Assembly (NCBI GenBank): GCA_019075925.1
Contig: JAGXAC010000007.1
Coordinates: 1-42,383 of the forward strand
DNA length: 42,383 nucleotides
Reading direction: 5' to 3'
DNA from: Hyphomicrobiales bacterium
GTDB lineage: Bacteria > Pseudomonadota > Alphaproteobacteria > Rhizobiales > Xanthobacteraceae
The position numbers and the translations under genes are program-made. The notes beneath the pieces are model-generated. The model saw only the letters and a program-made list of their open reading frames with translations. It ran no database searches and had not been told where the DNA came from. Of the stretch, positions 1-42,383 are shown in pieces (position 1 is the stretch's first letter; the number at the start of each line of letters is the position of its first letter).

Positions 1-566
1 CCAAGGCGACCGCGCAGGCCGCCGCCGAAGTCGCCAGGAAGTTCCCGATTCGGGCAATCGTCCACAATGCGGGAGCGATCCGGGCGAGCCTCCTCCCCGA
101 CGTCAAACAGGAGGACTTGCACGACCTGACGCAGCTCCATCTCGGCGCGGCAATCCTCATTGTACAGGCGGCGCTGCCGGGCATGCGCGAGCGCAAATTC
201 GGCCGCATCGTGTTGATTTCCTCGCGCGCCGCGCTCGGATTGCAGACCCGCACGATCTATTCGGCCACCAAGGCCGGCATGGTCGGCATGGCGCGTACTT
301 GGGCGCTTGAACTCGCCCCCACCGGCATCACCGTCAATGTCGTGGCGCCTGGTCCGATCGCCGACACCGAGATGTTCCGCGAAGTGATTCCGGAAGGCAG
401 CGAGCGGGAGACCGCACTGGCGAAATCGATACCGGTCGGCCGGCTCGGGCGTGGCGATGACGTCGCGCGGGCGGTAATGTTCTTTGCCGATCCGGAGAAT
501 TCCTTCGTCACCGGCCAGGTGCTTTATGTTTGCGGCGGCACCAGCGTCGCAAGCTTCGCCCTTTGA
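1..566 (+). CDS. SDR-family oxidoreductase, 5' end outside the window
   Basis: Short-chain dehydrogenase/reductase, probably NAD(P)H-dependent. The reading frame is open from base 3, so the gene starts upstream and the N-terminal TGxxxGxG cofactor loop is not seen. Visible family marks are the NAG motif in VHNAGA (bases 60-77), a Ser-rich strand (VLISSRAA), the catalytic YSATK motif and the PGPIADTEM segment that follows in 3-oxoacyl-ACP-reductase-like SDRs. The C-terminus (FVTGQVLYVCGGTS) is typical and complete. It ends 11 nt before the racemase-like gene and is probably in one operon with it. The substrate cannot be told from sequence. An internal TTG at 117 is not a credible start because the coding pattern continues upstream. 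Confidence 0.9.
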   Translation, partial: KATAQAAAEVARKFPIRAIVHNAGAIRASLLPDVKQEDLHDLTQLHLGAAILIVQAALPGMRERKFGRIVLISSRAALGLQTRTIYSATKAGMVGMARTWALELAPTGITVNVVAPGPIADTEMFREVIPEGSERETALAKSIPVGRLGRGDDVARAVMFFADPENSFVTGQVLYVCGGTSVASFAL

Positions 567-577
567 GGAAAAGTCCC

Positions 578-1351
578 ATGCGCATCTGGTACCAAAGCTA
601 CGTCGATGAACCGAACGGGCGAATTTACTGGGAGCGGCTGCGACGCCATCTCGCCGCGATCGTCGATCCGGGCACCACCGTTGACGTCAAGGGCATCACC
701 CCGCACGACAATTACGCGCATCCGATCGTCGAATTCCGCTGCGCCCGCGAGGTGATCTGCAATGCGGTGCGGGCCGAGCGCGAAGGTTACGACGCTTTCA
801 TCATCGGCCATTTTCAGGATGCCGGGCTTTACGAGGCACGTTCGGTGGTCGACATTCCTGTCGCGTCGCTTGGCGAAGCCTCGATGCTCTATGCCTGCCA
901 GCTAGGCCAGCGAAGCGGCATCGTCACCATCAACCCGCGTTACATCTCATGGTTTCACCATCAGATCGGCAAGTACGGGCTGGAGAAGCGCGTCGCTGGT
1001 GTGCACGCCATGACCTTCGAGCCGGGACAAATTCTGAAGGCCTACGAATCCGAGAAGCTCGCCGAAGACGTCGGACGACTGTTTGCCGAACAGGCAAAGC
1101 CTCTGGTCGCCGCCGGCTGCGACGTGCTTATTCCCGGCGGCGGCATCCCGATGCTGCTGTTTTCCGCCATCCAAGGACACACAGTCGACGGCGCGCCGGT
1201 AATCAATGGCATTCCGATCGTGGTGAAGATGGCCGAGCTTGCGGTCAAGCTGCGCAAGCTGACCGGTCTCGGGGTGAGCCGTGTGTCCGATTACGTCAAG
1301 GCTCCGCCGGAGATCATCGAGGAGTTTCTCGCCAACCCGAAGGGCCTGTGA
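578..1351 (+). CDS. Asp/Glu/hydantoin racemase-superfamily protein lacking both catalytic cysteines
   Basis: A 257-residue protein of the aspartate/glutamate/hydantoin racemase superfamily, normally cytosolic cofactor-independent isomerases or decarboxylases using one or two Cys. The ATG at 578 is chosen because GAGGAAA lies just upstream and the protein begins MRIWYQS, like family members; an in-frame start at 530 would overlap the preceding SDR. The first half-site reads GHFQDAGLYEAR, aligning with the usual (A/G)CFxDPGLxxAR, so His78 replaces the first Cys. The second half-site reads IPGGGIPM around residue 188, where GCAG is expected. Fold-level assignment is good; racemase activity is doubtful. 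It may be a lyase or decarboxylase, or bind a substrate of the neighbouring SDR. Confidence 0.8.
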   Translation: MRIWYQSYVDEPNGRIYWERLRRHLAAIVDPGTTVDVKGITPHDNYAHPIVEFRCAREVICNAVRAEREGYDAFIIGHFQDAGLYEARSVVDIPVASLGEASMLYACQLGQRSGIVTINPRYISWFHHQIGKYGLEKRVAGVHAMTFEPGQILKAYESEKLAEDVGRLFAEQAKPLVAAGCDVLIPGGGIPMLLFSAIQGHTVDGAPVINGIPIVVKMAELAVKLRKLTGLGVSRVSDYVKAPPEIIEEFLANPKGL

Positions 1352-1360
1352 AAGGACAAC

Positions 1361-1444
1361 ACGTCACTGCGAGGAGTTCGAAGCGACGAAGCAATCCAAT
1401 CCGCGCATTGTCGGCTGGATTGCTTCGCTGCGCTCGCAATGACG
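1361..1444. repeat. Dispersed palindromic repeat, copy 1
   Basis: Imperfect inverted repeat filling the gap between two convergent genes. The outer ends read CGTCACTGCGAG and CTCGCAATGACG; the inner arms are GAAGCAATCCA and TGGATTGCTTC. Two further copies lie at 11003-11076 and 34514-34595. RNA from either strand could fold into a long hairpin, so it may help end transcription of both flanking genes. Similar elements are recalled from Bradyrhizobium-type genomes (memory, not searched). Confidence 0.8.
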
Positions 1445-1448
1445 AGAT

Positions 1449-2603
1449 TTACTGCATCAGCTTCCATTTACCGCCGACCAGCTTGACCAGTACCAGCGCC
1501 CGCTTGTCGACGCCGAAGCTGTCGCCGGCATGGAAGTTGTACACCCCGTGCGTGCCGACAACTTCCTTTGCGCTTACCAGCGCATCGCGCAAAGCGTTGC
1601 GGAATTCCGGCGTGCCCGGCTTTGCACCGGTCGCCAGCGCCCGCTTGGCGGAATCGAGCAACACCAGATAACCGTCGAACGCATACGGTCCGAAAGCGCC
1701 GCGCGCTGGTTCGTTGTTCGCTTTCTGATACGCGGCTTGGTACTCAATCGCGATCTTTTTGGTCGGATAGCCGTCGGGTAACTGATCGGCCACCACCACA
1801 GGTCCGGTGGAGGCGATTACACCTTCGACCGCGGCGCCACCGACGCGCACGAAATCCGGATTGATGATTGCCGGCGTACCGTAAATCTCCTTGGTGTAGC
1901 CGCGCTCGCGCAACGCGATAAACGGCAGGGCACCCGGCGTTCCCGAACCGCCGGTCATTACCGCATCGGGCGCCGCCGCCATGATGTGCAGCGCCTGTGC
2001 CGTCACCGACGTGTCGGCACGGGCATAGCGTTCATTGGTCAGGATCTTGATGCCGTCTGGCGCGGCGGCCTTTTCCAGGCCCCCATAAACCAGATCGCCC
2101 CAGCCATCGCTATAGCCGATATAGCCGACGGTCTTCACGCCGACTTTTTTCATGTAGTCGACAACCACCGACACCATCAGCGTTGGCGGCTGCGGGATCG
2201 AAATCATCCATGAGCCGGGCTCGCCCGGCATGTTCACCGGAGCGACCGTGATGCACGGTACTTTGAGCTCGTGACAGACGGCTGTGATCGCGATCGAGCT
2301 CGGCGTCGAGCCGGAACCCATCAGCACATCCACCTTGTCCTGCTCGATCAGTTTGCGCGCATCGCGGGTTGCATTCGACGGATCGGTCGCATCGTCAAGT
2401 TGGATCAGCTTGATCTTGATGCCGTCGACGTTGTCCTTATAGGCCAAACCGGCGGCCGTTCCCTTGGCGTACGGAATGCCGATCGAGGCGCCCGGACCGG
2501 TCATCGCGGTGATCAGGCCGAGGGTGATATCGGCGGCCTTGGCCGGCATCGTCAGCAACGACAGAGCGGCCGCGCCCGCAACAAAACGCAAAAACTTTTT
2601 CAC
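1449..2603 (-). CDS. Liv-type ABC transporter substrate-binding protein
   Basis: Periplasmic binding protein of the branched-chain-amino-acid/amide type (Peripla_BP_6), 384 residues. The GTG at 2603 is preceded by GGGAGG six bases upstream and gives a classic Sec signal, KKFLRFVAGAAALSLL, cut after AKA, followed by mature ADITLGLITAMTG. The frame is open for 63 more codons upstream, but these run through the promoter region and lack a signal peptide. The body has the family marks of a two-lobed receptor (ARKLIEQDKVDVLMGSG, VKTVGYIGYSDGWGD). It diverges from the LivH-LivMG-LivF genes and most likely delivers ligand to that importer. Ligand unknown: the family also binds aromatic acids, amides and urea. 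Confidence 0.92.
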   Translation of the reverse strand: MKKFLRFVAGAAALSLLTMPAKAADITLGLITAMTGPGASIGIPYAKGTAAGLAYKDNVDGIKIKLIQLDDATDPSNATRDARKLIEQDKVDVLMGSGSTPSSIAITAVCHELKVPCITVAPVNMPGEPGSWMISIPQPPTLMVSVVVDYMKKVGVKTVGYIGYSDGWGDLVYGGLEKAAAPDGIKILTNERYARADTSVTAQALHIMAAAPDAVMTGGSGTPGALPFIALRERGYTKEIYGTPAIINPDFVRVGGAAVEGVIASTGPVVVADQLPDGYPTKKIAIEYQAAYQKANNEPARGAFGPYAFDGYLVLLDSAKRALATGAKPGTPEFRNALRDALVSAKEVVGTHGVYNFHAGDSFGVDKRALVLVKLVGGKWKLMQ

Positions 2604-2662
2604 GAGAAACCTCCCAAAATCCGCGACTGGACGACGCTTTCCCAGATAGCGTTCTGACAGAC

Positions 2663-2691
2663 TTTTTAAGCTTGAAACAATTTTGCAGCAA
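2663..2691 (-). promoter_or_regulatory. Candidate sigma-70 promoter of the binding-protein gene
   Basis: On the minus strand TTGCTG (2691-2686) and TAAAAA (2668-2663) are separated by exactly 17 bp, about 60 nt before the GTG start at 2603. Each box matches the consensus at 4 of 6 bases. The A+T-rich stretch stands out in the GC-rich gap 2604-2751 between the divergent genes. Prediction by eye only. Confidence 0.35.
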
Positions 2692-2751
2692 TGGTTTTCT
2701 TGGATCGGCGACGGCGCGAAGCGACGCAGGCGCGAGGCCGCCGGGGCACGC

Positions 2752-3801
2752 ATGACACCTGACATCGGCCTCATCCTCGGCATCGACGGCATCGCTACCG
2801 GATCGATCTACATCTTGGTCGGGCTCGGGCTCGTCCTTATTTTTTCCGTCACTCGCGTGGTATTCGTACCGTTCGGCGACATCGTCGCTTTTTCGGCGCT
2901 GACGCTTGCGTCGATGCAGCTTGGTCGCATGCCGGGCACCATTTATCTGATTGTCACGCTGGCGGTGGTGGCGTGCCTGGTCGAAACCGGCCAGCATTTG
3001 TGGCGCCGCCAGCCGCAGCGCATCGCGCGGGGACTCTTCGGTTACGGCGTGTTGCCGCTAATTCCGGCGGCCGTCGCCTTTCTGACGGCCGGACACCTGC
3101 CGGTGTGGGCGCAAATTCCACTGGCGATCGCGTTGGTGGTGCCGATCGGACCACTGATCGAGCGAATCGCGCTGCGTCCGCTCGCCGATGCCTCAATTCT
3201 TCTTCTGCTCGTCGTCTCGGTGGCGCTGACTTTTGGCCTCTCTGGCCTCGGGCTGTTATTTTTTGGTCCGGAGGGATTCCGCACCAGGCCTTTGACCGAC
3301 GAAATCTTCCGCTTCGGTCCGGTCGTCCTTTCTACGCAAACGATTCTGATGGTAGCGACCGCCGGCATCTTCAGCTTATTGCTGTTCTTGTTCTTCGAGC
3401 AAACGCTGATCGGCAAGGCACTGCGCGCGACCTCCGTCAACCGGATCGGCGCGCGCATCGTCGGCATCCGTCCCGGCAACGCCGCTGCGCTCGCCTTTCT
3501 GCTCGCTTCGCTCCTTGGCGCCGTTTCCGGCATTCTGATCGGACCGACGACGACACTCTATTACGATTCAGGTTTCATCATCGGACTGAAGGCATTTGTG
3601 GGCGCCATTATCGGCGGACTTACGAGCTATCCAGGGACCGCACTCGGAGCGCTGCTCATCGGGGTGCTGGAAAGCTTCGCTTCCTTTTGGGACAGTTCGC
3701 TCAAGGAGGTGGTGGTCTTTAGCGTGCTGATCCCGGTGCTACTTTGGCGCTCGCTTTCGCTCGGCCGTGTCGACGAAGAAGACCATGAGGTCGAGGAATG
3801 A
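2752..3801 (+). CDS. livH: Liv-type ABC permease, LivH family
   Basis: Inner-membrane permease of a branched-chain-type ABC importer, 349 residues. The start at ATG 2752 gives MTPDIGLILGIDGIATGSIY, the usual LivH opening; an upstream in-frame start at 2683 would add a polar Arg-rich tail unlike the family. About eight or nine hydrophobic segments are visible. The LivH-type signature near the C-terminus reads GLKAFVGAIIGGLTSYPGT, followed by GALLIGVLESF. An extra hydrophobic stretch around residues 60-110 makes it longer than most LivH proteins. Its stop overlaps the next start (ATGA), so it is translationally coupled to the LivM-LivG fusion. It should form a heterodimeric channel with the LivM half. 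Confidence 0.9.
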   Translation: MTPDIGLILGIDGIATGSIYILVGLGLVLIFSVTRVVFVPFGDIVAFSALTLASMQLGRMPGTIYLIVTLAVVACLVETGQHLWRRQPQRIARGLFGYGVLPLIPAAVAFLTAGHLPVWAQIPLAIALVVPIGPLIERIALRPLADASILLLLVVSVALTFGLSGLGLLFFGPEGFRTRPLTDEIFRFGPVVLSTQTILMVATAGIFSLLLFLFFEQTLIGKALRATSVNRIGARIVGIRPGNAAALAFLLASLLGAVSGILIGPTTTLYYDSGFIIGLKAFVGAIIGGLTSYPGTALGALLIGVLESFASFWDSSLKEVVVFSVLIPVLLWRSLSLGRVDEEDHEVEE

Positions 3802-5567
3802 GCCGGCGGAGCGCTGCGATTGTGCTCGCGCTCGCCGCGATTGCGCTGCTGGCGGCCGCACCATTTTACGCAACGTCCTTCACCATCACGCTACTAAACT
3901 ACATCGGCATCTATGCGCTGGTCGCGCTCGGCGTCGTGCTGCTGACGGGCTTCGGCGGGCTGACGTCGTTCGGGCAAGCGGCCTTCGTCGGCATTGCCGC
4001 CTACAGCACGGCCTGGCTCACGACTGCCGAAGGCGCTTCGCCCTGGCTCGGACTGCTGTTTGCGCTGGCGTCGACTGGGCTTGTAGCGACAGTTCTCGGT
4101 GCGGTGACCTTGCGGCTGGGCGGACATTATCTGCCGCTCGGCACCGTCGCTTGGGGGCTTGCGATCTTTTTTTTGTTCGGCAACTTCGAATCGCTCGGCC
4201 GCCATAATGGATTGGCCAATCTGCCGCCGATCTATATCGGCCGGCTCTCGCTCGAGCCGACCGCCGCCATTTATTATCTGATCTGGGCGATGCTGATCGC
4301 GGCGACGATTCTGGTGGCCAATCTTCTCGAATCACGCGAGGGCCGCGCCATCCGCAGCCTGCGCGGCGGCGTCGTGATGGTTGAGAGTCTCGGCATCAGC
4401 GTGTTTCGCATCCGGCTTATCACTTTCGTTATCGCCGCGCTGCTGGCGGCCCTTTCGGGCTGGCTCTACGCTCACATGAGCCGCTTCGTCAGCCCGGCTC
4501 CGTTCGATCTACGGATGGGCATCCAGTATCTATTCATGGCCCTCATCGGCGGATCAGGGCACATTCTTGGCGCGATCGTCGGTGCCGCCCTCATCACATT
4601 ATTGGAAAATGCCTTACAGGATGCACTGCCCCTGTTCACCCGTGACGGCCAGCAGCTTGAGGTCATCGTGTTCGCCGTCATCTACGTGCTTGTGTTGCAA
4701 TTCGCGCGCGGGGGCGTGATGCCCTTCGTGCTGCGCTTTGTGCCTGGAGCAGCCAAACCTCCCATCGTTGCGGCCGCGCCGCTGTCACGGCGTACGATGC
4801 CTGAACGCGGCACCTCTCTTCTCTCGGTCGAGCGGCTGTTCAAACGATTTGGCGGACTGGAAGCGGTCAGCCGCGTCGGATTCGAAATCAAAGCGGGAGA
4901 GATCGTCGGGCTGATCGGGCCGAATGGGGCCGGCAAGAGCACGGTGTTCAATCTCATCACGGGTGCGCTCACGTGCGACGACGGCAAAATTTCCTTCTTC
5001 GGTCAAGATATCACCCGGGCTGGTCAGCGCCGCATCGCCGAAGCCGGCATCGCCAGGACCTTCCAGCATGTTAAATTGCGGCCGAAAATGTCGCTGCTCG
5101 ACAACGTGTTACTTGGAACTTATACGCGGACCCGCGCCGGCTTTTTCCGAGGTGCGTTGCGACTTGACCGGCAAGAGGAACGGCGCGCGCGGTTCGAAGC
5201 GCTGGCACAGCTCAAGCGCGTCGGCCTTGGCGACGAACCATATGGTCCGGCCGGCAATCTGCCGCTTGGACGCCAGCGCATCCTCGAAGTTGCGCGGGCG
5301 CTCGCTGCCGATCCGGCGCTGATTATCCTCGACGAACCGGCCGCCGGCCTCAGCCGCGTAGAAAAGAAAGCACTGGTCGATTTGCTGCATTCCTTGCGCA
5401 ACGAGGGAGTCACTGTTCTCTTGGTGGAACATGACGTGGAATTCGTCATGGGTCTCGTCGACCGGATCGTGGTGATGGATTTCGGCTCCAAACTCGTTGA
5501 AGGCACGCCGGGGGCCGTGCGCGCAAATCCGCTCGTGCAAGAAGCCTATCTCGGCAGTGTCGCATGA
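3798..5567 (+). CDS. Fused Liv-type permease and ATPase (LivM-LivG)
   Basis: One 589-residue polypeptide carrying both a LivM-type permease and a LivG-type ATPase. Residues 1-310 are hydrophobic, with LivM marks such as GFGGLTSFGQAAFVGIAAY and LFMALIGGSGHILGAIVGA. A linker of about 30 residues (311-340) leads to the ATPase: Walker A GPNGAGKS at 374-381, Q-loop region TFQHVKL, signature LPLGRQR at 488-494 (the LivG variant of LSGGQ), Walker B LIILDEP at 508-514 and a switch His in VEHDVEF. The LivG-type insertion between Walker A and signature is present. No stop or frameshift separates the halves. Start and stop both overlap neighbours by ATGA. LivM-LivG fusions occur in other Proteobacteria, so a natural fusion is likely. 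Confidence 0.93.
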   Translation: MSRRSAAIVLALAAIALLAAAPFYATSFTITLLNYIGIYALVALGVVLLTGFGGLTSFGQAAFVGIAAYSTAWLTTAEGASPWLGLLFALASTGLVATVLGAVTLRLGGHYLPLGTVAWGLAIFFLFGNFESLGRHNGLANLPPIYIGRLSLEPTAAIYYLIWAMLIAATILVANLLESREGRAIRSLRGGVVMVESLGISVFRIRLITFVIAALLAALSGWLYAHMSRFVSPAPFDLRMGIQYLFMALIGGSGHILGAIVGAALITLLENALQDALPLFTRDGQQLEVIVFAVIYVLVLQFARGGVMPFVLRFVPGAAKPPIVAAAPLSRRTMPERGTSLLSVERLFKRFGGLEAVSRVGFEIKAGEIVGLIGPNGAGKSTVFNLITGALTCDDGKISFFGQDITRAGQRRIAEAGIARTFQHVKLRPKMSLLDNVLLGTYTRTRAGFFRGALRLDRQEERRARFEALAQLKRVGLGDEPYGPAGNLPLGRQRILEVARALAADPALIILDEPAAGLSRVEKKALVDLLHSLRNEGVTVLLVEHDVEFVMGLVDRIVVMDFGSKLVEGTPGAVRANPLVQEAYLGSVA

Positions 5568-6283
5568 GGCCGCTTCTGGAAATCAGGGAGTTTCACGTTG
5601 CTTACGGCAAGGTCGAGGCTGTGCGCGGTGTCGGTCTGACCATGCAGCAAGGTCAGATCGTCACCGTGATCGGACCGAACGGCGCCGGTAAAACGACTTT
5701 ACTCGCCGCCGCCGCCGGGCTGCTGCGTTCGCGCGGCCAGGTGATCTACGATGGCGTCGACCTCGAGCGGATTGACGTCGAGGAGCGGGTTGAGCGCGGC
5801 TTATGCCTGGTGCCGGAACGGCGTGAGTTGTTCGGCGACATGGCGGTCGCCGATAATCTTCTGCTCGGCGCTTACGCGCGCCGCCGCCACGGCGCGGATG
5901 TGAAGCAGACTCTGCAACAGGTATTTGCTCGTTTCCCGCGCCTTGCGGAGCGGCAAGGACAAAAGGCACAGACGCTGTCCGGCGGCGAGCGCCAGATGCT
6001 GGCGCTCGGCCGAGCTCTAATGGCGAAACCGCGGCTATTGATGCTCGACGAGCCAAGTCTCGGTCTGGCGCCTATCATGGTTCGTGAAATCTTTCACATC
6101 GTTGCGTCACTGCGCCAGCTTGGCGTGTCGATCCTGCTGGTTGAGCAGAATGCGCGGGCCGCGCTGGAGACTTCCGATTACGGCTACGTGCTGGAAATGG
6201 GCGAGATCACCCACCAGGGTCCATCGGCTGCACTCGCCCACGACGGCCGCGTGGTCACCACCTATCTCGGCGGAACCTCCTGA
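5564..6283 (+). CDS. livF: Liv-type ABC ATPase, LivF family
   Basis: Second nucleotide-binding subunit of the importer, 239 residues, the normal LivF length. It shows Walker A GPNGAGKT at 37-44, the LivF-typical LVPERRELFGDMAVADNL, signature LSGGERQMLALGRAL, Walker B RLLMLDEPSLGLAP and the switch segment LLVEQNARAAL. The start overlaps the preceding stop (ATGA) and its stop overlaps the thiolase start (TGATG), so transport and catabolic genes are on one transcript. It should pair with the LivG half of the upstream fusion protein on the cytoplasmic face. Confidence 0.95.
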   Translation: MRPLLEIREFHVAYGKVEAVRGVGLTMQQGQIVTVIGPNGAGKTTLLAAAAGLLRSRGQVIYDGVDLERIDVEERVERGLCLVPERRELFGDMAVADNLLLGAYARRRHGADVKQTLQQVFARFPRLAERQGQKAQTLSGGERQMLALGRALMAKPRLLMLDEPSLGLAPIMVREIFHIVASLRQLGVSILLVEQNARAALETSDYGYVLEMGEITHQGPSAALAHDGRVVTTYLGGTS

Positions 6284-7446
6284 TGGCGGCGCGCGGCTAT
6301 GACGATGTCGTACTGGCCGCGCCGGTGACGGTTCCTTATGTGCGTTACTCGACCCACGGCGCACACTGGTTTCTCGGCCGCGCCGTCGCCGGGCTGATCG
6401 CCGCCGCAAAAATTCCGAAACGGCAGATCGACGGTCTCGCGGTTGCAAGCTTCACGCTTGCGCCCGACACCGCCGTCGGTCTGACGCAGCACCTCGGCTT
6501 GACGCTACGCTGGCTCGACCACGTGCCGATGGGTGGCGCATCGGGCATTGTATCGATCCGCCGTGCGGCGCGCGCTGTGCAAGGCGGCGATGCCGAGATC
6601 GTCGCCTGCGTCGGCGGCGATACCAATCACACCGACAGCTTCCGCCGCAATACCGCAAACTTCAGCCAATTCGCCCAAGACGCCGTTTATCCCTATGGCT
6701 CGGGCGGGCCGAACACGAGTTTTGCACTGTTGACCGCTTACTACATGCGCAGGCACGGAGCGACCCGCGAGGATTTCGGCAAACTGTGCGTCGCCCAGCG
6801 CACCAACGCGCTGGAAAATCCGCTGGCCTTATTCAAGAAGCCGCTGACGCTTGCCGATTACCTCAACGCGCGGCTGGTCGCTGATCCGCTTCGGCTATTC
6901 GACTGCGTGATGCCGTGCGCCGGCGCCGAAGGATTTCTGGTGATGCGGCGAGGAACGGCGGAAAAGCTCGGACTGCCGTTCGCGCGCCTGCTCGGCGCGG
7001 TCGAGCGGCACAATGCCTTTCCCGCCGATCCGATCCAGGATCGCGGCGGCTGGGCGCTCGATCGCGACGCGCTTTACGCCCAGGCCGGCGTCGGACCCGA
7101 CGACATCGATTTCCTCGAAACCTACGACGATTATCCGGTCATCAACGTCCTGCAATTCGAGGGGCTCGGCTTCTGCCCTGAGGGCGGCGGCGCGGAGTTC
7201 ATCCGTGCCAACAGCTTCGAGGTTGCGGGAAGTTTCCCGTTCAATACCTCGGGCGGGCAATTGTCGGTCGGCCAGGCCGGCGCGGCAGGCGGACATCTCG
7301 GCATTGTCGAAGCCATCCGCCAGTTGAGCGGACAGACGCTCGGCGCGCGCGTGCCTGACGCCAGACACGGGTTGATCTCGGGGTTCGGTATGATCAATTA
7401 CGATCGCGGAATTTGCAGCGGCGCGGCTTTGCTGGCCGCTGCCTGA
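6283..7446 (+). CDS. Thiolase-fold protein (SCP2/lipid-transfer thiolase family), atypical active site
   Basis: A 387-residue thiolase-superfamily protein, similar in layout to SCP2-thiolase-like acetyl-CoA acetyltransferases and the Ltp aldolases of steroid side-chain degradation. The nucleophile loop reads PMGGASG (residues 82-88), so Gly85 stands where thiolases have Cys. The downstream NTSGGQLSVGQAGAAGGH has Gln331 where GHPxG supplies the catalytic His. A Tyr-rich segment, ETYDDYPVINVLQFEGLGFC, aligns with the region carrying catalytic tyrosines in Ltp-type aldolases. It directly precedes a DUF35 gene, the usual partner of such proteins. A retro-aldol or acyl-transfer role on a CoA ester is inferred; ordinary thiolysis is unlikely. 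Confidence 0.85.
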   Translation: MAARGYDDVVLAAPVTVPYVRYSTHGAHWFLGRAVAGLIAAAKIPKRQIDGLAVASFTLAPDTAVGLTQHLGLTLRWLDHVPMGGASGIVSIRRAARAVQGGDAEIVACVGGDTNHTDSFRRNTANFSQFAQDAVYPYGSGGPNTSFALLTAYYMRRHGATREDFGKLCVAQRTNALENPLALFKKPLTLADYLNARLVADPLRLFDCVMPCAGAEGFLVMRRGTAEKLGLPFARLLGAVERHNAFPADPIQDRGGWALDRDALYAQAGVGPDDIDFLETYDDYPVINVLQFEGLGFCPEGGGAEFIRANSFEVAGSFPFNTSGGQLSVGQAGAAGGHLGIVEAIRQLSGQTLGARVPDARHGLISGFGMINYDRGICSGAALLAAA

Positions 7447-7474
7447 ATTTACAATGGTCTTTCGAGGTGAAGCC

Positions 7475-8728
7475 GTGGCTCAAGTCGTCAAGCGGCCAAA
7501 GCGAAAAAATCCGGTCGAGCGGACCCGATTGCCGACTTTGCCGCCGGCAACCCGCAGCAGAGTGGCGCTCGGCCTCACGGCGGCGGCTGCACGGGGACGG
7601 TTCGAGCTGCAGGTTTGTCGGGACTGCGGCGCGGTGCAATATCCGCCGCGCGAAGTCTGCCGAATCTGCCTGTCGCAACGGTTGTTCTGGCGGCGGCAGG
7701 ACGGCATGGGCGAACTGATCAGCGACACCACGCTGCACGCCGCCCAGGAATTGTTCTTTCGCGAGCGGCTACCGTGGCGGATCGGCGATGTCCGGCTCGA
7801 TTCCGGCGTGAATGTGATTGCGTATGTGCACCACAACGTCGGCGCGCCACCCTGCCGGATACGGATCGAGGCTGCGCTCGATCGGTCCGGGCAGGCGGCG
7901 CTCGTCGCGATGCCCGAACGCGGGAGGCCTGCATTGTCCGACGATCCAAAGCTGCGTGAAATGACCTGCAATCCGCGTGCGCGCAAAATCTTGGTCACCG
8001 ACGGCAAGTCGGCCGTTGGGCAGGCGGTCGCACGCGCACTTGCGGCGGCCGGCGCCGATCTGATCTGGATCGGCATGGCCGAACCGTGGAAGAAGTCCGC
8101 CGGATTCGATGCCTTGCGTGAGTTGCCGCAGGCTAAAGTCGTGCCGCTCGACGTCACCGACAGCCGCTCGGTGCGCGAACTCGCCGGCGAGATCGGTGGC
8201 AAGGTCGATATTCTCGTCAACACCAGCGATTGCCATCGCGCCTTCTCGCTGGCGGCCAGGCGCGGCGTCGAGACCGCACAGTTGGAGATGGACGTCAATT
8301 ATTTCGGCCTCTTGCGCCTCGCGCAGGAATTTGCGCCGACGCTGAAGGCGCGCGCCGCCGACGGCGATGCCAACGCCATCGCCTGGGTCAACGTGTTGTC
8401 GGTCTTCGCGCTCTCGAACTATCCGCCGCATGGCACCTACTCGGCTTCCAAGGCCGCGGCCTGGTCGCTGTCGCAAAACCTGCGCGCCGATTTGCGGCCG
8501 GCGGGCGTGCGCGTCATCAATCTGTTTCCCGGCCCGGTCGATGACGAATGGGATCAGCTTGAAATGCCGCCGAAGCTTTCGCCCGCCGCGCTTGCCGCGG
8601 CCCTCGTCCAGTCGCTGCAAGGCTCGGTGGAGGACGTTTACCCCGGCGACGTGGCGCAAGACTGGCTTGCGCGGAATCTGGAAAGCCCGAAGACGCTCGA
8701 GCGCGAACTCGGCGAGTTCGATCGATGA
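7475..8728 (+). CDS. DUF35 zinc-ribbon/OB-fold domain fused to an SDR domain
   Basis: Two-domain protein of 417 residues from GTG 7475, chosen because GAGGTGA lies just upstream; an in-frame ATG at 7454 would add seven residues and has no visible ribosome site. Residues 40-155 are a DUF35 domain: a rubredoxin-like zinc ribbon with Cys48, Cys51, Cys62 and Cys65 (CRDCG, CRIC), then an OB-fold. Residues about 170-400 are an SDR: the cofactor loop is degenerate (VTDGKSAVG, with Asp for the first Gly), NNAG is changed to VNTSDC, but YSASK (Tyr322, Lys326) is intact. DUF35 proteins partner thiolase-fold enzymes; here the partner lies just upstream. The SDR half may act on the product or be structural. 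Confidence 0.85.
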   Translation: MAQVVKRPKRKNPVERTRLPTLPPATRSRVALGLTAAAARGRFELQVCRDCGAVQYPPREVCRICLSQRLFWRRQDGMGELISDTTLHAAQELFFRERLPWRIGDVRLDSGVNVIAYVHHNVGAPPCRIRIEAALDRSGQAALVAMPERGRPALSDDPKLREMTCNPRARKILVTDGKSAVGQAVARALAAAGADLIWIGMAEPWKKSAGFDALRELPQAKVVPLDVTDSRSVRELAGEIGGKVDILVNTSDCHRAFSLAARRGVETAQLEMDVNYFGLLRLAQEFAPTLKARAADGDANAIAWVNVLSVFALSNYPPHGTYSASKAAAWSLSQNLRADLRPAGVRVINLFPGPVDDEWDQLEMPPKLSPAALAAALVQSLQGSVEDVYPGDVAQDWLARNLESPKTLERELGEFDR

Positions 8729-9573
8729 AAACAACAAAAACGAAACTCACACGCAGGAAGAGCGCCGCGAAAGCGAACGTGCGCACGCCCGCCGCGCCCA
8801 CGCGCGGCGATTTAGGCGCCCTCCTGGTCTCGGGGAACTTCCGTCTCGTCGATCTGACCCAGACGCTGTCGCCGGACTTTCCGACGATCGTGCTGCCGCC
8901 CGAATTCGGCCAATGCCGCCCGTTCCGCATGGAGGAAGTATCGCGCTACGACGAGCGGGGGCCGGGCTGGTATTGGAACAATGTCAGTTTCGGCGAGCAT
9001 AGCGGAACGCATTTTGACGCGCCGATCCATTGGATTTCCGGGCGCGACCTGCCGAACAATTCGGTCGATACGCTGCCGATCGCGCATTTCATCGCCCCTG
9101 CCTGCGTGATTGATTGCAGCGCGCAGGCGAAGGCCGATGCGGATTTTCTCCTGACCGCCGCTTTGGTGAAGCGCTGGGAGCAACGGCACAGCCGCATTCC
9201 GGCCGGCGCCTGGGTGTTGATGCGCACCGACTGGTCGAAACGCAACGACCCGGTCGCTTACCAGAATCTCGACGACACCGGCCAGCATACGCCCGGTCCC
9301 GATCCCGACTGCGTGCGTTTTCTGGTCAACGAGCGCGACGTACTCGGTTTCGGCACCGAGACTATCGGTACTGATGCCGGCCAGGCCGCACACTTTGCGC
9401 CACCCTACCCGTGTCATTATTACATGCACGGCGCCGGCAAATACGGGTTGCAATGCCTGTGCAATCTCGACCTGTTGCCGGCGACCGGCGCGCTGATCGT
9501 GGCGGCACCGCTAAAAATCTTGCAGGGCAGCGGCAGTCCATTGCGTGTTTTTGCTATTGTGCCCGCCGAGTAA
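8725..9573 (+). CDS. Cyclase family (kynurenine-formamidase-like) metal hydrolase
   Basis: 282-residue member of the cyclase family (PF04199), metal-dependent hydrolases that open cyclic or N-formyl amides and related substrates. The metal-site signature HSGTHFDAPIH is at residues 92-102. The start of the domain reads VDLTQTLSPDFP, and AWVLMRTDWSKR and the later FGTETIGTDAG are also family-like. An Arg/Lys/Ala-rich N-terminal stretch of about 35 residues precedes the domain; it is too polar for a signal peptide. The ATG overlaps the preceding stop (ATGA). The neighbouring SDRs and thiolase-fold protein suggest ring or amide hydrolysis of the imported compound. Substrate not identifiable. Confidence 0.9.
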   Translation: MKTTKTKLTRRKSAAKANVRTPAAPTRGDLGALLVSGNFRLVDLTQTLSPDFPTIVLPPEFGQCRPFRMEEVSRYDERGPGWYWNNVSFGEHSGTHFDAPIHWISGRDLPNNSVDTLPIAHFIAPACVIDCSAQAKADADFLLTAALVKRWEQRHSRIPAGAWVLMRTDWSKRNDPVAYQNLDDTGQHTPGPDPDCVRFLVNERDVLGFGTETIGTDAGQAAHFAPPYPCHYYMHGAGKYGLQCLCNLDLLPATGALIVAAPLKILQGSGSPLRVFAIVPAE

Positions 9574-9588
9574 GAACAAGGAGCGCGA

Positions 9589-10341
9589 ATGAACGTCTAC
9601 GATCTGAAGGACCGGGTGGCTATTGTCACCGGCGGCGCACAGGGCATCGGGCTTGCAGTCGCAAACCGCGTTCTCGCCTCCGGCGGCAAGGTCGGCATTT
9701 GGGACCGCGACAAGGCGCTGCTCGACGAAACGGTCAAGCGGCTCGGCAAGCCCGACGTCGTGCATGGTTTGCCGGTCGACATCGCCGATCTCGCGGCGGT
9801 CGAAGCCGCCACCAAATCGACCATCGGGCATTTCGGCAAGATCGACATTCTGATCAACAATGCGGCAATCGTCGGCCCAAACGCCAACACCTGGGAATAT
9901 CCGCCCGATGCCTTTCGTGACGTCGTCAATGTCGGCTTGATCGGTACGTTTTATTGCTGCCGCACCGTCGTACCCAGCATGATCGCGGCAAATTACGGCC
10001 GCATCGTCAACATCGCCTCGGTGGCCGGCAAGGAAGGCAACCCGAAAGCGCCGGCCTATAGCTCGATGAAAGCTGCCGTAATCGCACTGACCAAATCGCT
10101 CGGCAAGGAACTCGCAAGCTACAATATTGGCGTTAATTGCGTCACGCCGGCGGTCGCCAAGACCACGCTCGCCATGAGCCAGGCGCCGGATTTCCTGGCG
10201 ATGATCGTGTCGAAAATCCCGCGCGGCCGCATGCTCGAACTCGAAGAAGCCGCCTCGATGATCTGCTTTCTCGCCAGCGCTGAAAATTCCTTTACCACCG
10301 GTGCCGCCTTCGATCTGTCCGGCGGGCGGGCGACTTACTGA
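9589..10341 (+). CDS. SDR-family oxidoreductase (3-oxoacyl-ACP-reductase-like)
   Basis: A complete classical SDR of 250 residues. The cofactor loop TGGAQGIG is at 15-22, DILINNAA follows in mid protein, the Ser is in VNIASVAGKEG, and the catalytic pair is in AYSSMKAA. The end TTGAAFDLSGGRATY is normal for the family. An AAGGAG ribosome site sits upstream of ATG 9589, 15 nt after the cyclase gene, so it is a late gene of the same operon. Probable role: NAD(P)-dependent oxidation or reduction of a hydroxy/keto intermediate; the family is too broad to say more. Confidence 0.92.
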   Translation: MNVYDLKDRVAIVTGGAQGIGLAVANRVLASGGKVGIWDRDKALLDETVKRLGKPDVVHGLPVDIADLAAVEAATKSTIGHFGKIDILINNAAIVGPNANTWEYPPDAFRDVVNVGLIGTFYCCRTVVPSMIAANYGRIVNIASVAGKEGNPKAPAYSSMKAAVIALTKSLGKELASYNIGVNCVTPAVAKTTLAMSQAPDFLAMIVSKIPRGRMLELEEAASMICFLASAENSFTTGAAFDLSGGRATY

Positions 10342-10361
10342 CGCGCTCCGGGGTCATCCGA

Positions 10362-11000
10362 ATGATGAAGCTCTATTACTCGCCCGGCGCCTGCTCGCTC
10401 GCTCCGCATATCACGCTGGAGGAAGTCGGCGGCCGTTTCGAGCTGTCGCGCGTCGATCTTGCGTCGGGGCAGCAAAACAGCGCGGAATACCTCCGCATCA
10501 ACCCCAAGGCCCGCGTACCGGCGCTCGCCGACGGCGAATGGGTGCTGACCGAAGTGCCGGCGATCCTGCGCTACATCGCGGCGCGACATCCGGCGGCCGG
10601 ACTGTGGCCGTGGGATCCGCGCGAGGAAGCGCGCTGCGCGGAATGGCTCAACTGGCTGTCGTCGACAGTTCAGCCCGCTTTCGTCCATGTGCGCCGCGCC
10701 GCCCGCTTCGCGTCCGATCCGCGCGCGATCGACGACGTGGCGGCGACCGGCAAGAAGAACGCCTACGATCTATGGAAAGCGGTCGATGCGAAGATCGGCG
10801 CCGGACCATGGGCACTGGGCGAACGCTATAGCGTCGCCGACGCTCTGCTCGCGGTCTACTGGCATTGGGGCCGCGGGCCGGTGCTCGGCTTCGATATGGC
10901 CGGCGATTTCCCGAACTGGACCGCGCATGCACGCCGCCTTGCCGCGCGGCCCGCCGTGCAGAAGGCATTTGCGGCGGAGGGGCTGCAGTTGCCGACGTAA
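10362..11000 (+). CDS. Glutathione S-transferase, beta-class-like
   Basis: 212-residue cytosolic GST. The N-terminal thioredoxin-fold half starts MMKLYYSPGACSLAPHITL, the hallmark opening of bacterial beta-class enzymes, where Cys11 of this motif normally contacts glutathione. NPKARVPALADGEWVLTEVPAIL contains the cis-Pro and glutathione-binding Glu region. The helical C-terminal half ends with RYSVADALLAVYWHW, the conserved N-capping segment. Two adjacent ATG codons (10362, 10365) could start it; the ribosome site is weak. It is the last gene of the plus-strand operon, 20 nt after an SDR, and is followed at once by the second dispersed repeat. It may detoxify or conjugate an electrophilic intermediate. 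Confidence 0.93.
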   Translation: MMKLYYSPGACSLAPHITLEEVGGRFELSRVDLASGQQNSAEYLRINPKARVPALADGEWVLTEVPAILRYIAARHPAAGLWPWDPREEARCAEWLNWLSSTVQPAFVHVRRAARFASDPRAIDDVAATGKKNAYDLWKAVDAKIGAGPWALGERYSVADALLAVYWHWGRGPVLGFDMAGDFPNWTAHARRLAARPAVQKAFAAEGLQLPT

Positions 11001-11002
11001 TT

Positions 11003-11076
11003 CGTCATTGCGAGCGCAGCGAAGCAATCCAATTTTGATGTGGATTGCTTCGTCGCTTCCACTCCTCGCAATGACG
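11003..11076. repeat. Dispersed palindromic repeat, copy 2
   Basis: Second copy of the repeat at 1361-1444, inverted relative to copy 1. The outer ends are CGTCATTGCGAG and CTCGCAATGACG; the inner arms are GCGAAGCAATCCA and TGGATTGCTTCGTCGC with an eight-base centre. It lies exactly between two converging gene ends (11000 and 11079), as copy 1 does, and could serve as a two-way transcription end. Confidence 0.82.
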
Positions 11077-11078
11077 CG

Positions 11079-12674
11079 CTAACGCAGCGCCGCGATCACC
11101 TCGTCCGCCTTCGTCACCGCAGCGACGTTGGTAAGCGCATACTGCACCGAGGCACGGTGCCAATCGGCATTCATGGTCGAGCAGCAATCTTCCGGCACGA
11201 CAACGAAATAGCCCTTGTCGGCAGCGGTGCGGCTGGTGTGCTCGACCGACATGTTGGTCCACGCACCGGTGTTGATCAGCGTATCGCGGCCGCCCGAGCG
11301 CAATACGATTTCGAGGTTGCTGCCTTCGAAAGCGCTCATGCGGATCTTCTCGACGATATGATCGCCGGGCTGCGGCTCAAGCCCCGGCGCGGGCGCCGCG
11401 CCCCAGGTGCCGCGCACCATCGCTTTGGAATCGACAAGGCCTTCGAACAGCGGCGCGTTCAAGGTGACGCCGGGCGCGCCGGGATCCACCACAAACCAGA
11501 CGTGGATGATCATCACGCCTCGCGAGCGGCAGACATCGGCGAGGCGGCGGATGTTTTCGACGACGTTCTGCTCGCGCGCATGCTGCGGCGCGCCGGATGA
11601 GGCAAACGCCCCGCCGTCCATCATCACGTCGTTCTGCATGTCCTGGATGATGAGCGCGCAGCGCGACGGATCGAGCCGCAGTCCGCCCGCCCCGGAACCG
11701 GCGCTGGCGCGCTCCGGCTGCGACAACGACACCGATGACGATGCGCCGGAGGCCGCGCCCGTTGAAGATGCCGTCATGAACGGCTCCGTGTGCGGGCCGA
11801 TTTTGGTGCGCACCGCGTACAGCGAATGGGTCGCGCACATAAACAACGTGCGCCAGTCCGACTTGCCCCAATGCAGATTGGCGACTAGCTCCGGCACCTT
11901 GACCTTGCCGACGAGCGCGCCCGAACGCGAGTAGACCCATACGCCACCCGGCGCCGTGACCCAGACGTTGCCGGCACTGTCGCATTTCATGCCGTCGGGC
12001 ACGCCGGCCTCCAGCTCCGAACGAATGCCGGAAGCGAAAATGCGGTCCGGACCGAGGCTGCCGTCGGCATTGACCTCGAAGGCGCGAATGAGACACCGCA
12101 CGGTGTCGTTGACGTAGAGGATTTTCTCGTCCGGCGAGAAACACAGGCCGTTTGGCTGTTCGAACAGATTGCGGTCGACCACGAGCTGCGGCATCCCGCC
12201 GCCCGGCGGCACGCGATAGACGCCCTGAAAGCCGAGTTGGCGCGGTCGCTCGACACCATAAACCGGCATGCGCCCGTACCACGGATCGGAAAAATAGATT
12301 GAACCGTCGGAGCGCACGCACACGTCGTTCGGAGAATTCAGCTCCTTGCCCTCGAAGTGCGAGGCAATTACCTCGCGGTGGCCGCCGCGCTCACGAATCA
12401 GGCTCGACGTAGCGTGCTCGCAGACAATGAGCCCGAGGTTGGCGTCATACGTCATGCCGTTGCATTTGTTCGACGGTTTCATGACTTCGCGCACGCCGCC
12501 TCGTTCGTCCCAGCGCCGCCGCACGTCGGCCGGCATATCGGAGAACAAAAGGTACTGATCGCGCGGATGCCAGATCGGACCTTCGGTGAAGGTGAAGCCG
12601 CCGGCGACCCGCTCCACCGGCGCGTCGAGGTCGATCAGATCGGTAAATTCGCGTCGTTGCGCGGTATGGCTCAT
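11079..12674 (-). CDS. SMP-30/gluconolactonase domain fused to isochorismatase-fold domain
   Basis: 531 residues, two catalytic folds in one chain. Residues 1-300 are an SMP-30/gluconolactonase beta-propeller: TEGPIWHP (metal-site Glu31), NSPNDVCV, QPNGLCFSPDE and VPDGMKCDSAGNVWV carry the metal ligands of calcium- or zinc-dependent lactonases. A low-complexity Ala/Ser/Gly linker (about 300-332) follows. Residues 333-531 are a cysteine-hydrolase/isochorismatase fold: IIQDMQND (Asp345), VEKIRMSAFEGSNLE (Lys443) and GAWTNMSVEHTSR, where Ser476 replaces the nucleophilic Cys. GGAGGAGG precedes ATG 12674. It is the last gene of the long minus-strand unit. A lactone-opening step fits; amidase activity of the second half is uncertain. 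Confidence 0.9.
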   Translation of the reverse strand: MSHTAQRREFTDLIDLDAPVERVAGGFTFTEGPIWHPRDQYLLFSDMPADVRRRWDERGGVREVMKPSNKCNGMTYDANLGLIVCEHATSSLIRERGGHREVIASHFEGKELNSPNDVCVRSDGSIYFSDPWYGRMPVYGVERPRQLGFQGVYRVPPGGGMPQLVVDRNLFEQPNGLCFSPDEKILYVNDTVRCLIRAFEVNADGSLGPDRIFASGIRSELEAGVPDGMKCDSAGNVWVTAPGGVWVYSRSGALVGKVKVPELVANLHWGKSDWRTLFMCATHSLYAVRTKIGPHTEPFMTASSTGAASGASSSVSLSQPERASAGSGAGGLRLDPSRCALIIQDMQNDVMMDGGAFASSGAPQHAREQNVVENIRRLADVCRSRGVMIIHVWFVVDPGAPGVTLNAPLFEGLVDSKAMVRGTWGAAPAPGLEPQPGDHIVEKIRMSAFEGSNLEIVLRSGGRDTLINTGAWTNMSVEHTSRTAADKGYFVVVPEDCCSTMNADWHRASVQYALTNVAAVTKADEVIAALR

Positions 12675-12692
12675 CGGTCGCCTCCTCCCCGC

Positions 12693-13541
12693 TTACGCCG
12701 GGAACCAATTGCGTCGCGGTAGCGATTGTACGATCGGGCCGGGCACCTGATCGCGCAAACGGCCGACAACCTGACCGCCCTCGACCAAAGCGGGGAAGTC
12801 GTGGATCGGTAGCACGAAGCGCGAGCGCGCCATGACCTTCTTGATCGCGGCCTTCTCCTGCCGCTTGGTCGTGCTGTGATTACCGGTGACGCGCGGTTCC
12901 ATGTCGCTAAGCTCGTGGAAAGGCTCGACCAGCTGGTCGTTGAAATCGTAGATCACGTCGCCGCAGATGGTCGCGTCACCCTCGGCGGTCTTGACGATCA
13001 CGTTCATCGAACCTTCGGTGTGACCGCCGGCCACCTCGCAAATCACGCCCGGCATCAGCTCGATCGGTCCCGACAGCTCGAGGTCGAGCAAGCGCAGCGC
13101 GCCCTTGGTGTGCAACCGGTCGATCAGATGCTTGATGTCGACCGCCGGATATTGTGGATGCATCAAGCCGGAAACCGAATGTTCAAGCTCCCGCCGGTTG
13201 ATGACCGCGGCCGTGTTCATCGGAAACAGGTCGTCCTTGCCGGCGTGGTCGATGTGCAGATGCGTGTGCAGCACATAGCGCACGTCGCCGAGCTTGAGAC
13301 CGTGCTTCTTGAGCTGGTTCTCGATCATCGTCTCGTGCGATTGCATGCCGCGCATGCCGAGCGTTTCCATGATCTGGTTCGACCGATAGCCGGTATCGAT
13401 TACGATCGGCCAGGTGCCGCCGAGCACCAGAAAGCCGAGCACCGGCACCCGCCGCGTGCGCCCGCAGTCGCGTCCGAGCACGAGAAAGCTGGATTCTAGT
13501 TCGATATCGCCGTAGTCGAGCACTTTGATTTCTAACGCCAT
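12693..13541 (-). CDS. Metallo-beta-lactamase-fold hydrolase, N-acyl-homoserine-lactonase-like
   Basis: 282 residues from ATG 13541, chosen for the GGGAGGG ribosome site just upstream; a start 13 codons earlier would overlap the neighbouring gene region without benefit. The metal-binding motif HTHLHIDHAG supplies His94, His96, Asp98 and His99, and later GGHTEGSMN and ICGDVIYDFND supply further ligands, giving a two-metal site. Length, spacing and the segment PIVIDTGYR resemble AHL lactonases of the AttM/AiiA group, but many such proteins hydrolyse other lactones. Beside the SMP-30 domain gene it more plausibly acts in catabolism than in quorum quenching. Confidence 0.88.
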   Translation of the reverse strand: MALEIKVLDYGDIELESSFLVLGRDCGRTRRVPVLGFLVLGGTWPIVIDTGYRSNQIMETLGMRGMQSHETMIENQLKKHGLKLGDVRYVLHTHLHIDHAGKDDLFPMNTAAVINRRELEHSVSGLMHPQYPAVDIKHLIDRLHTKGALRLLDLELSGPIELMPGVICEVAGGHTEGSMNVIVKTAEGDATICGDVIYDFNDQLVEPFHELSDMEPRVTGNHSTTKRQEKAAIKKVMARSRFVLPIHDFPALVEGGQVVGRLRDQVPGPIVQSLPRRNWFPA

Positions 13542-13576
13542 GCTACCCTCCCCGTTGTCGGGGCATTGCCCCTTTT

Positions 13577-14464
13577 TCAATCCAGTCGATAAACCCTCAC
13601 CGCAGTGTCGTGCAGAGCCGCGCTCTCAATCTTAGCGCCGAGCGGTTCGACCGCGGCACGAAACGCCGCTACGAGCGGCGCATACCCGGTCCACAATTTC
13701 TCAACCGGGAAATTCGAGCCAAACAGGCAACGGTCAGCGCCGAAGATCGCGACAGTCTCGCGCACGACCGCAGCGATATGCTGCGGATCGTTCTTGTGGA
13801 TGAAGGTGCCAAGCGCGGAGAGCTTCGACACCATGTTGGGACGGGCCGCGAGCTTGCGCATGCCTGCCCGCCACTTATCCCAGCCGGCAGGCGACAAATC
13901 CTCCAGCATGCCGGCGTGTTGCAGGATGAACGTTACTCTCGGTGCACTCTCCGCAAGTTCGGCGGCACCATCCATCTGTCCGGTAAAGACCTGAAGATCG
14001 AAGCTCCAGCCGTAATCGGCGAGCTTGGCGACGTTCTTTTGCAAAACCCGGTCGCGCGCCAGATCGGGTCCGGAGGCGAAGCGGTATTGCGGATTCTCAT
14101 GCCACTGCAGTTGCATGCGCAAACCGCGCATGCCGCGATATTTGGTCAGCCGGTCAAGCTGCGGCCGCACGTCCGGCGCCAGAAAATCCGCATAGCCGAC
14201 AATCGCCTGCGGGAACCCGGTCTCGTCGGCGGCCTGCTGTACGTAGGCAACTTCATCTTCGAAACGATCCTTGGCCCAGTTCGCCTGCACGTAAACGGAT
14301 TTGACCACGTCACTGTCGGCGATGTCGGACAGGAATTCGCCGATCAAATAATCGCGCCGGATTGCTTCGTAGGGTCCGAAGATACGCGGCTGCATCGGCC
14401 CATCGAGCCACGGCAGGTCCTTTCGCCGCCAGATATGATGATGCGCGTCGACGATCGGTGTCAT
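13577..14464 (-). CDS. Amidohydrolase family (amidohydrolase_2) TIM-barrel protein
   Basis: 295 residues from ATG 14464, which overlaps the stop of the upstream CoxE-like gene (ATGA). The longer open frame upstream is out-of-frame CoxE sequence. The N-terminus PIVDAHHHIW carries the HxH metal motif of the amidohydrolase superfamily; QHAGM and the late FGSNFPVEKLW are typical of the amidohydrolase_2 branch, which contains lactonases such as L-fuconolactonase and 2-pyrone-4,6-dicarboxylate lactonase and also decarboxylases. It lies between hydroxylase maturation genes and two further lactonase-like genes, pointing to opening of a lactone or lactam made by the hydroxylase. Exact reaction unknown. 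Confidence 0.9.
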   Translation of the reverse strand: MTPIVDAHHHIWRRKDLPWLDGPMQPRIFGPYEAIRRDYLIGEFLSDIADSDVVKSVYVQANWAKDRFEDEVAYVQQAADETGFPQAIVGYADFLAPDVRPQLDRLTKYRGMRGLRMQLQWHENPQYRFASGPDLARDRVLQKNVAKLADYGWSFDLQVFTGQMDGAAELAESAPRVTFILQHAGMLEDLSPAGWDKWRAGMRKLAARPNMVSKLSALGTFIHKNDPQHIAAVVRETVAIFGADRCLFGSNFPVEKLWTGYAPLVAAFRAAVEPLGAKIESAALHDTAVRVYRLD

Positions 14465-15570
14465 GCGGCCTCGCTCGCCAGACCAAGCACACTGTCGCAG
14501 ATGGCCTCGATCGAACCGCCATCGCCGAGTTTGTCGAGGAACGGCCGCTCCGCCATCAATCCCGCGGTACGTGCCTCGAAACCGGGATCGTCGGCGAGCG
14601 GCGTGAGCCACACGATCCGCCAGGCAAGCCGGGCCAACCGCGCGATCGCATCCGCCATGGCGGCCGGGTCGCCGCGTTCGAGGCCGTCGGAAAGCACGAT
14701 CAGGGCCGCGCTGCGCGCCAGCGCCGCATAACGCGGCACCGCCAGAAAGGCGTTGAGCGCGTCGCCGATGCGCGTGCCGCCATCCCAGTCCGCGACCAGA
14801 AGGGAGGCGCTAGCCAGCGCCTGCTCTCGGTTACGCAGCCGCAGCGGCCGCGAGATGCGCGTAAGCCGCGTTCCCATGGTGAAGACTTCGACCGACGCCG
14901 CGGCGCGAGTCAACGCGTGCGCAAACGCCAAATGCGCTTGCGTGCGCTCCTTCATCGAGCCGGAAACGTCGATCAGCACGACAATGCGCCGCTGCCTGAG
15001 CCGACGCCGACGATGGCGTAAATGAATGAATTCGCCGGCGTTGCGCATGGCGTCGCGAAACATGCGGCGAACATCGGTCGCGGTGCCGCCACGTCCCGAC
15101 CGCCAGCGATAGCCACGCCGGCGCGGCACGCGGTTCGGCAATTCGCGGGCAAAGCGGCGCAACGTCTCGCCCTCGCCGCCCGGGCTGAGGTGACGCGCGG
15201 TGAGCCGCTCGGCGGTGGTCGCTTGCGCGCCGGATTCACGCGTCTCGTCGCCGAACAGCGGTTCCGGGCCGACGGCGGAATCCTCGGCCGCGCGAATCGG
15301 TTCATCCTCGCTCGGGGCAACCTCCTGAATAACGTCATGCTTGCCGAGAAAATGCGCGTCGAACAACGCATCAAAGTCGGCGAAGCGCTCCGGCGGCGGC
15401 GCCAGCGTCGCGTGCGCGGCGCGGCGAATATCGTCGATGCTGTTCGGCCCCAGAAGCTCGATCGAAGCCAGCCAAGCCATAGTCTGCTCAGGCGCGATGG
15501 CGAAGCCGGCGCGGCGCAGCAGCGCGGAAAATTCGACAAAGTGCGCGATCGGACGCGTCAGGTCGTTCAC
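14461..15570 (-). CDS. CoxE-like VWA-domain protein, molybdenum hydroxylase maturation
   Basis: 369 residues from GTG 15570, which overlaps the stop of the CoxD-like gene (GTGA); a longer frame upstream is only a shadow of that gene. The N-terminal part (VNDLTRPIAHFVEFSALLRR) and the Arg-rich middle (about 139-195) are CoxE-like, and the C-terminal von Willebrand A domain contains the MIDAS motif DVSGSM at 201-206, with SDGLERG later. In carbon monoxide dehydrogenase systems CoxD and CoxE work together in post-translational assembly of the active-site metal centre. Position directly after CoxD and the hydroxylase subunits supports the same role here. Confidence 0.9.
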   Translation of the reverse strand: MNDLTRPIAHFVEFSALLRRAGFAIAPEQTMAWLASIELLGPNSIDDIRRAAHATLAPPPERFADFDALFDAHFLGKHDVIQEVAPSEDEPIRAAEDSAVGPEPLFGDETRESGAQATTAERLTARHLSPGGEGETLRRFARELPNRVPRRRGYRWRSGRGGTATDVRRMFRDAMRNAGEFIHLRHRRRRLRQRRIVVLIDVSGSMKERTQAHLAFAHALTRAAASVEVFTMGTRLTRISRPLRLRNREQALASASLLVADWDGGTRIGDALNAFLAVPRYAALARSAALIVLSDGLERGDPAAMADAIARLARLAWRIVWLTPLADDPGFEARTAGLMAERPFLDKLGDGGSIEAICDSVLGLASEAA

Positions 15571-16454
15571 GCCTGCGCCTCCGCAAGAATAGCGTCTATC
15601 CGCGGGGATATGTGAACGAGGTCGTCTTCGTCCTTGAGCACGACGCCGAGCGAACGCTTGAACGCTTCGGGCCAGCGCGCGCCCTGCTCGTTGAGCAGGG
15701 ACGCGGCCTCGGCCCATTCGACCGCTTCGGCGATACCGGGCAGCTTGGCGAGCGGCTCGCGGCGCAACCGCCCAACGGCCGTGACGACCGCCCGCGCGGC
15801 CCGCTCGCTGACCCCCGACGCGCGCATCATTATGATGCGCATTTCGCGCTCCGGCGTCGGATAGTCGATCCAATGATAGACGCAGCGGCGACGCAATGCC
15901 TCGTGCAGCTCGCGCGTACGGTTCGAGGTCAGAATCACCACCGGCCTCTCGTAAGCGCGAATGGGACCACGTTCGGGGATGGAAATCTGGAAATCGGACA
16001 AGAACTCGAGCAGGAAAGCTTCGAACTCATGATCGGAGCGGTCGATTTCGTCGATCAGCAACATAGTCTCTTGCGGCCGCCGCAGGCATGCGAGCATCGG
16101 CCGCTCAATCAGGAATTCGTCGCGGTAAATATCGACCGGGCCCCCCGCTTCGCTTTCCTGGCGAAGCGCCAGCATCTGGCGCGGAAAATTCCATTCATAA
16201 AGCGCAGCCGCCGCGTCGATGCCCTCGTAGCATTGCAGCCGCAGAAGCTGCCGCCCGAGTACGCCGGCGATTGCTTTGGCGGCTTCGGTCTTGCCGACGC
16301 CGGGCGCGCCTTCGAGCAACAACGGCTTGCCGAGAGCAAGCGCGAGGTAAGCGGCCGTCGAAAGCTCCTCGTCGGCGAGGTAATAGGCCGCGCGCAGCGC
16401 CTCTTCGAGGCCGCGCGGGCTATCGATCCCAACGACTTTGTGCCGGACCGCCAT
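15567..16454 (-). CDS. CoxD-like MoxR-family AAA+ ATPase
   Basis: 295-residue AAA+ ATPase. Walker A GAPGVGKT is at 49-56, Walker B LLIDEID at 132-138, and sensor-1 lies in VVILTSNRTRE. RLQCYEGID and LYEWNFPRQML are the characteristic CoxD segments that separate this group from other MoxR proteins. The ATPase would remodel the apo-hydroxylase during insertion of the sulfido ligand or metal, together with the VWA protein whose GTG start overlaps this stop. It begins six bases after the C-terminal molybdenum-subunit ORF. Confidence 0.94.
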   Translation of the reverse strand: MAVRHKVVGIDSPRGLEEALRAAYYLADEELSTAAYLALALGKPLLLEGAPGVGKTEAAKAIAGVLGRQLLRLQCYEGIDAAAALYEWNFPRQMLALRQESEAGGPVDIYRDEFLIERPMLACLRRPQETMLLIDEIDRSDHEFEAFLLEFLSDFQISIPERGPIRAYERPVVILTSNRTRELHEALRRRCVYHWIDYPTPEREMRIIMMRASGVSERAARAVVTAVGRLRREPLAKLPGIAEAVEWAEAASLLNEQGARWPEAFKRSLGVVLKDEDDLVHISPRIDAILAEAQA

Positions 16455-16460
16455 GCGTCG

Positions 16461-17486
16461 TTACCGCGTGCGCCCCGGTGGGCCGGCGGCGCCGCGCTCC
16501 TTCAGCGCGCGCAGAACCCTCTCTGGGGTCATCGGCAATTCGTTGATTCGCACGCCGACTGCGTTGAACACCGCGTTGGCGACCGCCGGCAGCACCGGGT
16601 TGGCACACATCTCCCCCGGACCCTTGGCGCCGAACGGCCCATCGGGAGCGGGGCGCTCCAGGACGACGATATCGTGCGGGCAAATATCGCCCGGACCGGG
16701 CATCAGATACTCATTGAAGTCGCGCGCTCCGTCGCGGGTGTTCGGATAATAGGGCTCCGGCGTTTCGTAGAGCGCGTGGCTCATGCCCATCCACGACCCG
16801 CCGACCAATTGTTGCTCGACCAGCTTCGGGTTGATCGCACGCCCGATCTCGTAGGCGCTGGTCATTTTCAGCACAGTGACTTCGCCGGTTTCGTCATCAA
16901 CCTCGACTTCGGCGATCAGACACGCATGCGCATAACACGTCGCCGGCGACATCTCGCCGGTTTCCGGATCGACATCCGACAGGGGCACGAGGAAAATACC
17001 GCGGCCGGAGATCGTCTTGCCTTGGCGGAATTGGGCCGCGATGGCTACGTCTCGCACCGAGATGGAGCGATGCGGCGCGCCCTTGACGCGGATCGATCCC
17101 TTCCCATCGGTTTCAAGATCGCCAGGATCGACTTCGAGCTCCTCGGCCGCGGCCTCCAACATGACCGCGCGTGCCTCGCGCGCCGCCGTCATGACGGCGT
17201 TGCCGACACGATGGGTGCCGCGCGAAGCAAACGAGCCCATGCAATGCGGCCCGGTGTCGGAATCGGCGGTGTCGACATAGACGTCCTCGACCGGCACACC
17301 CAAGGTTTCCGCGCAAATCTGCCGCGTGACGGATTTCATTCCTTGGCCGAGGTCGATCGACGACAGCGCCACGGTGAATTTGCCGGTCGGGTTGGAATGG
17401 ACCAGCGCCTGGCTTGGGTCGCCGCCGAGATTCATGCCGATCGGATAGTTGATAGTCGCGACGCCGCGCCCGCGATGCTTGGCCAT
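16461..17486 (-). CDS. Molybdopterin-binding subunit, C-terminal half, as a separate ORF
   Basis: 341 residues equal to the C-terminal half of a xanthine-dehydrogenase-family large subunit. It starts inside the second Mo-binding domain: GRGVATINYPIG, DLGQGM (45-50), SFASRGTHRVGNA, AYEIGRAINP and GAKGPGE (286-292), whose Glu292 matches the catalytic Glu. ATG 17486 comes two bases after the stop of the N-terminal half and has a perfect AGGAGG eight bases upstream, so separate translation is possible. In the same frame the sequence is open back to a TAG at 17577-17579. It needs the preceding ORF to make a working active site. Either a split subunit or a frameshifted gene. Confidence 0.88.
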   Translation of the reverse strand: MAKHRGRGVATINYPIGMNLGGDPSQALVHSNPTGKFTVALSSIDLGQGMKSVTRQICAETLGVPVEDVYVDTADSDTGPHCMGSFASRGTHRVGNAVMTAAREARAVMLEAAAEELEVDPGDLETDGKGSIRVKGAPHRSISVRDVAIAAQFRQGKTISGRGIFLVPLSDVDPETGEMSPATCYAHACLIAEVEVDDETGEVTVLKMTSAYEIGRAINPKLVEQQLVGGSWMGMSHALYETPEPYYPNTRDGARDFNEYLMPGPGDICPHDIVVLERPAPDGPFGAKGPGEMCANPVLPAVANAVFNAVGVRINELPMTPERVLRALKERGAAGPPGRTR

Positions 17487-17488
17487 AA

Positions 17489-19114
17489 TCAGCGCCTCCT
17501 GGTTCCAAAAACGGACGAGAAGCGCGGCGCGCCGTGGGTCGAGCCGGCCGGCGATGCGGCTGGCGACGGCGGTGCGCTACGCGGCGGCGGCGATGGCGGT
17601 GCCGTTCGCGTTGGCGCCGCCGGCGTCGGCCGCTCGTAAGCCACGCGCTGCGGCACGGGTGAAGGCGGTGTAGACGGCGCCGGCTTCGCCGCCGACGCCA
17701 GTTGCGGCGTACGCGAGCGATCCGCGACACCGGCGCGCTCGTGCGAGCCGCCCTGCCGCGACGACATCCGGCGGAATTCATCGCGCAGCGGCCAGTTGGC
17801 CTTTTCGGCGGCAACCTGCGCGCATTCGATCAACGCGCAATTTTTCGCTTCGCGCCGGTGGGCTTTCATGTCGCCGTCGCGATACATATTCAGCATGCGG
17901 AATTCCAGCGGGTCCATGCCGACGGCAACCGCGCCCTTGTCCATTTGGCATTCGAGTGCAAAATCGAGCGCCGTGACGCCGAAGCCGCGCATGGCGGTCG
18001 CCGGCGTGCGATTGGTGAAAACGCAATACACGTCTGCGTGCACATTCGGGATGGTGTACGGCCCGGGAATGTGGGCCACGCATTTAACCACGGCGTAGCT
18101 CGATAGCCGAGTATAGGCGCCTGAGTCGAAGTACGCGCGCACCGAGCGCGCGACGATCCGGCCGTCTTTGGCGAGGCCATCCTTGACGTAGATGCGCTCG
18201 GCGCCGCGCGGCGAGCCGAACTGCATCTCCTCATGCCGGCTGAGCCGGTAGCGCACCGGCGCGCCGGTCAATCGCGCCGCCAGGATGCACAACGGCTCGG
18301 TGAGCGTGTCGACCTTGCCTCCGAATCCGCCGCCGACCGTGCCACCGATAAAATGCAGCTGGTTCGATTGTACGGCGTTGATCTTGGCGGCGGTATCGAG
18401 CGAGAAGAACAACGCTTGCGTAGAGGTGTAGACGATGTAGCGGCCGTTGGTGTCGGGCACCGTGATCGAACCGTTGGTCTCGGTCGGCGCGTGCTCGATC
18501 GGTGACATCTGATAGCGATCTTCGATGACGATATCGGCCTGCCTGAATCCCGCTTCGACGTCGCCGAAGCGCAATTTCTGATGATCGTACTTACCGTAAT
18601 ACTCGAAAGTGTTTTTCGGATAAGTAGCGTTGACCGACGGCGCACCGGCCTTGATCGCTTCCTCCACGTCGAGCACGGCCGGAAGCTGATCGTATGACAC
18701 GCGCACCAGCGCCAGGGCTTCCAGCGCGGCTCGCTCGGAGGTCGCAACGATGCCGAGGATCGGCTCACCCTTGTAGCGTACGACGTCGGACGCGAGCGAA
18801 GGCTCGTCGTCCTTGCCAAACTGGATCAAACTCAACAGCGTATTGAGATTAACCGGGACATCGGCCGCGCGAATGATCCGCTTGACCCCCGGCGCCCGCG
18901 CCGCCACCGAGTCGTCGATCGAACGGATGCGCGCGTGCGCATGCGGGCTGCGCAGGATTTTCAAATGCAGCAGATTGGCAAAACGGTGATCGTCGTAATA
19001 AGGCGAAGTGCCGGTGACGTGACCGAGAATGTCTTGGCGAGCGGTCGGCTGGCCGATCTCGACCAGGCTATCGTCGCGTTCGTCGGCGAAGATGTCTTTG
19101 CGGAATTCCAGCAT
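17489..19114 (-). CDS. Molybdopterin-binding subunit, N-terminal half, with Pro-rich tail
   Basis: 541 residues. Residues 15-450 are the N-terminal half of a xanthine-dehydrogenase-family large subunit: IGQPTARQDILGHVTGTSPYYDD, GGTVGGGFGGK (257-267) and AMRGFG (374-379), the xanthine-dehydrogenase-type loop. The Cys-containing loop of form I CO dehydrogenase is absent, so it is not CoxL. After about residue 450 homology ends and a Pro/Ala/Ser-rich tail of about 90 residues runs to the TGA at 17489-17491. The rest of the subunit begins two bases later in another frame. AAGGAAT precedes ATG 19114, 11 nt after the 2Fe-2S gene. The substrate is probably an aromatic N-heterocycle or aldehyde (inference). 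Confidence 0.9.
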   Translation of the reverse strand: MLEFRKDIFADERDDSLVEIGQPTARQDILGHVTGTSPYYDDHRFANLLHLKILRSPHAHARIRSIDDSVAARAPGVKRIIRAADVPVNLNTLLSLIQFGKDDEPSLASDVVRYKGEPILGIVATSERAALEALALVRVSYDQLPAVLDVEEAIKAGAPSVNATYPKNTFEYYGKYDHQKLRFGDVEAGFRQADIVIEDRYQMSPIEHAPTETNGSITVPDTNGRYIVYTSTQALFFSLDTAAKINAVQSNQLHFIGGTVGGGFGGKVDTLTEPLCILAARLTGAPVRYRLSRHEEMQFGSPRGAERIYVKDGLAKDGRIVARSVRAYFDSGAYTRLSSYAVVKCVAHIPGPYTIPNVHADVYCVFTNRTPATAMRGFGVTALDFALECQMDKGAVAVGMDPLEFRMLNMYRDGDMKAHRREAKNCALIECAQVAAEKANWPLRDEFRRMSSRQGGSHERAGVADRSRTPQLASAAKPAPSTPPSPVPQRVAYERPTPAAPTRTAPPSPPPRSAPPSPAASPAGSTHGAPRFSSVFGTRRR

Positions 19115-19125
19115 CGTCTATTCCT

Positions 19126-19605
19126 TCAAGCGCGGCGACGGTTGTCGCTGCCGGCGACGTCCATCACCGCCTGGATGATCGGCTCGTAGCCGGTGCAACG
19201 GCAGATGTTGCCACACAACGCGTCGATGACCTCGGCGCGGGTCGGATTGGGATTGCGGTCGAGCAGAGCCTTGGCCGCCATCAGCATCCCCGGCGTGCAA
19301 TAACCGCATTGCGCGGCAAATCGGTCCATAAACGCCTGCTGCAGTGGGTGCAGGTCGGCGCCGCGGCGCAAACCGGCGGTGGTTTCGACCGACTTGCCGG
19401 CGCAGGCTTCGGCAAGCGTCACACAGGAAAGCCGCGGCACGCCGTCGATCAAAACGGTGCACGTACCGCAGGTGCCCTGCCAGCAGCCGCCTTTCACCGA
19501 AAGATCGCCGACGGTCTCGCGCAGCGTGTCGAGAAGGTTGGCGCCACTTTCCACGAATGTGGCGACTGCTTCGCCGTTAAGATGGAACTGGATCGGAGTC
19601 TTCAT
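19126..19605 (-). CDS. 2Fe-2S subunit of molybdenum hydroxylase
   Basis: 159 residues carrying two 2Fe-2S clusters that pass electrons between molybdenum and FAD. The plant-ferredoxin-type cluster uses Cys41, Cys46, Cys49 (CWQGTCGTC) and Cys61; the second cluster uses Cys100 and Cys103 (CGYC) and Cys135 and Cys137 (CRC). ATG 19605 follows GAGGAG and begins seven bases after the FAD-subunit stop. The same frame is open much further upstream but that part is an out-of-frame shadow of the FAD subunit. Gene order FAD, 2Fe-2S, Mo is that of Cox-type hydroxylases. No signal sequence, so cytoplasmic. Confidence 0.96.
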   Translation of the reverse strand: MKTPIQFHLNGEAVATFVESGANLLDTLRETVGDLSVKGGCWQGTCGTCTVLIDGVPRLSCVTLAEACAGKSVETTAGLRRGADLHPLQQAFMDRFAAQCGYCTPGMLMAAKALLDRNPNPTRAEVIDALCGNICRCTGYEPIIQAVMDVAGSDNRRRA

Positions 19606-19612
19606 CGGCTCC

Positions 19613-20431
19613 TCACGTATGGACCGCACCGAGCAACAGCCGGCGCAGGTAAACCGGAAGAATCTCGCGGCGCCACCAGGCGCTGGCGATAGCGTCGTCG
19701 ACCGGCGCCGTTCCATCGGCGGCGACCGCAAGCGCCGGAGCGATGCCGGCGGCGTCAAGCGGACGCCCCTCGAGTGCCCGTTCCGCCGCCTTCGCGCGCA
19801 ACGGCGTTTGCCCCATCGCGTTGTACGCAATGCGCGCGCCGGCAATACGACCGCTTGCGACCGGCAATTGGGCGGAAATCGAAAGCACTGAGATGCCCTT
19901 CGGATGCACGCGGGTGACCTTGTGGAAGCGAAACACATCGGTCGGTGGCCGGCGGAACGCAACCGAAGACACCAGCGACGTGCCGCGGTCGCGGCGCCCG
20001 AGAAACTCTTCCAGCGGCAGTTCGCGCTGGCCGAAACCGCCGGCGAACTGAGCCGTCGCATCGAGCGCGAGCAGAGCCGCCGCGAAATCCCCATAGGGAC
20101 TGTTCGCAAACAGATTACCGCCGACGGTCGCCGCCTCGCGTACCGCCGGGCCGCCGACGGCGCGCGCGACGGGATGTAAAAAGGCAAGCTCGCGCTCGGC
20201 GAGAATGGCCGCCATCGTGACGCCGGCGCCGAGCTCGACACGGCCGGATGACACCGAAATGTGCTGCAACGCCGGATCGGTCGAGCGGATGATGGTCTGT
20301 ACCGAGGGGTCAGCCTCGTTGATCGCGCGCATGATCAGCGTGCCGCCGCCGAAAAAATGGGCACCGCGCTCGCTCGAAAGCGCATTTGCCGCGTCGGCCA
20401 GACGATCAAAGGTCTTGATGGTAACGGTCAC
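19613..20431 (-). CDS. FAD-binding subunit of molybdenum hydroxylase
   Basis: 272 residues, the CoxM-type medium subunit. The FAD pyrophosphate site is formed by FFGGGTLIM near residue 30 and the second motif REAATVGGNLF around residue 100, both standard for this family. The C-terminal CO-dehydrogenase-flavoprotein domain ends near ILPVYLRRLLLGAV. The GTG start at 20431 overlaps the stop of the upstream SRPBCC gene (GTGA). It accepts electrons from the 2Fe-2S subunit and hands them to an unidentified acceptor. Confidence 0.95.
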   Translation of the reverse strand: MTVTIKTFDRLADAANALSSERGAHFFGGGTLIMRAINEADPSVQTIIRSTDPALQHISVSSGRVELGAGVTMAAILAERELAFLHPVARAVGGPAVREAATVGGNLFANSPYGDFAAALLALDATAQFAGGFGQRELPLEEFLGRRDRGTSLVSSVAFRRPPTDVFRFHKVTRVHPKGISVLSISAQLPVASGRIAGARIAYNAMGQTPLRAKAAERALEGRPLDAAGIAPALAVAADGTAPVDDAIASAWWRREILPVYLRRLLLGAVHT

Positions 20432-20889
20432 GCGCGGCCCTCCAGCCCCGACGAGGCGGCGAGCTGCGCACGGATCGCCGCAAAACCCGCTTCATAGATG
20501 TCTTCGCTGACCATGCGGGTCATTTCGGCTTCCTCGCCATTGCGGGTGGTAAACGAGCATCGCCAATCCCAGAACGTGCGGTCGCCGTCGGTAACCGGCG
20601 CCAGCCGCACATGGGCGACATAATTGAACAGCGGAACCGGCGTATCGATCAGGCAGTAACTGAAGGTTTGTTCGAGGTCGGACAACGTCAATAGCTGCTC
20701 ACGCAGTTCCGCGCCGTCGCGCAGAAAAAAGTGTCGCACACAGCCGACCTTGTCGGAGCTTTGACCGCGCTCGATGCTGCTCTTGCCGACTGCCGGATGC
20801 CAGCGGTCGTGGCCATTGAAATCGCGCAGCAGCGCCCATACGCGATCGGTCGGCGCGTCGATGATGGTTGAGCGCACGATGCGGATCAC
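20428..20889 (-). CDS. SRPBCC-family protein (CoxG/polyketide-cyclase-like), copy 2
   Basis: 153 residues from GTG 20889, four bases after the stop of the first copy and with GGAGG upstream; an earlier in-frame start at 20925 would overlap that gene. The START/Bet-v1-like fold is recognised by IDAPTDRVWALLRDFNGHDRWHP at the start, the SDKVGCVRHF strand and the C-terminal helix around EAGFAAIRAQL. It is a clear paralogue of the preceding gene. SRPBCC proteins bind hydrophobic ligands, and CoxG of this superfamily accompanies molybdenum hydroxylases. The overlap with the FAD-subunit gene supports a hydroxylase link. Function within the complex is unproven. Confidence 0.88.
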   Translation of the reverse strand: MIRIVRSTIIDAPTDRVWALLRDFNGHDRWHPAVGKSSIERGQSSDKVGCVRHFFLRDGAELREQLLTLSDLEQTFSYCLIDTPVPLFNYVAHVRLAPVTDGDRTFWDWRCSFTTRNGEEAEMTRMVSEDIYEAGFAAIRAQLAASSGLEGRA

Positions 20890-20893
20890 CGCC

Positions 20894-21331
20894 CTAGCCT
20901 CCGAACTGCCGCTTGAGCGCGTCAAAGCCGCCCTGAAACACCCCGCCGCCGATATTGGAGATCAACTCCGCCTCGCGCTCCGGAGCGCAATCGAACTCCG
21001 CCGTCCATTCGACGAAGGTCCGCTCACCATCGGTGATCGGCGTGAGCCGCAGCGTAGCCACATAGTTCTCGACTCCCATCGGCGATTCCAGGATCGAGTA
21101 GGTGCAAAACAAATCGAAGTCGGACAGGCCGAGCAGCTTTTCGCGAATGCGGTCTCCGTTACGCAGACGAAAGTCGCGCACGCAGCCGATCTTGTCCGAC
21201 GGCTCACCGTTCTCGATACGGCTTTCCGCAATTCCCGGATGCCATGACGGCAAGCCATTGAAATCGCGGACACGTGCCCAAACGCGATCGGAGCGGCCAT
21301 TGATGACGCTCGATACATAGACGCGAGCCAT
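20894..21331 (-). CDS. SRPBCC-family protein (CoxG/polyketide-cyclase-like), copy 1
   Basis: 145-residue START/Bet-v1-like protein. It shares with its downstream neighbour the pattern RVWxxxRDFNGxxxWHP, SDKxGCVRxF, LxLSD and the TDGxRTF turn, so the two arose by tandem duplication. ATG 21331 is preceded by AGGAAAAAGGA, 39 nt after the flotillin stop, the widest gap in the long minus-strand unit. A ligand-binding or chaperone role for the adjacent hydroxylase is inferred from CoxG. The two copies may form a heterodimer or bind different ligands. Confidence 0.9.
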   Translation of the reverse strand: MARVYVSSVINGRSDRVWARVRDFNGLPSWHPGIAESRIENGEPSDKIGCVRDFRLRNGDRIREKLLGLSDFDLFCTYSILESPMGVENYVATLRLTPITDGERTFVEWTAEFDCAPEREAELISNIGGGVFQGGFDALKRQFGG

Positions 21332-21370
21332 GGATCCTTTTTCCTCCGTTTCCGTTCAAGCCGCGCCGGA

Positions 21371-24300
21371 CTACCCGGTGCTGTCGCCGCCACCGCCGCC
21401 ACCGCCCTCGCCCGGCGGCTTTTTCGCGGTTTCCTTGCGGATGCCCTGCATATCGCGAGCCTCCCGGATAAGACCCGGCATACGCGCGAGACTGCCGCCC
21501 TCGATGCCGATCTCGGCCAATATCTGATCGATCATCGGCGCCTGCACGCGATAGCGAAGCGCCGAATCGATCACCTCGTCGGTCGCGCTGCGGCCGCCAC
21601 CGCCGTCGCGGCCGCCGCCGTTCAACCCGTCGACCTGAAGGATGCGGATGCCTTCGATCTTCTCCATTGGCTTGACGCTTTCGCGCACGATACCCTCAAT
21701 GCGCTCCAGCAGCCGGCGGCGGAAGATCGATGCACGCGCCGAATCCGACAGCACATTCTCCGCCTCGTTGAACGCACGTTGGGATTCGGCTTCAACGGTG
21801 GCGCGCACCTGCTCGGCAGCCGCGGCAATGCGGACTTCCTCGGCTTCCTTCTCGGCGATCACCAGCTCGACCTGACGCCGGCGCCGTGCCGCTTCGCTTT
21901 CGCGTACCGTCTTGACCCGCTCTTCGGCCTCGACCGCCTGCGCGCGCGCAGCCTCGGCATCGGCCTGCGCCACCGACTGCTCACGCGACTTCCGGGCGAT
22001 TTCGATGGCGCTGTCCATGCGGGCGTTCTCGACCGTGGTTTCGCGCGCAATCTCGAGCTGCCGCAACTCACGATCACGCAAGATGCGCGCTTCGTCGATG
22101 CCGCGTTCGGAAGCGATCCGCGCGCGCTCGATTTCCTCGCGCGCGGCGATCTCGGCTTCCTGCAGCGCCTGGCCGCGGGCGACTTCGAACTGCTCAATCG
22201 CACGCCGCCGCTCCAGTCGGGCAAGCTCGATCGTCTGTTCGCGCACCACGTCGGTGCGACCAACCTGCTGTGCGGCGATAATGTCAGCTTCCTTGACCTT
22301 CCGATCGGCATCAGCACGCTCGGCAAGCTTGGCCGCGACCTCGATCGAACGCGCCTGCTCGGCGATTTCGATGACCTTGCGGCGCTCGACGTCGAGAACG
22401 TCGCGGGTCTTCGACGATTCAATCCGCTCGCGCTCAAGCGTAAGCTCGGTCGCGATCCGCGCCGCCTCGACAGCCTCGCGTCGCCGGATTTCGGCGTCCT
22501 CAATCGCCTCTTCGCGGGAAATCTCGAGCGCCCGGGTGGACTGCTCGGCCGCAATACGATCGGCTGCGACCTTCTTCTCCTGAGCGATACGGCTCGCTTC
22601 AACCGCCTCGCGGGCGGCTATTTCAGCGGTATCGACCGCACGATTGCGGGCGATTTCGAGCGTTCGCACTTCCTCGTCGCGGGCGATCCGCTCGGAGGCT
22701 ATCTTGCGATCCTCGGCGATGCGAACTGTTTCGACCACCTGACGCGAGGCGATCTCGGCGGATTCAATCGCTTCGTTACGGGCAATTTCCAGCCCGCGGG
22801 TCGCCTGATCGGCGACGATGCGATCGGCGGCGATCTTTTTGTCGAGCGCGATACGCGCGGTCTCGGTCGAATCGCGAGCGGCGATCTCAGCCGCCTCGAC
22901 GACCTTGATCCGGGCAATTTCGCGGTTTCTGGTTTCTTCCTCGGCGGCGATGCGTTCGACCGCGATCTTCCTTTCCTGCGCGATGCGCTGCGCCTCGACG
23001 GCCTCGCGCGACGCGATCTCGGCTTGCTCGATCGCCCGGTTACGCGCGATATCGAGAGCGCGAACGCGCTCCTCCTGTTGGATTCGCGCCGCCGCCATGA
23101 CTTCGCGCGCAGCGATGTCGGATTCCTCCAGCGAGCGATTCCGGTCGATCTCCAGTGTCCGGGTGGCAAGCTCGGAGGCGATACGCTCGGCCGCGAGCGC
23201 CTTTTCGCGGGCGATGCGGGCTGCTTCGGTCGCCTTCGCCGCCGCGATCTCCTCCTCGTCGATGGCGCGGTTGCGCGTGATCTCACGACGACGGATTTCC
23301 TCTTCAAGCGCGATGCGCTCGTCGGTGACCACGCGTTCCTGCGCGATGCGGGCGCGCTCGGTCGCCTCACGGGCGGCGATCTCGGCCTGCTCCAGGTTGC
23401 GTGCGCGTTCGATCTCGAGCCGGCGGTTCTCCTCATCCTTGGCGATGCGGGCGACGGCGACGGCGAGTTCCTGCTGGATGCGCGCCTTTTCGGTCTCCTC
23501 GCGCGCAGCGATTTCGGCCTGTTCGACCGCGCGAACTCGCTCGATCTCGCGCCGCTGGTCCTCTTCCTGGCGGGCGATGCGGGCGTCGGTGATAACGCCT
23601 TCCTGCGCAATACGGGCACGCTCGACCCGTTCACGGGCGGCGATTTCGGCTTCGTCCACCTGGCGGCCGCGCTCGATCTCGCGCTCACGGATGTCGCGCT
23701 CGGAGACGATGCGCGCCTCCGCCAATGCCCGCTCATGCGCAATGCGGGTCTTTTCCACCTCTTCGCGGGCGGCGATCTGGGCCTGTTCGGCCTCGGTGTC
23801 GCGCAGCGAACGCTCGCGCGCCAGTTCGGCACGCTGCACTGCGCGCCGTACTTCAATGTCGCGCTCCTGATTGAGGCGCGCGGTTTCGCTTTCGCGGTCG
23901 ATTTCGAGCGCCTGTTTCTCGGCCTCCAAGTTGCGGGTTCGGATCAGGATCATCGAATCCTGCTCGATGTCGTTGCGCAATTTGCGCCGCGACTCAATGT
24001 CCTCGATGAGTTTGGTCAAGCCTTCCGCGTCAAAGCGGTTTGACGGGTTGAAAAATTCCAGGTCGGTCTGGTCGAGGTCGGTGATCGCCACCGATTCCAG
24101 CTCAAGGCCGTTTTGTTCGAGCGCATCGCGCGCGGTTTCTTTCACGCGGTTGACGTAATCGCCGCGGCGCTCGTGCATTTCCTCCATGGTCATTTCGGAC
24201 GCGACCGAGCGCAGCGCGGACACCAGTTTGCCTGACAGGAGCGCATCGAGCTCGGCAACATTGAGAGTACGCCGGCCGAGTGTGGCGGCGGCAGTGGTCA

Positions 24301-24628
24301 CCGCTTCGCGCGTCGGCGGCACGCGGACGTAGAACTCGGATTCAATATCGACGCGCATGCGATCCTTGGTGATCAGCGCATCGTCCCGATTGCGCACGAC
24401 CTGCATGCGCAGGACGTTCATATTGACCGGGGTCACCTCATGAATGAAGGGAAGGACGAACGCGCCCCGGTTGATGATTACTTTTTCGCCGAACAGGCCG
24501 GTGCGGACGAAGGACAATTCCTTCGACGAGCGGCGATAGAGCCAGTTTACGAAGTAGACGACGATCGCGATGACGATGACCGCGACGATCAGCCAGATGA
24601 TCAGGCTGCCGAGAATGGCGACGGACAT
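21371..24628 (-). CDS. Flotillin/SPFH (band 7) protein with 44-residue coiled-coil repeats
   Basis: 1085 residues, about twice the length of usual bacterial flotillins such as FloT or YqiK. Residues 5-31 are one membrane segment (LIIWLIVAVIVIAIVVYFV). An SPFH/band 7 domain follows (about 40-215: LPFIHEVTPVNMNVLRMQVV, DRMRVDIESEFYVRVPPT, RDALEQNGLELESVAITDLDQTDLEFFNP). Residues 283-868 are a charged coiled coil built from 44-residue units starting with AEIAARE. A flotillin-like end (960-1055) and a Gly-rich tail GEGGGGGGGDSTG close it. GGGAGGGAG lies upstream of ATG 24628, five bases after the PEP-hydrolase-type gene. Flotillins organise membrane microdomains; co-transcription with transporter and hydroxylase genes suggests a scaffold for them (inference). 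Confidence 0.93.
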   Translation of the reverse strand: MSVAILGSLIIWLIVAVIVIAIVVYFVNWLYRRSSKELSFVRTGLFGEKVIINRGAFVLPFIHEVTPVNMNVLRMQVVRNRDDALITKDRMRVDIESEFYVRVPPTREAVTTAAATLGRRTLNVAELDALLSGKLVSALRSVASEMTMEEMHERRGDYVNRVKETARDALEQNGLELESVAITDLDQTDLEFFNPSNRFDAEGLTKLIEDIESRRKLRNDIEQDSMILIRTRNLEAEKQALEIDRESETARLNQERDIEVRRAVQRAELARERSLRDTEAEQAQIAAREEVEKTRIAHERALAEARIVSERDIREREIERGRQVDEAEIAARERVERARIAQEGVITDARIARQEEDQRREIERVRAVEQAEIAAREETEKARIQQELAVAVARIAKDEENRRLEIERARNLEQAEIAAREATERARIAQERVVTDERIALEEEIRRREITRNRAIDEEEIAAAKATEAARIAREKALAAERIASELATRTLEIDRNRSLEESDIAAREVMAAARIQQEERVRALDIARNRAIEQAEIASREAVEAQRIAQERKIAVERIAAEEETRNREIARIKVVEAAEIAARDSTETARIALDKKIAADRIVADQATRGLEIARNEAIESAEIASRQVVETVRIAEDRKIASERIARDEEVRTLEIARNRAVDTAEIAAREAVEASRIAQEKKVAADRIAAEQSTRALEISREEAIEDAEIRRREAVEAARIATELTLERERIESSKTRDVLDVERRKVIEIAEQARSIEVAAKLAERADADRKVKEADIIAAQQVGRTDVVREQTIELARLERRRAIEQFEVARGQALQEAEIAAREEIERARIASERGIDEARILRDRELRQLEIARETTVENARMDSAIEIARKSREQSVAQADAEAARAQAVEAEERVKTVRESEAARRRRQVELVIAEKEAEEVRIAAAAEQVRATVEAESQRAFNEAENVLSDSARASIFRRRLLERIEGIVRESVKPMEKIEGIRILQVDGLNGGGRDGGGGRSATDEVIDSALRYRVQAPMIDQILAEIGIEGGSLARMPGLIREARDMQGIRKETAKKPPGEGGGGGGGDSTG
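22025..23782 (-). repeat. 132-bp tandem repeats inside the flotillin gene
   Basis: Coding repeat of 44 residues (132 bp), each made of four 11-residue units of the pattern x(E/R)IAxE. Unit starts fall at residues 283, 327, 371, 415, 459, 503, 536, 580, 624, 668, 712, 756, 781, 825 and 869. All steps are 44 except 503-536 (33, exactly one 11-mer lost) and 756-781 (25, a phase break). The 11-residue period predicts a nearly straight or slightly right-handed coiled coil. Confidence 0.88.
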
Positions 24629-24633
24629 CTTAC

Positions 24634-25524
24634 TTACTCCCTCCCTGCTCGCCGACCTTGCGGTCCGACACGAGCCGTTTCATGAGTTGGCTGTACTTTC
24701 TTGATTGCCTTGAATTTTGCAACCTGAGCAAGAAGCGCTCGCTCGACCGGCAATCGCTCCATCGACGACGCACCGTAGAAACCGTGACAGTGGCGGGCAT
24801 GCGCCAGCACATATTCGGCGTCGGCCGGTTCGGCGATCGGGCCGCCATGCACCAGAATTAAGACGTCGCGGTTCACCGCAAATGCAGCTTCTGCCATCGC
24901 GTCGGTGAGCTTTGGGCAGTCTTCAAGACGCGGCGCAGTCGAAGCTCCGATCGAGCCGCCGACGGTCAGACCGAAATGGCAAACCAGGATGTCCGCACCG
25001 GCGCGTGCCATGGCAGCGGCTTCCGACGGATCGAACACGTAAGGCGTCGTCAGCAGATCATGGGCGCGCGCTTTGGCGATCATCTCGACCTCGCGCTCAT
25101 AGCCCATGCCGGTCTCCTCAAGCCCGGCCCGAAAGCGGCCATCGATCAGGCCGACCGTCGGAAAGTTCTGGATGCCGCTAAATCCGAGCCGCGCGATCTC
25201 GTCGAGGAACACGTCCATCTGGCGGAACGGATCGGTGCCGCAAACGCCGGCCAAGACCGGCGTCGCCGAAACCACCGGCAACACTTCCCGCGCCATGTCC
25301 AAAACAATGCCGTTGGCATCGCCAAAGGGCATCATGCCGGCCAGCGAACCGCGTCCGGCCATCCGGTAGCGGCCGGAATTGTAAATGACGATCAGGTCGG
25401 CGCCGCCCTTCTCTTCACCCTTGGCCGAAATGCCGGTGCCGGCGCCGGCGCCGATGATCGGTTCGCCCCGCGCCTGCATGGCGCGGAAGCGGGCAAGGAT
25501 ATCCGAGCGGGGGATGCGGGCCAT
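24634..25524 (-). CDS. PEP-hydrolase-type TIM-barrel protein (Tm-1 C-terminal half)
   Basis: 296 residues of the phosphoenolpyruvate-hydrolase-like TIM-barrel family (PF09370). Diagnostic segments are [40 protein letters not shown] and [14 protein letters not shown]. The family forms the C-terminal half of the tomato Tm-1 antiviral protein and of related bacterial and fungal proteins; its biochemical reaction is not settled. ATG 25524 follows the TAA of the Tm-1 N-terminal-half gene by two bases, with AGGGG upstream. The stop is five bases before the flotillin start. The two adjacent genes together rebuild a complete Tm-1 architecture, so the proteins probably act as one complex. Confidence 0.9.
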
Positions 25525-25526
25525 CG

Positions 25527-27740
25527 TTATCCCCTCACCCGGCGGCGCGTCAGCCGGCCGCCAAACAGCCGGCGGAATTCGGCGACGACCGCGTCGGAAA
25601 AGCGCGGATCGTTGATGTGCTCAGGCATCCTGACGAGCCGGCGTGTTGCGGTCTGCCGCACGGTGCCCTCCAGCGCCCGAAACAACTCAGTGTCAGCGTT
25701 CGGATCGGAGAATGCACGCCCCGGAGCGTCGAGAGCGGAGACGCCGCCTTCGGGAAGGAAGAAGCGCACTGGCCCATCCATCAGATTGAGCCGTTCGCCG
25801 ATCCAGCGTCCGATGCGCGCGTTCTCCTCCGGAGTCGTGCGCATCAGCGTCACCGTTGGATTGTGGACCTGGAGCGTGCGGCCGCGGTAACGCTCGGGCA
25901 CAGTGTCCATCGGCCCGAAGTTGACCATGTCGAGCGCCCCGCACGAGCCAATATACGGGATGCGCGTACGCGCTATCGCGCCGAAGCGATCCTCGGTTGC
26001 CGGCAACACGCCGCCGAGCAGAAGATCGCATACTTCCGTCGTGGTGATGTCGATGACGCCGGCGAGCGCGCCGGAATCGACCAGCTTCTCCATCGATTGC
26101 CCGCCGACGCCGGTGGCATGAAAAACCATGCACTCGAAATCGTCTTCCAGTGCATGGACAATCGCGTCAACGCAGGGCGTCGTGACGCCGAACATGGTCA
26201 GGCCGATTGCAGGCTTGCCGCTCGCGCGCCGGGCCGGTTCGCGCTCGGCGCCGGCGGCGCCGCGAGCCTTCACCATCCCGACCATTGCGGCCGCCCCGTT
26301 TGCGAGTATCTGCCGTGATACCGAGTTCAGTCCGGCGACATCGGTCACCGAATAAAGCATCATGATATCCGAAGGTCCGACATAGGGCGCGACGTTGCCC
26401 GAGGCCACGGACGAGATCAGCACTTTCGGCACGCCGATCGGTAGTGCGCGCATGGCGGGCGCCACCAGCGAGCTTGCGCCGGAGCCACCGGCCGAAATCA
26501 ACCCGCCCACCGGCTCCTGCCGCTTGATCCAGGTTTCGAATGCCTGCGCCATTGCGGTGATCGCACCGCCGCGGTCGCCGGTGAAGACGGCGTTCGGACC
26601 GCCGCGGAAATAGGTGGCGACATGGTGCGGCGGCACATCCGCCGGCGACGGTTTGCCGGTTGTCGATAGATCGACCAGCAAAACGCGCACGCCGGCGCTC
26701 GCAATCTGATCGCGGATGAAGCGAAGCTCGTCGCCCTTAGTGTCGAGCGTGCCGGCGACGATAACCGGCGCGACGCCGCCGCGATGAATAGGCCGCAACT
26801 CCACGGCCGGCGCGGATGCGATCGCCGCAGGCTCGGGCGCCGTGGTACGCGTGCGCGCGCTGGTTTCGATCTGGGCCGACGGTGCGGGTTGCGACCAGCG
26901 CGTCGGCAATACCGGATTGGAATTGTAAACCCTGATCGGACCTCGGGGTTTGGTAACACGCCGCTCGCCCTGCGGCGCGGCCGCCTCATCGGCACTCCCG
27001 AGCGGCTCCTCCGCGCCGTGCTGGCCGACGCCCAAGAGACGTTGTTGCAGGTCGCGATCGGCTTCGAGGCGGGCGGCTTCCATGATCCGGTTGACCCGGC
27101 CATTGATCATGATCGCCACTTTTTCGGCGACCGCGGTGGCGACCCCGATATTTTGTTCGACGACAAAGACGCCGATTTCACCCTCCGCCGCGAGATTGAG
27201 CAGAATTTCCTCGACTCTCTGCACGATGACCGGGGCGAGGCCTTCGGTCGGCTCATCCATGATGAGCAGACGCGGGTTGAGCAGGAATGCCCGCGCAATG
27301 GCGAGCATCTGCTGCTCGCCGCCGGAAAGCTGGTTGCCGCGGTTCGTCCGGCGTTCCGCCAGCCGCGGGAACGCCTCGTAGATGCGCGCGACGGTCCAGT
27401 TCGCCCGACTACCGCCGGACGCGAGTTGCAAATGTTCGTCGACCGTGAGCGACGGCCATAGCCGCCGGCCTTGCGGCACGTAACCGATGCCGAGCCGCGC
27501 GATCTCGGCCGGCGTGCGTCCGACCAACTCTTCGCCCATGAAGCGGATCGAGCCGCTGGCGATCGGCGTCAAGCCGACGATCGCCTTGCACAAAGTGGTC
27601 TTGCCCATGCCGTTGCGGCCGACCAGCGAGAGGACACCTTGCTCGAGCTTCACATCGACGCCCTGCAGGGCGTGACTGCGGCCGTAGAAGACGTTCAATC
27701 CCCTGATCTCGAGCAGATCGGGCGGGCGGCGTTCAACCAT
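25527..27740 (-). CDS. LivF-type ABC ATPase fused to Tm-1-like ATP-binding domain (UPF0261)
   Basis: 737 residues. Residues 1-238 are a complete LivF-type ATPase: Walker A GRNGMGKT (41-48), signature LSGGEQQ (138-144), Walker B LLIMDEP (158-164) and VVEQNIG. A linker of about 85 residues rich in Ala, Pro and Arg follows. Residues about 322-737 are a UPF0261/Tm-1-like domain: [12 protein letters not shown] (327-338), SAGGSGASS (416-424), [17 protein letters not shown] and [13 protein letters not shown] 27740 overlaps the LivG stop by 8 nt. The first half serves the Liv importer; the second is the N-terminal half of the Tm-1 family, whose plant member binds ATP and the viral helicase domain. 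Why it is tied to a transporter is unknown. Confidence 0.93.
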
Positions 27741-28515
27741 GACCGCCTCCCAAATAGAGTTGCTGGACTTCGGGATCCGCCTCGATCTCCTGCGGCGAGC
27801 CTTCTTTGAATATGCGGCCGTTGTGCATCATCGTGACGCTTTCGACGACGCGCAGCGCCACGTCCATGTCATGCTCGATGATGATGTAGCCGATATGGGC
27901 GGGCAGCGCGGTGAGAATGGCGACGAGGTCGCGCCGCTCGTTCGGCGACAGGCCCGCCGCAGGCTCGTCGAACAGAATGAACCGCGGCGCGCCGGCGAGC
28001 GCCAGCGCAATTTCGAGCTGGCGTTGCTGCCCGTGCGCCAACTCGCCGACCAGGCGATCGGTCACGTCTTCCAGATGGACGAGGGAAATGAGGTCGGCGA
28101 CCGACTGCATGATCGGATCGCTCGCGCGCGCGCGGATCAGCGAGAAGCGGCTGCGCGAGACGCCGCGGCAGGCGAGATAGACGTTATCGCGCACGGTCAG
28201 TCGCGGGAACAGAAGCGAAATCTGGTATGTCCGCCGCAATCCGCGCCGGATGCGCTCGTGCGGCGGCAGCAAGGTAACATCTTCGCCGAAGAAACGTACG
28301 GTCCCCGACGTGGGCGGAAAATCGCCGGTAACGCAATTAAGCAGCGTCGTCTTGCCGGCGCCGTTCGATCCAAGAACGGCGCGGCGTTCGCCGGGGCGCA
28401 CGCTCAGCGTAATGTCGGTCAGGGCGCGCAGCGCTCCGAACATGCGGCTTACGCCACGCAATTCGATCGCGTTGCCGGTGCCGGCGGCGGCCATTCTTTC
28501 GGCGATGGAACTCAC
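27733..28515 (-). CDS. livG: Liv-type ABC ATPase, LivG family
   Basis: 260 residues from GTG 28515, which overlaps the LivM stop (GTGA); an ATG seven codons later is also possible. Walker A GSNGAGKT is at 49-56, followed by the LivG-type Q-loop region [17 protein letters not shown], a signature in the LivG form [17 protein letters not shown], Walker [15 protein letters not shown] and the switch His in [11 protein letters not shown]. The LivG insertion of about 40 residues is present. It would pair with the ATPase half of the downstream LivF-Tm1 fusion to power the importer of cassette B. Confidence 0.94.
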
Positions 28516-29582
28516 CGCCCGCTCCTGCCGTTCGTGGCGCCCACCCGCGTCACCCAGCGCCGCCACAGGCCGACGACGCCATCGGGAGAAAACAGCACGA
28601 TGACGAGAAACCCGAGACCGATCAGAGTCTGAAAGCGGCGTCCATCGAGACCGACCGCAACCAGCGCGTCGAGCGCGAAGGTGCGAAGCATCACATAGAT
28701 GAACGCACCGATGAACGGCCCAATCGGATGGCCGAGACCGCCGACCACCGCGATCACCAAGAGGTTGATGACGACTGCAACGTCGACCGAGAAAGGGGAA
28801 ATCTGATTGTTTTGCCAGACCAAGAGAATTCCGCCGATCGCAGCGATAACGGCGGCAAAAGCATAAGCGGCAATGCGATGGGCCGTAACGTTATACCCGA
28901 TCGCTTCCATGCGACGGGGATTGTCGCGCACGCCCTGGAGCGCGAGGCCAAACGGCGAGCGGGAAACGTACAGGACGACGACGTAACTGAGCGCCGCGAA
29001 GAACAGGATCATGTAGTAAAGCGGAACTGGATCGCCCCATTTCACGCCAAAAAAATGCGGGGCGGGAATGGTTGTAAAGCCGTTGAATCCGTTAAAGATC
29101 GGCCAGTTCTGCAGCGCCAGATAAAAGAACGACGTCGCCAGCGCCAGCGTGATCATGATCGTGTAAATGCCCTCGGTACGGGCCGAGAGCGCACCTGCAA
29201 GCGTGCCGAAGGCCACGGCTATGACGATGGCCAGCGGCGCGGCGACCCACCACGGCCAGAAAAAGCTGACCTTGGGGAGCGAACTCACCCCGAGCACAGC
29301 GATCATGTAGCCGGCGACGCCGGCCACGGTCATTTGCGCAAGGCTGACCATGCCGCCGTAGCCGCCTAAGAACATCAACGACAGCGCGATCATGCCAAGG
29401 ATCATGGTCCAGCCGGCAATCTGCCGAAGGAAAAAATCATTGGCGATGGCGGGAAAAATCATCATGAAAACGCCAAGCAAAAGGATCAGCGCATGGCGCG
29501 ACACCCAGCGTCCAAATTCGCCGCCGCGCTGCGCCTCGCCTACGCCGAGCGGCGTTTCCCGGGTGGTTTCGGCAAGCGCCAT
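28512..29582 (-). CDS. livM: Liv-type ABC permease, LivM family
   Basis: 356-residue inner-membrane permease with about ten hydrophobic segments. LivM marks include FLGGYGGMVSLAQMTVAGVAGY, GIYTIMITLALATSFF and VAVVINLLVIAVVGGLGHP followed by GPFIGAFIYVML. The ATG at 29582 overlaps the LivH stop by one base (TGATG) and the stop overlaps the LivG GTG. It forms the translocation pathway with LivH. The N-terminal 25 residues are polar and cytoplasmic. Confidence 0.94.
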   Translation of the reverse strand: MALAETTRETPLGVGEAQRGGEFGRWVSRHALILLLGVFMMIFPAIANDFFLRQIAGWTMILGMIALSLMFLGGYGGMVSLAQMTVAGVAGYMIAVLGVSSLPKVSFFWPWWVAAPLAIVIAVAFGTLAGALSARTEGIYTIMITLALATSFFYLALQNWPIFNGFNGFTTIPAPHFFGVKWGDPVPLYYMILFFAALSYVVVLYVSRSPFGLALQGVRDNPRRMEAIGYNVTAHRIAAYAFAAVIAAIGGILLVWQNNQISPFSVDVAVVINLLVIAVVGGLGHPIGPFIGAFIYVMLRTFALDALVAVGLDGRRFQTLIGLGFLVIVLFSPDGVVGLWRRWVTRVGATNGRSGR

Positions 29583-30649
29583 CAGCGTCTCCCCAAAAGT
29601 CCCTGCGGACGCAGCGCCAGCACGATGACCATGATCAGAAAACTCAAGACGGTCGAATAATTCTGAAAATAGACGGTACCGATCTGTTCGGAGAGAGCGA
29701 TGATAAGCGCCCCGATCGCGGCGCCCGGTATCGATCCCATGCCGCCGACGATGACCACCACCAGCGACGCCAGCAAGAAATGCGAATCTTCGCCGAGTGA
29801 AAGCGACTGGAATGTACCCCCAACGATGCCGGCCATGCCGGCAAGTCCGGCGCCGAACGCGAACACCACGACAAACAGAAGCTGGACGCGATAGCCGAGA
29901 ACCGAGAGCATGTCGCGGTCGTCAACACCGGCTCGGATCATCACGCCGATCCGGGTGCGGTTGAGCGCCAGCCACATCCCCACTCCGATGACGACTGCGG
30001 CGGCAAAGATGACCAGGCGCACGGCGGGATAGTGCAGGTAAAACGCCTCGCCGTTCGATTTGACGAAGACGACGATGGGCATCCCGACCGGACCATCCAA
30101 ATAATCCGGCGTATCGATCTGAATGGCGTTACCGCCCCAGACCCACACCATCAGATCGGAGAAGACGATTGACAAACCCAGCGTCACCAGCGTCTGTCGC
30201 AGATCCTGTCCCTCCATCCGGCGAAAGATGAAGAACTGCATGGCGACGCCGACAACGGCACAGCTCAAAAACGCAATCACGTAGCTGAACAGCCACGACC
30301 CGGTCCATTGCGTGGCTTCGTAACCCATATAGCCGCCGAACAGATAGAGCGAGCCGTGCGCCAGGTTGACGTTGCGCATCAAGCCAAAGATTAGGGTGAA
30401 ACCGGCGGCCACCAAAAAATAAAGCCCGCCGAGCGTGATCCCGTTGAACAGCGCGTTGATGAAAATCAGTTTTTTGCCGAATACCTGCTCGAAGCCGGCA
30501 GGCCACGGTGCCAGCACCAGCCACAAGACAAATATGACCGCGACCGCAATGATCAGCGCCCAAACGGGATGACGGCCGATCCAACGGCCGAACGCGTCAC
30601 CACCCGTGGCGGTCTCGGTTCGCTGCTCATTGTCGAAAATTGTGGCCAA
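29582..30649 (-). CDS. livH: Liv-type ABC permease, LivH family
   Basis: 355-residue permease, first gene of the long minus-strand unit. The start is taken as TTG 30649 because GGAGG lies six bases upstream; an in-frame TTG at 30670 falls inside the T-run of a terminator and is unlikely. Eight or nine hydrophobic segments follow a polar N-terminus of about 30 residues. LivH marks are FNGITLGGLYFLVAAGFTLIFG, NLAHGSLYLFGGYMGY and SLVVVIVGGMGSIPGAAIGA. The permease pairs with LivM. Ligand is unknown, though the hydrolase and hydroxylase genes downstream argue against a plain amino acid. Confidence 0.92.
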   Translation of the reverse strand: MATIFDNEQRTETATGGDAFGRWIGRHPVWALIIAVAVIFVLWLVLAPWPAGFEQVFGKKLIFINALFNGITLGGLYFLVAAGFTLIFGLMRNVNLAHGSLYLFGGYMGYEATQWTGSWLFSYVIAFLSCAVVGVAMQFFIFRRMEGQDLRQTLVTLGLSIVFSDLMVWVWGGNAIQIDTPDYLDGPVGMPIVVFVKSNGEAFYLHYPAVRLVIFAAAVVIGVGMWLALNRTRIGVMIRAGVDDRDMLSVLGYRVQLLFVVVFAFGAGLAGMAGIVGGTFQSLSLGEDSHFLLASLVVVIVGGMGSIPGAAIGALIIALSEQIGTVYFQNYSTVLSFLIMVIVLALRPQGLLGRR

Positions 30650-30668
30650 CGGGGTCCTCCGCACGAGC

Positions 30669-30696
30669 AAAAACTACCTGAGCAGAGGCGCTCAGG
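30669..30696 (-). terminator. Rho-independent terminator between the AraC-type gene and livH
   Basis: On the minus strand a perfect 7-bp stem CCTGAGC/GCTCAGG (30696-30677, six-base loop) is followed by TAGTTTTTG. It lies 31 nt after the regulator stop and only about 20 nt before the livH start. It should end the regulator transcript, or act as an attenuator for the genes that follow, since little space is left for another promoter. Confidence 0.65.
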
Positions 30697-30727
30697 CATG
30701 CTCGATAGTCTGATTTTCGCGGCCGGC

Positions 30728-31552
30728 CTACTCGCTGACGACCCTGGCGATGGTCCGGTACTGTGTGGGCGCTATCCCCACATGGGACGAAAAGAAATGA
30801 GTGAAGTGGCTCTGTGACGAAAAGCCCAGTTCGCAGCCGATGTCGGTAACCGAGGCTTGCGAAGCGGTCAGCCGGTCGAGCGCCCGTTCCACTCGCATGG
30901 TGTTGGCATAAAGCGCGGGAGTTACCCCGGTATTTTCGCGGAACAGCTTGAAAAAGTGCGGCCGGGAAAGACCGGCATCACGGGCCACGGCGTCGAGCTC
31001 AATAGCCTGGCCGACACCGCTGTCCAGGATACGGAGCGATTTGCGCACGCGAAAATCAATGGCATCCCGCCGCACCGCCGGGGACGGTCTTTGCCCGCCT
31101 CGCCACGATTCGTGAAAACTCGCATCAAAAAGTTGATTCAAATAGCGATTGACGATGCGATAGCTGGCATTGGTGACCAGGACGTGGGCAAGACTTGCGC
31201 AGATTGAGCGGAGCGTGGTTCCGACCTGAATGGCGTTTGAGCCAAAGCGCAGACTGCCGCGGCCTTCCTGGTCGCAGTCGAGCCAGCGGTCGCAGATATA
31301 GGCCACCAGAAAGACCGAAGGCTGGTCGGGCGCCGTTGGCTGAAACGAGTGCGGCTGCCACGGATTGATCGCTACGCCGGCCGCCTGATCGACCAGGTGC
31401 GGAACATCATCGATGGTTACGATTGCCGGCGAGCCATTAAGCAGGAACGTCAGATGGCCCTCGCGGTGGGCATGCATGCGCATCGGCTTGTCAAGCCGAT
31501 AGACCGTTACTCGGCCAAATGAGCCATGACAGACGGCCAACGCCGTACTCAT
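30728..31552 (-). CDS. AraC-family transcriptional regulator
   Basis: 274 residues from ATG 31552, chosen for GGGAGGGG upstream. The N-terminal half is a cupin-like ligand-sensing domain (RMHAHREGHLTFLLNG and VAINPWQPHSFQP). The C-terminal 100 residues are the double helix-turn-helix AraC domain, with LDAVARDAGLSRPHFFKLFR as the first and VTDIGCELGFSSQSHFTHFF as the second, followed by GIAPTQYR. It lies between the Liv genes it precedes and the divergently transcribed binding-protein gene, the usual position for a local substrate-responsive activator. It probably controls cassette B and its binding protein. Confidence 0.94.
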   Translation of the reverse strand: MSTALAVCHGSFGRVTVYRLDKPMRMHAHREGHLTFLLNGSPAIVTIDDVPHLVDQAAGVAINPWQPHSFQPTAPDQPSVFLVAYICDRWLDCDQEGRGSLRFGSNAIQVGTTLRSICASLAHVLVTNASYRIVNRYLNQLFDASFHESWRGGQRPSPAVRRDAIDFRVRKSLRILDSGVGQAIELDAVARDAGLSRPHFFKLFRENTGVTPALYANTMRVERALDRLTASQASVTDIGCELGFSSQSHFTHFFSSHVGIAPTQYRTIARVVSE

Positions 31553-31578
31553 AAGCCGTCCCCTCCCACAACGCATAT

Positions 31579-31606
31579 CGTTGTTTTATTTGTAGATTAA
31601 ACGACG
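31579..31606. promoter_or_regulatory. Candidate operator palindrome between araC-type gene and binding-protein gene
   Basis: Arms CGTTGTTTTAT (31579-31589) and ATTAAACGACG (31596-31606) are complementary at 9 of 11 positions around a six-base centre. The stretch is markedly A+T-rich in a GC-rich gap and lies 27 bp before the regulator start, a position suited to autoregulation. Prediction by eye. Confidence 0.3.
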
Positions 31607-31723
31607 CCGGATCGAGGTTGACAAGTGGGCCGCACAGCGATGCGGCTTCGTAGCGCGCCGACACCCCGTCCGCGCAACGTTTCAGAATCAGACTGCCAGA
31701 CACGGCTGAACCGGCCGCTTTGG

Positions 31724-31748
31724 GCCCGCGCAGGCTTGTCGCGCGGGC
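31724..31748 (+). other. GC-rich hairpin in the leader of the binding-protein gene
   Basis: Perfect 8-bp inverted repeat GCCCGCGC/GCGCGGGC with a nine-base loop, about 120 nt before the ATG at 31872. No T-run follows, so it is not a standard terminator. The rest of the 319-bp gap 31553-31871 holds the operator candidate, a TTGACA at 31618-31623 without a convincing -10 box, and no credible gene. Confidence 0.35.
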
Positions 31749-31871
31749 GTCAGCGCTGTTACGATTTAAGCGCGGTCGAACTGGGGGCGACGGCCCTGTT
31801 GATCACCCATCAGCGGATTCGGCCGGTAAAAAGGGCGCTGTCGCACGGCGCTCATCACAGGAGGGAACCTC

Positions 31872-33164
31872 ATGCGAAAGGGCTTACTGTTGGCAACGGC
31901 GGCCGGATTTGCCGCGTTGGTTGCGACCGGATCGGCCAATGCTGCCGACAAACTCAAAGTGGGCGTCACCGCCACGCTCGAAGGTACCTATACCGTGCTC
32001 GGCGAAGACGGCATGCGCGGTTACGAACTTGCGGTTGAAGCGCACGGCGGCAAGGCCGGGGGCAAAGAGATCGAGACCGTCGTCGGTTCGACCGACGCCA
32101 GCCCTGATTCGGCCATTCGCGCCGCCAAGAAATTGGTCGAGCAGGATAAGGTCGACATGATGATCTCCCCGCTTTCGGGCGCGGAAGGCATCGCGATCCG
32201 GGATTACTCAAAGACGCAGCCGCAGATTACATTCATGAATGCTGGATCCGGCGCGCTTGAGACCACTTACGGCGATCCATCCGCTGGCATCAAGCCATCG
32301 CCGAATTTCTACCGGACCAACCTGGATGGCGCGCAGTGGCACGCCGGCCTCGGCGACTATGCCTATAACGTCAAACACTACAAAAAGATTGCGACGATCG
32401 GCGAAGATTACGCCTTCGTCTACACGCAGGTGATGGGCCTGGTGCTTGAGTATTGCAAGGCGGGCGGGCAAATCACCAAGCGTCTGTGGGTGCCGCTCGG
32501 CACCAAGGACTTCGCGTCTTACATCCCGCAGCTTCTCTCGGAAGACGTCGACGCCATCTATCTCGGTCTCGGCGGCGCGGATGCTGTGAACTTCCTCAAT
32601 CAATACCAGCAAGCCGGCGGTCACGCGCATCTGATCGGCGGTTCGATCATGGTCGACCAGACCGTTCTTTCATCGAAGGGCAAGGCCAAAGACGCGCTGA
32701 TTGGCACCATCGCTGCCAGCGGCATGGCCGACAACGACCCAAGTCCGAAATGGCAGGCGTTTGTGAAGGCCTACCAACAGCATGCAAAGACCGGTTATTT
32801 CAAGAACGCGTTCGCCAGCCCGTCGCTGCTCGCGATCAACTACTACAACTCGGCCGACGCGATGTTCAAGGCGCTCGACCAGGTGAAGGGCGATCTGTCC
32901 AATAACAACAAGGCGTTCCGCGAAGCGCTGAACAAGACTTCGCTCGACGCTCCGAACGGACACATCACGCTCGACGAGAACCGCCAGGCGATCGGCACCA
33001 ACTTCGTCACCGAGGTGGTGAAGGACGATAAGGGCGGCCTCGTCAGCAAGGTGGTCAAGGAAATTCCGAACGTGCAGGAGCGCCTCGGCTTCTCCAAGGC
33101 GGTGTTCGACAAGTTCGTTCCGCCGGGCCGCGAAAACCCGCCCTGCAAGAAGAACTACGAATAA
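31872..33164 (+). CDS. Liv-type ABC transporter substrate-binding protein
   Basis: 430-residue periplasmic binding protein (Peripla_BP_6). A strong AGGAGGG site precedes ATG 31872. The signal peptide MRKGLLLATAAGFAALVATG ends at SANA, giving mature ADKLKVGVTATLEG. AAKKLVEQDKVDMMISPLSG and ISGxNAGSGA-like segments belong to the hinge and ligand lobes; DAIYLGLGGADAVNFLNQY is typical. Divergent from the AraC-type gene and followed by a strong terminator, so it is a single-gene transcript. It most likely feeds the LivHMGF importer of cassette B. High separate expression of the receptor is usual for such systems. Confidence 0.94.
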   Translation: MRKGLLLATAAGFAALVATGSANAADKLKVGVTATLEGTYTVLGEDGMRGYELAVEAHGGKAGGKEIETVVGSTDASPDSAIRAAKKLVEQDKVDMMISPLSGAEGIAIRDYSKTQPQITFMNAGSGALETTYGDPSAGIKPSPNFYRTNLDGAQWHAGLGDYAYNVKHYKKIATIGEDYAFVYTQVMGLVLEYCKAGGQITKRLWVPLGTKDFASYIPQLLSEDVDAIYLGLGGADAVNFLNQYQQAGGHAHLIGGSIMVDQTVLSSKGKAKDALIGTIAASGMADNDPSPKWQAFVKAYQQHAKTGYFKNAFASPSLLAINYYNSADAMFKALDQVKGDLSNNNKAFREALNKTSLDAPNGHITLDENRQAIGTNFVTEVVKDDKGGLVSKVVKEIPNVQERLGFSKAVFDKFVPPGRENPPCKKNYE

Positions 33165-33189
33165 ACGACGACAACAGAGCTTAAGGGAG

Positions 33190-33221
33190 ATCGGCCGCGC
33201 CAAAAAGCGCGGCCGATTTTT
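33190..33221 (+). terminator. Rho-independent terminator after the binding-protein gene
   Basis: Perfect 11-bp stem ATCGGCCGCGC (33190-33200) and GCGCGGCCGAT (33207-33217) with loop CAAAAA, followed by TTTT. It begins 25 nt after the stop of the binding-protein gene. The T-run touches the TAA stop codon of the converging DctA-type gene. Confidence 0.9.
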
Positions 33222-34494
33222 ATCTTGGATTGCCGGCGAGTGCGTCAGCCATGCGGCGCTCGTCAAGTGCGTTCTCCCACTTGGCGATGACCACGGTGGC
33301 GATGCCATTGCCGATCAGGTTGGTCGGCGTCAGGCCCTGCGACAGCAAGCGATGCACGCCAAGGATCAGCGCCACGCTTTCGACCGGGATCGTGCCGACC
33401 GCGGCTAACGTCGCCGCGAGCACAATGAACGCGGCACCCGCGACCCCGGCGGCGCCTTTCGATGCCACAAGGAGTACCGCCAATAGCCCGACCTGCTGCT
33501 CGATCGAAAGCGGCGTGTTGGTGGCCTGCGCCAGAAACACGGTCGCAGTCGCCAGGTAAAGACAGGTGCCGTCGAGATTGAACGAATAACCGGTGGGAAT
33601 AACCAATCCGACCACGCTCTCGTCGCAGCCCATGGCTTCGAGCTTGGCGATCATGCGCGGCAATACCGTCTCCGATGAGGTGGTCGCGATTACGATCAAA
33701 AGTTCTTCACGGATGTAGCCAATGAAACGGAAAAGGCTCACACCGCACCAGCGAGCGATCGGCCACAGGACCAAAAAGATGAAGACGAGGCAGGTGGCGT
33801 AAAACGTAATGATGAGCTTGCCGAGCGAAACCAGAGAGCCGGCGCCGAATTTGCCGACTGTGAACGCGATCGCACCGAACACACCCACAGGCGCCGCCCA
33901 CATGACCACGGCGACAATGCGAAAGAACATCCGCGAGGCAATGTCGATCAGGTCGGTGAGCGGTTTGCCGGCAATGCCGAGGGCGCTCAACGCGAAGCCG
34001 CACAACACCGAGACATAGAGGACTTGAAGCACATTGCCTTCGCTGAACGCGCCAATGAAAGTATCGGGGATGATCGCGAGCAGAAATTGCGTCGTGGTGC
34101 GGTGATGCGTCTGTTCGATATACGCCGCCACACTCGACGCATCGATGTGCGATAAATCCACATTCATGCCGACGCCCGGCCGAAACAGATTGACCGCTAC
34201 CAGCCCGACAACGAGCGCCACCGTGGTCAGCGCCTCGAAATAGAGCAGCGCTTTAAAGGCGACGCGGCCGACCTTCGCCATGCTCGCCATACCCGCGATG
34301 CCGTGCACGACCGTACAGAAGATGATCGGCGCGATCAGTACGCGGATCGCCTTGATGAAGGCGTCCCCCAGCGGCGCCATGCGCACGCCGATCTCCGGGT
34401 AAAATTCCCCAAGTGCGACGCCGATCGCCATGGCGACCAGCACCAGAAACCAGAGCTGCAGGTAAAACGGACGGGGGCCGGCGGCAGCTTCCAT
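33220..34494 (-). CDS. dctA: C4-dicarboxylate carrier, DctA (DAACS) family
   Basis: Sodium- or proton-coupled symporter of the dicarboxylate/amino acid:cation family, 424 residues from ATG 34494; an ATG at 34518 also works but lies inside a dispersed repeat. The hydrophobic pattern is that of DctA, with RPFYLQLWFLVLVAMAIG at the start. Core motifs are present: ATTSSETVLPRMIAKLE (re-entrant loop 1), GYSFNLDGTCLYL (unwound helix 7) and SKGAAGVAGAAFIVLAATL (re-entrant loop 2). It probably imports succinate, fumarate or malate. It follows an MFS transporter gene on the same strand with a repeat between them. Confidence 0.93.
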   Translation of the reverse strand: MEAAAGPRPFYLQLWFLVLVAMAIGVALGEFYPEIGVRMAPLGDAFIKAIRVLIAPIIFCTVVHGIAGMASMAKVGRVAFKALLYFEALTTVALVVGLVAVNLFRPGVGMNVDLSHIDASSVAAYIEQTHHRTTTQFLLAIIPDTFIGAFSEGNVLQVLYVSVLCGFALSALGIAGKPLTDLIDIASRMFFRIVAVVMWAAPVGVFGAIAFTVGKFGAGSLVSLGKLIITFYATCLVFIFLVLWPIARWCGVSLFRFIGYIREELLIVIATTSSETVLPRMIAKLEAMGCDESVVGLVIPTGYSFNLDGTCLYLATATVFLAQATNTPLSIEQQVGLLAVLLVASKGAAGVAGAAFIVLAATLAAVGTIPVESVALILGVHRLLSQGLTPTNLIGNGIATVVIAKWENALDERRMADALAGNPR

Positions 34495-34513
34495 GCCGTC
34501 CCGATTCTGGCGT

Positions 34514-34595
34514 GTCATTCAAGGCGCAACGAAGCAATCCGGGCAATGCGTTGCAAGCCCGGGCTGCTTCGTTTGCGCTGCTCCTCGCAATGACG
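34514..34595. repeat. Dispersed palindromic repeat, copy 3
   Basis: Third and most divergent copy of the repeat at 1361-1444. The outer ends are GTCATTC and CTCGCAATGACG; the inner arms are GAAGCAATCCGGGC and GCCCGGGCTGCTTC. It lies between two genes of the same direction, and its edge contains one of two possible start codons of the DctA-type gene. Confidence 0.75.
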
Positions 34596-34605
34596 GAGTA
34601 AGCCG

Positions 34606-35931
34606 TCAGGCGTCGTACTCGGCCGAAATATCCTTGCCGGTATAGTCGGGCATGAACGCCGCCGACGCCAAGCTGACCACCGCACAGGCGGCAATGTAGA
34701 TGGCGATTGCATAGCCTGACGCATAGGCGGCAAACAACGCCCCGGCAATGATCGGCGATGGCCCACCGGCAATGATTGAGGCAAGCTGATAGCCAAGCGA
34801 GGCGCCGCTGTAGCGAAGCCGCGGCGTAAACGCCTCCGCGATCAGCGCCGCCTGCGGTCCGTACATGATATCATGCGGAATGAACGACAGCACGATGGCG
34901 ATGAACACCGCCGACGGGATCGCCGTGTCCACCATGCCGAAATAGAGGAATCCGAACAGCCCAGTGATGGCCGCGCCGATAAGATACAACTTTCTCCGCC
35001 CGATACGGTCGGAGATATGTCCGGACAGCGGAATGGTGATGAACGAAACGCACGATGCCACCAGCACCGCCGCGAGAATGAAATCGCGCGACATGTGCAG
35101 GGTGTGTACGGCGTAGGCGAAGATAAAGGCGGCGAAGATATAGAACGGCGCCTGCTCGGCCATGCGCAATAACGCGGAAAGGATGATTTCACGCGGCTGC
35201 TTCTTGAGGACTTCGGCAATCGGCGCCTTTTCGATTTTGTTCTGATCGAGGAGCTTTTGGAAAACCGGCGTCTCGAGGATGCCGAGGCGGATCCACAGCC
35301 CGATACCGACCAGCACGATCGAGATCAGGAAGGGAATCCGCCACCCCCACACCGGGAATTGATCGCCGGTCAAAGCGCTGACGCCGAGGATCACCAGATT
35401 GGAAAGGAACAGACCGCATGGCACGCCGAATTGCGGCCAAGACGCCACGAGGCCGCGCTGCCCGTGTGTGCGCGCCCATTCCATCGCCAGCAATACCGAG
35501 CCGCCCCATTCGCCGCCAACGCCGATGCCTTGCAGCGCCCGCAGGATGGTCAGGAAGACGGCGCCCCAAATGCCGATCGACGCGTAGGTCGGCACGAAAG
35601 CGATCAGGAAGGTCGCGATGCCCATGCACAATAACGTGGCAATGAGTGTCGCCTTGCGGCCGATGCGATCACCATAATGGCCGAAGATCGCCGCCCCGAC
35701 CGGGCGCGCGATGAAGCCGACGAAATATGTGCCGAAAGCGGCTAGCGTCCCGGCCGCCACCGATTCATGAGGGAAGTAGAGCTTGCCAAAAACAAGTCCG
35801 GCCGCCGTGCCGTAGATGAAAAAGTCGTACCATTCGATGGTGGTTCCGATTGTCGAAGCGATGACGGCTTTGCGCAGTTGCGCGCTATGCTCAGACTCCC
35901 GTAGCGGCCCAGCGGTCGTTGCCATTGCCAT
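34606..35931 (-). CDS. MFS transporter, metabolite:proton symporter (MHS) family
   Basis: 441-residue transporter with twelve hydrophobic segments. The opening VIASTIGTTIEWYDFFIYGTAAGLVF is the hallmark of the MHS family (shikimate, alpha-ketoglutarate, proline/betaine carriers). The MFS loop motif GHYGDRIGRKATL follows helix 2 and is repeated as GHISDRIGRRKLYL in the second half. GVGGEWGGSVLLAMEW is also MHS-typical. GGGGAG precedes ATG 35931. Substrate cannot be read from sequence; an organic acid is likely. The nearest downstream gene is the DctA-type carrier. Confidence 0.94.
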   Translation of the reverse strand: MAMATTAGPLRESEHSAQLRKAVIASTIGTTIEWYDFFIYGTAAGLVFGKLYFPHESVAAGTLAAFGTYFVGFIARPVGAAIFGHYGDRIGRKATLIATLLCMGIATFLIAFVPTYASIGIWGAVFLTILRALQGIGVGGEWGGSVLLAMEWARTHGQRGLVASWPQFGVPCGLFLSNLVILGVSALTGDQFPVWGWRIPFLISIVLVGIGLWIRLGILETPVFQKLLDQNKIEKAPIAEVLKKQPREIILSALLRMAEQAPFYIFAAFIFAYAVHTLHMSRDFILAAVLVASCVSFITIPLSGHISDRIGRRKLYLIGAAITGLFGFLYFGMVDTAIPSAVFIAIVLSFIPHDIMYGPQAALIAEAFTPRLRYSGASLGYQLASIIAGGPSPIIAGALFAAYASGYAIAIYIAACAVVSLASAAFMPDYTGKDISAEYDA

Positions 35932-36021
35932 GGCGTATCTCCCCTTGATGCCTTTTTGCTGAGCGGATCGCGGCAGAGATCCGCCTTATGCAAGGGAAGA
36001 TTACTAAAGAGCCGGAGGCGT

Positions 36022-36039
36022 GGCTATAAGGCTATAGCC
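36022..36039. promoter_or_regulatory. Inverted repeat upstream of the MFS transporter gene
   Basis: GGCTATA (36022-36028) and TATAGCC (36033-36039) form a perfect 7-bp inverted repeat with a four-base centre, about 90 bp before the transporter start in the 150-bp gap 35932-36081. No T-run follows on either strand. It may be an operator; nothing ties it to a known regulator. Confidence 0.3.
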
Positions 36040-36081
36040 GCAGTGCCGCCGCAGCCGCTGGGACCAAGCTTGCCGGATCAT

Positions 36082-36786
36082 TTATTGCGTCGGCTTGCCC
36101 GACGCGGCCATCACGGTAACCGGCATGTCGCGATAATAATCCGCGAACAGCTTTTTCAAGTTTTCCACCTTCGGCAGATCGTTGAACACGATGTACGGAT
36201 AAGACGGATGCAACACCAAAAAGTCCTGATGGTAATCCTCGGCCGGATAGAAACCGGTGAGCGGCTCAAGCTTGGTCACGATCGCCCCTGGAAAAACATG
36301 GGCCTTGTCGAGCTGGGCGATATAGGCCGCAGCGATACGCTTCTGATCTTCGTTGGCGTAAAAGATGGCCGAGCGATATGACGGCCCCTGATCGGGACCT
36401 TGAAAGTTCAACTCGGTCGGATTGTGCGCCACGGAAAAATAAATCTGCAGGATCTTGCCGTAGGAAATCTGCTTTGGATCGAAGGTGACGGCGACCGACT
36501 CGGCGTGGCCGGTCGTCTCCGTGCCGACCATCTGATAATGCGCAGTTTCTTTTTTGCCGCCGGAATAGCCGGACACGGCCCGGGTCACTCCCTTGGTATG
36601 TTCAAAAACACCCTGCACACCCCAGAAGCAGCCGCCCGCCAGCACCACGGTCTGCGAGCCGGCGTCGGCCGTCCCGGACAGGTCAGTTACCGGCGCCGGG
36701 ATCGTTACCGCCGGCTCGGCGGCACCGGCGGCCGTCACCGCCATGCCGATAAACGGGATTGCGAACAAGGCGCGCCAGATTTTCAT
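36082..36786 (-). CDS. msrA: Peptide methionine sulfoxide reductase MsrA, exported
   Basis: 234 residues from ATG 36786 with GGAGAG upstream. An N-terminal signal (MKIWRALFAIPFIGMAVTAAG) predicts export to the periplasm, unlike most MsrA enzymes. The catalytic motif GGCFWG places the nucleophile at Cys53; GYSGG, TGHAESVAVTFDP and PSYRSAIFY are standard MsrA segments and TEAEDYHQ-like PAEDYHQDF is present. It reduces methionine-S-sulfoxide in oxidised proteins. No MsrB domain is fused and none is adjacent. The C-terminus shows no clear pair of recycling cysteines, so the reductant is uncertain. Confidence 0.94.
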   Translation of the reverse strand: MKIWRALFAIPFIGMAVTAAGAAEPAVTIPAPVTDLSGTADAGSQTVVLAGGCFWGVQGVFEHTKGVTRAVSGYSGGKKETAHYQMVGTETTGHAESVAVTFDPKQISYGKILQIYFSVAHNPTELNFQGPDQGPSYRSAIFYANEDQKRIAAAYIAQLDKAHVFPGAIVTKLEPLTGFYPAEDYHQDFLVLHPSYPYIVFNDLPKVENLKKLFADYYRDMPVTVMAASGKPTQ

Positions 36787-36962
36787 CGGTCTCTCCGGAA
36801 CGTAGGCAACGAGCGGGACGATCGGATCGCAGAATGTGTAAGCAGGACCTGCGGGCGACGCCAATCACAATTGTCGGCACGCCCCGCCAGGCGCCGCTCA
36901 CGACTTCGTGTGGGGCTCGGCCTGTGCAATGCTTCACCGCTCGCCAAGGAAGGAGATGCGAT

Positions 36963-37442
36963 ATGACATTACAGGTGCGCCGTGTCGTGACCGGCCATGA
37001 CGCGCGCGGACGCGCGGTCATTGCCGTCGATGAAACGACCAGCAATGTCCGGGTGTCTCGCCCCGGCATAACGACGAGCGTGATTTGGACCACAGAAGGT
37101 TTCCCGGCCGATAATTCGAGCCCCGATGACGGTGCGGCACGCACGATCGGGACCGCACATACGAACGGCACGGTATTCCGGGTAATCGAATTCAGTCCAG
37201 GGGCCGCTCCCCGGATGCATCGCACCGATTCGATCGATTACGCGATCGTCATTTCCGGCGAGATTGACATGCAAGTGGACGATGGCCGCGAGGTACACCT
37301 GAAGGCTGGCGACGTGCTGGTCCAGCGCGGGACCATCCATAACTGGGTCAACCGCGGTACCCGACCGTGCATCATGGCATTCGTGCTGATCGATGCGGAG
37401 CCGGTTAAGGTAAACGGCACGACACTGCATGCCGAAGGCTGA
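36963..37442 (+). CDS. Cupin-domain protein
   Basis: 159-residue single-domain cupin. A good AAGGAGAT site precedes ATG 36963. The first cupin motif is seen as FSPGAAPRMHRTDSIDYAIVISGEI and the second as GDVLVQRGTIHNWVN; the usual metal-binding His/Glu set is partly changed (HR and D in place of HxH and E). The N-terminal segment RRVVTGHDARGRAVIAVDE is common in small cupins of Alpha- and Betaproteobacteria annotated only as cupin-domain proteins. Divergent from msrA. Function unknown. Confidence 0.88.
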   Translation: MTLQVRRVVTGHDARGRAVIAVDETTSNVRVSRPGITTSVIWTTEGFPADNSSPDDGAARTIGTAHTNGTVFRVIEFSPGAAPRMHRTDSIDYAIVISGEIDMQVDDGREVHLKAGDVLVQRGTIHNWVNRGTRPCIMAFVLIDAEPVKVNGTTLHAEG

Positions 37443-37540
37443 CCGACCCTACCGCATGTCAGCTATGACGCTCGCCATTCGGGCTCGAAACCGCCGATTA
37501 ACGATTTCGCCCAAAGATCGGCTGCCGGTCAGGTCCAGCG

Positions 37541-38806
37541 ATGAATACAACAGCGGCGCAACGGGTAAAGCCAGCCCCCGACACGACGACCCGTGAGCCC
37601 ATCGAGCGTGAGGGTGCCGCACGTACGCCGGTCTGCTTTATCGTCGATGCCGACGACAACATCCGGCATTTTCTGTCGCTGGTCCTGCATGGTGCCGGGC
37701 TCGATACCGAAGAATTCGCCGACAGCCAGAGCTTCCGCGCCGCAGTTGCCCGCCAGACGCCTGACCTGGTTTTCCTCAACATCGCGCTGGAATCCTCCGA
37801 CGCAATCGAATGCGTGGTCGCGCTCGGCAAGAAGAATTACACCGGCTACGTGCAGCTGATGAGCAACCGTGGCTCGGCCGTGCTCGAACACGTCAAAAGC
37901 ATTGGCCAGCAGCAGCGACTGCAGATGCTGCCATCGCTCAAGAAGCCGTTCGAGACCAGCACCGTGTTGACCATTCTGCAGGATTTACGGCTTGGTCACC
38001 CCCCTGCCATGGCGACGCGCATCGAGCTGCAGGAAGCGCTGCGCCACAACTGGATCGAGTTCTGGTATCAGCCGAAGATCGATCTGCGCAAAAAGCAATT
38101 GGTCGGAGTCGAGGCGTTCGCGCGGGCGCGCCATCCACAAAATGGCGTACTCCTGCCCGGCGCATTCATGCCGGGCGCCAAGGAGCCGGACCTCATCAAG
38201 CTTTCCGAACTGGCGCTCGAAGCCGGACTGAAAGCCAATCTCGCTTTCGCAAGGCTCGGCGTCCATTTGCGTCTTGCGGTGAACGTTCCGGTCCAGGCAC
38301 TGGTCAAGATTGCGGTCGCCGACATCGTGCAGACCTATCGTCCGCAATACGAGAAGTGGCCGGGTATCATTATTGACGTGCCGGAAGAGCAGATCGTCAC
38401 GGAACTTGCGCTCGCCAGCGAAGTCGCCAAAAAGCTTCGGCCGCTCAATATTTACCTGGCGGTTGACGATTTCGGCCGCGGCTATTCCTCACTGGCGCAG
38501 GTCAAGGAGCTACCGTTTGCCGAGCTCAAGCTCGCCCGTACGTTCATTGCCGATTGCGGTATCGACAAGGTCAATGCCCCGCTGTGCAAGACCGTGATCG
38601 ACCTGGCACATGGATTCGGCAGCGTCGCCGTCGGCGTCGGCATCGAAAAGGCCTCCGAGGCGCTGGCGTTGGTGAGTATGGGCTGCGACTACGGGCAAGG
38701 ATTTCTGCTCGGCCAGCCGATGCCGGAAGACCGTTTTGTCTCGCTGTTGCGTCAGCGTGCCGCTTCGCAGGGCCGCAAACTGGGCGCCGCATTGCCGAAG
38801 CCGTAA
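37541..38806 (+). CDS. REC-EAL protein with degenerate active sites
   Basis: 421 residues. Residues about 31-150 are a response-regulator receiver domain with the acidic pocket VDADD (36-39) and KKP (134-136), but Asn80 (VFLNIAL) stands where the phosphoacceptor Asp should be. Residues about 158-405 are an EAL domain: EAF at 191-193 replaces EAL, Asn248 and the AVDDFGRGYSS Asp pair (309-310) remain, Lys330 remains, but KID is changed to KLA and EGVE to VGIE (364-369). Gln386 remains. Loss of two catalytic positions suggests no c-di-GMP phosphodiesterase activity; a binding or partner-switching role is likelier. No adjacent histidine kinase is seen. Confidence 0.9.
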   Translation: MNTTAAQRVKPAPDTTTREPIEREGAARTPVCFIVDADDNIRHFLSLVLHGAGLDTEEFADSQSFRAAVARQTPDLVFLNIALESSDAIECVVALGKKNYTGYVQLMSNRGSAVLEHVKSIGQQQRLQMLPSLKKPFETSTVLTILQDLRLGHPPAMATRIELQEALRHNWIEFWYQPKIDLRKKQLVGVEAFARARHPQNGVLLPGAFMPGAKEPDLIKLSELALEAGLKANLAFARLGVHLRLAVNVPVQALVKIAVADIVQTYRPQYEKWPGIIIDVPEEQIVTELALASEVAKKLRPLNIYLAVDDFGRGYSSLAQVKELPFAELKLARTFIADCGIDKVNAPLCKTVIDLAHGFGSVAVGVGIEKASEALALVSMGCDYGQGFLLGQPMPEDRFVSLLRQRAASQGRKLGAALPKP

Positions 38807-38812
38807 GTAATC

Positions 38813-38832
38813 GCGCGGTTGCCGCACCGCGC
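38813..38832 (+). terminator. Weak hairpin after the REC-EAL gene
   Basis: Perfect 7-bp stem GCGCGGT/ACCGCGC with a six-base loop, seven bases after the stop codon. CGAAAAG rather than a T-run follows, so termination would be inefficient or Rho-aided. It overlaps the -35 box proposed for the tRNA-Pro gene. Confidence 0.3.
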
Positions 38833-38847
38833 CGAAAAGTGTATCCA
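38819..38847 (+). promoter_or_regulatory. Candidate promoter of tRNA-Pro
   Basis: TTGCCG (38819-38824) and TATCCA (38842-38847) are separated by 17 bp and end 13 bp before the tRNA. The tRNA-Glu gene of this window has the same -35 hexamer and spacer length. The -10 box is weak. Confidence 0.4.
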
Positions 38848-38860
38848 ACGGCGCGCCGGG

Positions 38861-38937
38861 CGGGGCATAGCGTAGCCTGGTAGCGCGTCTGCTTTGGGAG
38901 CAGAAGGTCGCAGGTTCAAATCCTGCTGCCCCGACCA
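38861..38937 (+). tRNA. tRNA-Pro (anticodon TGG)
   Basis: Full cloverleaf of 77 nt including an encoded CCA. The acceptor stem pairs CGGGGCA with TGCCCCG, the anticodon arm is TCTGC-TTTGGGA-GCAGA with TGG at 38895-38897, and the T arm contains GGTTCAAATCC. A 5' C at position 1 is usual for proline tRNA. Confidence 0.97.
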
Positions 38938-38985
38938 TCCGACCTCCCTGTCCTACCTGGGGACTATGATCGGAACATTAGCCGC

Positions 38986-39291
38986 ATGACCGCCCGTATT
39001 TACCGACCGGCTCGCACGGCGATGCAGTCCGGCGAAGCGAATACCAAGGAATGGGTGCTCGATTACGAGCCCGAGCAACCGCGTAACATTGAGCCGCTGA
39101 TGGGCTGGACGAGTTCCAGCGACATGAAGCAGCAAATCCGGTTGAACTTCGACAGCAAAGAAGAGGCGGTTGCCTTTTGCGAGCGCGAAGGCATCCCCTA
39201 CCAGGTATTCGAGAGCATCCCGTCAGTTCGGCAACGTATGTCTTATTCCGATAATTTCGCCTATTCGCGCCGCCAAGCCTGGACGCATTAG
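38986..39291 (+). CDS. NDUFS4-type accessory subunit of respiratory complex I
   Basis: 101 residues matching the ETC complex I subunit family (PF04800, NDUFS4 in mitochondria). Family marks are ARIYRPARTAMQSG at the start, WVLDYEP, and the central PLMGWTSSSDMKQQIRLNFDSKEEA followed by the end NFAYSRRQAW. The protein sits at the base of the peripheral arm of NADH:ubiquinone oxidoreductase and helps stabilise the N-module junction. It is found in alphaproteobacteria and eukaryotes, so it also informs on taxonomy. It follows tRNA-Pro by 48 nt; no strong ribosome site is seen. Its stop overlaps that of the converging DUF192 gene. Confidence 0.93.
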   Translation: MTARIYRPARTAMQSGEANTKEWVLDYEPEQPRNIEPLMGWTSSSDMKQQIRLNFDSKEEAVAFCEREGIPYQVFESIPSVRQRMSYSDNFAYSRRQAWTH

Positions 39292-39734
39292 CGCAAAGCC
39301 GGGCTTTCTACGCGGTCGCCGGGAGCGATACCGAACTTGCGCGCGGTGCCGGCGATCACCTCGAGCACCGAACGCACTGGACCTCCCGACGGGATCAGCG
39401 CATCCGACAGCGGCTTGGTGTCCTCGGCAATGTTGAGGATGCGTCCATCGGCGCGAATGAAGATCATGTCGAGCGGGATGTACGTGTTGCGCATCCAGAA
39501 TGCGACCGGCTGCTCCTGTTTGAAGTCGAACAGCATGCCGTGGCCCTCCGGCAACGTCTTGCGGAACATCAGGCCGTGTTCGCGCTCGGCCTCGGTGGTG
39601 GCGAGTTCGACGGTGAAGGCCCGCACGCCGCCCTTGGTGACGATCTCCAGTGTCGCTTCACCGGCAGCGAAGGCCGGTCCGGAAACGCATAAGGCCAATA
39701 ACGTCGCCGCCGCCGCGAACCGCGCCGGATGCAC
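39288..39734 (-). CDS. DUF192 family exported protein
   Basis: 148 residues from GTG 39734; the only nearby start giving a proper Sec signal (ARFAAAATLLALCVSGPAFA). The start is uncertain because no clear ribosome site is present. DUF192 marks are ELATTEAEREHGLMFRKTLP, MLFDFKQEQPVAFWMRNTYI, PLDMIFIRADGRI and SVLEVIAGTARKFGI. The family is widespread, small and periplasmic or secreted, of unknown function. The open frame extends far upstream through the cold-shock gene but that part is antisense-free shadow. It lies 29 nt after the cold-shock gene on the same strand, so the two may be co-transcribed. Confidence 0.9.
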   Translation of the reverse strand: MHPARFAAAATLLALCVSGPAFAAGEATLEIVTKGGVRAFTVELATTEAEREHGLMFRKTLPEGHGMLFDFKQEQPVAFWMRNTYIPLDMIFIRADGRILNIAEDTKPLSDALIPSGGPVRSVLEVIAGTARKFGIAPGDRVESPALR

Positions 39735-39763
39735 GATAACGGAAAGAACGGCGATGAAGCCGG

Positions 39764-40360
39764 TTAGTGCGAGGCGGGACCGAGAGGTCCGCTTTCCGGC
39801 CGGACTTCGGCCGCCATCAGGCCCTTCGGGCCCGGTCCAAACCGGACCAGAACGAACTGGCCGGGACGCAGTTCGGCAATGCCGAACCGGCGCAGCGTCT
39901 CCATATGCACGAAAATATCGGGCGTTCCCTCGCCGCGGGTGAGGAAGCCGAAACCACGAAGCCGGTTGAACCATTTCACCTGCGCCCGTTCGAGACCGCT
40001 TGTCGGGGTCACGGTAACATGGGTGCGCGGCGGCGGCATCTGCGCCGGATGGATGGCGGTCGATTCGTCCATCGACAGCACGCGGAAGGCCTGCAGGCCC
40101 TTGGGGCGCACGAGCACCTCGCACACCACCCGCGCACCTTCATAAGCGGTTTGGAAGCCGTCGCGCCGCAGGCAGGTGACGTGCAGGAGCACATCCGCCA
40201 TGCCATTGTCAGGCACGATAAATCCATAACCCTTGGCGACATCGAACCATTTGATGACGCCGGACACCTCGACGACGTTTGCCGCCGACTCGTCATTGAG
40301 CTCGACGTCGGCTCCAAGGCCAAGCCGGGTTGTTTTTTGTTCGATCCCGTCCGACGCCAT
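39764..40360 (-). CDS. Protein with two cold-shock domains
   Basis: 198 residues from ATG 40360; the frame is open to 40462, so GTG 40438 or an earlier start is possible, and none has a good ribosome site. The first cold-shock domain contains VSGVIKWFDVAKGYGFIVPD and the RNP-2-like DVLLHVTCL; the second contains AQVKWFNRLRGFGFLTRGE and DIFVHMETL. A linker rich in Pro and Thr joins them. Such double-CSD proteins are characteristic of alphaproteobacteria and bind single-stranded RNA or DNA, acting as RNA chaperones in growth and stress. Confidence in family is high, in start low. Confidence 0.92.
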   Translation of the reverse strand: MASDGIEQKTTRLGLGADVELNDESAANVVEVSGVIKWFDVAKGYGFIVPDNGMADVLLHVTCLRRDGFQTAYEGARVVCEVLVRPKGLQAFRVLSMDESTAIHPAQMPPPRTHVTVTPTSGLERAQVKWFNRLRGFGFLTRGEGTPDIFVHMETLRRFGIAELRPGQFVLVRFGPGPKGLMAAEVRPESGPLGPASH

Positions 40361-40486
40361 GACCGCCGTGGCCGCCGCCGCTTCTATGCTGGCGCCCCGC
40401 GCGGGCGCATCACGAATCTCTTGAATCGAAGATAACACCAGCGGTCGAGGGGAAAAGCACAAAAATGCAACACCCGGCTAAAAGTG

Positions 40487-41302
40487 TCACAGCCTGTGAA
40501 CATCGGTGGATGACCCGTCATCGACGAACGGTTCGAAGACGGTGCCGATGTCGCCGCGCACGACCAGGTCGGCGATGTCGTCAAAGTCGGTCGGTTCGCG
40601 GTTGACGATGATCAGCCGGGCGCCATTGCGCTTGGCCATCAAGGGAAATCCGGCCGCGGGCCAGACCACCAGCGACGAGCCGATCGCCAGAAATAGATCG
40701 CAAGACAGTAAAAGCGCCTCCGCCTGCCGCATTGCGGTATCCGGCATCGCTTGGCCGAACGAGATCGTCGCGGTCGTGATGTAGCCGCCGCAGGCCGTGC
40801 AGTCCGGCGCACACCCATTGCCGGCTTCCATGCGCGACCGCACCCAGGAAAGTTCATAGCGTTGCTGACAATCCATGCAGAGGGCATAGGTCGTATTGCC
40901 GTGCAGCTCGACGACGTGTTCGGGTGCGATGCCAGAGGCTTGATGCAGATTATCGATGTTCTGCGTCACCACCGCCGGCACCTTGCCGGCGCGGTAGAGA
41001 CTGGCCAGCGCCCGATGCCCGCGGCCCGGTTTGGCGTTGCCGAATTCGTCCCCCATGGCGAAACGCCGGCGCCACGATTCATTGCGGGCTTCTTGGCTGG
41101 CCAGAAATTCATCGAACGGGATCGGCCGGTTCTTGGTCCACATGCCGCCGGGCGAGCGGAAGTCGGGAATGCCGCACTCGGTCGAGATGCCGGCCCCGGT
41201 AAAGGGCAGGATCGCCCTCGCCTCGTCGATTATCTGCCTGAACTGCGGCATGACGCCCGCAAGGTCTGCCACGCTATCTACCCGGCCAGTCCTGTCATAC
41301 AT
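40487..41302 (-). CDS. Sir2-family NAD-dependent protein deacylase
   Basis: 271 residues from ATG 41302. The Sir2 core is complete: GAGIST (36-41) and PDFRSPGGMW bind NAD, TQNIDNLHQ (113-121) follows, the catalytic His134 is in VVELHGN, and the zinc site is formed by Cys142, Cys145, Cys168 and Cys171. The late GSSLVVWPAAG and IIVNREPT segments are conserved. The frame is open for a further 227 codons upstream, but that part is antisense to the glyoxalase gene and tRNA-Glu and is not coding. ATG 41341 is an alternative start. It removes acyl groups from lysines in proteins; targets such as acetyl-CoA synthetase are known elsewhere. Confidence 0.94.
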   Translation of the reverse strand: MYDRTGRVDSVADLAGVMPQFRQIIDEARAILPFTGAGISTECGIPDFRSPGGMWTKNRPIPFDEFLASQEARNESWRRRFAMGDEFGNAKPGRGHRALASLYRAGKVPAVVTQNIDNLHQASGIAPEHVVELHGNTTYALCMDCQQRYELSWVRSRMEAGNGCAPDCTACGGYITTATISFGQAMPDTAMRQAEALLLSCDLFLAIGSSLVVWPAAGFPLMAKRNGARLIIVNREPTDFDDIADLVVRGDIGTVFEPFVDDGSSTDVHRL

Positions 41303-41353
41303 AGCTGAGGCAAACCCACCGGGATCGGGATTCAACGCCATACAGGGTGCATC

Positions 41354-41809
41354 ATGCGGTATCTGCATACAATGCTTCGCGTTCGCAACCTCGACGCCGC
41401 GCTCGACTTCTACTGCAACAAGCTCGGCCTGAAGGAGACCCGCCGGCGGGTCGACGACAAAGGCAAGTTCACCCTGGTTTTCCTGGCGGCGCCGGCCGAC
41501 GGCGAATTGATCGCCGAGGGACCGAAGGGCCGCGAAGCGCCGCTGGTCGAGTTGACCTATAACTGGGAGGGCAACGAGGATTACGGCGAGGCGCGTTATT
41601 TCGGCCACCTCGCCTATGAGGTCGACGACATCTACGCCACCTGCGAGAAGCTTATGCAGGCCGGCGTCACCATCAATCGCCCGCCGCGGGACGGCATGAT
41701 GGCGTTCGTGCGCTCGCCCGACAAGCAGTCGATCGAACTGCTGCAGAAGGGAGCGGCGTTGCCGCCGAAGGGACCGTGGAAGTCGATGCCCAACACCGGG
41801 CATTGGTGA
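41354..41809 (+). CDS. Glyoxalase I-type lactoylglutathione lyase
   Basis: 151-residue vicinal-oxygen-chelate protein with two beta-alpha-beta-beta-beta modules. Metal ligands are His5 (RYLHTMLRV), Glu in VELTYNW, His in YFGHLAYEV and the Glu in SIELLQK, the standard set of glyoxalase [20 protein letters not shown] and [15 protein letters not shown] are family segments. It isomerises the hemithioacetal of methylglyoxal and glutathione. Slightly longer than the E. coli enzyme owing to a C-terminal tail. It diverges from the Sir2 gene; the two starts are only 51 bp apart. Confidence 0.93.
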
Positions 41810-41828
41810 GCATGGCGGCGGCACTTGC

Positions 41829-41857
41829 TTGCCGCTGCCCGCGATCCTCTTTATATG
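41829..41857 (+). promoter_or_regulatory. Candidate sigma-70 promoter of tRNA-Glu
   Basis: TTGCCG (41829-41834) and TATATG (41852-41857) are separated by 17 bp; transcription would begin about 30 nt before the tRNA. The layout repeats that of the tRNA-Pro gene. It lies just after the glyoxalase gene. Confidence 0.5.
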
Positions 41858-41893
41858 TCGCGCCCTTCGAAGCCACGCGATTTGCGCGGGCCC

Positions 41894-41969
41894 GCGCCCT
41901 TCGTCTAGCGGTCCAGGACGCCGCCCTTTCACGGCGGAAACACGGGTTCGATTCCCGTAGGGCGCGCCA
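41894..41969 (+). tRNA. tRNA-Glu (anticodon TTC)
   Basis: 76 nt including encoded CCA. The acceptor stem pairs GCGCCCT with AGGGCGC, the anticodon arm is CCGCC-CTTTCAC-GGCGG with TTC in the loop, and the T arm contains CGGGTTCGATTCCCG. The following stretch to 42121 holds no convincing gene; a weak plus-strand frame there is antisense to the next gene. Confidence 0.97.
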
Positions 41970-42121
41970 GCCAACAAAATCAATTACTTAGCGGATCGTT
42001 GGTGAAGATAGTAGCGCGTTTAGTGAAGTCCGCCGCGAGCGCGGATCAACCGCGGCCCGATTTGACCGGCCTTCGCTGCCTCATGTGCCGGTGTATATGG
42101 CCGCCTGCATCCGGGATGCCT

Positions 42122-42334
42122 TTACGTCAATGGTACGCCAGCGATTTCAACATTCGCGTTCCCGCTTCCGACCCACGCATTTTTCGCAAACCATTCGTGC
42201 ATGAGTCGGCAGTGTGGGCAGTATGTCCGCCCGAAAAAGACCGGAGATGAACGGAACGCTTCTATAGATGCGACTTTCCTGCCGGTCGATATTGCCTGGC
42301 CCGTTGTCGGGCAACGGATCATGATGGTGACCAT
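42122..42334 (-). CDS. Small zinc-ribbon-like hypothetical protein
   Basis: 70 residues from ATG 42334, with AAGGATG upstream; an ATG eleven codons earlier is less likely. The protein starts IMIRCPTTGQAISTG and has a later CPHC pair (Cys39, Cys42), so Cys8 with these and a nearby His could bind zinc. Small proteins of this pattern (RCPxTG near the start, CPxC near the middle, HxW after it) are frequent in Bradyrhizobium-like genomes and lack a known function. The final 20 residues appear unrelated to that core. Moderate confidence. Confidence 0.7.
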   Translation of the reverse strand: MVTIMIRCPTTGQAISTGRKVASIEAFRSSPVFFGRTYCPHCRLMHEWFAKNAWVGSGNANVEIAGVPLT

Positions 42335-42383
42335 GTTCACATCCTTATGGAAGCGAATGATCAGCAAACGAAACGAGGATGTG

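Follow-up and report, generated by a model that had tools for sequence, protein, structure and literature searches.

In the window (the whole 42,383-nt stretch of Hyphomicrobiales DNA analysed here), a LivF-type ABC ATPase and a UPF0261 domain form a genuine single polypeptide, encoded by one unbroken 737-aa frame from ATG to TAA (Table 1). On the best reading, the fusion is predicted to act as the LivF ATPase in an ABC importer of Liv type that has its own dedicated genes and, with a probability put at roughly 45%, its UPF0261 half is a small-molecule kinase-type domain that would phosphorylate the cargo on entry. The gene belongs to a conserved uptake-and-oxidation operon of Bradyrhizobium and other Alphaproteobacteria, undescribed so far as the searches show.

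The fused protein and its gene cluster

The preliminary description, made from the sequence alone, had seen the N-terminal half of plant Tm-1 fused to a LivF ATPase and had called this fusion the odd part of the arrangement. Both points are upheld, the first by the 737-aa frame and by Pfam matches to ABC_tran (residues 25-165, 1.9e-29), the UPF0261 N-terminal domain PF06792 (326-493, 4e-58) and UPF0261_C, PF23189 (509-725, 2.7e-91). The two UPF0261 models exceed their gathering scores in the window protein as in all 27 proteins of alignment A1, each of which also matches ABC_tran, and the more divergent fusions of loci L160, L190, L194 and L209, checked singly, match all three models too. No stop is present between residues 240 and 320, where the description had advised looking for one. 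An assembly artefact or frameshift was rejected because the identical frame recurs in 116 distinct ORFs, and a one-off fusion was likewise ruled out, the same neighbours recurring with it. The full-length model of the fusion (pTM 0.49) does not fix the relative placing of the halves. Two plasmid records annotate the fusion as 'ABC transporter permease', a label that obscures it.

Table 1. Features of the gene cluster, with positions in the window
Feature	Position	Strand	Match
SMP-30/gluconolactonase-isochorismatase fusion	11079..12674	-	
Metallo-beta-lactamase-fold protein	12693..13580	-	
Amidohydrolase	13577..14611	-	
VWA CoxE-like; ORF start overlaps CoxD, so start provisional	14461..15873	-	
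AAA ATPase (CoxD/MoxR-like)	15567..16454	-	
Molybdenum hydroxylase large subunit, part 2	16461..17486	-	best match 3hrd_B
Molybdenum hydroxylase large subunit, part 1	17489..19114	-	best match 3hrd_A, nicotinate dehydrogenase
Presumed 2Fe-2S subunit (CoxS-like); start taken at MKTPIQFHL	19126..19605	-	
FAD subunit of molybdenum hydroxylase (CoxM-like)	19613..20431	-	
SRPBCC protein 2 (Polyketide_cyc2)	20428..20925	-	
SRPBCC protein 1 (Polyketide_cyc2)	20894..21331	-	
Flotillin, 1085 aa (Band_7 + Flot, long repetitive middle)	21371..24628	-	
PF09370 PEP_hydrolase/TIM barrel, 296 aa	24634..25524	-	Pfam 1.5e-126
LivF-UPF0261 fusion, 737 aa	25527..27740	-	
UPF0261 half, residues 326-737 (Pfam end = 725)	25527..26765	-	
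Linker, residues 238-325, mostly low pLDDT	26766..27029	-	
Linker motif PTRWS, residues 279-283	26892..26906	-	
LivF half, residues 1-237; Walker [11 protein letters not shown]90, [20 protein letters not shown]	27030..27740	-	
LivG-type ATPase	27733..28566	-	
LivM-type permease	28512..29582	-	
LivH-type permease	29582..30670	-	
AraC-family regulator	30728..31576	-	
Periplasmic substrate-binding protein, divergent	31872..33164	+	

In the LivF half, Walker A, Q-loop, signature, Walker B and D-loop are all present and are invariant across the 27 proteins of A1; among the 116 fused ORFs, regular expressions detected Walker A in 114, VPQ in 109, the signature in 115, and Walker B and the D-loop in 116 each. 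The nearest solved stand-alone ATPase is 1ji0, and the fusion scores below the NCBIfam equivalog cut-offs for UrtE (219.4 vs 285.8 bits) and LivF (153.9 vs 441). LivG, LivH, LivM and a substrate-binding protein (SBP) surround the fusion in the window operon, with no other LivF close by. Where 8 kb downstream and 4 kb upstream were available, LivG, LivM and LivH adjoin all 76 fused loci and an SBP 50 of them. No second LivF-like ORF was found in the available sequence up to 8 kb away at 107 of 109 fused loci (86 extend 4 kb upstream and 101 extend 4 kb downstream), and for this reason the fusion is taken to be the LivF of the importer; the two exceptions lie on the opposite strand and share 25-27% identity. 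Some fused loci bear a second Liv set farther off (L159, L161).

The linker between the halves is 88 aa long in the window and 81-214 aa across the fusions, and neither the three LivF tails examined nor the N-termini of unfused UPF0261 proteins have it. The motif [TNP]RW[STNGQ] occurs in the linker of 116/116 fused ORFs against 0.7 expected by shuffling, a control that leaves shared ancestry in, with a pattern that was broadened after the linkers were viewed. In the thinned tree (see below) the motif is present in 16/16 fused rows reached, out of 33. Judged by its sequence, the linker is more than a plain spacer, because every fused ORF carries the motif and none of the 56 unfused proteins searched does. 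Motif and flotillin were also present for both of two further fusions, retrieved afterwards from a different class.

The preliminary description was also right that the Tm-1 halves are adjacent genes, in Tm-1 order: two bases separate the fusion TAA from the ATG of a TIM barrel that matches PF09370 with 421.5 bits (gathering cut-off 33.8) and the solved structure 2p10 at 1.3e-113. This downstream gene is missing at 3/100 fused loci. Elsewhere, at L173:2432-4288, a sigma-54 activator has a PF09370 TIM barrel as its front domain. Flotillin adjoins 100/100 fused versus 0/32 unfused UPF0261 genes, a count that omits the 16/116 fused and 24/56 unfused genes with less than 5 kb of downstream sequence; its Band_7 and Flot domains were confirmed in the window, L160, L194 and L209, and at other loci flotillin was recognised solely by tblastn hits to the window protein. 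At least two SRPBCC genes adjoin 99/99 fused genes, counted as separate places since two related queries could match one gene. The flotillin and SRPBCC coupling, the linker motif and the UPF0261 relative solved with acetovanillone (see below) go beyond what had been described earlier.

Distribution and origin of the fusion

Surveys with PF06792 within the phylum recovered 227 ORFs, 145 fused and 82 unfused, in which one gene may appear more than once because short and long loci overlap. They reduce to 116 distinct fused ORFs and 56 distinct ORFs without the ATPase. ORFs were counted as distinct if their UPF0261 cores differed within the first 300 residues, and many belong to closely related Bradyrhizobium. 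In Bradyrhizobium diazoefficiens USDA110 the fusion gene should correspond to bll3382, judged by counting genes. Separate halves, which were to count against the fusion if they proved consistent among homologues, thus exist in numbers and are not the consistent state. A search with the fusion as query returned as its best 80 of 379 loci ones that are fused by construction, and frequencies rest on the overlapping PF06792 surveys; Thermomicrobium roseum and Haloarcula were taken from plasmid records. In the accessible text of the literature matches listed, obtained partly by keyword or side-topic searches, neither an ABC_tran-UPF0261 fusion nor the operon as such is described, and the term 'ABC' is absent from the 2016 paper on the origin of Tm-1.

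In a tree of 77 sequences thinned from the 172 distinct ORFs, the 33 fused rows fall inside a group of 35 (98% SH-aLRT) whose unfused members are L175 and L206, the latter nested among the fused rows, and three changes between the fused and unfused states are needed. This quick kind of tree infers no root, gain or loss itself, and several long branches join outside the fused group; it is compatible with a single fusion origin followed by loss. An ancestral fusion is not favoured, and the fusion looks derived and retained, because the fused rows form one group inside unfused ones. The separate LivFs that precede unfused UPF0261 genes at L158, L173 and L183 share 57-59% identity with the LivF half; the figure is 39-46% for the LivFs of a further four unfused Liv loci (L182, L193, L197, L202) and 36% for the other LivF of the window. 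The fusion therefore seems, from these comparisons, to have arisen in place from separate neighbouring genes. The tree, the LivF identities and the gene order of T. roseum (see below) turn against the ancestral slant that the preliminary description had given to a role in handling an imported compound. The link to import is reinforced, since the dedicated Liv importer has no further LivF nearby and 13/36 unfused loci have permease genes of Liv or sugar type within 7 kb. Pairing and tethering are not indispensable everywhere, since three of 100 fused loci are without the TIM gene and L206 is unfused.

Proposed function and alternatives

The kinase reading is drawn from Saro_1862 of Novosphingobium aromaticivorans (PDB 9mpy), a UPF0261 protein solved with acetovanillone bound and the nearest UPF0261 relative with a known ligand. 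This protein is probably the aromatic kinase MarK, which is cited as a single-component N. aromaticivorans kinase that initiates acetovanillone catabolism (in the accessible part of PMC13101465). Among the 131 UPF0261 positions that do not vary across 27 fusions, Saro_1862 has the identical residue at 75, Tm-1 at 101 and both at 64. Saro_1862 may nonetheless represent another branch or reaction, because it shares only about 31% identity and because the UPF0261 protein of L222, the only one without a TIM partner gene that was compared, resembles it more closely than Tm-1, whereas that of L173, which has such a partner, is closer to Tm-1. A point against an importer-coupled kinase is that the remaining 23/36 unfused UPF0261 loci have none of the permeases sought within 7 kb.

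It is proposed that fusion to LivF keeps the UPF0261 domain at the importer exit, where cargo leaving the permeases would be phosphorylated with ATP by the tethered domain. Once phosphorylated, the cargo would be trapped inside the cell and could be acted on by the TIM barrel; in the operon type of the window, the nicotinate-dehydrogenase-like molybdenum hydroxylase may then oxidise the product. The SRPBCC proteins could provide membrane contact or electron delivery, the hydrolases could complete breakdown, and flotillin may anchor or confine the importer and the enzymes within a single patch of membrane. The likeliest candidates for the cargo are hydroxylated aromatic or N-heteroaromatic compounds, as suggested by the hydroxylase, nearest to nicotinate dehydrogenase, and by matches of the SBP that include 4ey3 and 4evq, which are presumably Rhodopseudomonas aromatic-acid binders. 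A rather doubtful extension would make the system an ABC analogue of group translocation, with the kinase borne on the importer ATPase and the enzymes in a flotillin cage docked by the RW motif; if true, ABC uptake and chemical trapping would be a single process.

A different role for the UPF0261 half, possible if somewhat doubtful, is that of a regulatory domain that senses the imported metabolite or the ATP state and gates the ATPase. C-terminal regulatory domains gate other ABC ATPases (MetN, ModC and MalK), UPF0261 is likewise C-terminal on the ATPase subunit, and the sigma-54 activator noted above suggests that a member of the pair is usable as a sensor; however, the identities with Tm-1 and Saro_1862 would be unusual for a pure regulator, and unfused pairs sit away from any ATPase, in catabolic-looking clusters. 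The length of the linker, its universal motif and its absence from LivF tails and unfused N-termini, together with the flotillin contrast, make a neutral operon fusion unlikely, in which a stop was lost between co-expressed neighbours and the halves stay independent with only their ratio fixed, even though the genes are already adjacent and separate in T. roseum and one nested member is unfused.

That the UPF0261/TIM pair is instead an ATP-using lyase or ligase, acting without cargo phosphorylation and tethered for channeling, is improbable: the sources searched gave no activity for any UPF0261 protein paired with a TIM barrel and the reaction of a relative may not carry over at 31% identity, but a kinase is simplest for the solved and cited relatives. 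A defence function akin to that of tomato Tm-1 is scarcely credible. Homology to Tm-1 (3wry, 1.2e-95) speaks for it, yet the operon is catabolic, and PADLOC, applied to five cluster proteins, gave five matches that all lie on fusion residues 21-213, in the ATPase half, and none on the non-ATPase parts. The antiviral comparison drawn in the preliminary description reflects descent, not function.

For the kinase-type reading, an importer-fused Tm-1 relative and a ligand-bound relative make it a testable question which imported compound is phosphorylated. The fusion thereby gives an entry point to the ancestral role of the Tm-1 family, and the tie to flotillin at 100/100 fused genes offers a genetic handle on what bacterial flotillin organises.

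Comparison with known systems

As in nicotinate dehydrogenase (3hrd), the best solved match of both parts, the large subunit of the window hydroxylase is split over two genes; the window enzyme may act on a different substrate. With LivF/UrtE importer ATPases the fusion shares the nucleotide-binding motifs, the operon position after LivG and the EQN switch, and it differs by the linker and the second, enzyme-like half. T. roseum (NC_011961, L158) has LivH, LivM, SBP, LivG, LivF, UPF0261 and TIM in the same order, with a molybdenum hydroxylase further on, but LivF and UPF0261 are separate genes, 12 bases apart by annotation, and flotillin, found at fused loci, was not detected there.

Saro_1862 belongs to the same family as the UPF0261 half and shares its full-length fold (Z 32.3, rmsd 7.0, 387 residues, 31% identity). 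It is a stand-alone protein of 406 residues, in contrast to the LivF-fused domain, and may belong to a branch without a TIM partner, L222 alone having been compared. Beyond Saro_1862 and Tm-1, the fold search gave weak matches only (cutinases, PurE and UDP-GlcNAc 2-epimerases, Z ~10), which were not used.

The Tm-1 family is present in nearly all sequenced land plants (according to the accessible part of PMC5028733), and the tomato protein has known antiviral activity. The UPF0261 half is homologous to plant Tm-1 (3wry/3wrw; PMC5028733) from end to end (VIA-align Z 45.7, rmsd 2.1, 384 residues), and in both the TIM-barrel partner comes next in order. The earlier statement that the two genes rebuild Tm-1 goes too far, as a stop separates the UPF0261 and TIM genes; plant Tm-1 unites both domains in one polypeptide that has no ATPase, whereas here UPF0261 is carried on LivF and the TIM barrel is a separate protein.

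Domain content and distribution of the fusion

The preliminary description of an open frame joining a LivF ATPase to UPF0261, immediately beside a PEP_hydrolase-type TIM-barrel gene, holds in its coordinates and domains, and its scope is wider than could be seen from the window sequence. By Pfam, ABC_tran spans residues 25-165 and is followed by the N-terminal UPF0261 domain (326-493) and UPF0261_C (509-725); the LivG gene overlaps the fusion start by 8 bases and two bases separate the fusion stop from the TIM-barrel start. The likeness drawn to plant Tm-1, which carries UPF0261 and TIM halves in one polypeptide, stands for ancestry, fails for architecture and is unsupported for function. The points added here are a conserved operon, an in-place origin, a linker motif, flotillin coupling and a kinase reading.

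Coordinates of the fusion and of features in related loci (window positions unless a locus is named)
Feature	Position	Strand	Remark
LivF-UPF0261 fusion	25527-27740	-	open ATG to TAA, 737 aa
TIM-barrel gene	24634-25524	-	PF09370 match along entire length
SMP-30/gluconolactonase-isochorismatase-type hydrolase	11079-12674	-	fused gene
Frame opposite flotillin repeats	21779-24043	+	754 aa, open
Second Liv system, LivM-LivG	3798-5567	+	one 589-aa protein
Second Liv system, LivF	5564-6283		separate gene
PF09370-sigma-54 activator	L173:2432-4288		PF09370 N-terminal
Second SRPBCC-zinc-type alcohol dehydrogenase/quinone reductase	L186:7489-8994		
Same	L160:17210-18682		
Same	L178:11520-12992		
Same	L190:7432-8952		
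Same	L210:11355-12869		

PF06792 surveys, in which a genome was scored as fused-size when its UPF0261 reading frame was at least 740 aa (lengths as given by the search), found such frames in overlapping samples of the family (16 of 198 genomes; any match in 31), class (19 of 385; 50) and phylum (14 of 398; 38), and in 2 of 369 genomes of a second class of that phylum (13 with any match). Family member G098, whose 495-aa frame is stopped by a contig end, is also fused. Alignment of 224 loci yielded 116 distinct fused and 56 distinct unfused ORFs, a set in which fused ORFs are over-represented since one relatives search used the fusion as query (best 80 of 379). Bradyrhizobium, Bosea, Microvirga, Limibaculum and Roseitalea are among the named hosts, and plasmids carry the fusion in Shinella, in Yoonia and in Variovorax, a betaproteobacterium. 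It is labelled 'ABC transporter permease' in the records of the last two, and Pfam detected no permease domain in the Variovorax protein. An operon copy of 81% identity occurs in a contig titled Terriglobia (Acidobacteriota; L033), which may be misbinned.

Its motifs and surroundings predict that the fusion acts as LivF for this importer. All 116 fused proteins have the Walker B, D-loop and EQN patterns, 115 have the signature, 114 Walker A and 109 a VPQ Q-loop. Among the 109 fused loci that span 8 kb or more (78 extend 4 kb on both sides), 107 lack a second LivF-like ORF within 8 kb, or within the shorter stretch available; the two exceptions are opposite-strand ATPases of 25-27% identity.

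Operon organization

Two operon types can be distinguished. Type A (the window, Bradyrhizobium and others) runs SBP, AraC, LivH, LivM, LivG, fusion, TIM, flotillin, two SRPBCC genes, CoxM, CoxS, CoxL1, CoxL2, CoxD and CoxE, followed where sequence extends, with some absences, by amidohydrolase, metallo-beta-lactamase and gluconolactonase-isochorismatase genes. The last is a fused gene in the window, with same-place matches in several far-reaching type A loci. Type B (Variovorax and others) runs LivH, LivM, SBP, LivG, fusion, TIM, flotillin and SRPBCC, and in the five loci scanned (L160, L178, L186, L190, L210) one further gene joins an SRPBCC to a zinc-type alcohol dehydrogenase. Genes for an FAA hydrolase, an alpha/beta hydrolase or an amidohydrolase occur near the operon in L160, L179, L186 and L194; in L209 and in L210 the one extra gene scanned encodes something unrelated (histidine kinase, EPSP synthase).

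Where at least 5 kb lies downstream, fused genes have flotillin nearby in 100/100 cases, LivG in 100/100 and TIM in 97/100, and unfused genes have flotillin in 0/32 and TIM in 23/32. Where 7 kb downstream is available, 98 of 99 fused genes have two distinct SRPBCC places nearby and the remaining one has three; of 31 unfused genes, 24 have none, five one and two two. Two later-fetched fused loci both contain flotillin, in one after the first SRPBCC, and one of the two yielded a second SRPBCC. In L179, which has no TIM just downstream, a TIM gene of the same genome lies some 3 kb ahead of the fused frame, and in G625 and G683 (L209 and L210) the operon has no TIM of its own and the genome's single PF09370 adjoins an unfused UPF0261 paralogue.

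The open frame opposite the window's flotillin repeats is probably a by-product of those repeats and high G+C. The window's second Liv system, with LivM and LivG joined, is followed by a separate LivF and by thiolase, SDR, cyclase and GST genes.

The TIM barrel is 2p10-like (1.3e-113) and may have a GASS-type phosphate site, read from its sequence by analogy with other barrels. It probably binds a small ligand, as suggested by L173, where PF09370 forms the N-terminal part of a sigma-54 activator encoded close to a Liv-UPF0261 operon. According to the 2016 paper (PMC5028733), evolution of the UPF0261 and TIM families is correlated across 333 bacterial genomes (r 0.77).

Origin of the fusion and the linker motif

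When 77 UPF0261 domains were placed in a tree, the 33 fused rows fell within one 35-row group (SH-aLRT 98) that also holds two unfused rows, L175, open at the base, and L206, nested; a single fusion followed by a later loss explains this most simply. Identity to the fused LivF half is 57-59% for the separate LivFs preceding unfused UPF0261 in T. roseum (L158), L173 and L183, 39-46% for LivFs of four other unfused Liv loci (L182, L193, L197, L202), and 36% for the window's other LivF. The three nearest have short tails, at most about 14 residues beyond the aligned part. These close upstream LivFs and their short tails suggest that adjacent genes most likely fused in place and acquired a linker.

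The linker is 81-214 aa long (median 89; 145 fused ORFs) and, since few residues precede UPF0261 in unfused frames (median 29 taken), has no unfused counterpart. It is mostly of low confidence in the structure model, improving somewhat near a short motif (block means 56-60 at 271-300 vs 27-41 at 241-270). Linkers of the two operon types are not alignable by eye, yet [TNP]RW[STNGQ], mostly PTRWS, occurs within the linker in 116/116 fused proteins (0.7 expected from shuffled linkers), outside it in 0/116, and in 0/56 unfused frames; the stricter forms NP..PTRW and P[TS]RW occur in 99 and 108 fused proteins. As the pattern was picked after the linkers had been inspected, it was tried on two later-fetched fusions of the second class; both contain it, one twice, and it was missing from two unfused proteins. 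Conservation of so short a motif, in a linker that is probably disordered, points to a candidate docking site.

Cargo, the UPF0261 half and a proposed mechanism

Hints to the cargo are a split hydroxylase resembling nicotinate dehydrogenase, operon hydrolases from amide- or lactone-type families, and an SBP matching 4zpj first, then 4ey3 and 4evq, the latter two of which we take to be Rhodopseudomonas aromatic-acid binders. Permease matches occur within 7 kb in 13/36 unfused loci (some short), Liv-type in L158, L173, L182, L183, L193, L197 and L202 and sugar-type in L162, L163, L164, L188, L203 and L207; neither type was found within 7 kb in the other 23. These mixed or absent permeases suggest that cargo class may vary across the family.

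Tables excerpted from PMC6759348 show that denitrifying Bradyrhizobium diazoefficiens lacking nasT has increased bll3386 (AraC), bll3383-3385 (Liv), bll3377 (coxM), bll3376 (coxS) and bll3369 (gluconolactonase), all within a 2.3-5.4-fold range; other Liv systems shift too (blr2922-2926 19-25-fold, others down), which tempers the signal. When the conserved gene order is counted down from bll3386, coxM, coxS and the gluconolactonase fall exactly on their locus numbers, and the fusion would, we infer, be bll3382; the permease/ATPase labels given there for bll3383-3385 disagree with the order found here.

The UPF0261 half retains DTK in 116 of 116 fused proteins, HATG.GG in 115, HN in 113 and GGSG in 110, some absences being contig-end cuts (L027, L088). 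The solved proteins nearest to it by sequence and fold are Tm-1 (Z 45.7, rmsd 2.1, 384 residues aligned) and, from Novosphingobium aromaticivorans, Saro_1862 (9mpy, with acetovanillone; Z 32.3, rmsd 7.0, 387 aligned). Across 27 fusions (type A wherever the contig extends), 131 UPF0261 positions are invariant; Tm-1 has the identical residue at 101 of them and Saro_1862 at 75, and both do at 64, including D333-T334-K335, G418-G419-S420, H541, E569, D604, H626-N627 and R634. Saro_1862 is taken to be MarK because organism and ligand agree and a crystallographer is reportedly among the authors of the MarK study. Acetovanillone breakdown in N. aromaticivorans begins with MarK, 'a single-component kinase' (PMC13101465). 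UPF0261 genes lie near PEP-binding/PEP-utilising proteins in L158, L216, L218 and L224, families that also include two-component aromatic kinases such as HpeHI (PMC12167813).

Building on the observed gene structure and its conservation, a mechanism can be proposed, every biochemical step of which we infer. Cargo would enter through LivHM, powered by ATP hydrolysis at LivG and the fused LivF, and the tethered UPF0261 domain would phosphorylate it as it emerges and hand it to the TIM barrel, the product then being oxidised and hydrolysed by later operon enzymes. The CoxG-type SRPBCC proteins could aid membrane contact, CoxG having been proposed to bring CO dehydrogenase to the membrane (PMC4240915), and flotillin may enclose or cluster importer and enzymes, as mammalian flotillin is described as building membrane-attached cages (PMC11260169).
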